A program made the position numbers and the translations under genes. A stretch of DNA of 64,000 nucleotides from Kribbella antibiotica (GTDB lineage Bacteria; Actinomycetota; Actinomycetes; Propionibacteriales; Kribbellaceae), in contig NZ_SMKX01000016.1 of assembly GCF_004349055.1 (NCBI RefSeq), positions 1-64,000 on the forward strand. The letters run 5' to 3'. The first letter of the stretch is position 1; each line of letters starts with the position of its first letter. Shown here piece after piece: positions 1 to 64,000 of this stretch. Under the pieces are notes generated by a model that saw only the letters and a program-made list of their open reading frames with translations, made no database searches and was not told where the DNA came from.

Positions 1-805
1 GGATTTGCGGGTGGGGCGGTTGGTGGGGTTGTCGGCGTCCTCCATCTGCATCTACTGGGCTGGGATGGCGTTGAACGACTGGGCTGATCGCGAGCTTGAT
101 GCGGTGGAGCGGCCGGAGCGGCCGATTCCATCGGGGCGGGTTTCGGCGCAGACTGCGTTCAACGTGGCGGCGGGATTGACCGCGGGTGGGCTGGTGTTGT
201 CGGCCATTAGTGGTGGGCGGTCGGCGCTGGTGACATCTACTGCGCTGGCGGCGACTGCTTGGACTTATGACGTGGTCGCGAAGAACACGGTGGCAGGGCC
301 GGCGGTGATGGCGTCGGCGCGGGCGATCGACGTACTGGTGGGGGCCGGCGATCAGCGGCGACGGGCATTGGCGCCGGCGCTCGCTGTTGGCGCGCACATC
401 TTGGGTGTCACCACGTTGTCGCGGGGTGAGGTGCATGGCGGTACGCCGATTCCTGCGCGGCTGAGCCTGGCGGTGAGCGCCGCGCTGACAGCAAGCGCTG
501 CCGGCCGACGAGCGAGCTCAGCAAGAAGCTCGGGGTGGAGCCCGACGCGGCGGACAACGGTCAGCGAGGTGACGACGGCTGCGCTCGCAGGATGGTTCGC
601 CCGATCCGTCGTACCGGCGCAGGCGGCCGCTGCGAAAGAGCCTGATGCCAAGCACATCCGGACAGCCGTGGGTGCAGGGATTCACGGGCTCGTGCCGTTG
701 CAGGCGGCGTGGGTTTCGCGAGCAGGAGCTCCGAAACTCGGGGCCGGACTGGCGTTGGCGTTTCCGTTGGTGAAGGCATTGGCGAAGAAGGTGTCGTCGA
801 CATGA
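1..805 (+). CDS. eboC: EboC-like UbiA-family prenyltransferase (5' end outside window)
   Basis: Membrane prenyltransferase of the UbiA superfamily, most like EboC of ebo metabolite-trafficking operons. The frame is open to the first base of the window, so the N-terminus is missing; about 266 residues remain. Visible are the first Asp-rich motif (NDWADRELD) and a second Asp region (ARAIDVLVGAG), which in the family bind Mg2+ and prenyl diphosphate. Hydrophobic stretches between them fit membrane helices. The C-terminal part with GAGIHGLVPLQAAW resembles the end of EboC proteins. Its stop overlaps the ATG of the next gene (ATGA), so it is translationally coupled to the operon. The true substrate is unknown. 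An eboD-like cyclase gene, normal for ebo loci, is not in the window and may lie upstream. Confidence 0.8.
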   Translation, partial: DLRVGRLVGLSASSICIYWAGMALNDWADRELDAVERPERPIPSGRVSAQTAFNVAAGLTAGGLVLSAISGGRSALVTSTALAATAWTYDVVAKNTVAGPAVMASARAIDVLVGAGDQRRRALAPALAVGAHILGVTTLSRGEVHGGTPIPARLSLAVSAALTASAAGRRASSARSSGWSPTRRTTVSEVTTAALAGWFARSVVPAQAAAAKEPDAKHIRTAVGAGIHGLVPLQAAWVSRAGAPKLGAGLALAFPLVKALAKKVSST

Positions 806-1641
806 GGCTTGGTTATGGGACCAACGGGTTCGCGAACCACCGGTTGCCGGAAGCGCTCGCCGTGATCGCCGACCTCGGGTACGACGGGGTCGCGCTGACC
901 CTCGATCACAACCATCTCGACCCGTTCGCGCCCGGTCTGCGTGAGCGCACCGCTGAGGTCGGGCGGCTCCTGGAGCGGCACAAACTGAGCGTGGTGATCG
1001 AGACCGGCGCTCGCTACATCCTCGACCCGTTCCGCAAGCATGCGCCGACCTTGCTGCACACCGACGGCGCCGAACAGCGGATCGACCTGTTGCAGCGGGC
1101 GATCCAGATCTCGGCCGATCTCGGCGCCGAGGCGGTCTCGTTCTGGTCCGGCATCCTCCCGCCCGACGTGGAACCAACCGTTGGCTGGCAACGGCTCGTT
1201 GCCGGTTGCGAACGATTGGCCGCGTACGCCGCCGACCGCGGAGTGCGGCTCGGATTCGAACCGGAACCCGGCATGCTCGTCGACGACCTGGCCGGTTATC
1301 TCAAGCTGCGGGCCGAGGTCGGCAGCGACGCGCTCGGGCTCACGCTCGACATCGGCCACCTGGTCTGCAACGAGTCGCGGACACCACCGGACTGCATCCG
1401 CACCGGAGCGCCGTACCTGGTGAATGTGCAGATCGACGACATGGTTCAAGGCGTTCACGAACATCTTGAGTTCGGGACCGGCGAGGTCGACTTCCCACCG
1501 GTGTTCGAGGCCCTGCGGCAAGTGCAGTACACCGGTCTCGTCGCCGTCGAACTCCCCCGGCACTCACACGCCGCGCCAACCATCGCGCGCGACTCCCTAA
1601 CCTTCCTTAAAAAAGCACAGCTGCGCGAGGCCCAACGATGA
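802..1641 (+). CDS. Sugar phosphate isomerase/epimerase-like TIM barrel in ebo operon
   Basis: A 279-residue protein of the xylose isomerase-like TIM-barrel superfamily (AP endonuclease 2 fold). I start it at the ATG overlapping the eboC stop, giving MRLGYGTNGF; an upstream in-frame extension would run inside eboC and is unlikely. Motifs expected for metal-binding barrel strands are visible: GFEPEPG (Glu), LTLDIGH (Asp and His), and the C-terminal VAVELPRHSH. It shares the EPEPG and LD-x-x-H patterns with EboE further down the operon, so the two are probably paralogues. The substrate is not known for these operon members. It overlaps eboA by four bases, indicating one transcript. Confidence 0.8.
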   Translation: MRLGYGTNGFANHRLPEALAVIADLGYDGVALTLDHNHLDPFAPGLRERTAEVGRLLERHKLSVVIETGARYILDPFRKHAPTLLHTDGAEQRIDLLQRAIQISADLGAEAVSFWSGILPPDVEPTVGWQRLVAGCERLAAYAADRGVRLGFEPEPGMLVDDLAGYLKLRAEVGSDALGLTLDIGHLVCNESRTPPDCIRTGAPYLVNVQIDDMVQGVHEHLEFGTGEVDFPPVFEALRQVQYTGLVAVELPRHSHAAPTIARDSLTFLKKAQLREAQR

Positions 1642-2180
1642 GGGCCGCCGACCTTCCCGTTGACGTCTCCGCCCTCCGCGACCGGCCGCTGGCCGAGGTG
1701 TTTCCGGCCGTCGGCCGGATCGTCGGTCGCGAACCGCTCGGCAACGGCTGGACCACCGACGAGGCCGCCCGCGCTGTGCTACTAGCTACTGCAAGCGCCC
1801 TGGAGATCACCGAGATCTATCGGTACGGCGACGCTGCCGAGAAACGTGCTGTCCTCAAGGCGCTCGCCTTGGACGAGGTCGCCACCACCATGAGCGCACA
1901 GGGTGTTGACCTCCTGGACGACGCGATCCGCACCAATGATCCGAGGCTCATCACCGCCGCCCTCGGGTCGCCGTACGCCACCGAGAAGTTGCTGCCAGCA
2001 ACCTTTCGGCAGGCGGTCCTGAAATGTGTCTTCTCCGGAATCCCGCTGGCCGAGGTCGACGGCCTGCCGCACCGGGCCGACGCCGAACTGATTCGGATGA
2101 TGTCCGATTTCGCGGCCGAGAGGAGGGCCGCCGGCCGCGCCGTACCCGCCGATCTCACGCCGTACCTGACCGAGAGGTAA
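1638..2180 (+). CDS. eboA: EboA domain protein
   Basis: A 180-residue mostly helical, soluble protein that matches EboA, the marker protein of ebo operons. Recognisable family segments are the stretch around IYRYGDAAEKRAVLKAL, TNDPRLITAALG and QAVLKCVFSGIPL, plus the C-terminal DFAAERRAAGR. No catalytic motif is visible and the molecular role of EboA is unknown. In cyanobacteria the ebo genes are needed to move a scytonemin precursor to the periplasm; the job in actinomycetes is not established. The ATG overlaps the previous stop (ATGA), and the gene lies between the TIM-barrel gene and eboB. Confidence 0.85.
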   Translation: MRAADLPVDVSALRDRPLAEVFPAVGRIVGREPLGNGWTTDEAARAVLLATASALEITEIYRYGDAAEKRAVLKALALDEVATTMSAQGVDLLDDAIRTNDPRLITAALGSPYATEKLLPATFRQAVLKCVFSGIPLAEVDGLPHRADAELIRMMSDFAAERRAAGRAVPADLTPYLTER

Positions 2181-2188
2181 CTGGACCG

Positions 2189-3040
2189 ATGCGCATCTTC
2201 GACCCGCATATCCATATGACGTCCCGGACCACCGACGACTACGCGGCGATGGCCGCGCACGGTGTCCAGGCGGTGGTCGAGCCGGCCTTCTGGCTCGGTC
2301 AGCCGCGGACCAGCGCCGCCGCGTTCGTCGACTATTTCGACGGGCTGATCGGCTGGGAGCCGTTCCGCGCTTCGCAGTACGGGATCAAGCATCACTGCAC
2401 GATCGCCCTGAACCCGAAAGAGGCGAACGACCCGCGCTGCCGCGAGATCCTCGAGGTACTGCCGCGGTATCTGGCCAAGGACGGGGTGGTCGCCGTCGGC
2501 GAGGTCGGGTACGACTCGATGACACCGGCCGAGGACGAGGTGTTCGCGCAGCAGTTGGAGCTCGCGGTCCGGTTCGGGCTGCCCGCGCTCGTGCACACGC
2601 CGCACCGCGACAAAGCCGCCGGTACGACGCGAACGCTCGACGTCGTGCGCGAATCGGGGATCGCCCCGTCGTATGTCGTGGTCGATCACCTGAACGAGGT
2701 CACCGTCGAGGAGGTCGCGAACTCGGGATGCTGGATGGGCTTCTCGATCTACCCGGACACCAAGATGGACCCGGACCGGATGGTCGCGATCCTGCAGCGC
2801 TTCGGGACCGAGCGGATCCTGGTGAACTCGGCTGCAGACTGGGGTCGCTCCGATCCGTTGCGGACGTACGCGACCGGCCAGGCGATGCTCGCCGCGGGTT
2901 TCACCGACGACGACGTCGACAAGGTGCTGTGGCAGAACCCGGTCGAATTCTACGGACAGTCCGGGCGGCTCGATCTGAGCTCGGTCGAGCCGGCCGAAAC
3001 GTACGCCGGGAACTCGATTCTGCGGGGAGCCAGGGCATGA
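2189..3040 (+). CDS. eboB: EboB, TatD-like metal-dependent hydrolase
   Basis: A 283-residue TatD-family hydrolase. The ATG eight bases after the eboA stop gives MRIFDPHIHM, placing the metal-binding HxH pair at His7 and His9. Further family ligands are visible: the Glu in VGEVGYD, His in LVHTPHRDK, His in VVVDHLNE and Asp in NSAADWG, as expected for a two-metal amidohydrolase site. TatD members include nucleases and other hydrolases, but EboB is assigned by context to the ebo pathway rather than to DNA repair. The stop overlaps the eboE ATG. The substrate is unknown. Confidence 0.85.
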   Translation: MRIFDPHIHMTSRTTDDYAAMAAHGVQAVVEPAFWLGQPRTSAAAFVDYFDGLIGWEPFRASQYGIKHHCTIALNPKEANDPRCREILEVLPRYLAKDGVVAVGEVGYDSMTPAEDEVFAQQLELAVRFGLPALVHTPHRDKAAGTTRTLDVVRESGIAPSYVVVDHLNEVTVEEVANSGCWMGFSIYPDTKMDPDRMVAILQRFGTERILVNSAADWGRSDPLRTYATGQAMLAAGFTDDDVDKVLWQNPVEFYGQSGRLDLSSVEPAETYAGNSILRGARA

Positions 3041-4182
3041 GGTTTCGGCATCCGGACGGTTCGCTCGTCCATCTCGCGTACTGCACGAACGTTCACCCGG
3101 CCGAGGATCTCGACGGCGTGATCGCGCAACTCGACGGCTGTTCCGCGCTGGTGCGGAAGGAGCTCGACGTACCGGTTCTCGGGGTGGGGCTGTGGCTCGC
3201 GCATCAACTGGCCGATCAGCTCGCGAACTCCGAGGACGCGCTGGAGCGGCTGCAACAGGCACTCCGAAGGAACGGGCTGGAGGTCGTGACCCTGAACGGC
3301 TTCCCGTACGCCGGGTTCCACGACGAGGTGGTTGGCAAGAAGGTCTATCTGCCGGACTGGACTCAGCCCGAACGACTCCACTACACGCGCAACCTGGTCG
3401 ACGTACTGGCTCAGCTGCTTCCGCCGGATGCGGCGTACGGGTCGATCTCGACGCTGCCGCTGGCTTGGCGAACGCCGTGGACTGGTGAGCAGGACACGCG
3501 GGCGCGAGCGGCGGTGAGCCGACTGGAGATGCATCTCGCGCGGGTTGAGGAGTCGACCGGTCGCCAGATCCGCGTCGCGTTCGAACCCGAGCCGGGCTGC
3601 GTGATCGAGCTGGTGCCGCAGGGCGCGGAATGGCTCGCCCCGTACGGCGCGGATGGGCGGATCGGGTTGTGTCTCGACACGTGTCATCTCGCGGTGCAGT
3701 TCGAGGAACCGGCAGCGGCTTTCGCGGTGCTGGATCGCTTTGGGGTGCCTGTCGTGAAGAGTCAGGTGTCGGCTGCGTTGCATGTGGCCGACCCGGGTGA
3801 TGCTGAGGCTCGCCGGTTGCTGGCTGAGTTTGCTGAGCCGAAGTTCCTGCATCAGACGCGGGAGCGCGGTGGGGCGGGAATCGACAATCTGGATGCGCTC
3901 GATCAGCTCGCCGGGAGCGACGCTTGGCGGGTGCATTTCCATGTGCCGGTGCATGCTGCGCCGCGACCGCCGTTGAGCAGCACAACCGACGTACTGGAGG
4001 AATCGCTCGGCTATCTCGTGGGCGGAGCGCATCCTCGCACTCAGCATTTGGAGTCGGAGACCTACACGTGGTCCGTGCTCCCGTCGTCGCCGCGTGACAC
4101 TGCTGAGCTCGCGGAGGGTATCGCCGGTGAGCTGGCGTGGTTGCGCTCTCGCATCGTTGCTCTAGGTCTGGAGGCCTTATGA
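3037..4182 (+). CDS. eboE: EboE, xylose isomerase-like metabolite traffic protein
   Basis: A 381-residue TIM-barrel protein with the features of EboE. It opens with MRFRHPDGSLVHLAYCTNVHPAEDL, a typical EboE N-terminus. Metal-site segments include AFEPEPGC and CLDTCHLAVQFE. The protein is longer than the isomerase-like gene at 802-1641 and shares its EPEPG and LD-x-x-H motifs, suggesting duplication or two related steps. Both ends overlap the neighbouring genes by four bases (ATGA). The reaction is not known for this family. It is probably cytosolic, as there is no signal peptide or membrane segment. Confidence 0.85.
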   Translation: MRFRHPDGSLVHLAYCTNVHPAEDLDGVIAQLDGCSALVRKELDVPVLGVGLWLAHQLADQLANSEDALERLQQALRRNGLEVVTLNGFPYAGFHDEVVGKKVYLPDWTQPERLHYTRNLVDVLAQLLPPDAAYGSISTLPLAWRTPWTGEQDTRARAAVSRLEMHLARVEESTGRQIRVAFEPEPGCVIELVPQGAEWLAPYGADGRIGLCLDTCHLAVQFEEPAAAFAVLDRFGVPVVKSQVSAALHVADPGDAEARRLLAEFAEPKFLHQTRERGGAGIDNLDALDQLAGSDAWRVHFHVPVHAAPRPPLSSTTDVLEESLGYLVGGAHPRTQHLESETYTWSVLPSSPRDTAELAEGIAGELAWLRSRIVALGLEAL

Positions 4183-5546
4183 CCCGGCAAGTGGTTGTGA
4201 TCGATGTCGTCGGGCTGACGCCGCGGTTGCTGCGGAAGATGCCGAGACTGCGATCGTTGCCGTTGACAAGGAATCTGGGGACGGTCCTGCCGGCGGTGAC
4301 GTGTTCGGCGCAGGCGACGTTCCTGACCGGCACGCTGCCTTCCGAGCACGGAATTGTGGGCAACGGCTGGTACTTCCGGGATCTCGGTGAGGTCCTCCTG
4401 TGGCGGCAGCACAACCGGTTGATCCAGGGCGACAAGGTCTGGGACGTCGCCCGCCGCAGCGACCCGTCGTACAAGGTCGCGAACGTCTGCTGGTGGTATG
4501 CGATGGGCGCGGAGACCGACCTGCTGGTGACGCCGCGGCCGATCTACTACGCGGATGGACGCAAGGCGCCGGACGCCTACACGCGGCCGGTCTCGTTGCA
4601 TGATCGGCTGGTTGGGAAGCTCGGTGATTTCCCGCTGTTCAACTACTGGGGGCCGACTGCGAGCATCAAGTCGAGCCAGTGGATCGTTGATGCGGCGCGC
4701 GACATCCTCGCCACGGATTCGCCGGATCTGCTGCTGACGTATGTGCCGCACCTGGACTACGACCTGCAGCGGTACGGCGCTTCGTCGGTCGAGGCAACAC
4801 GGGCCGCGATCGAACTGGACGCCGTACTGGCGCCGCTGCTCGACGATGCCGAGGCTCGGGGCGCGACGGTCGTCGTACTGTCGGAGTACGGGATCACGGA
4901 TGTCAGCCGGCCGGTCGACGTGAACCGGATGCTGCGTCGCGAGGGTCTTCTTGAGGTGCACACCCAGGACGGCATGGAGTACCTGGACCCCTGGGCGTCG
5001 CGAGCCTTCGCCGTCGCGGACCACCAGATCGCCCACGTGTATGTTCGCGATCCTGCTGATGTGGATGCCGTGGCGAAGCTGTTGACCAGCCTCCCCGGAG
5101 TCGCCGAAGTACTAGATGCCGAAGGCAAGAAACGTCACGGCCTCGACCACGAACGCGCCGGCGAACTGGTCGTCGTCGCCGACCCTGACGCCTGGTTCAC
5201 CTACTACTACTGGCTCGACGACGCCAACGCCCCCGACTTCGCCCGCGCCGTAGAGATCCACCGCAAACCCGGCTACGACCCGGCGGAACTCTTCTTCGAC
5301 CCGGCCGACCCGCTCGTCAAACCCCGAGCCGCCTCCTATCTCCTCCGCAAGAAACTCGGCTTCCGCTACACCATGCAAGTGGTCCCGCTCGACCCCTCAC
5401 CCGTCCGAGGCTCCCACGGCCGCCTCCCCGCCAACCCCGAAGACGGCCCCGTCTTCCTCAGCACCGACCCCGACCTAGCCCCCGAAGGTCTCATCGCGGC
5501 CACCGCCGTCCGAGACCTGATCCTCAAAGCCGCCGGACTGGCCTGA
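4179..5546 (+). CDS. eboF: EboF-like alkaline phosphatase superfamily phosphodiesterase
   Basis: A 455-residue protein of the type I phosphodiesterase/nucleotide pyrophosphatase branch of the alkaline phosphatase superfamily. Asp9 (VVVIDVVG) and the nucleophile Thr41 (in AVTCSAQATFLTG) fit the first metal site. The PHLDYDLQRYG, SEYG and VADHQIAHV segments give the remaining Asp and His ligands, with SEYG in place of the more common SDHG. No signal peptide is visible, so the enzyme appears cytosolic. It is the last gene of the ebo operon and overlaps eboE by four bases. The natural substrate is not established. Confidence 0.85.
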   Translation: MTRQVVVIDVVGLTPRLLRKMPRLRSLPLTRNLGTVLPAVTCSAQATFLTGTLPSEHGIVGNGWYFRDLGEVLLWRQHNRLIQGDKVWDVARRSDPSYKVANVCWWYAMGAETDLLVTPRPIYYADGRKAPDAYTRPVSLHDRLVGKLGDFPLFNYWGPTASIKSSQWIVDAARDILATDSPDLLLTYVPHLDYDLQRYGASSVEATRAAIELDAVLAPLLDDAEARGATVVVLSEYGITDVSRPVDVNRMLRREGLLEVHTQDGMEYLDPWASRAFAVADHQIAHVYVRDPADVDAVAKLLTSLPGVAEVLDAEGKKRHGLDHERAGELVVVADPDAWFTYYYWLDDANAPDFARAVEIHRKPGYDPAELFFDPADPLVKPRAASYLLRKKLGFRYTMQVVPLDPSPVRGSHGRLPANPEDGPVFLSTDPDLAPEGLIAATAVRDLILKAAGLA

Positions 5547-5560
5547 GGCAGCAGCCACGC

Positions 5561-5687
5561 TTTGAGCACGGGTCAGCCATTTTTCGGCCCGCATGGTGAC
5601 TGAGCGGTGCTCAAGGCCGCGCGCCCGGGGCGCTTTGAGCACGGGTCAGGCATTTCTCGGGCGGCTGGTGACTGACCCGTGCTCAAG
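5561..5687. repeat. Two tandem palindromic intergenic repeats
   Basis: Two copies of a 54-55 base element, at 5561-5615 and 5634-5687. Each begins with TTTGAGCACGGGTCAG and ends with a reverse-complementary arm (CTGACCCGTGCTCAA in copy 2, slightly degenerate in copy 1), so each can form a stem of about 15 bp around a 20-25 base loop. Copy 2 is a perfect 15-bp inverted repeat; copy 1 carries changes in its right arm. The element lies between eboF and the next plus-strand gene. It could act as a transcript stabiliser or terminator, or be a REP-like element dispersed in the genome. Confidence 0.75.
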
Positions 5688-5733
5688 GGTGACCGGGGAC
5701 GAAACTGTCCGCGGCGCCTGCGACGCTGCCCAG

Positions 5734-6054
5734 GTGACCAACACCAGCAAGCTCGTCCGCGACCGCATCCCCGAAATCGTCCGCTCCCACGGCGAAGACC
5801 CCACCTACTACCAAGCCGACCCCGCCGAATACCGCAACCGCCTCCGCGCCAAGCTCACCGAAGAAGTCACCGAGTTCCTCGCCGCCACCGACGACGACGC
5901 CGTCGAAGAACTCGCCGACATCCTCGAGGTGGTCTACGCGCTGGCCGCCGATCTCGGCACCGCCCAACCCGAGTTGGACGAGGCTCGGCGTCAGAAGGCG
6001 ACCACGAACGGCGCCTTCGCACACCGCATCATCTGGACCGGCACGCGCGGCTGA
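5734..6054 (+). CDS. MazG-like NTP pyrophosphohydrolase / phosphoribosyl-ATP pyrophosphohydrolase-like protein
   Basis: A 106-residue all-alpha NTP pyrophosphohydrolase domain protein. I choose the GTG at 5734, giving MTNTSKLVRDRIPEIV, because homologues begin just before the VRDRIPE motif; a longer in-frame extension would translate through the palindromic repeats. The Mg2+-binding signature is present as EExxE (LTEEVTEFL) and ExxD (EELADILEVV). Such small enzymes hydrolyse nucleoside triphosphates to monophosphate and pyrophosphate, often to clear non-canonical nucleotides. The exact substrate cannot be read from the sequence. It is followed at once by a strong hairpin and faces a convergent gene. 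Confidence 0.8.
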   Translation: MTNTSKLVRDRIPEIVRSHGEDPTYYQADPAEYRNRLRAKLTEEVTEFLAATDDDAVEELADILEVVYALAADLGTAQPELDEARRQKATTNGAFAHRIIWTGTRG

Positions 6055-6090
6055 ACCGAGCCCACGGCCGCCAAGGACGTGGGCTCGGTT
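6054..6090 (+). terminator. Rho-independent-like hairpin
   Basis: A perfect 13-bp inverted repeat, AACCGAGCCCACG (6054-6066) and CGTGGGCTCGGTT (6078-6090), with an 11-base loop, starts at the last base of the NTP pyrophosphohydrolase stop codon. It is followed by a pyrimidine-rich TTCCTTCC rather than a pure T tract. Its position between two convergent genes suggests a terminator, possibly working in both directions. Confidence 0.8.
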
Positions 6091-6117
6091 CCTTCCATCA
6101 GGAGATGGAGACAGGGG

Positions 6118-7182
6118 TCAGAGGATGGAGTTGGCGCTGATGGTGAAGCCGGTGTTGACCGGGGCGCCGGCGTTGGTGAAGCAGTTGACGTCGCGGACGA
6201 CGAGGTCGGGGCCGGACGACATGTTGAACCAGAACGTGTTCATTCCACAGAAGTTGGAGTTCGAACCGTAGGCCGTGACCTGGACGGTGTTCTGGGTGTA
6301 GGCGATTCTCGGGAAGGTCACCAGGGACAGCCCGGTGCCGGCCGCAAGGATGGTGTTGGCGCCGAGGCCCATGACCGAGTTCAGGTTGGTCGAGGGCGGT
6401 CCGGCCGGCGGCTGGTTGAGGAAGTAGCCGTAGTACTTCGGCGGGATGGCCGCGCCGTACAGGGAGACCTTGTACTGGTAGGTCACCGTGAAGCGGGTGT
6501 TCAGCAGGGCGCCGGCGCCGTTGAAGCAGAGCACGTTGACGTCCTGGCCACCGCCGCTGGAGACCCAGTTGCGGATCTTGCAACGGGCTCCTTGCTGCGG
6601 GTTGACCGCGGTCACCTGCAGGCTGCCGTCGAGAGTTCCACCGGCCACCAGGCCCGGGAACTTCACCTGGTACTGCCCGACCCCGAGGTTGGTCGAGGTG
6701 TTGGGGGCACCGGCCGAGTTGTACTGGCTGATGATCCCACCGCCGGCAGGCGAGTCGACGTACCCGTACGGGCCGGGGGCCGGCCCACCGGAAGCGCGGA
6801 CGAAGAAGACGCTGAAGCTCGAGACATCCAGTGAGCCACCCGCTCGGTAGCAGGCGACGTTGATGATCTCGTCGGGACCGGACTGGCCCCAGTTCTCTGC
6901 CTGACACCAGTGCGGCGCGTTGTTGATCGCCGTCACGTGGACGACGCCCTGCGGCGCGCCCTGGCCGACCAGTTTGACCTGGTAGCGACCGAACGACGTC
7001 GGGACGACCGAACTACCGGCCGGCCAGGTCCCGGTCGGGATGACGGCGGCGGCCGGGTCGTTCCACAGCGCCCAGCCCTTGCGGTCCGGGACCGCGGCGT
7101 CGGCAGGTGTTACAGCAACGAGGAAACCCGCCAGCATCAACAGACTTGCTGCGAAGCGGGCGGGCAAAGACAGTCGTGGCAT
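6118..7182 (-). CDS. Secreted protein with three tandem about 100-residue repeats
   Basis: A 354-residue protein of unknown function, probably exported. The start at 7182 (MPRLSLPARFAAS) is favoured over upstream in-frame starts because it begins a classic signal peptide (basic start, hydrophobic core, ending near ADAA at residue 30) and is preceded by a strong AAAGGGGGGA ribosome site. The mature part holds three repeats of the same plan: a GxYxVxF-like strand, a VQVTA-like strand, a Cys, an aromatic residue, then V-x-C and a conserved NTxFTV-like end. Each repeat carries two cysteines, likely forming one disulfide. No catalytic motif is recognised; a beta-sandwich surface or binding role is only a guess. 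Confidence 0.75.
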   Translation of the reverse strand: MPRLSLPARFAASLLMLAGFLVAVTPADAAVPDRKGWALWNDPAAAVIPTGTWPAGSSVVPTSFGRYQVKLVGQGAPQGVVHVTAINNAPHWCQAENWGQSGPDEIINVACYRAGGSLDVSSFSVFFVRASGGPAPGPYGYVDSPAGGGIISQYNSAGAPNTSTNLGVGQYQVKFPGLVAGGTLDGSLQVTAVNPQQGARCKIRNWVSSGGGQDVNVLCFNGAGALLNTRFTVTYQYKVSLYGAAIPPKYYGYFLNQPPAGPPSTNLNSVMGLGANTILAAGTGLSLVTFPRIAYTQNTVQVTAYGSNSNFCGMNTFWFNMSSGPDLVVRDVNCFTNAGAPVNTGFTISANSIL

Positions 7183-7394
7183 CGGATTCCCCCCTTTAAG
7201 GAAAATGGCTAGCCGGAAAAATAGTTTCCGATTACTGGGGGAATGCAAGCATGCACACTCAGCATTGAGCAAGAGCCCAATGTCAGGAATTGTTCCCGCA
7301 AAACGCTTGTTTGCGGAATTCAAGAATGCAGCACAAAATCACCCGGCCACCACCGGCTTGATTGTCGGAGTCGCGAGCCGGCCGCGGTGATACA
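7183..7394 (-). promoter_or_regulatory. Intergenic region upstream of the secreted protein, with palindromes
   Basis: About 210 bases, AT-richer than its surroundings, upstream of the secreted-protein gene. It holds a perfect inverted repeat CCGCAAA-7-TTTGCGG at 7296-7316, flanked on both sides by AATT-containing arms, and a shorter CGGAAA-5-TTTCCG at 7214-7230 close to the ribosome site. These are candidate operator or attenuator sites. No confident -35/-10 pair was identified. Confidence 0.4.
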
Positions 7395-8657
7395 TCAGCG
7401 TCCCGGCAGCGGGGTCGCGCTGAACACGCTGTGCGGGTCGAGGTACTCCTTCAGCGCCAGGAGCCGTACGGCGTTCGGTCCGTACGCCACCGCGGTCTGC
7501 GTCGCGTCGTCCGGGCCGAGCAGGTTGGGATAACCACCCGGCATCGCGTACGGCGCCAGCGCGACGCTCGCCGTACGGGGCCAGCTGCCGTCACCACCGA
7601 TCTCGATGAACTCGACCATGAAGTGGTCCTCGCGGACACCGAAAGCGGCGCTCTCGATGGGGGTCCGGGTGGCCGCGCCGTGGAAGTGGTGGATGTTCAG
7701 GAAGGTGCCGGGGGTTGCGCGAGCGGCGTACGTCTCTAGCAGCGATGACACCACCTCGGGGGTGAAGCCGGCGACGTTGCGGGTCCGGATCGCGTAGTGA
7801 ACGCCGTCCGGGAAAGCACCGTCGAATTCGCGGAGCTTGGCCAGCGGCGACTTCACGTCGACCGAGGCGTTCAGCGGAGTACCCAGCCGGCCGAAGGCAT
7901 CCAGGACGGTTTTGCCGGCGGCGATGTCACCGGACCAGGTCGGCGACACGACGACCGCCGGGGTGCCGTCGGGACCGCCGACGACGGCGATCACCGAGGT
8001 GAGCTCATCAGGCCCGCCGTCGAGGAGTTCGCCGTACCCGCGCAACACCTGCTCGGCCTCCTCCCACGGAAACGTGAAGGAGCCCGCAAGCACCTCAGCC
8101 AACGGATGCAGAGCCACGGTGGCGGAGGTGACCACACCGAAGTTGCCGCCGCCACCACGCAACGCCCACAGGAGCTCAGCATCAGCCTGTACGACGTTGC
8201 CGTCGGCAAGCACAACCTCGGCCCCCAGCAAATTGTCGGCAGCCAATCCGAACCGTCCGCTCAGCGGCCCGTAACCTCCACCGAGCGTCAGTCCCAGCAG
8301 ACCGACCGTGCCCACCGTTCCGGTCGCAACCGCAAGCCCTTCACGGTCCGCAGCCTCGGCGACGTCGGCAGCGGTCGCGCCCCCACCCACCGTGGCGACA
8401 TCGGTGGCGATCGAAACCTGCCGCATCCGAGTCAGGTCGATGACCAGCCCGCCGGCGCGAAGCGCACGCCCGGCCCAGTCGTGGCCACCGCCGCGGACCG
8501 ACAGCGGCAGCCGGCGCTCGCGCGCCTCCGCAATCGCTTCCTGGACGTCGGCGGTCGTCGTACACAACGCGACGAGGGCCGGGCGCTGCGTGACAGCGCC
8601 GTTCCAGATCGCGACAGCGGCGTCGTACTCGGGTCCTTCGGCAACGAGTTGAACCAT
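7395..8657 (-). CDS. FAD-binding oxidoreductase, berberine-bridge-enzyme (BBE) type
   Basis: A 420-residue FAD-linked oxidase. The N-terminal FAD_binding_4 (PCMH) domain covers roughly residues 20-200, with RGGGHDWAG supplying the His that normally carries the 8-alpha-linked FAD. The second attachment cysteine of bicovalent members is absent: the corresponding segment reads GTVGTVGLLGLTLGGGYG, so a single covalent link is expected. A BBE-like C-terminus (LDPHSVFSATPLPG) completes the protein. Such enzymes oxidise alcohols, sugars or alkaloid and polyketide intermediates. No signal peptide is visible. It lies in a minus-strand run that is separate from the NRPS genes, and a role in peptide tailoring is possible but not supported. 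Confidence 0.85.
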   Translation of the reverse strand: MVQLVAEGPEYDAAVAIWNGAVTQRPALVALCTTTADVQEAIAEARERRLPLSVRGGGHDWAGRALRAGGLVIDLTRMRQVSIATDVATVGGGATAADVAEAADREGLAVATGTVGTVGLLGLTLGGGYGPLSGRFGLAADNLLGAEVVLADGNVVQADAELLWALRGGGGNFGVVTSATVALHPLAEVLAGSFTFPWEEAEQVLRGYGELLDGGPDELTSVIAVVGGPDGTPAVVVSPTWSGDIAAGKTVLDAFGRLGTPLNASVDVKSPLAKLREFDGAFPDGVHYAIRTRNVAGFTPEVVSSLLETYAARATPGTFLNIHHFHGAATRTPIESAAFGVREDHFMVEFIEIGGDGSWPRTASVALAPYAMPGGYPNLLGPDDATQTAVAYGPNAVRLLALKEYLDPHSVFSATPLPGR

Positions 8658-8755
8658 CTCGTCAGGCTAACCAGATTCAGGGGTGGCAACCCGGGCTCCG
8701 AGTTAAGGCTGCCCGGACCGCCCGCACTTTCTGCCCGAATTCACCGACGGAGGAC

Positions 8756-9274
8756 TTACTCGGTGATCCTGACGACTGCCACCACTGCGTCACCCGTCAG
8801 CCGCGCAACGCCAGACCACCCCTGAACGACATCCAGCCGGCCGAGCTCCACCCCGTCGACCTCAACCGCTCCGGCCAGCACTGCGAGAAAGTCGGCATCA
8901 CGCACCCCAGCCACACCCGTGATCTGCAGGCAGATGACCTCGGCTGCAGCACGCCCCCGCTGCGTCATCACATTGAAGTTCACAGTCGCCGCCGACGGAT
9001 CGGCCGCGACCTCCGCTTCCCCCGCAAACGCGAATGGCTCGAACGGCCGCAACACCTGGACGACGCCGTCCACCGTGAGCGCAAGCTGCGCACCCACGGC
9101 GAGCGTGATGATCCGATCCACCCCCGGAAAGGTGGAGAACGGCCCGGGCCGGTCGACCTCGGCGAAACTCAACCGCCAGACGCCCTCCGACTGCGCGACC
9201 TCGTACGTGACGCCGAGACCGTTCTTCCACGGCACCCGTCGATGGTCAGCACTGCGCAGGACGAGCAAACCCAT
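8756..9274 (-). CDS. HutD family protein
   Basis: A 172-residue cupin-like protein of the HutD/Ves family. The family start pattern VLRSADHRRVPWKNGLGVTYEVA is followed by WRLSFAEVDRPGPFSTFPGVDRIITL, which is typical. HutD proteins occur near histidine-utilisation genes, where a regulatory or formyl-glutamate-handling role has been suggested, but no hut genes are visible here. It sits about 10 bases downstream of the small membrane protein gene and is probably co-transcribed with it. Function in this strain is unknown. Confidence 0.8.
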   Translation of the reverse strand: MGLLVLRSADHRRVPWKNGLGVTYEVAQSEGVWRLSFAEVDRPGPFSTFPGVDRIITLAVGAQLALTVDGVVQVLRPFEPFAFAGEAEVAADPSAATVNFNVMTQRGRAAAEVICLQITGVAGVRDADFLAVLAGAVEVDGVELGRLDVVQGWSGVARLTGDAVVAVVRITE

Positions 9275-9283
9275 CCCGGAACC

Positions 9284-9583
9284 CTACTGCTGCTGCGAGT
9301 TCTCCGACCGACGCGCCAGCAGGCCGCGGACGAAGTTGACGACCAGGAGGGCCGGCAGGAAGAAGGCCTGGAAGAACATCCAGTAGCTGTCGCCCTCGGA
9401 GATGAAGCCGAGGAAGACGCCGTACCCCAGGAAGGCCGCGCCCACGACGCCGCTCAGGATCCGCGCCCCGTCCGACTGCTCGCCGCCCTTCACCAGCGCG
9501 ATGACCACCATCGCCACACCGCTGATCATCAGCAGCACGACGTACCACGAGAAGGTCGCGTCAAGTCCGAAATCGATGTTCAC
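9284..9583 (-). CDS. Small integral membrane protein, unknown function
   Basis: A 99-residue hydrophobic protein with three likely transmembrane segments, near residues 12-32, 42-62 and 66-86, and a short polar, positively charged C-tail (RGLLARRSENSQQQ). The glycines in the second segment (SGVVGAAFLGYG) suggest close helix packing. I do not recognise the family. It lies directly upstream of the HutD-like gene in the same direction with a very short gap. About 95 bases without an evident gene separate it from the PhyH gene. Confidence 0.65.
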   Translation of the reverse strand: MNIDFGLDATFSWYVVLLMISGVAMVVIALVKGGEQSDGARILSGVVGAAFLGYGVFLGFISEGDSYWMFFQAFFLPALLVVNFVRGLLARRSENSQQQ

Positions 9584-9678
9584 AAGTCCCCACCAGGTAG
9601 CGCTGCCGAATGAATCCCCCGCGGGACCGTAGCGGACGCGGCGACCTCCGGGCTACCGAATTGCACCAACGTGCAAAA

Positions 9679-10455
9679 TCACTGAGCCAGTTTGGTGACC
9701 GGTGTGGTGTCGCGGTCGACCAGGAACTCCGGCCGGCTCACGCGGCTCGGGACGTTCTTGATCGAGTTGTAGGTGATGAACAGGACGGTTCGCCGATCGG
9801 CCGACAGGTTGTCGGACGACGAGTGCACGATGTTCGGATGGAAGGCCGCCACTGCACCAGCCGGGCCGACGAGTTGCTCCGGCTGGTGCTTGGTGGCCAA
9901 CTCGGCGGCCAGATCCGCGGGCACGCTGTGCGCGAGGTCGGCGGACACATGCTGCCGCCAGTCACCGCTCGCCGCCGAGCCGGATTGCCCGACAACGCCG
10001 AGCGCGTGCGAGCCGGTGAGCACAGTCAGCGGACCGTTGCCTTCGTGCACTTCGTCCAGGTTGATCGCGATGTTGACCGCGTCCGGCGCCGGCATGCCGT
10101 CTTCGATGGACCAGAAGGCGAAGTCTTGGTGCCACGGCCACTGCTGCCCGACCCGTGGGTTCTTCAGGTTGACCTTGAACTGGTAGACGTACACCTGATC
10201 GCCGATCAGCGCCTCGGCCAGGTCGACGAGCCGCGGATGCCGGACCAGCCGGGCGCAAACATCGTCGAAGCGGTGACACCCGTGCAGCGCGCGGACCACC
10301 TCACCACCGGTCTCGTGCACAACCTCTTCGCGTTCCAGCGCGCTGATCCGCGTCACCGAGTCGCGTAGCTCAGCCAGCGTCTGCTGATCGATGCCCTCGG
10401 CAAGGACCACCCAGCCGCGGTCGTGGTACCGCTCGGCGATCTCTGAGATTCCCAT
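9679..10455 (-). CDS. Phytanoyl-CoA dioxygenase (PhyH) family Fe(II)/2-oxoglutarate oxygenase
   Basis: A 258-residue non-heme iron oxygenase. The facial triad is visible as His109-x-Asp111 in WPWHQDFAF and the distal His211 in NIVHSSSDN, with a following Arg pair (ADRRTVLF) to bind 2-oxoglutarate. Related enzymes hydroxylate free or carrier-bound amino acids, ectoine or acyl groups. It is the last gene of the minus-strand NRPS operon, starting just after the flavin monooxygenase stop with an AGGTAGGAG ribosome site against the ATG. A hydroxylating role on one residue of the peptide is the natural inference. Which residue cannot be read from sequence. Confidence 0.85.
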   Translation of the reverse strand: MGISEIAERYHDRGWVVLAEGIDQQTLAELRDSVTRISALEREEVVHETGGEVVRALHGCHRFDDVCARLVRHPRLVDLAEALIGDQVYVYQFKVNLKNPRVGQQWPWHQDFAFWSIEDGMPAPDAVNIAINLDEVHEGNGPLTVLTGSHALGVVGQSGSAASGDWRQHVSADLAHSVPADLAAELATKHQPEQLVGPAGAVAAFHPNIVHSSSDNLSADRRTVLFITYNSIKNVPSRVSRPEFLVDRDTTPVTKLAQ

Positions 10456-10465
10456 CTCCTACCTT

Positions 10466-11653
10466 TCAGTTCAGGGCCTCGGCCAGCAGCTCGGCCGAGT
10501 AGAACTCGCCGACCGGCAACCCGCCGGAGACGACGGTGAAGTAGTCCTGGACCAAGGCCGGATCCGCGGCGACGTGCCGCAGCAACCGCAACCGTTCCTC
10601 CTGCAGGTCGAGCTTGGCCACCGACAACGTGTTGCGGTACGACTCGACGAGCTCCTGACCACGCAGTACGTCGTACGTCGCCAGCGCCGCGTCGAGCTCG
10701 ACCGGGTCAGGCAGTTTCGGCAGCACAGTCGACGCGAACAGGTCCGACTGCAGGAACGCGTCGGAGATTCCGCGCGCCGTGATCGAGTCCTTGTGGTGCC
10801 ATGCGTCGCCGATCAGGACCCAGCCGGCGCCGTGCCCCTGCCGGAAGAAGTTGCGCTGGTCACCGATCGCATAGAGCTTGCCGAAGCGTTCGTCGTCCAC
10901 TGTCGCATCGGCCAGCTCCGGCACCAGTTGCGCGACATTCTCCACATAGATGCGGCGGGAGTCACGTCGTACCGTCTCGAACTCCGACTGTGGGAAGTAC
11001 ACCGAAACGACGGATCGCCCGTCATGGGTCGGCACCAGCCCCGCGAACCGGCCAGGCGCCTCGAACAGCTCGAAACGATCGTGCAGCCCAGCCCAGTAGG
11101 AGTAATAGACACAGGTCAGGGTCGGGTCCTCGCTGGCCATCGCCGCCCCGGTGAACCGCGCGACCGACGACCGCATCCCGTCCGCGCCCACCAACAGCCG
11201 GCACTCCTCGGTCTGTACGCCGCCCTTCGGAGTACGGAAGCGGACGCCGTGAACCCGCCCATCCTCGGTCAGCAGTCCAGTGACCGTGGCCTGGTCCCGA
11301 TACTCCACGCCGGCTGCGATCGCCGCGTCCACCAGCACTCCGTCAAGCACGTTGCGGCGCGGTGCATAAGCAGCCTGCTGGCCCTTGAACGGCCGGGCAG
11401 AACCCTCCAGCCTGATGTCGCCGACGCGATAGCCACTGCGCAGAATCGGTGGGCAGCCACTGGCCGCGACCGCATCCAGCACACCCCAATCGGCAAGCAG
11501 TGCAGCGCCCGGCTGATGCACCAGGTGCGTCGAGACCGTGTCGCTCGGCATGGCGGCGCGCTCGAGCACCAGCACGCTGAGCCCGGCCCGGGCCGCGAGC
11601 AAAGCAACAGACGCTCCGGCGCAACGACCGCCGACCACGATGATGTCGTACAA
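10466..11653 (-). CDS. Group A-type FAD-dependent monooxygenase/oxidoreductase
   Basis: A 395-residue flavoprotein. It begins with the dinucleotide-binding motif IIVVGGRCAGASVALLAARAG followed by LVLERA, carries a GADGMRSSVAR (DG) motif near residue 160 and a GDAWHHKDSITARGISDAF (GD) motif in the C-terminal half, as in aromatic hydroxylases and halogenase-like enzymes. No WxWxIP halogenase motif was seen, so halogenation is not supported. The start codon is TTG at 11653, preceded seven bases upstream by GGGGAG. It lies between the AsnO-like and PhyH oxygenases and probably tailors a precursor or the peptide. The substrate is unknown. Confidence 0.8.
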   Translation of the reverse strand: MYDIIVVGGRCAGASVALLAARAGLSVLVLERAAMPSDTVSTHLVHQPGAALLADWGVLDAVAASGCPPILRSGYRVGDIRLEGSARPFKGQQAAYAPRRNVLDGVLVDAAIAAGVEYRDQATVTGLLTEDGRVHGVRFRTPKGGVQTEECRLLVGADGMRSSVARFTGAAMASEDPTLTCVYYSYWAGLHDRFELFEAPGRFAGLVPTHDGRSVVSVYFPQSEFETVRRDSRRIYVENVAQLVPELADATVDDERFGKLYAIGDQRNFFRQGHGAGWVLIGDAWHHKDSITARGISDAFLQSDLFASTVLPKLPDPVELDAALATYDVLRGQELVESYRNTLSVAKLDLQEERLRLLRHVAADPALVQDYFTVVSGGLPVGEFYSAELLAEALN

Positions 11654-11671
11654 GATCAGGCTCCCCGTCCC

Positions 11672-12628
11672 TCAATCAGCCAGTACATAGCCATCGGCCC
11701 GGCGCAGGCCCCGCGAGCGGCGCAGGTCGGCGACGGCGAACGTGCGTTGCAACCATCGGTCCCTTCCGTCGTACCGCGGCCGGAACGACGTCCGCCCGTG
11801 TACCGCGATCCGGTTGTCCACGATGGCCAAGTCACCAGCCAGCAGCCGGACATTGCGGCTGGCCGCATCCAGTGCCGACGAGAGTTCCCGAAGCGCCTGC
11901 TTGGCCTCCGGGTCCGACGCCGTCGTCGCCTCGAAGTCCACCCGCAGATCCGGATCGTCACCAGCACCCACCAGTACGGCGTGCGCTTCGGCCGCTCCCG
12001 TCGCGGTCCCGAACGATGATGGCTGCTCGGTCCGGAAGACCGGATGAGCCAACACCGCCCGAGCCTGCGAGGACAGTCGTGGCAGTGCCTCGCGGATCGA
12101 CGCGACCCGCAGACACGCGATCTGGTCGTGGTCCGGACGCAGGCACAGCAGCATCACGAAGTCCGGCCGGTGGTCATGAAAGGCGTTCTCGTTGTGCATG
12201 GTCAGGTCGACCGATCCAACGTTGCCCTGCACCTCTTCCTTTCCAGCCACCGGTACGACGTCCTGTACCAGCGCACCGTGCTTCTCGCGCGCATAGGCGA
12301 CCGGATCGCCCAGCCCACACGCGATCATCGCCAGAACGGCGGCCGGCACGCTGGTCTCGCGTTGCACCGAGTCGCTGGTCGACGGGGTCTCCGGCAGCTG
12401 GTCACCGACCGGCAAGCCGCGTAGGACAAGCGCCCCGCCCGGACCGGAGTCGCGGCGGAACTCCCTGATCTGCCGTCGGACCAGGCCAGGCAGGTCTTCC
12501 CAGGCCGCTCGAGCCGCCGCGATCCAGGCCACGTCGTCGACCAGACCGGATTCGGCCCAGAGGAGGCCGGCCACCCGCGCGACCTCGGCGGCCGCGTCGT
12601 CGGGGAGTTCGAGCACCGAGTCGGCCAC
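11672..12628 (-). CDS. Clavaminate synthase-like amino acid beta-hydroxylase (AsnO/VioC type)
   Basis: A 318-residue Fe(II)/2-oxoglutarate oxygenase of the TauD superfamily, in the subgroup that uses an HxE iron motif: His145-Asn-Glu147 in LTMHNENAFHDH, with distal His277 in NRIAVHGRTSF and Arg291 to hold 2-oxoglutarate. This is the arrangement of AsnO, which makes (2S,3S)-3-hydroxy-Asn, and VioC, which acts on Arg. Two adenylation domains of this cluster have Asn-type codes, so beta-hydroxylation of asparagine is the best-supported role, although Arg or Asp cannot be excluded. The GTG start directly abuts the MbtH stop codon (TAAGTG), so expression is coupled to the NRPS operon. Confidence 0.85.
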   Translation of the reverse strand: MADSVLELPDDAAAEVARVAGLLWAESGLVDDVAWIAAARAAWEDLPGLVRRQIREFRRDSGPGGALVLRGLPVGDQLPETPSTSDSVQRETSVPAAVLAMIACGLGDPVAYAREKHGALVQDVVPVAGKEEVQGNVGSVDLTMHNENAFHDHRPDFVMLLCLRPDHDQIACLRVASIREALPRLSSQARAVLAHPVFRTEQPSSFGTATGAAEAHAVLVGAGDDPDLRVDFEATTASDPEAKQALRELSSALDAASRNVRLLAGDLAIVDNRIAVHGRTSFRPRYDGRDRWLQRTFAVADLRRSRGLRRADGYVLAD

Positions 12629-12838
12629 TTACTTGTCCATTGCTTCGATCAGGCTGTTCGGACGCATGTCCGTCCAGTTCTGGTCGACGTAGTCCAGGCA
12701 GGCCTGCTTGTCGGCCTGGCCGAACACGACGGTCCAGCCGGCCGGCACCTCGGCGAAGGCCGGCCACAGCGAGTGCTGTCCCTCGTCGTTCACCAGCACG
12801 AAGAACGGCTTGTCGTCACGATCGAACGGATTGGACAT
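12629..12838 (-). CDS. mbtH: MbtH-like protein
   Basis: A 69-residue MbtH-family protein, the small partner that binds NRPS adenylation domains and helps their folding and activity. The signature is clear: NPFDRDD near the start, [37 protein letters not shown], and the ending [10 protein letters not shown]. It overlaps the end of NRPS3 by one base (TGATG), showing translational coupling to the synthetases it serves. The single copy probably serves all ten adenylation domains and the free-standing A-T protein. Confidence 0.95.
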
Positions 12839-15800
12839 CAGAGGTTTCCTTCCGAATGCGGTTTCTGCAAAAGCCCGGCGAGGATCGAGCCGATCTCCGC
12901 CAGGGGTTCTGGATTCATCATTTCGTCGTGACCGCAGTCGATCGCCTGATGGATCACGCTCCCGGTCACGTACTCTTCCCAGGCCTCGAAGCCGACCGAT
13001 CCGGCCGGCCGGCCGCGCCCAGCGGTCAGCACCACGAGGTCACCGCCGAACACACCGTCGGTGACCTCCTGGGCAAAGGTCCAGTTGTTCAGGTAGATGT
13101 CGACGAACGCGGCGATCCGGTCCTTCCCGACCCCTGTCACCTCGCTGCCCTGCAGCAGCACCCGTTCCTCGATGTCGTCGCGCCTCAGTTCGGTGCCGTC
13201 GGTCCGTGCGTCGCCCAAACTCTCGGCGATCGCTTGCAGGACAGCCTGTTCGGTCGGGCGCGTCTCGGTGGCGGGCTCGCGGTGCGGATAGTTGTCCAGG
13301 ACAACAAGTAGCTCCACCTGCTCGCCCTGGCGCTGCAGCTCGACAGCCAACTGGTGCGCGATCTTCCCACCGAACGACCAACCGACGAGCCGGTACGGGC
13401 CATGCGGCTGCTGCTGCCTGAGTCGGTCCGCGTACTCGGCCACCATCTCGGCCGTCGTCCGCGGCAGTTCGGTGTCCGCAGCCAGACCGCGGGACTGGAT
13501 GCCGAACAGCCGGGCATCCTGACCGAGCTGACTGACCAGGCCTGCGTAGCACCAGCTCAGGCCACCGCCAGGGTGAACGCAGAAGACGATCGGCCCGGCG
13601 CCCGCCGTTTGCAGCGGGAGGATCATCTGCAGTCCGTCGTCACCGATCTCCCTGCTGCTGTCCAACCGTTTGGTCAGCTGGGCGACCGTCGGCGCGGCGA
13701 ACAGGTCGCGAACAGACAGGTCGACACCAAGGACAGTCCGGATCCTCGTCACCAACCGGATGCCGAGCAGCGAGTAGCCGCCGAGATCGAAGAACGACTC
13801 GTCCAGACGAACCTCAGACCGGCCCAGCACCTCAGCGAACAGATCACACAGCACGCGCTCCTGCGGTGTCCACGGATGGCGTCGCACAGCCGGTACGGCG
13901 GTGTCCGGCGTCGGCAGCAGCTGCCGATCCAGCCGGCCGTTCAACTGCAGTGGCAGCTCGTCGAGCGTCACCAGCGCAGTCGGAATCAACATCTCCGGCA
14001 GCACGCTGGCGACGAACTCCCGCAGGTCCGCGAGGATCGGCGTCCGGCCTGCGGCAGGGACGACGTACCCGATCAAGCGTTCGGCACCCGCCTGATCTGC
14101 CCGTACGGCGATCGCCGCGCGGGCCACGGTCGGGTGGCGCTGGAGTGTCGACTCGATCTTGGCGGGCTCGATCCGGTGGCCGCGAAGCCTGACCACGTCA
14201 TCGGTCCGGCCGACCACCGTCAGCCGGCCGGCGTCGTCGTACCGGGCCAGCTCGCCGGTCCGATACATCCGATCGCCCGGCCGGCCGTAGGGGTTGGCGA
14301 CAAAGCGTTCCGCAGTCAGTCCGGCTCGGTCCAGATAGCCCCGCGCCAGGTTCGGTCCAGCAGCGTAGACCTCACCCACCACGCCAGACGGAACCGGTGC
14401 GAGGTTGCTGTCCAACACCAGCTCCCCGGTACGACGCCCAGTCAGCTCCGGCCGAATGGCGTCGTACACAGGCAGTCCAGACCACGCACCGTGCTCGCTC
14501 ACCACCGCGTCCGGAGCCTCGACCGAGTCCACCGTGTAGACGATCGCGGCAACCTGACGCGGCGACAGCGACTCGTTCAGCGAGTCGGCCGAGTAGTCGT
14601 CAAGGTCGATCTCATCCAGAATCAGCACCTGCTCAGCAGCACCCGGTACGGCGAACTCGCTGTCGACCGTGGTCACCGCGAGCACCGGCTGGGAGTTGTC
14701 GAAGACCGTCTCGATCCAGCGGAACGGACGCTCCGGGTCGACCGGAATGACCACGCTGCCGGCCTTCAGCACCGCAAGGGTCGCAATCGCCAACTCGGAA
14801 GAATGCGGCATGACCACAGCGACCGGTGACTCAGCCCCGGCGCCTTCTTCGATCAACCGGTGCGCCAACTGGTTGGCCCGGCGGTCGAGCTCGGTGTAGG
14901 TCAGCAGCTCCCATCCGGCCACCACCTCGTCCGGTGTCTCCCGAGCCAGCGCTTCGAACCGCTCCGGCAGCGTGCCACCACAGGGCTCGGCGGCAACGCC
15001 CAGCGCCCGCTCGCGCTCGACCGGCTCCAGGACGTCTACCCGACTGACCAGGGTCTCCGGGTCCGCGGCGAACGCTTCAAGCACCCGGACCAACCGCGTG
15101 AGCACGCGGTCGGCGTACTGCTGATCGAAGAGGTCCGGCCGATACCCCAGCCGCAGACGCAGCTCGTCCTGCGGAATCACCAGCAGGGTCAGCGGATAGT
15201 GGGTGGCGTCGCGCATCCGCACGTCGACGAACCGCAGGTCGTGGCCGAGATCCCAGCCGCTGTCCGGACCGAGCGGGTAGTTCTCGAACACCATGTCGGT
15301 GTCGAAAAGATCCCCCGCCCCAGCCGCCTGCTGAATCTCGGTCAGCCCGAGGTACTGATGCGCGCCAAGGTTCGTCTGCTGTCCCTGGGTGCTGTCCAGC
15401 AGTTCACCCAACGAAGCCGCCGGGTCGAGCCGGACCCGCGCCGGCAGCGTGTTGACGAACAATCCGATCATTGCCTCGACACCGGTCAGATCCGAGGGCC
15501 GACCGGACACCGTGATGCCCAGAACCACGTCGTCGCGACCGGTCAGCCGTCCCATCACGATCGCCCACGCCGCTTGCAGCACGGTGTTCAGCGTGACCTC
15601 GCGACTGCGGGCCAAGCTGGTCAGCCGGGCGACCAGGCCGTCGTCGAGGACCCGTGTGACCTCTTCCGGCACCATCGGTTCACGCACCGGGTCAGGCAGC
15701 GCGATCATCGTCGGCCCATCGAGCCCGGCGAGCGCGTCGCGCCAGCGCTGCCGTCCATCTTCCCGATCCTGTGCCGCCACCCAGGTCAGATAGTCCCGGT

Positions 15801-18800
15801 ACGGCGTCACCGGCGCCAGCGCTCGATCGTCGCCGGCGCTCACATATAGAGCGAAGAGTTCGCGCGCCAGGAGTGGGCTCGACCAACCGTCCAGGATCAG
15901 GTGGTGGTTGGTGACCACGAACCGGTAGCGGCCGGGCGCCAACCGGACGAGGACAAACCGGATCAACGGCGCTTGCGCCACATCGAATCGGCGGATCCGG
16001 TCAGCGTCGGTGAGCCGGTCGAGCGCCGCCTCCTGAGCGGACGGGTCCAGCCCGGACAGATCGTGCTCCTCCCACGGAAGTTCGACCTGCCGGCTGATCA
16101 CCTGGACGGGCCGCGACAGGCCGTCGTACACGAAGCTTGCGCGCAGGTTCGCGTGCCTGCGGAGCAGCGTCGCCACGGCTGCCTGTAATGCGCCGGCGTC
16201 CAACGTGCCTTCAAGATCCACGGTGAGCTGGACGAGATAGACGTCCAGCCCCTCCTCGTCGTACAGGGCATGGAACAGCAAGCCCTCTTGCAACGGAGAC
16301 AGCGGCAGCAGGTCCTCGACGTCCGGGCGACCCTGCTCGATCTTGTCGATGTCGTCCTGGCTGAGCTCGATCAGGGGCAGGTCCGAAGGTGTGAAGCCAC
16401 CCGCGCCGGTTTGCCGCGCATGCTCGACCAGACTGGTGAGAGCTTGAATCCAAGCGTCCGCAAGCTCCTGTACGGCGGCCTCGGTCAGCACCGCGTCGGC
16501 CCAGGACCAGGTCGCGCGCAGTACGCCGTCGTGGACGGCCGCGGTGATCGACAGTGCATGCGTCGCCGGAAGGTCGGGAGCCAGTGGTGTCACCGCCGCT
16601 GCTTCGGGCGCGAGTGTCCAGTCGCCGGTGTCCAGTGCTCCGGTGCGGCCGAGATAGTTGAACAGGATCTCGGGGCGGCCGAGGTCGGCGAGCACCGGGC
16701 CGGTTCGCGGATTGAGGTAGCGCAGCAGGCCGAAGCCGATGCCGTTGTCGGGCAGCGCTCGGAGCTGTTCCTTGACTCGCTTCAGCGCTTCGCCGAGGTC
16801 CTTGCCCCCGGGGTCGAGCCGGACCGGGTACAGGCTGGTGAACCAACCGACCGTGCGGGACACGTCGAGCGCCGCACCGAGATCTTCACGACCGTGGCCC
16901 TCGACCTCAACCAGGGTGGCACCGTTGCCAACGGCAACTGCCAGACCGGTCAGCAGTACGTCGTTGATCCCCGCGTGGAAGGCTGCTGGGATCTCACCCA
17001 GTAGCGGTGCGGTGAGGTCGGAGGGCAGCTCGACCGACAGCGACCGCATCTGATCCGCCCGATCGCGGGCAGGGTCGAGTGGTCGATTCCCCAGCAGGGG
17101 AACGGGTCCGGCCAGAACACTTGTCCACAACGGCAGCTCCGCAACCCGCTCCGGGGCAAGCGCCTCGGCTTCCAGAGAAGCCGCCCAGCCGCGAAGCGAA
17201 GTCCGCACCGGATCGAGCGCAACTGGGGCGCCGGCACTGACGCACTGCCAAGCCTTGGCCAGATCGGGCAACAGAATGCGCCACGAAACACCGTCAATCG
17301 CAAGGTGATGCACGACTAGCAGCACCCTGCCTGGCTGCTCGGGCCCGGCATCGAACCAGACCAGCTCGATCATCTCGCCGGCCGCCGGATCCAACCGCTC
17401 CTGCGCAGCCTCCAACTCCCCCTGCACAACCGCAGCCAGCTCGCCGGCGCCGACCGCTACCCGCCGTACTGGCGCCTCAACCGTGCCTGGCGCTCCAACG
17501 GCGAGCACAGGGTGGGTGCTTAGCCGCAGGGCGTCATGGTGGTCGATGACGGCTTGGAGGGCGTTGGTGATGTGGGTTCGCTCGAGGCCGGACGGGACCT
17601 GGAGGAGGACCCACTGGCTGAAACGATCCGCCGAGCCTGACTGCTCCGCGAGCCAGTGCATGATCGGTGTCGACGCCAGCTCACCGGCTCCGTCGTCCAC
17701 CGCATCAACCGTCGTACCGAGTTGTCCTGCCGCAACAGCGATCCCCTCGACGGTCTTGCGTTCGAAGACGATCCGCGGCGTGATCTCCAGGCCGGCAGTC
17801 CGCGCCCGGCTGACCAGCTGGATCGAGATGATGCTGTCCCCGCCCAACGCGAAGAAGCTGTCCTCGACCCCAACACGCTCGAGACCGAGCACCGCGGCGA
17901 ACAGCCCGCAGAGAATCTTCTCCTCCGGTGTCCGCGGCGCCCGTCCAGTACTCCGGAACTCCGGCGCCGGCAGCGCCCGCTGGTCAAGCTTCCCATTGGT
18001 TGTCAGCGGCAACGAGTCCAGCACGACAAAAGCCGCCGGCACCATGTACTCCGGCAGCACCTCGGCAACCACCGACCGCAGCGACGCCGGCTCAAGACCG
18101 CGACCCACCACATAGGCCACGAGCTGTCGTCCCTCACGAGCGACCACCGCAACCTGCGCGACTCCCGGGTGCCGGACCACCGCGGCCTCGACCTCACCCA
18201 GTTCGATCCGGAAGCCGCGCAGTTTCACCTGAGCATCGGAACGCCCCAGATACGCCAGCTCGCCGTCGGCAGTCCACCGCACCAAGTCACCCGTGCGATA
18301 CATCCGCCCCGCTCCGAAGGGATCAGCCACGAACCGGTCCGCGGTCAGCGCCGCCCGTCCCAGATATCCGCGAGCCAGCTGCGGACCAGCGACGTACAGC
18401 TCGCCCGTCACACCAGGCGCGACCGGCAGCAGCGACTCGTCCAGCACGTACGTCCGCAGGTTCGGCAGGCCACGCCCGATCAGGGATCCACCGCCGTCAA
18501 CCACCCGGTACGTCGTATGCACGGTCGCCTCGGTCAGCCCGTACATATTGACCAACTGCGGACCCACCTCGAGCCACCCTTGCACCCGATCGAACTGCAA
18601 CGCCTCGCCACCGAACACGACGTACCGAAGCGACGAAGGCGCCGGGGTCAGGTTGTAGAACGCCGACGGCGTCTGACTCAAGACCGTCACGCCCTCAGCG
18701 AGCACCAGGTCCCACAGCTCGGCCGGTGAACGCGTCACGTCGAACGGCACGACCACCAGGCGCCCACCGGACAGCAGTGGACCCCACAACTCCCACACCG

Positions 18801-21800
18801 AGAAGTCGAACGCGTACGAGTGGAACAGCGTCCAGACATCCTCCGGACCGACCTCGAACAGCTCCGACGTCGCGTGGAACAGACTCACCACGTTCTGGTG
18901 CGACACCACCACACCCTTGGGCGTGCCGGTCGACCCGGACGTGTAGATCACGTAGGCCGTATCGCTGCCCTCGATCGTCAGGTCCTCGGCCGCCAGATCC
19001 TCAGGCGCCAGATCCTCAGTCGACAGTCCCTCGCCGTCGAGCTCCGTGAGCACAACCGCCGGTGCCGCGTCCCGCAGCACGAAGTCGACCCGCTCGGCCG
19101 GGTAGGCCGGATCGATCGGCACATACCCAGCGCCCGCCTTCAGCACCGCGAGGACCGCAACAACCAGGTCCAGCGACCGTGGCAACACCAGTCCTACCAG
19201 GGATCCGGGCGTCACACCACGCGCCACCAAGGACCTCGCCACCTGATTGGCTCGCGCGTTCAACTCGCCGTACGTCAGCGACTCACCGGCACACACGACC
19301 GCAGTCGCCGACGGGTTGTGTCGTACCTGCGCTTCGAACAACTCCGGCAAGGTCGCCTGCGCGGCCGGCCCAGTGCTGCTGTTCCAGTCCGCCAGGATCT
19401 GCGACCGCTCAACAACATCCAGTACGTCGACCTGTCCAACCAGCGCAGCGGGTTTCGCAACGAACGTCTCCAGCACCCGGATCAGCCGTTGCAGAACGGA
19501 CTCAGCAGCCTCCGCGGTGAACAGATCAGGCCGATAGCTCAGCCGAAGCTTCAACCCGTCCTGCGGAAGCACGAGCAGGCTGAGCGGGAAGTGCGCCGCG
19601 TCCTGCCCACTCACCGCCGCGATCCGCAGGTCGGCGCCTAGCTCCCAGCCGGTCGTCGGCCCCACGGGATAGTTCTCGAACACATAGCCGGTGTCGAACA
19701 GCTCACCACCACCGGCCAACTGCTGGATCGCCGCCAATCCCAGATACTGATGGGCGATCAGATCGGCCTGTTGCTGCTGCAGCCCATCGAGTAGATCGCC
19801 GACCGACCGCGCCGGATCCAGCGCCAGCCGGACCGGCAGGGTGTTCACGAACAATCCGACCATCGACTCGACACCCGCAAGCTCCGCCGGCCGACCCGAG
19901 ACCGTAACCCCGTAAACCACCTCAGAGCGACCAGTCAGCCGGCCCAGCAGCAGCCCCCAGCCCGCCTGCAGCAAGGTATTCAACGTGATCTCGCGACCAC
20001 GCGCCACAGCGGTCAATCGTTCGGCGAGCTCGGCCGGCACCGGCACGGTCAGCTGCTCGGGCACGACCGGCAGCCGCGTCGAGTCCGGCGCCACGATCAG
20101 CGTGGGCTCCTCAACCTCGACCAAGAGCTGCCGCCAATACCCGCGCGCCTCGTCCTGGTCCTGCTCGGCAACCCACCGCAGATAGTCCCGGTACGGCGTG
20201 GCGTCGGCGAGCCCACGGTCGTCACCGCCGGTCGCGTACAGCGTGAACAGCTCACGTGCCACCAGCGGCCCCGACCAACCGTCGAGCACCAAGTGGTGGT
20301 GAGTCATCAGGAACCGGTATCGCCCATCGCTCACCCGCACCATGGTGAACCGCACCAGCGGCGCCTGACTGACGTCGAACCGCTCCCGCCGGTCCGCATT
20401 CGTCACCTGCTGGAGCTCAGCCTCGGTCACGTCGAGCTCACGCCACGGCAGTTCGACCTCGTCCAGCACCACCTGCATCGGCTCGCGCAGGCCCTCGGAG
20501 ACGAAGCCCGTCCGCAGAATCGGATGCCGCCGCAACAACGTCGCCGCAGCCGCCTTCAGCGCCTCAACGTCCAGCTCACCGACTAGATCGATCGCCAGCT
20601 GCACGACGTACACATCGACGCTCTGCTCGTCGAACAGCGCGTGGAACAACAGCCCGCCCTGCAACGGCGACAACGGCAGCACGTCGCTGACCTGGGGCCA
20701 CCGGGTCTCGAGCATCGCGAGCTCCTGCTGCGATACATCCACCAGACCGAAGTCCGACGGAGTGAACCCGCCTGCGGCTGACTGCTCGGCCAGCACGGTC
20801 ACGGCCTGGACCCAGCTCTGCGCCAGATCCCGGACCTCGTCCTCGGTGAACAAGCCTTCTGGCCAGGCCCATTGGGCACGCAGTACGCCGTCATCCACGC
20901 CAGCGTTGACAGTCAGTGCATGAGTCGCCGGAAGGTCCGGCGCAGCCTGCACAACATCGCCCGCCTCCGGGGCCAACGACCAATCACCGCTCCGCAGAGT
21001 CCCGGACCGGCCGAGGTAGTTGAACATCACCTCGGGCGTCGCGAGCTTGGCCAGCACCTCGGCCATCTCCGGGTTGAGGTAGCGGAGCACGCCAAAGCCC
21101 ACTCCCCGATCCGGTGTCATCCGCAACTGTTCCTTGATCCGCTTCAGCGCGTCGCTACCAGTCGCACCGGCAGCATCCAGCCGAACCGGGAACAGGCTGG
21201 TGAACCAACCCACCGTCCCCGACAGATCCAGCTCGCCGTCGCGGCCATGTCCTTCGACCTCGACCAGCACGCCGGTCCCACCGGTGTGGTTCCGGCTCCG
21301 CCACTCGTCGATCGCGAGCGCCAGCCCGGTCAGCAGCACGTCGTCGGCCGTCGCGTGGAACGCGGCCGGCACCTCACCCAGCAGCGCATCGGTGAGGTCC
21401 GCAGGCAGTTCCACCGACACTGAACGGACGCGTTCCAGCCGATCGATCGCCGGGTCCAACGGTCGCGCGGCGAGCGCCGTACCAGGCGTCTGAAGCGTTG
21501 CGACCCAGTGCGGCAGTTCAGCAATCCGATCCTGCTCGCGCAGGTGCCCCGCCCACCGCCGGTACGACGTTGGCACCGACGGCAGTGCCGGTATGTCGCC
21601 CGCCGCGACCGTCTGCCAGGCAGCGACCAGGTCCGGCAGCAGAATCCGCCAGGACACCCCGTCGGTCACTAGGTGATGCAGCGTAAGCAGCAACCGGCCC
21701 GATCGATCCGGTCCGCCGTCGAACCAGACCGCATCGACCATCACCCCGTCAGCCGGAGCCAGTCGCCCCGCCGCCGCATCCACCTCGGCCGACAGTTCGG

Positions 21801-24800
21801 CCAACGCCTCCAGGTCCACCCGGCGAAGCGGCGCCTCGAAACGTCCCACCGCGGGGACAGCCAAGGACCAGCCAGCACCAGTCGATCGAGCGACCAGCCG
21901 CAGTACGTCGTGATGATCGACGACGGCCTGCCAGGCCGCGGCCAGTTGATCCCGTCGCAACCCGGCTGGGACGTCGAGCAGCAACCATTGGCTGAACCGA
22001 TCCGCTGACCCGTCCTGTTCAGCCAGCCACTGCATGATCGGGGTCGCGAACAACTCGCCGGTCCCGTGATCCGGCACCAGCTCGGCTGCCTCGTCCAGCT
22101 GCACGGCAACAGCGGCCAGCCGCTCGACGGTCTTCTGCTCGAACACGTTGCGCGGCGTGATTCCGAGCCCGGCCCGGCGAGCGCGCGAGACCAGCTGGAT
22201 GGAGACGATGCTGTCGCCACCGAGCGCGAAGAAGTTGTCCTCGGCACCGACCCGATCCAGCCCCAGAACCTCGGCGAACAATCCGCACAGAAGCTCTTCC
22301 CGACTCGTCCGCGGTCCCCGCCCGCTCACCTCGGCTGCGAAGTCAGGCGCGGGCAGCGCACGCCGATCGAGCTTCCCACTCGACGTCAACGGCAACGCAT
22401 CCAGTACGACGAACGCTGCCGGAACCAGGTATTCCGGCAGCTCGGATGCAACGGCCGACCGCAGCTCGGAGATCAGCTCCTGACTGTCACCAGGCAAGGC
22501 CGGCTCGTTCGCATAAGCCTCGAGGTCCAGCGTCTCGTCGCCCGAACGCAGGCATGTCTCGGCCCAGGCCAAGCCGGTGCCGGCCGCAAGAACGACATCG
22601 AAGTTGCCCTCAGCACCGACTCCGGGCGACCAGGTTGTCGCGACCGCATAGCCGCCGGCCGCGCCGAGCTGCTGGAAAGTCTCCGGGTCCTGACCATTTC
22701 CCGGTCGGCGCGGGCCGTTCTCGTCGACGGCTCGCAGAGCGTCCAGGTCGTCGGCCAGACGGAGGTTGGGTACGCCGGAGATCCGCAACAGCTCTGGTTT
22801 CCGGTTCGCCAGATAGTTGCTCAGGCCATCGAGTTCGGTGACATCGGTTCCCCAGCGCAAGACGGGCGCACCGGCAGTTCGCCGTACCGGCTTCTTGTGG
22901 AGGACAGCGTCGTAGCGGTAGCGGGTGAGCTCGTTGTGATGGCTGCCGCGCTTGAGCTGGACATCGAGACCGGTCACGCCGGGCAGGCTCTCGGCCAGTA
23001 CGGCGAAGAAGTCGGGGTCGAGCAGAAGTTCCTTCTCTTGCAGGACTCCCTGGGCCACCCGCCGACGTCGTTCGGCCCGCGTGCCATAGCTTTCACCGTC
23101 GCGATGCTCCTCGATGCCGGCCTGCAGGGTGCGCGCGAGCCGGAGGTTCCTGACATCGCCGATCAGCACTGAGCCGCCAGGGATCACGAGGTCGACGGCC
23201 TGCCGCAGTACGTCGGCGAGGTAGCCCGCGCCGGGGAAGTACTGGACGACGGAGTTCAGCACGATGGTGTCGAAGAAGCCGGTAGGCAGCCCGTCGAAGA
23301 GGTGCGCGGCCTGCGTCCGCAGCTCGACTCGATCGGCCAGCCCGGCGTCACTGATCTGCGCTTGCAGCGCGTCGATCACCTCGGCCGACAGATCCGTACC
23401 CCAGTAGGCCTCGCAGGAACCGGCCAGCTCGGCCAGCAACAGCCCGCTGCCCACACCGATCTCGAGGACCCGGCGCGGCTGGAGTTCACGGATGCGTTCG
23501 ACGACACCGCTACGCCACTCATGCATCTCTTCCAGCGGGATCGGCCGGCCGTCGTAGCTGCTCGTCCATCCGGAGAAGTCCTCGCCCAGGGGACTGCTTC
23601 CCGCGTCTGCATAGACAGACTGGTAGACCGACTCCCAGTTGCCGAGCGCAACCCCCTCACGAGCAGCATCGCGATCCGCGCCGGTCCTCGAAGCGGGCGT
23701 CAGATAGGCGACCAACTGCTTCTCACCGGCGCCGTCGTCCCGCGCGACAACAGCAACCTCCCGTACGGCGGGGTGCCGCGCGAGCACGCCCTCGATCTCA
23801 CCCGGCTCGATCCTGAAGCCGCGAATCTTGACCTGATCGTCGACCCGGCCGGCGAACTCCAGCTCGCCGGCCAGGCTCCAGCGGACGAGATCGCCGGTCC
23901 GGTACATCCGCGTCCCAGCCGGTCCGAACGGATCGGCGACGAACCGCTCAGCGGTCAACCCGGTTCGGCCAAGGTAGCCACGGGCCAGTTGCCGACCGGC
24001 CAGATACAACTCGCCGACGACCCCCGGGAGGACAGGCTGGAGTCTGGCATCGAGCACATAGACCTGGGTGTTCCAGACCGGTGCGCCGATCGGCACCACC
24101 GTTGCCCCGGGCCGGATCTGGGCGGCGGTCACGTCGACCGCGGCCTCGGTCGGGCCGTAAAGGTTGTGCAGGGCAACGTTCGGCAGTGCCGCGTAGAAGT
24201 CCGTGACGAGCTCCGGCGGCAGCGCCTCGCCGCTGCACACCACCCGGCTCAGACCGCTGCAGTCCCGGACACCGTCAGCCTGCAGGAACGCCCGCAGCAT
24301 CGACGGAACGAAATGCGTGACGGTCACCTGCTGCTGCCGGATCAGCTCCACCAGATACGCAGGATCGCGATGTCCATCCGGTCGCGCCACCACGAGCGTC
24401 GCGCCCGTCAGCAGCGGCCAGAACAACTCCCACACCGACACGTCGAACCCGAACGGCGTCTTCTGCAACACCCGGTCCCCCGGCGCCAACTGGAACTCCC
24501 CCTGCATCCACTCCAGCCGATTCACCACCGCCGCATGCTCAACCACAACCCCCTTGGGCCGGCCGGTAGACCCCGATGTGTAGATCACGTACGCCGGGCA
24601 GGAGGGCTCAACAGGCCCCAGCAGATCATCGGCCGAGCTGGCCTCCAGCGCGATTCGGACAGCGTTCTCGTCCAGCACGGCGACCGGTTGGGCGTCGGCG
24701 AGCATGAAGTCGATGCGCTCGGCGGGATAGTCCGGATCGATCGGCAGATAGGCGGCGCCGGCCTTCAGGACCGCCAGGACGGCGACGACGAGTTCTGCGG

Positions 24801-26340
24801 AGCGTCGGAGCTTGAGCGCGACCACTGACTCGGGGCCGGCGCCGCGATCGATCAGGTGCCGGGCGAGCCGATTGGCTTGTGTGTTCAGTTCGGCGTAGGT
24901 GACGGTCGTGTCTTCGAAAACGACCGCAGTCGCATCCGGGGTCCTGGTGACTTGTGCCTCGAACAGCGCCGGGATCGAATTGGCCGAAACCTCATGCTCG
25001 GTGTCGTTCCACGTCTTGAGGACCTGCTGGAGTTCGGCCGGTTCGAGCACGTCCAGGTCGCCGACCACGACATCGGGCTGGTCCGCGACAGTGCGCAGTA
25101 CGGACTCGAAGCGTCGTACCAGAGTGTGGATTTCAGTCTCGGCGAAGAGGTCCGGCCGATAGCCCACCCGGAGGCGCAACTCGTCGCCCGGCAGGACCAG
25201 CAGGCTGATCGGGAAGTGGGCCGAGTCCTCCCCCCGAACGTCGGTGATCGTGAGGTCAGGACCGAGCTCCCAGCCACGACTCGGACCGACCGGATAGTTC
25301 TCGAAGACGAAGTCGGCGTCGAACAACTGATCCGTCCCGGCCAGCTGCAGAATCTCCGGCAGCCCGAGGTACTCGTAGCCGCTGAGCTCGGCCTGCCGCG
25401 TCTGCAGTTGCGTCAGCAGGTCGGTCAGCGACAACCGCGGATCGAGCTGGACGCGCAACGGCACGGTGTTGATGAACATGCCGACCATCGACTCGACCCC
25501 GGCGAGCTCCGCCGGACGGCCCGAGACCGTGACGCCGAGGACAACATCCTCGCGTCCCGTCAGCCGCCCGAGCACTACCGCCCAGGCGGCCTGCAAGACC
25601 GTGTTCAGTGTGGTCCCACGCTGCCTGGACAGCACCGACAGCCTACTCGTGAGCCCACTCTGCAGCGGTACGACGACCTCGGCCGGCACGATCGGCGCCC
25701 GTGCCGGATCGGCTGGTGCAAGCAACGTCGGCTCGACGCCGTCCAGCGACTCTTGCCACTGCCGCCGCGCAGCATCGCGATCCTGCGCCGCCACCCAGGC
25801 CAGATAGTTCCGGTACGGCGCAACTCGCGGCAACCCCGAGTCGTCGCCACCGGTCAGGTAGAGCGCGAACAGTTCCTGAGCCACCACCGCACCGGACCAC
25901 CCGTCCAGCACGATGTGATGGTTGGTGATCACGAACCGGAACACATCCGGTGCCAGCCGCACCAGCAGGAACCGGATGAGCGGCAGCTTGTCCATCTCGA
26001 ACCGCCGGACCCGATCCGCGGCCAGCAACCGATCAAGCTCAGCTTCGGGATCGCCGGAACCGGACAGATCGTGGTCGGTCCACGGCAGCTCGACCTCTCG
26101 CAGGACGACCTGGACCGGTTTGTCGACACCTTCGTAGGCGAAACCGGCGCGCAGGTTCGAGTGCCGGCGCAACAGCGTCGCCGCGGCCGATCGGAGCGCC
26201 GCGACATCCAGCGAGCCACGCAGCTCAACGGACAGCTGGACGACATAGACGTCCGGCCCATCCGCGTCGTACAGGGCGTGGAACAGCAGCCCGTCCTGGA
26301 GTGGGGAGAGCGGTAGGACTTCCTCGATCCGCGAGTTCAC
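12838..26340 (-). CDS. NRPS3: C-A(Ser)-nMT-T-E / C-A(Thr)-T-E / C-A(broken)-T-TE
   Basis: A 4500-residue terminal synthetase with modules 8-10. Module 8: DCL condensation domain (residues 5-425), Ser-type A domain (code by eye DVWHVSLVD) interrupted by an N-methyltransferase (about 900-1285), T (GGDS, about 1370) and E ([12 protein letters not shown]). Module 9: C, A with Thr code DFWSVGMVH, T at about 2840, E with HHLAIDG. Module 10: C with NHHLILDG (about 3340-3770), a damaged A domain (3785-4145), a carrier with GGYS (about 4190) and a thioesterase with GWSFGG (Ser near 4320) and a CGHDE histidine. It should attach N-methyl-D-Ser and D-Thr, then an in-trans-loaded last residue, and release or cyclise the chain. 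The ATG lies three bases after the NRPS2 stop; the protein ends coupled to MbtH. Confidence 0.95.
13905..14980 (-). other. Degenerate adenylation domain of NRPS3 module 10
   Basis: The A domain before the last carrier is only about 360 residues, against 500 or more normally. Motifs A1 and A2 survive ([28 protein letters not shown]). The A3 P-loop, normally YTSGSTGxPKG, reads [14 protein letters not shown]. The following A4-A5 region with the specificity pocket is missing, and the sequence resumes at A6 ([15 protein letters not shown]). A7 has TGE for TGD, A8 has [11 protein letters not shown] for a QVKIRG-type motif, and A10 has NGRLDR, losing the catalytic Lys. This domain cannot activate an amino acid; the reading frame is intact, so it may be kept as a scaffold between C and T. 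Confidence 0.9.
22490..23645 (-). other. N-methyltransferase domain inserted in the module 8 Ser adenylation domain
   Basis: Between the A8 motif and the A9/A10 end of the Ser-type A domain lies a methyltransferase of the Methyltransf_12 type usual for NRPS backbone N-methylation. SAM-binding [16 protein letters not shown] is followed by [14 protein letters not shown], and it closes with [14 protein letters not shown] and a family-typical tail. With the following E domain this predicts N-methyl-D-serine. Confidence 0.9.
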
Positions 26341-26343
26341 AGG

Positions 26344-29300
26344 TCAGCGTCCCCAGTTCTGTTCGAGCAGATCGATGCTGTCCTGGCTCAACGCGACCAG
26401 CGGCAGGTCCGACGGCGTGTGCCCACCGGCTCCCGGCCCTTGGGCCAGGTCGGTCAACACCTGGATCCACTGCTGTGCCAGCCGCCGCACTTCGTCCTCG
26501 GTGAGGAGGCCGGGAAGCCAGGACCAGGTCGCTTGCAATACGCCGTCATGAACGGCGGCGTTGATCGACAGCGCGTGCGTCGCGGGCAGATCCGGCGCGG
26601 CCGGGGTGACGGTCCCCATCTCAGCGGCCGGTGACCAGGCACCGGTCTTCAGGGCACCTGCCCGGCCGAGGTAGTTGAAGACAATCTCGGGCGCCCCGAA
26701 CCCAGCCAGTACGGCGCTGGTCGTCGGGTTGAGATAGCGCAGCAGGCCGTATCCGATGCCGTGGTCGGGAATGGCGCGCAGCTGTTCCTTGACCTGCTTG
26801 AGAGCTGTCGCAGCGTCGCCGGTCCCAGGATCCAACCGCACTGGGTACAAACTGGTGAACCAGCCAACGGTTCCCGAGAGGTCGAGCTCGCCATCCCGGC
26901 CATGTCCCTCGACATCGGCCAGGACCGGCGAACCGTTGCCAACAGCAACTGCCAGCGCCGTGAGCAGCACGTCGTCGATGCCGGCATTGAAGGCCGCCGG
27001 GACCTCACCGAGTAGCGGGACGGTGATCTCGGCCGCCAGCTCAACCGACAGCGACCGCTGCTGGTCCACCCGATCCCGGGCCGGGTCCAGCTTGCGTGCC
27101 GCCAGCAACGAGCTCGGTTCGCGCAGAATCCTTGTCCACAACGGCAACTCCGCGATCCGCTCCGGCGAACTCGCCTGCTCGCTGAGCGACTGCGCCCAGC
27201 GGCGAAGCGACGTACGTACCGGCGCCGGCGCCGGCGTGACTCCGGCCGTTACGGCCTGCCAAGCAGCCGCAAGATCCGGCAGGAGGATTCGCCACGACAC
27301 GCCGTCGATCGCCAGGTGGTTCACCACGATGAGCAACCGGCCGGACCGCGCCGGACCTGCATCCAGCCAAACGATCTCCAGCTGTACGCCGTCCGCCGGG
27401 GCCAGCCGTCCCTGAGCAGCCCACAGCTCTTGGCGGACGAGCTCAGTCAGGTCACCGGTGACCTCGACCCGACGAACTCGCTCGGAAGCCGTGACGGCTC
27501 CTTCCGGCTGAATCACCGGATCTGAGCCGGCCGCCCGAACCATCCGCAGCGCGTCATGGTGATCGAGCACCACCTGCACCGCCGGCACCAGCTGATCCAT
27601 TCGCAGCGTTGCCGGCACCTCGAACAGCACCCATTGGCAGAGCCGATCCGCTGACCCACTCTGATCGTCGAGCCAGCGCATGATCGGAGTCGCCGGGAGG
27701 CTCCCGACGCCGTCGTCCGCCACCGCGGACTCCTCATCCACCGGTACGGCGACCGCCGCCAACCCCTCGACCGTCCGGTGCTCGAAGACGCTGCGCGGGA
27801 CGATCGCCAACCCGGCCTCGCGAGCCCGGCTGACCAATTGGATCGCCAGGATGCTGTCTCCGCCGAGGGCGAAGAAGTTGTCGTCGGCACCGACCCGATC
27901 GAGGTCGAGCACCTCGGCGAACAACCTGCAGAGCAGTTCTTCGGTTGGTGTCTGCGGCGACCGGCCAGAGACCTGGCTGCCGAAATCGGGGGCAGGCAAC
28001 GCCTTCCGGTCGAGTTTCCCGTTCGCGGTCAGCGGCAGGTCGTCCAGGACCACCAAGGCGGCGGGCAGCATGTACTCCGGCAACGCACGGGCAACGAAGG
28101 CGCGGAGCTCGCCGCTGTCGACCGTCTGCTCCGCCACCGGGACGACGTACCCGATCAGCTGCCGGTCTGCAGCGCCGTCCGCACGGGCGACGACTGCCAC
28201 CTCGGCCACCGTCGGGTGGGCAGCCAGGGCTGCTTCGATCTCGCCGAGCTCGATCCGGAAACCGCGGACCTTCACCTGGTCGTCGGCCCGGCCGAGGAAC
28301 TCGATTTCGCCCGAGCTGTTCCACCGGACCACGTCACCGGTGCGGTACATCCGGACGCCGGGGGCGCCGTACGGGTCGGCGATGAAGCGGTCCGCGGTGA
28401 GGCCGGGGCGGGCCAGGTAGCCACGGGCCAACTGGGCACCCGCGATGTAGAGCTCTCCTGCGACACCTGGTGGCACTGGGCTCAGGCCTTCGTCCAGGAC
28501 GTACAGCTGGGTGTTCCAGACCGGCGAGCCGATCGTCACCGCGGCGGCGGGTGTACAGGTCGTCGCCGAGACCTCGATCGCGGCCTCGGTGGGTCCGTAG
28601 AGATTGTGCAGCGGACCGTCGAAGACGGCGTAGTACTGGTCGCGCAAGTCGTCGGTCAGCGCCTCACCACTGCAGAACACCTGCCGCAGACTCGGGCAGT
28701 TCGCAGCGCCGTTCTCGCGCAGGAACAGTCGGAGCATCGACGGGACGAAGTGCGCGATTGTCACCTGCTCGCGCTGGATCAGGTCGGCCAGATAGGCCGG
28801 ATCCTGATGCCCGCCCGGCGCGGCCACCACCAGCACCGCGCCCTCGACGAGCGGCCAGAATATCTCCCAGATCGAGATGTCGAACGTGAACGGTGTCTTC
28901 TGCAACACCCGATCGGACGGCCCGAGCCCATACCCGGCGCGCATCCAGGCCAGGCGGTTGACAATCGCCCGGTGCTCAACAGCAACCCCCTTGGGCGCCC
29001 CGGTCGAGCCGGACGTGTAGATCAGGTACGCCGGGTTGGCGGGTAGCGCTCGACCCACAAGATCTTGCCGCGGGCAACTGTTCAGCACGGACCGAACCGC
29101 AGCATCGTCCACCCGGACGACAGCTGTGGAACCAGCCTGGATTGCCGTTGCCGTGCCGGTCACGATGGCGACTGGGCGGGCATCGGCGAGGACAAAAGCA
29201 ATGCGCTCGGGCGGGTAGTCGGCGTCGATCGGCAGATAGGCTGCGCCGGTCTTGAGCACAGCGAGGATGGCAATTGTCAGTTCGGCCGACCGGGGTAGAG

Positions 29301-32300
29301 CGATCGCGACCAGCCGTTCGGGGCCGGCGCCTAGCTCGGTCAGGTGATGGGCCAGTTGGTTGGCGCGGGTGTTCAGTTCGTTGTAGGTGAGCGTTGCGCC
29401 GTCGGCCACGAGAGCAGGCGCATCCGGCGTACGGCGGACCTGTGCCTCGAACAGCTCTGGAAGCGTGGCAGCGGGGACCTCATGGTCAGTGTTGTTCCAG
29501 TCGACCAGGACCTGTTGACGTTCGGCCGGGGCGAGGACATCGATCTGGCCAACCGGCACCAGCGGGTCCTCGACGACCGCTTCGAGCACGCTGACCAACC
29601 GCCGTACCAGCAGCTCGGCGGTCGGGCGATCGAACAAGTCGGTGCTGAACTCGAGGGCAAGGTCGATGCCGTCGGCCTCCGCCCGCTCCCCCAACGAGAA
29701 CGTGAGGTCGAACTTCGCCGCACCAAGATCAGCCGACTCGCCCACGATGGTCAGGCCGGGCAGTTCCGGCCCGTTGCCCGCCGGGCTGTTGAAGCTGAGC
29801 ATGACCTGGAACAACGGATGATGCGACAGCGAGCGCACCGGATTCAGCGCCTCGACCAGGCGCTCGAACGGCAGATCCTGATGACCGAACGCGGCGAGGT
29901 CCGCCTCGCGGACCCGGTGCAGCAACTCCCGGAATGCAGGCTCGCCGGACGTGTCCGTACGCAGGACCAGCGTGTTGACGAAGAACCCGATCAGTTCATC
30001 GGTCGCCTCGTCGGTCCGCCCAGCGATCGGCGTACCGATCGGGATGTCGGTGGTCGCACTCAACCGGCTCAGCAGGACCGCGAGCCCCGCCTGGACCACC
30101 ATGAACACTGTTGCGTGCTCAGCGCGCGCCAAGTCGATGAGCCCACGATGCAGACCCGCATTGATCGCACCCGGCACGGTCTCGCCGTCATAGCTACGGA
30201 TTGCCGGGCGCGGCCGATCGGACGGCAGGTCCAGCTGCTCCGGGAGGTCGGCCAGAGTCTTCCGCCAGAACTGCAGTTGCTGGGAGGCCAGGCTGTCCGG
30301 ATCCTTCTCGTCGCCCAGCAACTCACGCTGCCACACGGCATAGTCGGCGTACTGGACGCGCAGCGGTGACCAGCTCGGCGCCCGGCCGCCGCTACGGGCC
30401 CGATACGCCTCCGCGATGTCACGCGCCAGCGGGTTCAGCGACCAGCCGTCACCAGCGATGTGATGGACGACCACCACCAGCGCGTGCTCCTCGGCGTCGA
30501 GCTGGAACAGCCGGGCACGGATCGGCAGGTCGCGACTGAGATCGAACTCGGCCCGGGCCACGGACTCGGCAACCGATGCCAGGTCGTCAGCACCGATCAT
30601 GGCCAGGGGAAGCGCCAACCGCGCGTCCGCGCCGGAAAGAATGCACTGCGCGGGCACACCGTCCACCTCGACGAAGACCGTCCGCAGGCTCTCGTGGCGG
30701 TCGAGCAGATCGTTCAGAGCAGCCTCGAGCGCAACCGGGTCCAACTCCCCCGTCAGCCGCAGGACCATCGGCACGTTGTACGCCGACCCGAGCCCTTCCA
30801 GCTGGTCGAGCAACCACAGCCGCGACTGGGCGAACGACAACGGCACCGGCTCGATCCGCGGGCGCGCGGTCAGGGCCGGACGGACCGCCGTACTGCGGCC
30901 GGCCAGCCGATCGGTCAGCCCGGCCACCGTCGGCTGCTCGAACAGGTCGCGGATCGACAGCTCCAGCCCGAGCAACCTGCGGGCCCGCGTCACCAAGCTT
31001 GCCGTCAGCAACGAGTGGCCGCCGAGCGCGAAGAAGTCGTCATCGATCCCGACCTCGGGCAGCCCCAGCACCTCTGCGAACAGCCCGGCCAGGATCTCTT
31101 CCTGCGGTGTCCGCGGTGCCCGCCGGAACTCCGCCACGGGCCGGTCCGGCGAGGGCAAAGCCTTCCGGTCGAGTTTCCCGCTGCTGGTCAGCGGAAGCTC
31201 GTCGATCACCGTCACCGTCGACGGCACCATGTATTCAGGGAGCCGATCCGTCAGGTACGACGTCAGTTCCGCGCTCACCTGCTCCGGGCTGTGCCATCTC
31301 GACCGGGGTGCCGGTGACGGCTGGACGTTGTGCCGCCGCGACGGGTGTACCGCATACAGCTGATACATCAGGGTGCCCTCGAGACCAGGCGGGATCTCGG
31401 TCGTCACGCTGAACCCGTGTGACTCCAGTAGTTCGGTCACCACTGCCAGCCGGCCGTCGAGATCGTGGACCTCGGCAACGATCTGGCCGATCAGCGGCCA
31501 GTGCTCCTCCTCGATCCCCCGGAGAACATCCAGCTCACTCTTCTCGGCATCGACCTTCAACAGATCGATCACCGTCAGCGCGTTGTCGCGGATCACCTGC
31601 GACAACGTCCGCAGCTCCACATCGACCGGCACGCTGTCCAGCCGGGTCGCCAGCAACTCACCCAGTACGCCGGCGCCAGCTTGCGCACCGTGGTCGTTGC
31701 CGATCACGCGCGCCAGCATCTGCTGCTCGGTCTCCTCGTCGGCGAACCGACCGGACAGCAGCGACATCTCCGGGTAGTAGGTGAACTCGGCCCGCCCCGC
31801 CACATCGGAGATTCCGCAGTTCGTGATCACCGCGTCGAGACCCTGCAGGTGCGCGTTCACCCGGTAGAAGTTGGCCGACTCGGGCATCGGTTCGAACGCG
31901 AACACCTGCACATCGCGCGCCACCGATCCCACGAACAGACCGAACATCCCGACGTGACCACCGACGTCGACGACGACCGCGCCGTCCCCGATCACGATGC
32001 CGCCGTGGAAATACTCCTCCTGGACGAAGATCTCGTCGTACAGGTACTCGACGTTCGATCGGTTGCGGGCGGCAACCACCATCCCGTTCGGCAGGGCATG
32101 CGTCTCGAGTCCGGCCAGGCGGCCGGCGGCCTGGAGTTCGCCGTACCGGCCGACTCCGGCCGCGGAGACCACGACGTGAGCGGACAGGCCGCCGCCGTCG
32201 GCCCGCGGTACAACTGCTGCGCTGGTCACCGCGGGGTGCTCCAGCAGGGCGGCCTCGACCTCGCCGAGCTCGATCCGGAAGCCGCGGACCTTCACCTGAC

Positions 32301-34803
32301 CGTCAGCCCGGCCGACGAAGTCCAGCTCACCGGCGGCGTTCCAGCGCACGAGGTCACCGGTCCGGTACATCCGGCCGGGGCCGAACGGGTTCGCGACGAA
32401 CCGCTCGGCAGTCAGCCCGGGGCGGCCGAAGTAGCCGCGCGCCAACTGCGCACCCGAGATGTACAGCTCACCGATGACACCGACCTCGACCGGCAACAGG
32501 CCACCGTCGAGGACGTACCACTGGGTGTTCCAAATCGGGCCGCCGAGCGTGATGTCGCCATCCGGGATGTCGGCGCCCGGCTCGATCCGGTACTCCGCAC
32601 AACCGACAGTCGTCTCGGTCGGGCCGTATTCGTTCAGCACGGTCGCGCCCGGATTCTGTCGCCGCCACTCGCGCAGCATTTCGCCGCGCAGCAAGTCACC
32701 GCCGAGCACCAGCTGCCCGGTCGGCGACAGCTCGCCGGGCATGGTGGCCAGCATCGGCGCGTGCGCAGGCGTTCCCTTGACGAACGAGGGCTGCTCCAGC
32801 CAGTCCGGGACCGTCTCGCCCGCCGCCGGGTCCAGCGGCGCGAGCTGTACGAAGCCGCCGCAGATCAGCGGACCGAACAGACCGGTCACGGTCAGGTCGA
32901 ACGCCAGCGACGAATGCGTCAAGGCGGAGCCGGCCAGCGCCGGATACCGTTCAATTGCCCAGAGCAAGTAATGACAGACCGACCGATGCTCGATCACCGC
33001 GCCCTTGGGCGCACCTGTGGAGCCGGACGTGAAGATCACGTACGCCGTATCGGAAGGTGACAGCGGCCTGGTCCGGTCAGCGTCACTCGGGTTGTTCCGA
33101 GGTGCAGCAGGCGCTGCGGTATCGGTGATCACTGCGAGCGGCTTGACGTCGTCGATCATCAACGCGACCCGCTCGGCGGGATATTCCACATCGATCGGCA
33201 GATAGCCGGCGCCACTCTTCAGAACACCCAGTACGGCGATCACCTGATCGACCGAGCGGGGCAGCAGAATCGCGACCATCCGATCTGGTCCCGCGCCCTG
33301 CTCAATCAGTTGCCAGGCCAGCTGATTCGCACGCTCGTTCAGCTCGGTGTAGGTGAGCCGCCGGCCGTCGCAGACGACCGCGGTCGCATCGGGAGTGCGC
33401 TCAACCTGCGACTCGAACAGCTCCGGCAAGGTCGTCACCGGAACCTCGTGGTCGGTGTCGTTCCAGTCGATCAGCATCCGCTGCCGCTCGGCGTCGTCGA
33501 GCACGTCGACCCGTCCCACCGGAAGGTCCGGATCGGCAACCATCGTCGCCAGCACGCGGGTCACCCGGCCGAGCAGCGTCCGCGCAGCTTCCTCGTCGAA
33601 CAGGTCCGGCCGGTACACCAGCCGCATCCGCAGCGCATCGCCCGGAATGATCACCAGGCAGAGCGGATAGTGCGCGGCATCCTGGCTGCGGACGTCAGCG
33701 ATCCGCAGGTCAGGGCCAAGATCCCAGCCGTCCGCCGGACCAACCGGGTAGTTCTCGAAGACGAAGTCCGTGTCGAACAGCTCACCCGCCCCGGCAAGCT
33801 GCTGAATATCCGTCAGCCCGAGATACTGGTATGCCGTCAGTTCGGCCTGCTGTTCCTGCAGCCCGGTCAGAACCTCGGTCAGCGAGCGATCCGGGTCCAG
33901 CCGCAGCCGCGTGGGCAAGGTGTTGATGAACAAGCCGATCATCGACTCGACCCCGGCGAGCTCGGCGGGCCGACCGGAGACCGTGCTGCCGAGGAGTACA
34001 TCCTCGCGTCCGGTCTGCCGACCGAGCACGATGCCCCAAGCCGTTTGCAGCAAGGTGTTCAAGGTCAGGCCGCGTTCCCGGGACAGCGCGGTCAGCTGCT
34101 GGGTGAGCTCTTCGGTCAGCGGCACGGTGATCTCATCCGGCGTGATGGGCGTCCGGGCCTGGTCAACCGGTGCAACCAGGGTCGGGCCGTCGATCCCGTC
34201 GAGCAGCTCGGCCCAACGCTTCCGGGCCGGCTCGGGGTCCTGACCAGCCACCCACGCCAAGTGATTGCGGTACGGCGTGACCGGCGGCAGGCCGCTGTCG
34301 TCGCCGCCGGCCAAGTAGAGGGTGAACAGTTCCCGGGCCAGCAGCGGAACCGACCAACCGTCGAGGACGATGTGGTGGTTGGTCACGATCAGCCGGAACC
34401 GGTCCGCGGCCAGCCGGATCAGCAGGAACCGGATCAACGGCGGCTTGTCCATCTCGAACCGGCGCGCCCGGTCCTCGGTCAGCAGCCGCTCCAGCTCGCT
34501 GTCCCGCTCCGCCTCGTCCAGGTCCGACAGGTCGTGCTCTCGCCAGGCCGGTTCGACCTCGCGCAGGACGACCTGGACCGGCGTACCGGTCTTCCGGGTC
34601 CGGAATTGGGTGCGCAGGTTGGCGTGCCGGCGCAACAAGGTGGCCGCCGACGCCTGCAGCGCCACGGTATCCAGCGAACCCCGCAACTCCACCGAGAGTT
34701 GCACCAGATAGACGTCGAGCCCCTGCTCGTCGTACTGGGCGTGGAAGAGAAAGCCCTCCTGCAACGGCGAGAGCGGCAGAATCTCTTCGATCCGGGAGTT
34801 CAC
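26344..34803 (-). CDS. NRPS2: C-A(Asn)-oMT-T / C-A(Ser-like)-T-E
   Basis: A 2819-residue synthetase carrying modules 6 and 7. The start is the GTG at 34803 (VNSRIEEILPLSPLQ), five bases after the NRPS1 stop; it matches the N-terminus of NRPS3, and the longer in-frame extension is only NRPS1 coding sequence in another frame. Module 6: DCL condensation (5-430), an A domain with Asn code DLTKVGEVG and an FkbM-type methyltransferase inserted at about 880-1160, T with GGHS. Module 7: LCL condensation (1315-1755, HHIAGDGWS), A with code DIWHFSLIE (Ser-like but with Glu at the last position), T with GGDS and an E domain whose first His is Asn ([11 protein letters not shown]). It extends the chain with a methylated Asn and a D-Ser-like residue and hands over to NRPS3 across an E/C docking boundary. 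Confidence 0.95.
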   Translation of the reverse strand: MNSRIEEILPLSPLQEGFLFHAQYDEQGLDVYLVQLSVELRGSLDTVALQASAATLLRRHANLRTQFRTRKTGTPVQVVLREVEPAWREHDLSDLDEAERDSELERLLTEDRARRFEMDKPPLIRFLLIRLAADRFRLIVTNHHIVLDGWSVPLLARELFTLYLAGGDDSGLPPVTPYRNHLAWVAGQDPEPARKRWAELLDGIDGPTLVAPVDQARTPITPDEITVPLTEELTQQLTALSRERGLTLNTLLQTAWGIVLGRQTGREDVLLGSTVSGRPAELAGVESMIGLFINTLPTRLRLDPDRSLTEVLTGLQEQQAELTAYQYLGLTDIQQLAGAGELFDTDFVFENYPVGPADGWDLGPDLRIADVRSQDAAHYPLCLVIIPGDALRMRLVYRPDLFDEEAARTLLGRVTRVLATMVADPDLPVGRVDVLDDAERQRMLIDWNDTDHEVPVTTLPELFESQVERTPDATAVVCDGRRLTYTELNERANQLAWQLIEQGAGPDRMVAILLPRSVDQVIAVLGVLKSGAGYLPIDVEYPAERVALMIDDVKPLAVITDTAAPAAPRNNPSDADRTRPLSPSDTAYVIFTSGSTGAPKGAVIEHRSVCHYLLWAIERYPALAGSALTHSSLAFDLTVTGLFGPLICGGFVQLAPLDPAAGETVPDWLEQPSFVKGTPAHAPMLATMPGELSPTGQLVLGGDLLRGEMLREWRRQNPGATVLNEYGPTETTVGCAEYRIEPGADIPDGDITLGGPIWNTQWYVLDGGLLPVEVGVIGELYISGAQLARGYFGRPGLTAERFVANPFGPGRMYRTGDLVRWNAAGELDFVGRADGQVKVRGFRIELGEVEAALLEHPAVTSAAVVPRADGGGLSAHVVVSAAGVGRYGELQAAGRLAGLETHALPNGMVVAARNRSNVEYLYDEIFVQEEYFHGGIVIGDGAVVVDVGGHVGMFGLFVGSVARDVQVFAFEPMPESANFYRVNAHLQGLDAVITNCGISDVAGRAEFTYYPEMSLLSGRFADEETEQQMLARVIGNDHGAQAGAGVLGELLATRLDSVPVDVELRTLSQVIRDNALTVIDLLKVDAEKSELDVLRGIEEEHWPLIGQIVAEVHDLDGRLAVVTELLESHGFSVTTEIPPGLEGTLMYQLYAVHPSRRHNVQPSPAPRSRWHSPEQVSAELTSYLTDRLPEYMVPSTVTVIDELPLTSSGKLDRKALPSPDRPVAEFRRAPRTPQEEILAGLFAEVLGLPEVGIDDDFFALGGHSLLTASLVTRARRLLGLELSIRDLFEQPTVAGLTDRLAGRSTAVRPALTARPRIEPVPLSFAQSRLWLLDQLEGLGSAYNVPMVLRLTGELDPVALEAALNDLLDRHESLRTVFVEVDGVPAQCILSGADARLALPLAMIGADDLASVAESVARAEFDLSRDLPIRARLFQLDAEEHALVVVVHHIAGDGWSLNPLARDIAEAYRARSGGRAPSWSPLRVQYADYAVWQRELLGDEKDPDSLASQQLQFWRKTLADLPEQLDLPSDRPRPAIRSYDGETVPGAINAGLHRGLIDLARAEHATVFMVVQAGLAVLLSRLSATTDIPIGTPIAGRTDEATDELIGFFVNTLVLRTDTSGEPAFRELLHRVREADLAAFGHQDLPFERLVEALNPVRSLSHHPLFQVMLSFNSPAGNGPELPGLTIVGESADLGAAKFDLTFSLGERAEADGIDLALEFSTDLFDRPTAELLVRRLVSVLEAVVEDPLVPVGQIDVLAPAERQQVLVDWNNTDHEVPAATLPELFEAQVRRTPDAPALVADGATLTYNELNTRANQLAHHLTELGAGPERLVAIALPRSAELTIAILAVLKTGAAYLPIDADYPPERIAFVLADARPVAIVTGTATAIQAGSTAVVRVDDAAVRSVLNSCPRQDLVGRALPANPAYLIYTSGSTGAPKGVAVEHRAIVNRLAWMRAGYGLGPSDRVLQKTPFTFDISIWEIFWPLVEGAVLVVAAPGGHQDPAYLADLIQREQVTIAHFVPSMLRLFLRENGAANCPSLRQVFCSGEALTDDLRDQYYAVFDGPLHNLYGPTEAAIEVSATTCTPAAAVTIGSPVWNTQLYVLDEGLSPVPPGVAGELYIAGAQLARGYLARPGLTADRFIADPYGAPGVRMYRTGDVVRWNSSGEIEFLGRADDQVKVRGFRIELGEIEAALAAHPTVAEVAVVARADGAADRQLIGYVVPVAEQTVDSGELRAFVARALPEYMLPAALVVLDDLPLTANGKLDRKALPAPDFGSQVSGRSPQTPTEELLCRLFAEVLDLDRVGADDNFFALGGDSILAIQLVSRAREAGLAIVPRSVFEHRTVEGLAAVAVPVDEESAVADDGVGSLPATPIMRWLDDQSGSADRLCQWVLFEVPATLRMDQLVPAVQVVLDHHDALRMVRAAGSDPVIQPEGAVTASERVRRVEVTGDLTELVRQELWAAQGRLAPADGVQLEIVWLDAGPARSGRLLIVVNHLAIDGVSWRILLPDLAAAWQAVTAGVTPAPAPVRTSLRRWAQSLSEQASSPERIAELPLWTRILREPSSLLAARKLDPARDRVDQQRSLSVELAAEITVPLLGEVPAAFNAGIDDVLLTALAVAVGNGSPVLADVEGHGRDGELDLSGTVGWFTSLYPVRLDPGTGDAATALKQVKEQLRAIPDHGIGYGLLRYLNPTTSAVLAGFGAPEIVFNYLGRAGALKTGAWSPAAEMGTVTPAAPDLPATHALSINAAVHDGVLQATWSWLPGLLTEDEVRRLAQQWIQVLTDLAQGPGAGGHTPSDLPLVALSQDSIDLLEQNWGR
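31325..32160 (-). other. FkbM-type methyltransferase inserted in the module 6 Asn adenylation domain
   Basis: About 275 residues between motifs A8 and A9 carry an FkbM (Methyltransf_21) domain: [15 protein letters not shown] for SAM binding, VFAFEPMPES, and VIDLLKVDAEKSELDVLRGI. It is nearly the same as the insert in NRPS1 module 3. FkbM enzymes mostly methylate oxygen. On an Asn module the likely acceptor is a beta-hydroxyl made by the AsnO-like oxygenase. Confidence 0.85.
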
Positions 34804-34807
34804 TGAG

Positions 34808-37800
34808 CTACACCTCTTCTTCGAATTCGTCGATGTCGTCCTGGGTGAGCCGCACGAGTGGCATGTCCGACGGCGTGTGACCGCCCGCGTCGGGAACCTG
34901 GGCATGACTGACGAGACCGGCCAGCGCGTCGATCCATGCCTGGGCCAATTGCTGGATCCGCTGCTCGGTGAACAGGCCCGCCGGCCAGGACCACCGCGCT
35001 CGCAGTACGCCGCCTTGCACGACCGCGTTGACGCTCAAGGCGTGAGTCGCGGGGAGATCCGGTGCGACCGGCTCAACGGCCTCCGCCGCCAAGGACCAGC
35101 CGCCGATGTCCAGGACGTCTGCCCGGCCGAGGTAGTTGAACAGGATCTGTGGCCGGTCCAGCTCGGCCAGGACCGAACGGGTCTCCGGGTTGAGATAGCG
35201 CAGCAGCCCGAACCCGACGCCGTTGTCGGGCACCGCCCGCAGCTGTTCCTTGATCCGCTTCAGCGCCGCCCCGGCCGCCTGCCCACCAGCCCGTACGGCG
35301 GCATAGCCGGCCTGCTGCGGATCCAGCCGGACCGGGTAGAGGCTGGTGAACCAGCCCACGGTGCCGGACACGTCCGACCCCAGCTCGGCCCGGCCATGAC
35401 TCTCGACATCGATCACCACGGCGGAGGTCGCGGCGCTGTGCCGCCAGCCACCCACCGCAACTGCCAAGGCAGTCAGCAGTACGTCGTCGATCCCAGCGCC
35501 GAACGTTGTCGGGACCTCCCCCAGCAGCGCCGCCGTTACATCGGCCGGTACCTCGGTCGTCCACGATCGGAGGGTGGCGAGACGATCCTGCTGCGGGTCG
35601 AGCGGACGCGCGCCCAAGGCCGGTCCAGTCTCCTTGAGAATGTCCGTCCACAACGCAAGCTCCGACACCCTTCGGTCCGAGAGCGCCTGCTCGGTCAGAA
35701 CCTCCGCCCACCGGCGGAACGACGTACCGACGGGTGCCAGGTCGACCTCGCCGGCAAGCGCTGCAACCAGGTCAGGCAGCAGAATTCGCCAGGAGACTCC
35801 ATCGACAGCAAGGTGGTGGACGACGACCAGCAGGCGGCCCGATCGGTCCGGCCCCGCGTCGAAGCGGACGACCTCGATCATCGCGCCGTTCGCGGGAGAC
35901 AGCCGGTACTGCGCGGCGTGCAACTCCTGCTCGATCACGTCGGTCAGGTCCTCGACGGCGGTCACGTCCACGCGCCGTACGTGCTCGTGACCGGCGACTG
36001 TGCCGACCGGCGGCACGGCGATACGCCAGGCCGCGTCCGGATCGGCGTGCGCGATCATCCGCAGGGCGTCGTGGTGATCGATCAGCTGTTGGACGGCCGC
36101 GGCAAGCCGGTCATCATTCAGCGTCGCTGGTACCTCCAGCAGGACGGACTGACAGAACAGGTCTGCCGATCCCTCTTGCTCGTGCAGCCAGTGCATGATC
36201 GGCGGGGCCGCAACTTCACCGACACCGATGTCCGGCACCAGCTCGGGCTGGTCCTTCAGGTCAACGGCCACGGCGGCGATTCCAGCTACGGTCTTGCGCT
36301 CGAAGACGATCCGCGGCGTGATGCCCAGACCGGCTCCGCGGGCTCGGCTCACCAGCTGGATCGAGATGATGCTGTCGCCGCCGAGGGCGAAGAAGTCGTC
36401 GTCCACCCCGACGTGGTCGAGCCCGAGCAGGCCGGCCATGAGCTCGGCGAAGATCCGTTCCTGCCAATTGCCCGGTGCGCGACCGGTCGTCGTACCGGTG
36501 AACTCTGGTGCGGGCAGGGCTTTGCGATCGAGCTTGCCGTGCGAGGTCAACGGCAACTCGTCCAGTACGACGAACGCCGCGGGCACCATGTAGTCAGGCA
36601 CGAACCCGGCCAGGTATGACCGGACCGCATCGATGTCGATCTGACCGACCAGATAAGCCGTCAGCAGGCGCTCGGCAGGACCGTCCTGCCGAGCGATCAC
36701 AGCAACCTGGTCGACGGCGGGATGGCGTGCGAGCACAGTCTCGATCTCGCCCAGCTCGATCCGGAAGCCACGAATCTTCACCTGGTCGTCAGCGCGCCCC
36801 AGGTACTCGACCTCGCCGGCCGCATTCCAGCGGACGAGATCACCGGTCCGGTACATCCGGGTTCCGGCAGCGCCGAAGGGGTCCGCAACGAAGCGCTCGG
36901 CCGTCAGCGCGGTGCGGCCGTGGTAGCCGCGAGCGAGTTGGGCACCGGCCAGGTAGAGCTCACCCGGTACGCCGACCGGGACCGGAGCAAGCCTGTCGTC
37001 CAGCACGTACAGGTTGGTGTTCCAGCCCGGCCGTCCGATCGGGATGCTGCCGTCCGGTGTGGCGTCGATCGGCTCGAGGCGCAACTCGGTGTTGCCGACG
37101 GTCGTCTCGGTCAGGCCGTACTCGTTGACGATCGCGGCGCTCGGGTTCTGTTCCCGCCAGGCGCGCAGCGATTCACCAAGCAGCTGGTCGCCACCCACGA
37201 CGAGGTCGCTGCTGGGCGAGAACTCACCCGGTACCAACGTCAGCAGCGATGCGTGAGCCGGCGTCACCTTCAGGAAGGTCGGTTGCCGCAGCCAGGCCGG
37301 AGCCGGGTCGCCGGTGAGCTCCAGGTCGGCCAGCTGCACCAGGCCGCCGCAGATCAACGGGCCGAACAGCGCGGTGATCGTGAGGTCGAACGTCACCGAC
37401 GAATGCACGAGCGAGGCCCCGGCCAGGCCGGGATAACGATCGGTTGCCCAGAGCAAGTAGTGACCGAGCGCCTTGTGGTCGATACTGACGCCCTTCGGCG
37501 TGCCGGTCGATCCCGACGTATACATCACGTACGCCGCGTTGCCGGGCCGCAGGTCACGCTCATTCAGGTCATCCGACGGGAACGCGGCAGCCAGCGCTCG
37601 ATCGAGAACCAGCACAGGTGCAGGACTGTTGGCGACGGCGGAAGCCGTGTCTGGCGTGGCCAGAACAGCAACGGGCGCTGAGTCGGTCAGCATGAAGGTG
37701 ATCCGCTGGGCGGGCAGCTCCGCATCGATCGGAACGTAGGCCGCACCGGTCTTGGTGACCGCGAGCAGAGCGACCAGCAGCTCGGTCGAGCGCGGGACGG

Positions 37801-40800
37801 CCACTGCCACCCGGCGTTCCGGACCGGCTCCCTGCTTGACGAGGTAGCGGGCCAGCTGGTTGGTGCGGTCGTTCAGCTCGGCATAGCTGAGTTCTTCGTT
37901 GCCGTCCGCAACAGCCGGCGCAGTCGGCGTTCGCCGGACCTGCGCTTCGAACAGGTCCGGAAGCGTCGTGACGGGGACCTCGTGGGTGGTGTCGTTCCAC
38001 TCGTGCAGGATGCGGTTGCGTTCCGCCGCATCGAGGAGATCGACCCGCCCGATCGAGACGCTTGGATCCTCCGCAACTGCCGCGAGGAGTCGCAGGTACC
38101 GGTCGAGGATCAGCTCGGCCGTTCCTAGGTCGAAGAGGTCGGTGTCGAACTCCAGGGCGAGCTCGATGCCCTCCACGCGCTCGGTGACGAAGAAGGTCAG
38201 GTCGAACTTCGCCGTACCGAGTTCTGCTGCTTCCGCGCTGACCTTCAGGTCCAGCAGATCGGTCTCGAGGTCTGCGGGTGCCGTGAAAGCGAGCATGACC
38301 TGGAACAACGGGTGATGTGCTGCCGAGCGCTGCGGAGCGATCAGCTCCACCAAGCGCTCGAAGGGCACGTCTTGCTGCGCGTACGCCGCCAGGTCGGCCT
38401 CGCGAACTCGGTCCAGCAACTCACGGAACTCCGGGTCGCCGGAAGTATCTGTGCGCAGTACCAAGGTGTTGACGAAGAAGCCGATCAGGTCGTCGACCGC
38501 TTCATCGGTCCGGCCGGCAATCGGACTCCCGATCGGGATGTCAGTCCCCGCGCCCAGCCTCGTCAGCAAGGCAGCGAGTGCCGTCTGCAGCACCATGAAC
38601 AGCGTGGCGTGACCGTCGCGAGCGAGCTCGGTCAGCCGCTGATGCAGGTCCGCGCCGACCACACTCGACACCGTTTGGCCGCGGTGGCTGGGCCACGACG
38701 GGCGAGGCCGATCGACCGGCAGATCAAGCTGCTCAGGAACGCCCGCCAAAGTCTCCCGCCAGAACTCCAACTGGCCGGACAACAGGCTGTTCGGGTCGTC
38801 CGCACGCCCGAGCAGTTCGCGTTGCCAACTCGCGAAGTCGGCGTACTGGACTCGCAGCGGCTCCCAGCCGGGCTCGCGGCCGGCGACCCGCTCGCGGTAG
38901 GCGCGGGTCAGGTCGCGTGCCAGCGGGGTCAGCGACCACGCGTCGCCCGCGATGTGATGCAGCACAAGGACCAGCACGTGCTCGTCGGCACCGGTCTGGA
39001 GCAGGTTGCCCCGGATGGGCAGATCCACAGCCAGGTCGAACGGCTCCCGCGCAATCGCCGCCGGAGTTCCTTCGCTCCGGACAAGCTCGGGCCGCGCCTC
39101 GTCAGGCTCAAGAATCCGCTGGTACGGCGTGCCGTCCGCCTCGGCGACGATCGTCCGCAGACTCTCATGCCGGGCGACCACGTCCCGCAGCGCCGCCTGG
39201 AGCGCGTCCGGGTCCAGTGCGCCCGACAACCGCAGTACCAGCGGCAGGTTGTAGGTCGCGCTCGGTCCAACGAGTTGCTGGAGGGTCCACAACCGCGATT
39301 GGCCGAAGGACAGCGCGATGCGGTCCGGACGCGGTGCGGCGACGAGTTCCGGTCGCGCCTGATCGCCGCGGTTGACTGCTGCCGCCAGCATCTCGGGGGT
39401 CGGTGACTCGAACAGGTCGCGGATCGACACCTCTACCCCGAGGACTGCCCGCACCCGCGAGATCAGCCGGGTCGCGAGCAGCGAATGCCCACCCAACCTG
39501 AAGAAGTTGCCCTGGGCAGCGACCGACGGCAGCTCAAGGATCTCGGCGAACAGACCGCACAGGATCTCTTCCAACGGCGTCCGGGCCGCCCGCCCGCTAC
39601 TGCGGAACTCCGGCGCCGGCAACGCCAACCGATCGAGCTTCCCGTTGGTCGTCAAAGGCAACGAGTCCAGGAAAACAATGGCTCCCGGCACCATGTACTC
39701 CGGCAGCACCTCGGCAACCATCGATCGCACCGTGTCCGGGTCTGTGCCGTCGGCAACCACATAAGCAACCAGCTGGCGGCCGCCGGGGCCGTCTTCACGG
39801 GTGACGACTGCCACCTGCGCAACGGCTGGGTGGCGAGCGATCGCGGCCTCGACCTCGCCGAGCTCGATCCGGAAACCGCGCAGTTTCACCTGGGCATCCG
39901 AGCGTCCCAGATACTCCAGCTCGCCGTCGGCGGTCCAGCGCACCAGGTCGCCGGTGCGGTACATCCGGCCGGGCTCGAACGGGTTGGCCACGAAGCGGTC
40001 CGCGGTCAGGCTCGGCCGGTTCAGATACCCGCGCGCCAGTTGCGGGCCCGCGACGTACAGCTCACCGGTCACGCCGGGCGGCACCGGCAGCAGCGACGCG
40101 TCGAGAACGTAGGTCCGCAGATTCGGCAGACCGCGGCCGATCGTGGTGGCTCCATGGTCGACGACACGATGAGTCACATGGACGGTCGCCTCGGTCAGGC
40201 CGTACATGTTGATCAACTGCGGACCCAGGTCGAGCCAGTCCTGCACTCGCTCGAACTGCAATGCCTCGCCACCGAACACGACGTACCGCAGTGACGACGG
40301 AGCCGGAGTCAGGCTGTAGACGGCCGACGGCGTCTGGCTCAACACCGTCACACCTTCAGCGACGACGAGCTCCCAAAGGTCTTCGGGCCGCTGCACCACG
40401 ACGACGCGACCACCCGACAGCAGCGGGCCCCACAGCTCCCAGACCGAGAAGTCGAACGCATACGAGTGGAACAGCGTCCAGACATCGTCCGGCCCCACGT
40501 CGAACAGCTCAGACGTCGCGTGGAAGAGGCTGACCACGTTCTCGTGCGAGACCACGACGCCCTTGGGCGTCCCCGTCGACCCCGACGTGTAGATCACGTA
40601 CGCCGTGTCGCCGACCTCGACCGTCAGGTTCTCGGCAACGAACCCGTCACCATCGATCGCCGTGAGCACGACCGCCGGCGCGGCATCCCGCAGCACGAAC
40701 TCGATCCGCTCCGCCGGATAGGCCGGGTCAATCGGGACATACCCCGCACCGGCTTTCAGCACGGCCAGCATCGCGACGACCATGTCCAGCGAACGCGGCA

Positions 40801-43800
40801 ACACCAGGCCGACCAGGGATCCCGGCGTGACGCCTTGCGCCACCAACGATCGAGCCACTTGGTTCGCGCGCGCGTTCAATTCGGCATACGACAAGGACTC
40901 ACCGGCACACACAACCGCCGTCGCGGACGGACTCCGCCGTACCTGCGCCTCGAACAACTCCGGCAGGGTCGCCGCCGCAGCTTCCGGGATGCTGGTCTGC
41001 CAGTCCTCCAGAACTCGCGACCGCTCGACTGCCTCGAGTACGTCGACCTGCGCCAACTGCGCCGCGGGGTCGTCGGCGAAGGACTTCAGGACGCGCAGGA
41101 TGCGATGCAGTACGGACTCCGCGGCCTGCTCGTCGAACAGATCGCGCCGGTAGGCCAGCCGCAGCTGCAGGTCATCGCCCGGGAGCACGACCAACGTCAG
41201 CGGGTAGTGCGCGGCGTCGCGGCCCTCCAGGCCGGTGATGCGCAGGTTCGGGCCGAGCTCCCAGCCTGGGTCGGCCGGGTAGTTCTCGAAGACGAAGTCC
41301 GTATCGAACAACTCGTCGGCGCCGGCAAGCTGGTGGATCGTGGTCAGATCGAGGTGCTGGTGGGCAATCAGCTCGGCCTGTTGCTGCTGAAGCCCGGCGA
41401 GTAGATCGGCGACCGACCGGTCCGGGGCCAGTGACAACCGGGCGGGCAAGGTGTTGATGAACAAGCCGACCATCGACTCGACCCCGGCAAGCTCGGCCGG
41501 CCGCCCCGAAACTGTGACCCCGAAGACCACATCTGTCCGGCCGGTCAGCCGCCCGAGGACGACCGCCCACCCGGCTTGGAGCAGCGTGTTCAGGGTGACC
41601 TGGTGCTCCCGCGCCACAACCGTCAACCGCGCGACCAGATCCGCCGGCACCGAGACAAGCTGCTCGGCCGGGATCACCGGCGTACGGGTGGGGTCCGGTG
41701 CTGCGACCAGGGTCGGCTCGTCGACTCCGGCCAGGAGCTCACGCCAGTAGGCACGGGCCTCGGCCTGGTCCTGCTCGGCAACCCACTGCAGATAACTCCG
41801 GTACGGCGTGACTTCAGGCAAGCCCTGGTCGTCGCCACCCTGCTGGTAGAGCGTGAACAACTCGCGCGCAACCAGCGGCCCGGACCAGCCGTCGAGCACT
41901 AGGTGATGCGAAGTCATCAAGAACCGGAACCGGTCAGCCCCCAACCGCAGCAAGGTGAACCGAACCAGCGGCGCCTCAGCAACGGCGAACCGTCGTGTTC
42001 GGTCCGACTCGGTCACCCGCTCAAGCTCAGAGTCGTCGACAGCGAGTTCGTGCCATGGCAGTTCGACCTCGTCCAGGACCACCTGGGCCGGCTCGCTCAG
42101 ATCCTGGGAAACGAATCCCGTGCGCAGAATCGGGTGCCGCCGCAGCAGAGTCGCGGCGGCTGCTCGGAGCGCGGCGACATCCAGGTCACCGGACAGATCG
42201 ACCGACAGCTGCACCAGATAGACATCGGGGCCCTGCTGATCGAACAGCGCATGGAACAGCAGCCCACCCTGTAGAGGCGACAGCGGCAGCACGTCGGCCA
42301 CCCTGGGCCACCGCGCCTCGATCGTCGCGATCTCCCGCTGGGTGACTGCTGCCAGCCCGAAGTCCGACGGCGTGAACCCGCCTGCGGCCGGCCGCTGAGT
42401 CGCCTCGATCAGCTCGCCGATCGCCCGGTTCCACTTCGCCGCCAGCTGCGCAACCTCATCCGGGGCCCAGAGTTGCCCGGCCGCGGTCCAGGTCACCTCC
42501 AGACGCGGCCCGTCCGCGTAGTCGCGGGTGACCATCGTGATCTCGAGGCCGTGCGTCAACGGCATCCGGGGATCCGTGCCACCGGTCAGGAAGTCCCGCT
42601 CCGGCGCAGCGGTCCAGTCCCCCGGGTCGCTGTCGAGCGCGGGCAGCCGACCGAGGTAGTTGAAGCCGATCTGCGCCTGCGGCAACTCCGCCAAGGCTTC
42701 TTGACCACCGAGGTACCGAAGCACGCCGTAACTCAGCCCGTCATCAGGCACCGACCGCAGAACTTCCTTGACCTGCTTGAGCACCCCGACCGGATCGTTG
42801 CCAGCAGCATCGAGCCGCACCGGATGGATGCTGGTGAACCAACCGACTGTGCGCGTCAGATCAACGTCGCTACTCCGAAGACCACCGCGGCCGTGACCCT
42901 CGACATCCACCAGTACGCCGCGTCCGACCGCGATCGCCAACGCACTCAGCAGCACATCGGTGACCGCCCCATGCACCGCAGCCGGTACGGCGGTCAGCAG
43001 CAGCCCGGTCTGTTCGGTGGAGACCGTCGAGGTGTGGGACACCGCAGTCGCGACTACGTCGATCGCGTGATCCAGCGGGCGATCAGTCAGCGGCTCGTCG
43101 TCAGTACCGATCAGCTCGACCCAGGCCTGGGTCCGATCCGTCAGCTCCGCGGCGCTCATCAGGTGTGCCCAGGCCCGGATCGACGTACCGGAGGGCTGAA
43201 TCTCGTTGCCTGCAACAACTTCGGCGAGGTCTGCCAGCAGGATTCGCCACGAGACGCCGTCAACCGCAAGGTGGTGCACCGCGATCAGCAGCCGGCCGTG
43301 CTCCCCCGGGCCGGCATCGAACCAGTCCGCGCGCATCATCACGCCGGCCGCCGGGTCCAATGACTTCTCGGCCAGCTCGGCCACTTCGTCGTACCGGGTT
43401 TGGCGTTGGTCCGCAGTCAGTGCGGACACATCGATCCTGGTGACCAGCTCGGCGGCATCGCGGGTGCCTGCGGCGGGGATCAGCCAGGCCGGACCGAACT
43501 GCGAGCGAAGGACGTCATGATGATCGAGCAGCACCTGGAATGCGCTGACCAGTCGGTCGTAGGCGAGATCCCGCGGTGTGGAGACGAAGACGGACTGGCT
43601 GACGCCGTACACGTCCCGGCCGTGCTCGAACAGTGCGCGCATGATCGGGGTCAGCGGTGTCTCACCGATCGACGCGATCGAAGGCCGCGCAGCGGTCAGG
43701 CCGGCATCGGCGGCCGCGACCTTGGCCAGCTCGGCGACGGTCCTGGTCTCGAAGACCTGTCGCGGCGTGATCCGCAGCCCCAGCCGACGAGCGCGACTCA

Positions 43801-46800
43801 CCAGCTGGATCGAGATGATGCTGTCGCCGCCGAGGGTGAAGAAGCTGTCGTCGATCCCCACCGTCGGCAGGCCCAGCACCTCGGCGAACAGCCCGGCCAG
43901 GATCTCCTCGGCACGGGTCCGCGGCGCTCGCCCTGCTGTCGGCAACGGTCGCTGCGGTGCCGGGAGGGCCTTGCGGTCGAGTTTCCCGTTGCTGCTCAAG
44001 GGAAGCGCGTCGAGCACCAGCCAGGAGGCCGGCACCATGTACTCCGGCAGGCGCTCCTCCAGGTACGACGTCAGCTCCGCGGTCACCTGATCCGGGCTGT
44101 GCCACCTCGACAACGGCGCCGGCTCGGGTTGAGTGACGTGTCGGCGCGACGGGTGAATCGCGGACACCTGGTACATCGCGGTGCCTTCGAGACCGGCTGG
44201 GATCTCGGTGGTCACGGCGAAGCCCTGCGACTCCAGCAGTTCGGTCACCACCGCGACCCGGTCGTCGAGATCGTGGACCTCGGCGACGATCTGACCGATC
44301 AACGGCCAGTGCTGGTCCTCGATCCCGCGCAGGACCTCGAGCTCACCCTTCTCGGCATCGATCTTGAGCAGATCGATGACGGTCAGGCCGTGCTCCCGAA
44401 TCACCTGCGACAGCGTCCGCAGCTCGACGTCGACAGGCACGCTGTCCAGTCGAGCGGTCAGCACCTCGGCCAGTACGCCGTCGCTGTCGTCCGAACCGAC
44501 GACCCGCGCCAGCATCTCCTGCTCAGCGTGCTCGTCGGCGTACCGGCCGGACAGCAACGACATCTCGGGGTAGTAGGTGAACTCGGCCTGGCTCGCGGTC
44601 GCTGCGATCCCGCAGCCGGTGACGACGGCGTTGATGCCGTGCAGTTCGGCGTTCAGGCGATAGAAGCCGGCGAGCTCCGGGATCGGTTCGAAGGCGAAGA
44701 CCTGGACGTCGCGCGCGGCCGATCCGGCGAACAGGCCGAACATCCCGACGTGGCCACCGACATCGACGACGACCGCGCCGTCACCGATCACCACGCCGCC
44801 GTGCAGATACTCACGGCGGGCGAAGATCTCGTCGTACAGGAAGAGGATGTTCGATCGGTTGCGGGCGGCAACCAGCATGCCGTTCGGCAGGCTGTGTCGC
44901 TCGATGCCGGTCAGTTCGGCGTACCGGTGTAGTCCGGGCGCGTCGACGACGACATAGCCGGTCAGGCTGCCGTCGCGGACTGCTACTGCGGCGCTGGTGA
45001 CGCCTGGGTGCCTGGCCAGGACGGACTCGATCTCGCCGAGCTCAACACGGAGCCCGCGGACCTTCACCTGGTCGTCGGAGCGGCCGAGGTACTCGAGTTG
45101 GCCGTCGGTCGTCCACCGGACCAGGTCGCCGGTCCGGTACATCCGCCCAGGCGCGAACGGGTCGGCTACGAATCGCTCCGCGGTCATACCGGTTCGACCA
45201 AGGTAACCGCGCGCCAGCTGGATGCCGGCCAGGTACAGCTCACCGATGACCCCGACGCCGACCGGTCGCAGCGCCGTGTCGAGAACGTAGGTCCGGGTGT
45301 TCCACACCGGCGACCCGATCGGCACAACCGGCGATCCCGGCGCGCATTCGGCCGCTGTCACGTCGACCGCGGCCTCAGTCGGCCCGTAGAGGTTGTGCAG
45401 CCGGCTGTCGAGGACGCGGAAGAACTCGTCGCGTAGCTCTGCGGGCAAGGCCTCGCCACTGCAGATCACATCGCGCAGGCTGACGCAGTCCGAGGCGCCG
45501 TCCTCCTGCAGGAAGGCCCGCAACATCGAGGGAACGAAATGGGTGACGGTGACGCGTTCGCGACGGATGAGGTCGACCAGGTACTCCGCGTCTTTATGCC
45601 CGTCCGGCCGCGCCAGGACCAGCACCGCGCCTTCAAGCAGCGGCCAGAAGAACTCCCAGACCGAGACGTCGAAACCGAATGGCGTCTTCTGCAGCACCCG
45701 GTCTGCCGGCTGCAACCGATAGGTGTCCTGCATCCACAGCAGCCGGTTCACAACCGCCCGGTGACTGACCACTACCCCCTTGGGCCGGCCGGTGGAGCCT
45801 GAGGTGTAGATGACGTACGACGCTTGGTCCGGCGCCGGGGCGTCGAGATCGTCCGCGGGCAGCGCCGCGAGCTGATCGGCAGCGAGGACGACCTGAGGAA
45901 TCCGGGACGTGAAGGTCTCGGCGGCCGGGACCAGCACAGCGACTGGCTGGGCTTCGTCGAGGACGAAGGAGATCCGCTCGGCCGGGTGATCGAGCTCGAT
46001 CGGGAGGTAGGCTGCACCGGCCTTCTGGACGGCGAGGATCGCTACGACCAGAGCTATCGATCTTGGCAGCGCAATAGCGACCACCTGGTCGGGTCCCGCG
46101 CCTAGAGCGACGAGGTGCCTGGCCAGTTGGTTGGCACGCGCGTTCAGGTCGGCATACGACAGTTGTTGGTCCTCGAACACGACAGCGGTCGCGGACGGCG
46201 TCCATCGTACCTGAGCTTCGAAGAGCTCCGGCAACGACACCGCGGGGATCTCGTGATCGGTCGCGTTCCAGTGCTCGGCGGGCGACACAACGTCAACGCG
46301 TCCAAGCGGTACGTCGTGGGCCGTCGCCAGGACTCGAACGAACTGATCGAGGATCTGATCGGCCGCGTCGCGGGTGAACAGGTCCGGGCGATAGATCAGC
46401 CGCAGCCGCAGTTCGTCGTCAGGAAGCACGACCAGGCTCAACGGGTAGTGCGCCGCGTCCTTGCCGTGGATGCCAGTCACCCGCAGATCCGCGCCGAGCT
46501 CGAGGTCCGCGCCTGACCTGATCGGGTAGTTCTCGAAGACGAAACTGGTGTCGAACAACTCATCAGCGTCGACCAACTGCAGCAGCTCGGTCAGCCCGAC
46601 ATAGTCGTGGGCCCCCAGCGCGCTCTGCTGCTCCTGCACCCGGGCGAACAGGTCACCGAGGGTGCCGGCTGGATCGAGCGAGACCCGGACCGGAACGGTG
46701 TTGATGAACAACCCGATCATCGACTCGACGCCTGGCAGCTCCGCCGGACGACCGGACACGGTGACACCGAGAACGACATCGTCGCGACCGGTCAACCGAG

Positions 46801-49800
46801 CCAGTACGACCGCCCACACCGTTTGGAACAAGGTGTTCAGAGTGATCCCGGTACGGCGGGACGTCTCGGTCAGTGCAGTCGTGAGCTCGGCGGGAAGCGA
46901 CCGGATCAGCTCGTCGGGTGTCGTGGCGATGCGGGCCGGATCGGGTGGCGCCACCAGCGTCGGCCCTTCGAGCCCGGCCAGGTTCGCGCGCCACCACTCC
47001 CGCGACGCTTCGCGATCCTGGTCGGCCACCCAGGCGAGATAGTCCCGGTACGGCGTAACGCGCGGCAGCTCGGCACCGCGATACAGCGCGAAAAGCTCCC
47101 GCGCGATCAGCGGGCTCGACCAGCCGTCGAGAACGAGGTGATGGTTGGTCATCATCAACCGGTGCTCGTCCGGTCCCAGCCTGACCAGCAGGAACCGCAC
47201 CAGCGGCGTACCGTCGATCGCGAAGCGCCGCGAGCGGTCCGCTTCGATGAGTCGGGTGAGCTCCGCGGCGCGGTCAGTCTCGCCGAGTCCGCTCAGATCG
47301 TGGTGCTCCCACACCAGCGGCAGCTCACGACGGATGACCTGGACATACCGGCCGGAGCTCGTGGCGGCGAAACCCGCGCGCAGGCTGGCATGCCGCCGTA
47401 CCAGCTCGGTAGCAGCCTCCTGGAGCGCGGTGGCGTCGAGCGGACCCTGGAGGTCAACGGCGAGCTGGACGAGATAGACGTCCGGGCCTTGCTCGTCGTA
47501 CAGGGCGTGGAACAGCAGACCATCCTGCAATGGCGACAGCGGCAGGACATCCTCGATCGCCGGCCAGTCCGCTTCGAGCGCTTCGAGCTCGGGCTGGGTG
47601 AGCTGCACCAGCGGGACATCCGACGGGGTGAGACCGCCGTCGCTGCTCGCGGAGGCGATCAAGTCGGTCAGCGCATCGGACCAGTCGCGGGCGAGGTCTT
47701 CGATGGCCTGATCGGTGAACAAGTTCTCCGGCCAGGAAAGCGTGGCGGTGAGAATGCCGTCGTGGACGAGGGCGTTGATCGTCAGCGCGTGGGTAGCAGG
47801 CAGGTCGGCCGGTGCGGGTTGGATGTCGGCGGTCTCGGACGCGAGCGACCAACCGTCGGCGTCGAGCGAACCGGTGCGGCCGAGGTAGTTGAAGGCGACC
47901 TCCGGCCTTGGCAAACCTGAAAGTGCCTGGTCATTGAGACCGAAGCCGATGCCGTGATCGGGGATCTGGCGCAGCTGTTCCTTGATGTGCTTGACGCCGC
48001 CGGCCGCTAGCCGGACCGGATACAGCGTGGTGAACCAGCCGACCGTGCGGGAGAGATCGGCGCCGCCAAGGTCCTCACGGCCGTGGCCCTCGAGGTCGAT
48101 CAGCACCCGGTTGTCTCCGGTGAGCCTGGCGAGCGCAAGCGTGAGACCACTCAGCAGTACGTCGTCTGTGCCGGCTCGGAACGCAGCCGGTACGTCGGTC
48201 AGCAGCGCGGCCGTCATCGCCGCCGGAAGCTCCAGCGTGTGGGAGCGCATCCGATCCGCTCGATCACGCGCCGGGTCGAGAGCTCGCGCGCCCAACGGTG
48301 TACTGGGGTCGCGCAGGATGTCGGTCCACAGCGGCAGCTCAGCGCTGCGATCGTGCGTCGACAGCAGGTTTGCCCAGCTCCGGAACGAAGTCCCCACGGG
48401 TGCGAGCGTCGGCACAGCGTCCTCGGTGATCTGCCGCCACGCGCTCGCGAGGTCCGGCAACAGGATCCGCCAGGAGACACCGTCGACCGCGAGGTGGTGA
48501 ACGACCACCAGTAACCGGCCGGGCTCATCCGGTCCCGCGTCGAACCACACCGCCTCGATCACGACCCCGTCGGCCGGAGCCAATCGGTCCTGGGCCGCAT
48601 GGAGTTCCTGCTGCACGATCTGCGGTGCGATAGGCCCAGCTACTCGCCGTACCCGATCCCAAGCGTCGACGGTCCCAACCGGCGCCACCCGCAGTTGCCC
48701 CGGCTGCGCGACCAGCCGAAGTACATCGTGGTGATCGACGACAGCCTGTACGGCGGCCGTCACCTGCGCGAGCCTCAGCTCGGCCGGTACTTCGAGCAGG
48801 ATCCATTGGCTGAAACGATCGCTCGATCCGCCCTGCTCGGCCAGCCACCGCATGATCGGAGTCGCCGGAAACTCACCGACCCCGGCATCGGCAGGCTCGT
48901 CCGCGCCATCGTCCAGTACGGCAGCCGCCGCCAGTCCCGCAACGGTTTTCTGCTCGAAGACCGCGCGCGGCGTGATGCGCAGCCCGGCGCGGCGAGCGCG
49001 ACTGACCAGCTGGATCGAGACGATGCTGTCGCCGCCCAGGGCGAAGAAGTTGTCGTCGGGGCCGACGGTTTCGAGGCCGAGCACTTCCGCGAACAAGGCG
49101 CACAGGATCTCCTCGGCCTTGGTCCGGGGAGCTCGCTCCACGACCACGCGGGAGAAGTCCGGCGCCGGCAGCGCGCTCTGGTCGAGTTTCCCATTGGTTG
49201 TCAACGGCAATGATTCGAGCACGACAAACGCCGCAGGCACCATGTGTTCCGGCAACAGCGCGGTGACTGTCGCCCGCAGCGACTCCGGATCAAGAGCGCG
49301 CCCGACGACATAAGCGACGAGCTGGCGGCCTTCGCGGGCGATCACAGCGACCTGGGTGACGTCCGGATGCTTGGCCACCGCGGCCTCGACCTCACCGAGC
49401 TCGATCCGGAAACCGCGGATCTTCACCTGGTCGTCGGAGCGGCCCAGGTACTCGAGATCCCGCTCGGCCTGCCAGCGGACCAGGTCCCCGGTGCGATACA
49501 GCCTGCCCGGCCCGAACGGGTTGGCCACGAAGCGCTCTGCGGTCAGACCCGGCCGGTTCAGATAGCCGCGGGCCAGCTGCGCACCGGCGACGTACAACTC
49601 GCCTCTGACGCCGATCGGCACCGGTTGCAGGAACTCGTCGAGGACGTAGGTCTGCAGGGTCGGCAGCCCGGCCCCGATCATGCTGCCGCCGCCGTCAACC
49701 ACTCGGTACGTCGTGTGCACCGTGGCCTCGGTGAGCCCGTACATGTTGATCAGCTGCGGACCGGCATCGCTCCACCCTTGCACCCGGTCGAACTGCAAGG

Positions 49801-52800
49801 CCTCGCCGCCGAAGACGACGTAGCGAAGCGAGGAGGGGGCCGGGGTCAGGTTGTAGAAGGCCGACGGTGTTTGGTTGAGGACCGTGACGCCTTCGCGGAC
49901 GATCAGCTCCCACAGGTCGGCGGGTGATCGGCTCACCTCGAACGAGACGACCACCAACCGGCCGCCGGACAGCAGCGGCGCCCACAGCTCCCAGACCGAG
50001 AAGTCGAAGGACGCCGAGTGGAACAGCGTCCAGACATCGTCGGCGCCGAAGTCGAACAGCTCGTGACCTGCGCGCAGCAGTGCCACCACGTTGCGCTGCG
50101 GCACGACGACACCCTTGGGAGTGCCGGTCGAGCCGGAGGTGTAGATCACGTACGCCGGGCTGTCGGCGTACAGCGGTGTGATCCGCTCGGCGTCGGTGAG
50201 GTCGGCCGTCGGCAGCTCGGTCAGAGTGGAGTCGTCGAGCAGCACCACCGGCACTGCGGCGACCAGACCTGCGCTGAGCGCAGCCGAGGTGATCACGACA
50301 GTAGGGCCAGAATCCCTTAGCAGGAAGGCGATTCGCTCGGCCGGGTACGCCGGATCGATGGGCACAACCGCTGCCCCGGACTTGGCGACGGCGAGGATCG
50401 CGACGACCAGATCCATTGATCGGTCGAGGGCGACGGCAACCATCCGCTCCGGCCCGGCGCCCTGCGCCACGAGCTGCCGGGCGAGCTGATTCGCTCGGCT
50501 GTTCAGCTCGGCGTACGTCAGAGATCCGCCGGGACCGCTGACGGCAGGTGCCGTCGGCGTCTGCTGGGCCTGAAGCTCGAACAGCTGCGGCAATGTGGTG
50601 TCCGGGACCTCACAGGTCGCGCCGTTCCACCCTGTCACGAGCTGATTGCGCTCGTCGGGAGCGAGCAGCTGGACCTGGCCGATCGGCGTGCGCGGATCCC
50701 CGGTGACCACAGTCAGCAGCCGGATCAACCGGTCGAGGATCAGGTCCGCCGTACCGGGGTCGAAGATGTCGGAGTTGTACTCCAGCGCGAGCTCGATCCC
50801 GCTGCCGTCGCCATGCTCGGTCAGGTAGAACGTCAGGTCGAACTTCGCGGCACCGAGCTCGACGGTCTCCGCGCTCATCCGCAACCCGGGCAGCTCGGCA
50901 TCGACCCGCTCCGGGTTGCCTGCGGCAAGCATCACCTGGAACAGGGGGTGATGGGCCGGCGACCGCTCCGGGTTCAGCGCCTCGACCAGGCGCTCGAACG
51001 GAAGGTCCTGGTGCGCATACGCCGCGAGGTCGGTTTCACGGACGCGAGCCAGCAGTTCGGTGAAGGCCGGGTCGCCGGAGGTGTTGGCGCGCAGGACAAG
51101 CGTGTTGACGAAGAAGCCGATCAGATCGTCGAGCGCATGGTCGTCGCGCCCGGCTACCGGCGTACCGATGGGGATGTCCGTGCCCGCCCCGAGCCTGGTC
51201 AGCAACGCCGCGAGCGCCGCCTGGATGACCATATAGGTGGTCGCCTGCTCGTCCTTGGCCAGCGCACCGATCGCCTTGTGGAGTTGGCCGCCGAGCTCAT
51301 GGGCAATGGTTTCACCGCGATAGCTGCGGATTGCGGGCCGCGGCCGATCGACCGGCAGCTCCAACAGTTCGGGCAGCTCGTGCAGGGTCTGTCGCCAGTA
51401 GTCCAACTGGTTTGCTGTCAGGCTCGCCGGATCATCGGGATCGCCCAAGAGCTCGCGCTGCCACAGGGTGTAGTCGGTGTAGGTCACCGACAGCGGAGTC
51501 CAGTACGGCGGATGGCCGGCCGCCCGTGCCTCGTACGCCGCGACGAAGTCCCGGACCAGCGGAGTGAGCGACCAGCCGTCGCCGACGATGTGGTGCACGA
51601 CAAACACCAGCACATGCTCGTTGTCGTCGAGCTGGAACAGCCTCGCCCGGACCGGAAGCTCGGTCAGATCGATCGCAGCGCGCGCCACCGATCGCAGCGC
51701 CGCGGCGAGCTCTGCTTCCGGGAGCACTGTGGTGGGCATGGCGAGGCTGATCTCGTCCATGGTCAAGACCCGCTGCTGCGGCGAGCCGTCGACCTCCGTG
51801 AAGACGGTACGCAGACTCTCGTGCCGGTTGAGTAGATCGCCCAAACCGGCTCGCAGCGCGTCGGCGTCGAGCCTGCCCGAGAACCGGACCACGAGGGGCA
51901 GGTTGTAGGCCGCGCCCACCTGGTTCAGGCGGTCGAGAAACCACAACCGCGTCTGCGCGGAGGACAGCGGCACAACGTCCGGTCGTGCTGCCGGGACGAG
52001 CGGCGGGCGCGCGGTGACGCTGCGGTCGAGCGCGGCAGCGATTCCCACGACTGTCGGGGTGTCGAACAGGTCCCAGATGGACAGCTCGGCACCGGCTTCT
52101 TTGCGCACCCGCGAGACCAGCCGGGTCGCCAGCAGCGAGTGCCCGCCCAGCTCGAAGAAGTTGTCGTCGATCCCGACCCGATCCAGGCCCAGGATCTCGG
52201 CGAACAAGTGGCAGAGCAGTTCCTCGCGCGGTGTTCGCGGCTCCCGCCCGGACGTTTCGACGGCGAACTCGGGGGCCGGTAGTGCACGGCGGTCGAGCTT
52301 GCCGTTCGCGGTCAACGGCAGTTCGGCCAGTACGACGAAACCGGCCGGGACCATGTAGTCGGGAACCAGCGCGGCCACGTGGTCGCGCAAGGCCAGCACG
52401 TCGACGAGACTGCCTGCTGCGGGGACGACGTACGCGGCCAGTTGCTTGCCGATGGCAACGTCGCGGGCGAGGACCGCGACCTGGGCGACGGCGGGGTGCC
52501 GGGCGAGCACGCTCTCGATCTCGCCCAGCTCGATCCGGAAGCCGCGAATCTTCACCTGGTCGTCGGAGCGGCCGAGGAAGTCCAGCTCGCCTTGGGCGTT
52601 CCAGCGGACCAGGTCACCGGTGCGGTACATCCGGGTGCCGGCGGGTCCGAAGGGGTCCGCGACGAAGCGGGACGCGGTGAGCTCCGGGCGGTCCAGGTAT
52701 CCGCGGGCCACCTGGATTCCGGCGACGTACAGCTCGCCGACCACGCCGGGCGGGACGAGCGCCAGGCTGGTATCCAGAACGTAGACCTGGGTGTTGTCGA

Positions 52801-55177
52801 TGGGCTTGCCGATCGACGCGACCTCCGGCCAGTCCGCCACCTTCAAGGGCATGACGGCCGCTGTGACCACGTGCGTCTCGGTCGGTCCGTAGTAGTTGTG
52901 CAGCCGTCGGCCGGGGACCCGCTCGTAGAAGTCGCGGACCACCTGGCTCAGGCCGAGAGCTTCACCGGCCTGCATCACGTCGGTCAGCTCCGGGAGCTTG
53001 CGACCACGAGCCAGGGCTGCCTCAGCCAGACCTTCCAGCACTGGGTTCGGGGCGAAGAGTTCGGCGGCGTGCTGAGTCTCGAACCAGTCAGCCAGTTGGT
53101 CATGGTCGAGCCGGGTCTCACTCGAGGTCACCACCAGCGTCTTGCCGAACAGCAATGCGGAAAGGATCTCCTGCGCGGCAGCATCGAAGCTGAGCGCAGC
53201 GAACTGCGCGGTCCGCAGACCGGGTCGGTCGACCGGCAGATTGCGGGCATTCCAGGTCATCAAGTTGACCAAGGCAACAGCCGGCAGGCTGACCCCCTTC
53301 GGCCGCCCGGTCGAGCCCGACGTGTAGATCACGTACGCCGGATGCGCCGCGACCAGCTCGCCGCGACGATCGGCATCCGTGATCGAACTGGCGTCGTACG
53401 ACGCATGGAGTGCGACCGTCGCGTCGTCATCCAGCACCACGGCTGCACTCAGCTGGTGGCCGGCCGGGATCAGCGCGACGGTTTCGGCCGCTGCGAGGAT
53501 GACCACCGGGCGGGCGTCGGTAAGCATGAAGGCGATGCGGTCGGCGGGGTAGGCCGGGTCGATGGGGAGGTAGGCCCCGCCCGCTTTGAGGACTGCGAGG
53601 GTTGCTACGACCAGGTCGAGAGAGCGGGGTAGCACCAGGGCTGCGAGTTGTTCGGGGCCGACACCGCACCCGATCAGGCGCCGGGCGAGCTGGTTCACGC
53701 GGGCGTCCAGCTCGGCGTACGTGAGAGTCTGGTCCTCGAAGATCACCGCCTGCCGGCCGGGCGTTCGGGCGACCTGCGCCTCGAACATGTCTGGCAGGGT
53801 GTGGTCGGCGAGCGGCCGGGCGGTGTCGTTCCACTCGACCAGCAGGCGGGCGCGCTCCGCGGCGGTCAGCAGGTCGACCCGGCCGATCGGGGTGTCGGCA
53901 TCCAGCCGGACGAACGCTTCCAGGAACGCGCCGAACCGCTGCTCATGCGCCGCGATCTCGGCCTCGTCGTACAGGGCCGCGTTCCAGCCGAGCTCCAGGC
54001 GCAAACCGGTGGCGGTCGGCTCGCCGTACGCGACGACGGCGAGGTCGTCGACCGGGCCGGTCGAGAGCCCGTGCAGGGTGCCTTCGCAGTTGCCGAAGCC
54101 GACGCTCTGGCCGAACGGCATCACGTTCACCGACGGACCGAACGGCATCCCGTCGTTGCTCGAGATCCCGAGATCACGCCGGATGTCCTCGTACCGGTAC
54201 CGCTGGTGGCGGAACGCACCGCGCATCTCGGCCGACGTTCGCCGTACCGCCTCGGCCAAGGTGTCGCCGGGCCGCAGCTCGGTGCGGATCGGCACGATGT
54301 TCGACATCATCCCGGGGACCGACCTGGCCTGCCGGCCCACGCGAGCCGGGACCGGAAGCTCGACGACCGCTTCGGCCGAGCCCGCCATCCGCGCGACATA
54401 GACGGCGACCGCCGTCGACAGCACGGTCGGCCAGCTGGTGCCGATCTCGCGGCTCACCTCCAGCAGTCGCGAGGCGGTCTCGCCGCTGAGGTCGGCCGCA
54501 TGCCACACCGGGCGCCGCTCACGCGTAGGTCGGCGGCGGGTCAGCCGCGCGGTCTCGGCCCGGTCGCTCAGCCGGTCGATCCAGTACTGCCGGTCGACGT
54601 CGAGTCGGTCGGACTCGCGGTACCGGCGGTCCTCCTCCAGCAGCAGCGCGAACGGCGGGAACGGACCGACCTCGGCCGGACCGGCGCCGGTCAACTCGGT
54701 GTAGATGCTCGCGACCCGCCGCACCATCAGCAGCCCGCTGAATCCGTCGGCGCCGATGTGGTGACTCCGGTAGTACCAGAACACCCGAGTGTCGGACAGG
54801 CGGTAGATGCGGGTCGCGAACAGCAGCCCGGCGGCCAGATCCGCAGGCTCGGCGAAATCAACCCGCATCAGCTCCTGCGCTGACGCCTCCGGATCGTCCG
54901 CAGCGCTTACATCAACCACCGGTACGGCGACATCCTCGGCGCCGGTGAAGACCTGATACGGCTCCCCGTCGTGCGCACCGAATCGCCGGTGCAGGGTCTC
55001 CGCCTCAAGCATTCCCTGCCGGACCGCGGCAGCCAGAACGCCTGCATCGACCGGACCTCGGACGTCGACGTACGAGCCGATCGTGAAGGCTTCGGATCGG
55101 GCAGCCAGCTGCTGGGCGAACCAAATTCCCCGTTGGGGTGCCGACAGCGGCAACTGGCCTTGGGCGGGCTGAACCAT
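34808..55177 (-). CDS. NRPS1: five-module initiating synthetase
   Basis: A 6789-residue synthetase with modules 1-5. I start at the ATG at 55177 ([15 protein letters not shown]) because GAGGGGG lies 11 bases upstream; a GTG eight codons earlier is less likely. Module 1: EntF-like C domain (10-435, HHIGADG), A with unassigned code DAQFMAYVV, T (GGHS). Module 2: LCL C, Thr A (DFWNVGMVH), T, E. Module 3: DCL C, Ser A (DVWHISLVD) with an FkbM-type insert at about 3410-3680, T, E. Module 4: DCL C, Thr A (DFWSVGMVH), T. Module 5: C with HHIAGDAWS, Asn A (DLTKVGEVG), T, E, ending in an acidic tail. It starts the peptide as X-D-Thr-D-Ser(OMe)-Thr-D-Asn. Codes were read by eye. Confidence 0.95.
44130..44940 (-). 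other. FkbM-type methyltransferase inserted in the module 3 Ser adenylation domain
   Basis: Between motifs A8 and A9 of the Ser A domain lies an FkbM domain with [28 protein letters not shown] and [20 protein letters not shown]. Kutzneride KtzH is a known Ser A domain interrupted by a side-chain O-methyltransferase, so O-methylserine is the expected product; the downstream E domain would give the D form. Confidence 0.85.
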
Positions 55178-55256
55178 CCGGTCTTGATCCCCCTCGAACA
55201 CTCGCCGACACGCCTGATCCGCCCGCTACCGTAATCCGGCCGGAGGTCACGAAACG
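55178..55256. promoter_or_regulatory. Divergent intergenic region between NRPS1 and the thioesterase operon
   Basis: About 79 bases separate the NRPS1 ATG from the GTG of the plus-strand thioesterase. It must hold the ribosome sites of both genes (GAGGGGG for NRPS1; GGAGG at 55242-55246 for the thioesterase) and probably overlapping promoters. No clear -35/-10 consensus or operator palindrome was recognised. The arrangement suggests joint control of both halves of the locus. Confidence 0.5.
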
Positions 55257-56045
55257 GTGAACCTCGACCGGCATATGCTCGGCCCGTCCGCTCCGCCCGA
55301 CGACCTGGAGACTCCGCTGGTGATGAACCACGTCACGTTGGTCTGCCTGCCGTTCGCCGGTGCCGGAGCCAGTGTCTTCAGCCCGTGGCGCCGGCTGCGC
55401 AAGGACCTCGACGTCCGCGCCCTCCAGCTCCCGGGCCGCGAGAACCTGATCGACGACAAACCCTGTACGACGATCAGTGCCGCGACCAATGCGTTGGCCG
55501 ACGAACTGGCCGGCAAGGTGGCCGGTGGTGACGTGGTGCTCTTCGGGCACAGTCTCGGCGCGATCCTCGCCTTCGAGCTCGCGCGGCGGATCGAGGCCGA
55601 CGGGCACTACACCCTGCGGCAACTGCTGGTCAGCGGCTCGGCCGATCCGTGGTCGGTCCGGGTGGACCGCGCGACGGGATTGTCGGACGACGAGTTCGTC
55701 GCTCAGGTTCGCAAGCTGGCCGGCTACGACCACCCGGCCCTCAGCGACCCGGAGTTGCGAGAGCTGATTTTGCCGACGTTGCGGGCCGATGTGGAGATGC
55801 ACGAGGCCTATCGGGCTGAGCCTGCTGCGCGGATCTCGGCGCCGATCACGGCCGTTCTCGGTGCTGAGGACGCGCTGGTCTCAGCCGATCAGGCCAGTGG
55901 CTGGAAGGACGCGACCTCCTCGTCGTTCGAGCTCGCCTCGACGCCTGGTGGGCACATGTACCTGACCGAGGATCCACCGGCCGCCTTCGAGGTTGTCGGG
56001 GGTCTGATCGACACCGCCCACGGCCGGCAGCGCCGTACCGGGTGA
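55257..56045 (+). CDS. Type II thioesterase
   Basis: A 262-residue alpha/beta hydrolase of the type II thioesterase family, which removes wrong or stalled acyl groups from carrier domains. The GTG start is preceded ten bases upstream by GGAGG. Visible are LVCLPFAGAGAS, LQLPGRE, the nucleophile Ser99 in FGHSLGA, Asp205 in LGAEDALVS and His233 in TPGGHMYL, a complete triad. It is the first gene of a plus-strand operon with an SDR, a free-standing A-T protein and a carbamoyltransferase. Some TEII-like proteins instead shuttle aminoacyl groups between carriers, which would suit the trans-loading need of NRPS3 module 10; sequence alone does not decide this. Confidence 0.9.
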   Translation: MNLDRHMLGPSAPPDDLETPLVMNHVTLVCLPFAGAGASVFSPWRRLRKDLDVRALQLPGRENLIDDKPCTTISAATNALADELAGKVAGGDVVLFGHSLGAILAFELARRIEADGHYTLRQLLVSGSADPWSVRVDRATGLSDDEFVAQVRKLAGYDHPALSDPELRELILPTLRADVEMHEAYRAEPAARISAPITAVLGAEDALVSADQASGWKDATSSSFELASTPGGHMYLTEDPPAAFEVVGGLIDTAHGRQRRTG

Positions 56046-56869
56046 TGAGGCTCGATCAGAAGGTCGCACTTGTCACCGGGGCTGCCCGAGGTCTGGGGCG
56101 AGCTTGTGCGGTCGCGCTGGCAGCTGAGGGCGCCGACGTCGTGCTGGCTGATGTTGCCGGTGACGTGCCCGGGGTCCCGTATCCCCTCGGCACGGCGAGT
56201 CAGTTGGAGCACACCGCGCGGCTCTGCCGTGAGCACGGGGTGTCGGTTCTCGTACAGCAGGTCGACGTCCGCGACCGGGTCCGCGTTGATGAGGTGGTCG
56301 CGGCGGCGGTCGAGCGGTTCGGGCATCTCGACGTACTGATCAACAACGCTGGGATCGCTGCTCCGTCCGGGAGACCGGTGCACGAGGTGACCGAGGCCGA
56401 CTGGAGCCTGATGCTGGACATCAACCTGAACGGCGCCTGGCGGATGCTGAGCGCGGTGGCGCCGGTGATGGTGGCGCAGCGCGCGGGCAGCATCGTCAAC
56501 ATCTCGTCGACCGCGGGGCTGGTGGGCTATCGGAACTTCGCGGGATACGTGACCGCCAAGCACGGTCTGATCGGGTTGACCAAAGCAGCCGCGCTGGATC
56601 TGGCGCCACTGAAGGTCCGTGTGAACGCCGTCTGTCCAGGCTCGGTCCGGGACAGCGACTGGGTTGAAGGCCGGATGCTCGCGGCGATCGCGGACAGTCT
56701 GGGCATCGACGCCGCCGAACACGAACAGATCTTCGCCGCGGAACAACCCACCAACGCCCTGGTCGAGCCGGAGGATGTCGCCGCCACCACAGTCTGGCTG
56801 GCCTCCGACGAATCCCGGCAGGTGACCGGCTCCGTGGTCACCGTGGACGGCGGGTTCAGCACCCGGTGA
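56045..56869 (+). CDS. Short-chain dehydrogenase/reductase (SDR)
   Basis: A 274-residue SDR. The ATG overlaps the thioesterase stop by one base (TGATG); a GTG three bases earlier is possible. The cofactor motif TGAARGLG (residues 11-18), NNAG (100-103) and the catalytic Ser155, Tyr168 and Lys172 (YVTAK) are all present. An insert with VPYPLGTASQLEHTARL at about 44-60, between the second and third strands, resembles that of mycofactocin-coupled SDRs. The gene is coupled to the free-standing A-T gene by an overlap of four bases (GTGA). It may oxidise or reduce the residue carried by that protein, for instance at the threonine hydroxyl, but this is only inferred from context. Confidence 0.85.
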   Translation: MRLDQKVALVTGAARGLGRACAVALAAEGADVVLADVAGDVPGVPYPLGTASQLEHTARLCREHGVSVLVQQVDVRDRVRVDEVVAAAVERFGHLDVLINNAGIAAPSGRPVHEVTEADWSLMLDINLNGAWRMLSAVAPVMVAQRAGSIVNISSTAGLVGYRNFAGYVTAKHGLIGLTKAAALDLAPLKVRVNAVCPGSVRDSDWVEGRMLAAIADSLGIDAAEHEQIFAAEQPTNALVEPEDVAATTVWLASDESRQVTGSVVTVDGGFSTR

Positions 56870-59364
56870 CCACCGCGGCCCAAGGCACCCACGCGATCGC
56901 GGTCCCTGTCGATCCGACCGCACCGTTGTCTCTAGCCCCGGTCTGGCACGAGACCATCCCCACCGTCCGCGCCGACGCGCTAGCCTGGCGAACCCGCGAA
57001 CTTCGCCGACCGCTCGCGCCCGGTCAAGTCCAGCGCGCGCTTCTCGCCACCTACCTGGATGGCGCCGACCTGATCCTCACCACTGCCCGCTCCCACCTCG
57101 ACAGCCCCGCCCTCCACGCTCTTGCCACTGCCCAACCCGGCTTAGGTCTGAGCGGCGACGTCGACCTCGGCCCGCTGCCCGACGGCGACATCGACGCGGC
57201 AGTCCTCGCCGCGGTCGCCGTGACGCTGGCCCGGTACGACGGCCTGACCGAGGTCGTGCTCGCGGTAGTCGGCGCCGCCCTCGAAACGGTCGCCTTCAGC
57301 ATCGACGACGACCGGAAAGTTGATGAGCTGTTCGCCCGCTCGGTGCCGGATCGTCGCGCGGCGATTGTCGTGCAGCTTGATACCGGACTGGCTGTGGGTG
57401 CGGACTATGAGCCCGGAATGGTTACTGGGTTTGCGGTGACTGTGCAGGTGAGCCGCGGACCTGGGGATCGGTTGGTGGCTCGGGTGCGGTCGAGTGATGC
57501 TGCGCTGGCTGAGATGTTTGCGCGCCATCTGCCGACGGTGTTCGGGCAGCTGCGGACGGCCCGGTCGGTGGGCGACCTGCAGTTGCTGACCGCGGCTGAA
57601 GAGGCCGCGGTTGTTGAGCTCGGTGCCGGCCGGACGTTGCCATCTTTGCGTTGGGCAACCATTCCGGAGGCGATCGCGGAGCGGACTGCCGAGCATCCTG
57701 AGGCGCCGGCGGTTTCGTTCGAAAGTGTCACGCTGAGCTACCGGGAGCTCGACGAGCTCAGCACGCGGGTCTGTGCGGGGTTGCAGGCTCGAGGGGTCGC
57801 GCGGCGGGCGCGGGTTGGTGTCTGCCTGCCGCGGTCGGCTGAGCTGATTGCCATCCTGCTCGGCATCCTCAAGGCCGGCGCCGCCTATGTCCCGATGGAC
57901 CCCGACTATCCGGCCGACCGCCTGCACTACACAGCCGATGACGCCGAGCTGTCAGCAGTTGTCACGACCCAGTCCTTCCCCGGACACACGACGATTCACC
58001 CTCACGACCTTCTCGGCTTCACGCAGAAGACTCCTCGTCCGGAGTTCGGGGCGAAAGCCGACGATCCGGCGTACCTGATCTACACCTCGGGGTCGACCGG
58101 GCGGCCCAAGGGGGTTGTGGTCGGGCATCGGTCGGTGCTGAGCCTGGTTGAGGCGACACGGGGGTTTGCACTCGGACCGGGTGATACCTGGACACAATTT
58201 CACTCGGTGGCTTTCGACTTCTCGGTGTGGGAGATCTGGGGCTGCCTCATGACCGGTGGGCGGTTAGTGGTGGTGTCACCACTGACCGCACGTTCGCCGG
58301 ACGAGTTCTTCGCGCTGCTTCGCAACGAGCGCGTGACCGTGCTCAACCAGACGCCGACCGCCTTCGGGCAATTGGCCGGTGATCCAGGCGAGCTGGATGT
58401 GCGGTTGGTGATCTTCGGTGGCGAATCTCTCGATCCGCGCCTGCTGCTGGGCTGGTTCGATGCGCGGCCGGAGTCGGTCTGCCGACTGGTCAACATGTTC
58501 GGGATCACCGAGACCACGGTGCATGTGACGGCCGAGGAGCTGACCAGGCACAGCGCATTGACCGGCTCACGCGCTGTTGGGAAACCGTTGCCTGGTTGGT
58601 CGGTGGTGGTGCGCGACCCCGCAGGCCGGATCGTGCCGATCGGCGTACCGGGCGAGATCTGGGTCGGCGGTGTGGGCGTCAGCCAGGGCTACTACTGCCG
58701 CGACGAGCTGACCGCCCAACGGTTCGTTACCGACCCCACCGGTCAACGCTACTACCGCAGCGGCGACCTCGGGCGGCTGCTGCCGGACGGTCGGCTCGAG
58801 CATCTTGGCCGGATCGACGATCAGGTCAGCATCCGCGGCCACCGGGTCGAACTCGGCGAGATCTCCGCTGTCCTGCTGCAGGATCCACAGGTGACCGCAG
58901 CTGCTGTCATCGTGGCCGGTGGTCGCTTACTGTCCTTCGTCGTGACGAGCGATGATCCGCTCGCGATTCGCCGCCGGGCCGCCGGCATCCTGCCGGATTA
59001 CATGCTCCCGGCAACGATCACGCGCGTCGATCAGTTGCCACTGACAACCAACGGCAAACTGGACGTGGCGACGCTCGCCGCACTCCCCCGCTCAGCCCCG
59101 GTCCCGGTCCTGGCGGCATCGGACGGTCCGCAGCAGGACGCCGTACAAGTGATTTGCGGGGTGTGGAGTGAGCTACTCGGGGAGCCGGTCGAACCAACTG
59201 ACGACTTCTTCGAGCTTGGCGGCAACTCCTTGCTGGCAACCAAACTGGGGCTGGCCTTGAAGGCAGCAGGCTTCCCAGGGCTCCCGGTTCGGGAGCTCTA
59301 TCGACGACCAACGCCGGCGGGCGTGGCCGGTTACTACGGGAAAGGTACAGCGGACCCTTGCTGA
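56866..59364 (+). CDS. Free-standing NRPS adenylation-thiolation protein, Thr-type, with C-domain remnant
   Basis: An 832-residue protein. Residues 1-240 look like a degraded C-terminal half of a condensation domain: no HHxxxDG motif, but a recognisable closing segment (VGDLQLLTAAEEAAV). Residues about 270-740 form a complete A domain with [12 protein letters not shown] near 405, FDFSVWEIWG, YYRSGDLGR and the A10 lysine in TNGKLD. The specificity code by eye is DFWNIGMVH, matching the published threonine code. The T domain has GGNSLL near 785. It probably charges itself with Thr and delivers it in trans, either to the A-dead last module of NRPS3 or as a starter to NRPS1. It overlaps the SDR and the carbamoyltransferase genes. 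Confidence 0.9.
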   Translation: MTTAAQGTHAIAVPVDPTAPLSLAPVWHETIPTVRADALAWRTRELRRPLAPGQVQRALLATYLDGADLILTTARSHLDSPALHALATAQPGLGLSGDVDLGPLPDGDIDAAVLAAVAVTLARYDGLTEVVLAVVGAALETVAFSIDDDRKVDELFARSVPDRRAAIVVQLDTGLAVGADYEPGMVTGFAVTVQVSRGPGDRLVARVRSSDAALAEMFARHLPTVFGQLRTARSVGDLQLLTAAEEAAVVELGAGRTLPSLRWATIPEAIAERTAEHPEAPAVSFESVTLSYRELDELSTRVCAGLQARGVARRARVGVCLPRSAELIAILLGILKAGAAYVPMDPDYPADRLHYTADDAELSAVVTTQSFPGHTTIHPHDLLGFTQKTPRPEFGAKADDPAYLIYTSGSTGRPKGVVVGHRSVLSLVEATRGFALGPGDTWTQFHSVAFDFSVWEIWGCLMTGGRLVVVSPLTARSPDEFFALLRNERVTVLNQTPTAFGQLAGDPGELDVRLVIFGGESLDPRLLLGWFDARPESVCRLVNMFGITETTVHVTAEELTRHSALTGSRAVGKPLPGWSVVVRDPAGRIVPIGVPGEIWVGGVGVSQGYYCRDELTAQRFVTDPTGQRYYRSGDLGRLLPDGRLEHLGRIDDQVSIRGHRVELGEISAVLLQDPQVTAAAVIVAGGRLLSFVVTSDDPLAIRRRAAGILPDYMLPATITRVDQLPLTTNGKLDVATLAALPRSAPVPVLAASDGPQQDAVQVICGVWSELLGEPVEPTDDFFELGGNSLLATKLGLALKAAGFPGLPVRELYRRPTPAGVAGYYGKGTADPC

Positions 59365-61019
59365 TCTGTGGAATCAAGGCCTCGCACGACGGCGGGGTGG
59401 CGGTCGTCGACGGTGACCGGCTGCTCTTCAGTACCGAGATCGAGAAGCTGGCGAACGCGCCGCGGTACAGCGCGCTCGGCCGGCTCGAACTGATCACCGA
59501 GATCCTGGCGACCGAAGGGCTGAAGCCGGCCGACATCGACCGGTTCGTGGTCGACGGCTGGTGGACCGAAGGAGCCGGAGGCGGTACTGCCATCCAGACC
59601 GGGCTGGCGGGTCGAGCATTCGAGCTGCCGGTCGCGCCCTACCTCGATGGCACGGACGGCCCGCTGCATCCGCACCTGTTCGACGGTCACAACTTCGGCG
59701 GCGCGGCCGAGGGATACGTGAGCTACCACCATGTGAGTAACCATGTGATGGGCGCCTACGTCTCCAGCCCGTTCGCGGTCCGGGGTGAGGACTCGCTCGT
59801 CCTGGTCTGGGACGGCGGCATGGTGCCGCGGCTCTACCACGTCGGCAACCGGACCCGCACGGTCACCGCGCTGGCGCCACTGCTGCCGATCACCGGCAAC
59901 AGCTTCGGTGACTTCAGCGGTCAATTCGAACCGTTCTGGCGCGACACGTCCGACCTGACCGAGGACGAAACCGTTCGGTACCACCTGTCGATCGCCGGTA
60001 AGGCGATGGCCTACGCCGCGCTCGGCAAGGTCGAGGAGTCCGCATTCAAGGTCTTCGACGAGCTGCTGGCCGGGTTCTCCCGGATCGAGCTCGAGACCGC
60101 GCGCACCCTCGGCGCGAAGATCGCAGCCAACCGCGACCAACTGCTGCCTGGCCTGTCGAACGCAGACCTGATCGCCACCTTCCAGGCCTACCTCGGGCAC
60201 CGACTGCTTGACGCTCTGGCCACCTTGCTGCGACGCCGCTTCCCCGGACAGCGCCCACAGCTTGCGATCGCGGGCGGCTGCGCACTGAACATCAAGTGGA
60301 ACAGCTTGCTGCGCAACAGCGGCCTGTTCCAGGAGATCTGGGTGCCGCCGTTCCCGAACGACGCGGGTGCTGCGATCGGCACCGCCGCGTGCGAGCTGTT
60401 CCGGACCGGCCAACATGCTGCGCTGCGATGGGATGTGTACAGCGGACCGCAACTGGTCCAGTCCGAACTACCCAGCGGCTGGACAAGCCGCCCGTACGAC
60501 GAAAGTCAGCTGGCCGCCCTCCTGCACGCCGAGGGCGAGCCGGTCGTGGTGTTGTCGGGCCGGGCGGAGATCGGCCCGCGTGCACTCGGCAACCGGAGCA
60601 TCTTGGCGCCGGCCACCAGCGCCGCCACGAAGGACCAGCTGAACGTGATCAAGGATCGGGCCTTCTACCGTCCGGTCGCTCCGATCTGTCTGACCGAACG
60701 GGCCGAGGAGGTCTTCACCCCCGGCGGCGCCGATCCCTACATGCTGTTCGAGCACCACGTGCGCGCCGACTGGGTCGACCGGATTCCCGCGGTCATGCAT
60801 CTCGACGGCAGCGCCCGGCTGCAGACGATCGACCAGAGCGCGAACAGCGCCACCAGCCGCATCCTCGCCGCCTACGCAGAGCTCAGCGGTATCCCCGTTC
60901 TGTGCAACACGAGCGCGAACCTCAACGGCAGCGGCTTCTTCCCCGATGTCGCCTCGGCCGCGCACTGGGGTGGCACGAAGTACATCTGGTCCGACGGGGT
61001 CCTGCACACCAAGGCGTGA
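59358..61019 (+). CDS. O-carbamoyltransferase, NodU/CmcH family
   Basis: A 553-residue carbamoyltransferase. The TTG at 59358 overlaps the A-T gene by seven bases and gives MLICGIKASHDGG, the normal family start. The N-terminal Kae1-like domain shows the metal-binding YHHVSNHVMGAYVSS (about residue 124) and LVWDGGM. The C-terminal part has GRAEIGPRALGNRSILAP (about 400) and FYRPVAPICL, typical of the domain that transfers carbamoyl from carbamoyl phosphate through carbamoyladenylate to a hydroxyl. Its place in the A-T/SDR operon suggests that a hydroxyl of the peptide, such as Thr, Ser or hydroxy-Asn, becomes an O-carbamate. The acceptor cannot be told from sequence. Confidence 0.9.
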   Translation: MLICGIKASHDGGVAVVDGDRLLFSTEIEKLANAPRYSALGRLELITEILATEGLKPADIDRFVVDGWWTEGAGGGTAIQTGLAGRAFELPVAPYLDGTDGPLHPHLFDGHNFGGAAEGYVSYHHVSNHVMGAYVSSPFAVRGEDSLVLVWDGGMVPRLYHVGNRTRTVTALAPLLPITGNSFGDFSGQFEPFWRDTSDLTEDETVRYHLSIAGKAMAYAALGKVEESAFKVFDELLAGFSRIELETARTLGAKIAANRDQLLPGLSNADLIATFQAYLGHRLLDALATLLRRRFPGQRPQLAIAGGCALNIKWNSLLRNSGLFQEIWVPPFPNDAGAAIGTAACELFRTGQHAALRWDVYSGPQLVQSELPSGWTSRPYDESQLAALLHAEGEPVVVLSGRAEIGPRALGNRSILAPATSAATKDQLNVIKDRAFYRPVAPICLTERAEEVFTPGGADPYMLFEHHVRADWVDRIPAVMHLDGSARLQTIDQSANSATSRILAAYAELSGIPVLCNTSANLNGSGFFPDVASAAHWGGTKYIWSDGVLHTKA

Positions 61020-61034
61020 CCGGCAGCCGCCGGT
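61019..61034 (+). terminator. Possible weak hairpin after the carbamoyltransferase
   Basis: A 6-bp perfect stem ACCGGC-AGCC-GCCGGT begins at the carbamoyltransferase stop codon. There is no T tract after it, so termination is uncertain. The remaining bases to 61129 show no gene; they hold the GAGG ribosome site of the next gene (61116-61119) and presumably its promoter. Confidence 0.3.
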
Positions 61035-61129
61035 CCCGGTCGTAACCTGCGCGTCTCCTGCAGTTACCGCAGCTGAAACATGCGCTTCTTACCTTGAGAG
61101 CCCTGTCAGCCTGGTGAGGCGGTGTGCCG

Positions 61130-63352
61130 ATGTACGAGTACGTTGACCCGTTCATTGGAACCGGTGCCACGGACCTGCCTGCGCCGCAGGGACTGGCCGC
61201 GACCTGGTGGTGGCCCAAGCCGCAGGTCGGGAACACGCATCCAGGCGCCATGCATCCGTTCGGGATGGTGTCGGCCTGCCCGTATTCGGGGGCCTACCCT
61301 ACCGGCTACGGACTGTACGACTTCAATACGGAGGGCGTGCCCAAGCAGTTGTACGACCGCCCGGTCGCCTCGGGGTTCACCCACTTCCAGCAGTCCGGTA
61401 CGGGCGCGATCCGCAAGTACTACAACTACTTCCGGGTGACGCCGATGCTCGGCCCGCTCGACGATCTGGGCACCAACTGGGATCTGCTGGATGAAGTGGC
61501 CGAGCCCGGCTACTACTCGGCGACGCTGAGCTCGGGGGTGCACTGCGAGCTGACGGTCGGCCCCAAATCGGCCGTCCACCGGTACACCTTCCCGGCGAAC
61601 GACGCTGCCCGGATCGTCATCGACGCCTCGACCGGCGGGCTCGCCATCCCGCACGGCCGGACGGTGCCGCTGAAGGCGCATCTGGCGATGCTGGAGCCCG
61701 GGGTGGCGCAAGGCGAGATCCACGTCGAGGGCGTGCCGCTGGCCGTGCATCTGGAGGTCGACGCCCCCGACTGGCGGCAGCTGCTCTGGTACGACCGGCG
61801 CCTGATGCCCGGCGGCACCCGCCTCGACTTCGACTACATCCGCCCGACCACCCTGCGGCCATTCGGGCTGATGTTCATGGGCCAGTCCCGCGCCGAGCAG
61901 ACCGTCGAGGTGCGACTCGGGTTCTCGCTGCGCGGGTGCGAGCAGGCGCGCAACAACCTGTACGCCGATGTCGGCCGCGAGCAGGTGACTTTCAGCGCAC
62001 GGCGCGACGAAACCGCCGCCACCTGGCGCGACCACCTCGGCAAAGTGTCGATCAAGGCGGACTCCGACGACCAGGCAACCGTTTTCGGCACCGCGCTTTA
62101 TCACTCGCTGCTCAAACCGTGCTTCGCCCCGGACGAGAGCCCGTCATGGACGACCGCGGGCCCGTACGCGTTCGACATCTGCACCATGTGGGACATCTAC
62201 CGCACCCAACTGCCGCTGATGACCACGTTCTTCCCGGAGCGTTCGATCGCACTGGCCGGCGCGATGCTGTCGATCGCCGAGCAGGAGGGCAACCTGCCGA
62301 TCGGCTATCGGATGGCCAAGGGCGCGGACCGGTTCTCCCGGCAAGGCAGCGCGCTCGCGCACACCTTCCTGGCCGACCTGTGCCAACTCGATCTGCCGGG
62401 TATCGACTGGGACTGGGCCATGGTGCACCTGGAGATGGACCTGCACCGGACGTACGGCGAGGACTACCTGGTGCACGGGGTCGCGCATCCGATCAGTCAC
62501 ACCCTCGACCTGGCGTACGCCTATCACTGCACCGCGGCGATTGCCCGCAAGGTGCGCGACCGGACGCTGGCCAAGCAGATGCGCGACCACGCGCAGGGCT
62601 GGCAGGCGGCGTACGATCCGGCGACCGGTCTGCTGCGCGACTCGACGTTCTACGAGGGCGGTCGCTGGAACTACTCCTTCCGGCTGCTGCACGACATGCG
62701 CGCCCGGATCGCGCTAGCCGGCGGAGACCAAGCGTTCGTGGGACTACTCGACAAGTTCTTCGGGTACGACGCCGTACCGGTCACGCAGCCGGGGGTGGCG
62801 CCGAGTGTGGCCGAGATGAATGCCGGCTACGAGCTGAGCCGGTTCGAGGGGTTGAACAACGAGCCGGACTACGAAGCGCCTTGGTCGTATCACTACGCCG
62901 GACGGCCGGACCGGACCGCCGAGGTCGTCCATGCCGCGATCGCCAACCAGTTCGGCACCGGCCGGGGTGGGCTGCCGGGCAATGACGACTCCGGCGGGCT
63001 GTCTGCCTGGTACGTGTGGGCGACGCTCGGGCTGTTCCCGGTGGCTGGGCAGAACCTGTTCCTGCTGAGCGCACCGGCTGTGGCCGAGTCCACCAGCCGA
63101 CTGCCGGACGGCGAATTGTCCATCACCACAACGGGATTCGAGCCGGTCGAGCCAGGTGGGCCGATCTCCTACGTCCAGTCCGTCGCGGTGGACGGCAAGG
63201 CCCTGGAGCGCCCCTGGATCTCTGGGCGCGAACTACGGCACATCCGCCATCTGCACATCGAGCTCGGCCCGCAACCGTCCCGTTGGGGCGGTCGGGTCAG
63301 GCCACCCTCGACATCAGACCACACCACTGGAGGTGGGCATGAACTTCGCTGA
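61130..63352 (+). CDS. GH92 family alpha-mannosidase
   Basis: A 740-residue glycoside hydrolase of family 92, Ca2+-dependent exo-alpha-mannosidases. The ATG at 61130 is chosen because GAGG lies ten bases upstream; a GTG two codons earlier is too close to it. Family landmarks are VDPFIGTG at the very start, GNTHPGAMHPFGMV, FTHFQQSGTG, TMWDIYRTQLPL, GLNNEPDYEAPWSYHYAGRP (with the acid Glu region) and GLPGNDDSGGLSAWYVW (Asp pair). The catalytic fold begins within a few residues of the start, so there is no signal peptide and the enzyme is probably cytosolic, unlike many GH92 enzymes. It overlaps the next gene by 14 bases and may act with it on a mannosyl metabolite. Confidence 0.9.
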   Translation: MYEYVDPFIGTGATDLPAPQGLAATWWWPKPQVGNTHPGAMHPFGMVSACPYSGAYPTGYGLYDFNTEGVPKQLYDRPVASGFTHFQQSGTGAIRKYYNYFRVTPMLGPLDDLGTNWDLLDEVAEPGYYSATLSSGVHCELTVGPKSAVHRYTFPANDAARIVIDASTGGLAIPHGRTVPLKAHLAMLEPGVAQGEIHVEGVPLAVHLEVDAPDWRQLLWYDRRLMPGGTRLDFDYIRPTTLRPFGLMFMGQSRAEQTVEVRLGFSLRGCEQARNNLYADVGREQVTFSARRDETAATWRDHLGKVSIKADSDDQATVFGTALYHSLLKPCFAPDESPSWTTAGPYAFDICTMWDIYRTQLPLMTTFFPERSIALAGAMLSIAEQEGNLPIGYRMAKGADRFSRQGSALAHTFLADLCQLDLPGIDWDWAMVHLEMDLHRTYGEDYLVHGVAHPISHTLDLAYAYHCTAAIARKVRDRTLAKQMRDHAQGWQAAYDPATGLLRDSTFYEGGRWNYSFRLLHDMRARIALAGGDQAFVGLLDKFFGYDAVPVTQPGVAPSVAEMNAGYELSRFEGLNNEPDYEAPWSYHYAGRPDRTAEVVHAAIANQFGTGRGGLPGNDDSGGLSAWYVWATLGLFPVAGQNLFLLSAPAVAESTSRLPDGELSITTTGFEPVEPGGPISYVQSVAVDGKALERPWISGRELRHIRHLHIELGPQPSRWGGRVRPPSTSDHTTGGGHELR

Positions 63353-64000
63353 CAACACACTCGTTCCGTCCACACCCAGCCGTCGGATGGTCATCGTGGT
63401 CCGCGCGGACCCGGTGATCTGCGGACACTCCGGCGAGGCCCGCTGCCTCGCAGAGGTGGCGCTCACGCGGGGGTTCGACGACGTGCGGATCGTGACTTGG
63501 CCGCTGGATGCGCTGGAGGCGGCCGGGCTGCCGCTCAAGCCACTCGATCACTTGCTGCCGTACAGCCCTGGCATCACCGTGGAGCGTCCCGATCCCGTCG
63601 GCGACTACCGGGTGCCCGATGGGCGTTACCTGTCCGGGCTTATCGGGCGGCTGGTCGAGCTGTTCAGCGACGGGGTGCCGACCGTTGCGATGTCGCTCTA
63701 TCTGAGCCCGCATGCGATCGCCGTACAGGAGGCTGTTCAGGTGGCGCGCCGGATCGGGCCTGCGCGGGTCACCACTGTCGCCGAGGCGGTGGGCTCGGAC
63801 ATCACCAACGTGGTGCGCGAGTGCGTCACCACCGGCCGATTCGGGGCGGCCGCGCACATCCTGTCGGTGTACTTGGAAGCCGACCACTGCGTGGCGGTGT
63901 CGGAGTACACCAAGGACCTGATCGTGGCCTCGGCTGCGACCCTCGACGACATGCACGGTACGACGTTCGCGCAGCAGTGCCAGGAGCGCATCGCCATCTC
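63339..64000 (+). CDS. Probable glycosyltransferase, GT4-like N-terminal part (cut by window end)
   Basis: At least 220 residues, open to the end of the window. The ATG at 63339 lies just after a TGGAGGTG ribosome site inside the end of the GH92 gene, so the two are coupled. The N-terminus MVIVVRADPVICGHSGEARCLAEVAL looks like the glycine-containing loop of a GT-B fold glycosyltransferase, followed by beta-alpha units (VRIVTWPLDAL, PTVAMSLYLSPHA) and HCVAVSEYTKDLI, typical of the N-lobe. The C-terminal donor-binding lobe is not in the window, so family and sugar cannot be confirmed. Confidence 0.6.
   Translation, partial: MNFADNTLVPSTPSRRMVIVVRADPVICGHSGEARCLAEVALTRGFDDVRIVTWPLDALEAAGLPLKPLDHLLPYSPGITVERPDPVGDYRVPDGRYLSGLIGRLVELFSDGVPTVAMSLYLSPHAIAVQEAVQVARRIGPARVTTVAEAVGSDITNVVRECVTTGRFGAAAHILSVYLEADHCVAVSEYTKDLIVASAATLDDMHGTTFAQQCQERIAI

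Follow-up and report, generated by a model that had tools for sequence, protein, structure and literature searches.

How is the last residue of a nonribosomal peptide supplied when the adenylation (A) domain of the last module can no longer activate an amino acid? This question is raised by a 64,000-nucleotide stretch of Kribbella antibiotica DNA, referred to here as the window, which lies on a 90 kb contig in a draft genome of 9.28 Mb and 348 contigs. Ten modules are spread over three minus-strand nonribosomal peptide synthetase (NRPS) genes in the arrangement 5 + 2 + 3, with a thioesterase (TE) at the end, and the A domain of module 10 is defective. We propose, with considerable confidence, that module 10 was once an ordinary module of condensation (C), A and carrier (T) domains whose A domain is now decaying, and that it is charged in trans by the products of a divergent operon encoding a type II thioesterase (TEII), an SDR reductase and a stand-alone A-T protein.

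The adenylation domain of module 10

NRPS A (34808..55201, minus strand) carries modules 1-5, NRPS B (26344..34905, minus strand) modules 6-7 and NRPS C (12838..26340, minus strand; an open frame of 4500 aa) modules 8, 9 and 10 together with the TE; an MbtH-like protein is encoded at 12629..12838 on the same strand. Five core motif patterns were scored, and at least four of them were matched by nine of the ten in-line A domains, including all those of NRPS A and NRPS B, while the A domain of module 10 matched one.

The first-pass annotation had described module 10 as a dead, internally deleted A domain between working C, T and TE domains, and this description stands, since the motifs were read in one open frame. 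The C domain (15007..16317; all features of module 10 lie on the minus strand) has HHLILDG intact at 15886-15906, the T domain (13663..13875), which is the proposed acceptor, has FFDLGGYSL at 13768-13794 and the terminal TE (12841..13605) has GWSFGG at 13366-13383; the active residues previously reported for these three domains (HHLILDG, GGYS, GWSFGG) were thus seen again on the translation. Between C and T lies a remnant of 365 aa at 13906..15000. Its location had been given as 13905-14980; this needs a small correction, as the remnant reaches about 15000.

Translation of the remnant shows that A1, A2 and A6 are kept, A4 and A5 are absent, and A3, A7, A8 and A10 are altered. A3 is destroyed next to a deletion junction where A4-A5 are missing (14443..14553), A7 reads YRTGEL with Glu in place of Asp (14248..14265), and A10 reads NGRLDR with Arg in place of the catalytic Lys (13924..13941), exactly as had been claimed. 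None of the features by which a functional A domain was recognised (A3, A4-A5, the A7 Asp, the A10 Lys) is present, and about 130 residues of an intact A domain (about 91 + 39) are missing after residue 3959. The Pfam AMP-binding profile was matched by the remnant with 80.6 bits over profile positions 1-185, whereas eight of the other in-line A domains scored 232.5-326.1 bits and the ninth was matched in two pieces (193.3 + 110.8 bits).

The alignment with full A domains that had been suggested earlier was run with 49 intact domains from named genomes, in which conservation reaches 90% or more in 98 columns, and it bore out the loss: the remnant keeps 70 of these columns, 18 are substituted and 10 are deleted. 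Thirteen of the 18 substituted columns fall in A3, A7, A8 and A10. Leaving aside the deleted columns, the remnant keeps a fraction of 0.80, compared with a minimum of 0.89 and a median of 0.96 for the intact domains (leave-one-out). The A domain of module 10 is therefore confirmed to be dead. Median identity of the two retained halves to intact A domains is 0.35 and 0.55, against 0.46 and 0.64 among the intact domains themselves; this drop of about 10 points in both halves fits a moderate, even decay. The third-position GC content of the remnant resembles that of the neighbouring sequence. The frame through it must stay open, because the T and TE domains lie downstream. Moreover, the C domain of module 10 (C10) is most similar to five C domains from elsewhere in the cluster (58-61% identity), and module 10 has therefore probably arisen by duplication within this cluster as a normal C-A-T module.

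The draft state of the assembly, with its many contigs, invites the suspicion that a mistake in assembly or sequencing produced the truncation, a reading to which we give almost no credence. Between 13700-15200 and the remainder of the window, the longest exact same-strand repeat measures 19 bp, and the same test on the nine other A regions gave 22-40 bp. The in-frame substitutions affect four separate motifs (A3, A7, A8 and A10), and a collapsed repeat is therefore not the expected cause; together with the 19 bp maximum, they led us to reject repeat collapse, and repeat-driven misassembly in general is unlikely. In addition, absence of the A domain is usual among the related loci described below.

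The proposed loader operon

The operon (55257-61019, plus strand) is divergent from the NRPS genes, and each of its four genes runs into the next, with overlaps of 4, 4 and 7 bp (based on start codons from a mechanical ORF list). The first gene, at 55257..56045, encodes a TEII with the motif GHSLGA, a proposed aminoacyl shuttle. SyrC/CmaE-like acyltransferases have an active-site Cys; a SyrC-type shuttle was considered and rejected on the GHSLGA motif of the TEII, SyrC being represented in this comparison by its active-site Cys.

The second gene (56042..56869) encodes the SDR reductase, for which we propose epimerisation of Thr to allo-Thr on the carrier. It scored 295.8 bits against TIGR03971, the mycofactocin-coupled SDR family, for which the cut-off is 300. 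Mycofactocin-coupled SDRs hold a non-exchangeable NAD. A cofactor of this kind would be well matched to a reaction in which a substrate is oxidised and then reduced again. The SDR is 62-71% identical to the SDRs of 24 related loci; its likening to GlobD, HmtG, WS21 and RthC follows their published descriptions.

The third gene (56866..59364) encodes the stand-alone A-T protein with an N-terminal extension (56866..57654). All five core motif patterns were matched, and the A and T domains are intact. The pocket residues, read by eye, are D F W N I G M V H, which we take to be a Thr code. Only the Pfam domains AMP-binding, AMP-binding_C and PP-binding were found in this protein. In a tree, the A domains of 31 stand-alone A-T proteins and 10 A domains of the in-line Thr type form two separate groups with a support of 100/100; this tree leaves out the named proteins EndD, GlobE and WS22. 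The A-T protein of the window belongs to the stand-alone side and three Thr A domains of its own NRPS to the other, and it was therefore not simply split off from these domains.

If module 10 were silent, being skipped or left unused by a chain that ends at module 9, the product would have nine residues. Loss of the A catalytic motifs would agree with this, but the active residues kept in C10, in the T domain of module 10 (T10) and in the TE, as well as the presence of a Thr-type stand-alone loader within the cluster, speak against it, and we regard a nine-residue product as highly improbable.

The fourth gene (59358..61019), which overlaps the A-T gene, encodes a NodU-like carbamoyltransferase. 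Among the window and the 30 related loci, carbamoyltransferase matches were found in the window and in one further locus (G736) only, there with 37% identity in the C-terminal half (joined L189-L192, 42051-42881). These two are the loci with a long dead A domain, and in both the carbamoyltransferase gene lies by the cassette. O-carbamoylation of residue 10 would be possible.

Co-occurrence of the cassette and A-less modules in related loci

A query with the A-T protein against 300 Micromonosporaceae and 246 Streptomyces genomes revealed many stand-alone A-T proteins. Thirty loci were read, 15 from each group, selected from the ranked matches to the window A-T protein, which itself has the extension; the Streptomyces loci were hand-picked as 15 out of 53 rows above 490 bits, and one genome (G713) supplied two of the Micromonosporaceae loci. 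The stretches were mostly 80 kb long (G706 64, G732 73, G911 65, G713 C40 40, G702 100 and G590 14 kb). TEII, SDR and A-T genes were found together in 24 of the 30 loci (9/15 Micromonosporaceae, 15/15 Streptomyces), in the order TEII-SDR-A-T in 23 of them and TEII-A-T-SDR in G736. The six remaining loci, all from Micromonosporaceae (G673, G713 C70, G590, G574, G634 and G442), have TEII and A-T without the SDR.

A C-T module without an A domain is present in 20 of the 24 cassette loci and in none of the six loci without the SDR. Counted by domain, a C domain is followed by T in 22 cases and by A in 89 in the cassette loci, as against 0 and 5 in the loci without the SDR. Seventy-eight control NRPS loci, which had been found by remnant peptides and are mostly about 20 kb long, while the cassette stretches mostly span 80 kb, gave 3 C-to-T, 238 C-to-A and 8 other transitions under the first of two domain model sets, and 3 C-T against 222 internal C-A-T with the second set, the one used for the cassette counts. 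Fisher's test on the control counts of the first models gives p ~2e-9, a value that ignores shared ancestry and the choice of loci. Four cassette loci without an A-less module in the stretch read count against the proposal: G706, where the contig breaks off, G500, in which the NRPS starts with T, G700, in which one A domain misses three of the five motif patterns, and G829.

The window shares the features of this group: a stand-alone Thr-type A-T protein, an adjacent SDR, an adjacent TEII, the placement in the tree, a defective acceptor and the extension. The earlier suggestion that module 10 is loaded in trans by the 56866-59364 protein is thus well supported by the intact Thr-type A-T protein, by the operon with TEII and SDR, and by the pairing with A-less modules in 20/24 loci.

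The in-line A domains of modules 2, 4 and 9 have pockets which, read by eye, we take to be Thr codes, and an in-line Thr domain, that of module 9 or another, might load T10, in which case the A-T operon would have a different task. The loading of two carriers by a single A domain has been proposed for viomycin and capreomycin, as mentioned in the accessible part of PMC8552735. Loading by an in-line domain would, however, leave the TEII-SDR-A-T operon without a target, where the related loci so regularly pair the cassette with an A-less module, and we therefore consider it very unlikely.

Neither half of the pair implies the other. A-less or truncated-A modules occur in seven of the 78 control loci; in six of the seven genomes there is no close SDR match, and in the seventh it lies on another contig. 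A dead A domain alone thus does not prove a TEII-SDR-A-T cassette. Conversely, an A-less acceptor cannot be concluded from the cassette, because the globomycin cluster has the three genes and all its modules keep their A domains, as far as the accessible text describes it (PMC9943842).

Decay of the adenylation domain

The defective modules differ in what is left between C and T. G736 has an A domain of 443 aa that matches one of five motif patterns, the window a remnant of 365 aa, and G911 a remnant of 157 aa, which also reads YRTGEL; in G909 and G822, 105-108 aa with scraps of A6-A8 (read by eye) remain, and the other 20 C-T modules have linkers of 8-62 aa. The C domain of the dead module of G736 is 25.5% identical to C10, by which a shared ancestral dead module was ruled out. 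The A domain has been lost more than once, because the dead module of G736 is not close to module 10. The NRPS of G911 (joined L251-L254, ORF 7968-29579) has an A-less module and a second one with the 157-aa remnant; with two defective modules in one NRPS, two residues would therefore need outside loading.

It had been suggested to look for other NRPSs with the same truncation. No whole-remnant match other than the remnant itself was found among the matches listed for 38 genomes of the genus, and nearly all matches in the contig scan with the remnant that yielded the 78 loci span full-length A domains; among these no orthologue of the remnant was found. Among the control loci, four named Streptomyces NRPSs (L096, L080, L077, L032) have internal A remnants of 75-176 aa, and their genomes have no close SDR match. 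The remnant of L032 reads VGRLDR at the position of the A10 Lys. In the same 38 genomes, a cassette-type stand-alone A-T protein was not found outside the genome of the window among the matches listed.

Part of the remnant may still fold. A model of remnant plus T domain, built with an alignment of the 49 intact A domains, has a mean pLDDT of 83.3 and a pTM of 0.71, and Foldseek placed NRPS modules first among its matches (DhbF, TMq 0.59; EntF, 0.63), though an alignment of intact A domains favours the A fold. The predicted fold of the retained parts as A subdomains, and the 70 of 88 conserved columns that are kept, would agree with the idea that the remnant is maintained as a needed spacer or docking surface, which is compatible with loading in trans and had been put forward as the reason for its retention. 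The related loci argue otherwise: their 22 C-T modules without a recognised A domain have a C-T gap of 8-108 aa, the remnants elsewhere vary widely in extent (as in G736 and G911), and the model is itself biased toward the A fold by its alignment. A spacer as a requirement was rejected, as related loci lack the domain, and a spacer role in the window is unlikely.

As far as our literature search reached, the decay series is new, and no literature was found on a truncated adenylation domain combined with loading in trans. The window adds an intermediate stage to the evolutionary path towards A-less NRPS modules, a stage of interest for the loss of colinearity in assembly lines and for product prediction from such clusters.

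The N-terminal extension of the A-T protein

The extension of the A-T protein resembles a C domain. A profile of ten extensions (the window and nine loci) compared with 67 C domains gave a probability of 97.0% (E 8.6e-11, 252 columns), against 5% for E domains and 0.04% for A domains; with 25 rows, the match to C domains rose to 98.7% (E 4e-16). These E-values are those of single comparisons. Column shuffles of the ten-row alignment (100 of them) gave at most 0.2% and the reversed alignment 0.1%, while nine rows without the window gave 96.7% and four rows 94.5%. HHxxxD is kept in none of 25 extensions. On this profile evidence, the extension appears to be a shrunken condensation domain that lacks HHxxxDG. 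A single-sequence model of it has a mean pLDDT of 35.9.

Among the 30 loci read, the extension is present in all 24 with the SDR and in none of the six without it; the HMM used was built from ten rows, nine of them counted among the 24 SDR loci, and 15 of the 24 lie outside the model. Some control proteins were matched weakly (26-32 bits), as expected of a relative of C domains. The A-T proteins of the loci without the SDR sit at three separate places in the tree, where some branches are weakly supported, a hint that the extension and the SDR were lost together more than once. When the extension alone served as query, 394 genomes of the class yielded a single borderline match apart from the window, and eight named genomes yielded none. 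This scarcity may reflect sensitivity or sampling, as the query with the full A-T protein found many proteins in two families.

Such N-terminal extensions are described as being without homology in a review, and the extension is reported as required in ramoplanin biosynthesis. The extensions of the enduracidin and ramoplanin proteins would be of the same kind, by analogy with the architecture of G630. No paper on a C-domain origin of the extension was found in a search that reached few subscription journals, and to that extent the C-domain profile evidence is new. A C-domain origin would give a handle on why the ramoplanin extension is required and where the SDR might bind.

Comparison with known systems

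The sources cited in this section are represented by their accessible parts. A close counterpart in architecture is enduracidin, in which module 8 has no A domain and residue 8 is L-allo-Thr; deletion of endD abolishes enduracidin (PMC13320435). EndB module 8, EndD and the TEII of enduracidin, and likewise the ramoplanin system, share with the window an extended stand-alone A-T protein, a nearby TEII and an acceptor without a working A domain (PMC13320435; PMC8949500). The enduracidin acceptor is an internal module without any A domain, whereas that of the window is the last module before the TE and has a decaying remnant. A carbamoyltransferase gene following the A-T gene occurs in the window but not in the enduracidin and ramoplanin systems, and lies outside the known system. 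The first-pass annotation had invoked ramoplanin as a parallel, and this was apt: locus G630 has 2+7+8 modules with an A-less module 8, the layout described for enduracidin (PMC13320435), and its A-T protein is 53% identical to that of the window over residues 105-823.

An SDR together with a Thr A-T protein, as in the window, is found in globomycin (GlobC/GlobD/GlobE), himastatin (HmtG/HmtF) and WS9326A (WS20/WS21/WS22), and globomycin and WS9326A also have the TEII; globomycin keeps all its A domains, whereas the acceptors of himastatin and WS9326A are described as A-less (PMC9943842). When cal22, the gene for the stand-alone Thr A-T protein, is deleted, WS9326A is no longer made and a small amount of a congener lacking residues 5-7 remains (PMC7539972). 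In rotihibin the same three genes (RthB/RthC/RthD) lie side by side, with an A-less acceptor and L-allo-Thr; this acceptor is module 2 of RthA, and the authors do not commit themselves to a role for RthC (PMC8552735).

Albicidin is similar to the window in that a nonfunctional A domain is present and complemented by a stand-alone A-T protein (PMC8949500). The albicidin and cystobactamid systems differ in their substrate and in an alpha-ANH-like domain of the A-T protein, which was not found in that of the window. In syringomycin (SyrB1/SyrB2/SyrC, SyrE module 9), too, the last module is A-less and a separate A-T protein supplies Thr that is modified on the carrier (PMC8949500). There, however, the modification is a chlorination and the shuttle is CmaE-like, whereas the window has an SDR and a TEII with a GHSLG serine motif; no halogenase was found among the scanned ORFs, which are part of those in the window.

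Proposed mechanism

In the route that we propose, the stand-alone A-T protein would activate L-Thr onto its own carrier, on which L-allo-Thr is probably formed through SDR-catalysed inversion at the beta-carbon. The TEII would then transfer the aminoacyl group from this carrier to T10, C10 would add it as the tenth residue and the TE would release the product. The product predicted from this route is a lipodecapeptide with allo-Thr, possibly carbamoylated, at position 10. No longer under selection to be catalytically active, the A domain within module 10 would decay. That a TEII can move Thr between carriers in vitro is known for LgnA (PMC8748450, accessible in part). A route from Thr to allo-Thr by an SDR on the carrier has been proposed for globomycin, himastatin and WS9326A, and the idea of on-carrier epimerisation is therefore already in print as a hypothesis in the accessible part of PMC9943842.

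A further, tentative reading, which we put forward as somewhat doubtful, is that loader and acceptor go back to two C-A-T modules whose losses complement each other: the acceptor would be losing its A domain, while the C domain of the loader would have shrunk and given up HHxxxDG. This C domain would have become a docking platform for the SDR, comparable to the X domain for P450s, so that Thr is epimerised before transfer, and the acceptor of the window would be half-way through the loss of its A domain.

Inserts break the A domains of modules 3, 6 and 8; the insert of module 6 matches an FkbM methyltransferase, and that of module 8 matches Methyltransf_12/11/25 (Pfam). The region adjoining the NRPS genes (7395-12628) encodes HutD, PhyH and TauD-type proteins and two FAD enzymes, and the nearest model of the TauD-type protein, with a score under the cut-off, is the enduracididine hydroxylase GntD.
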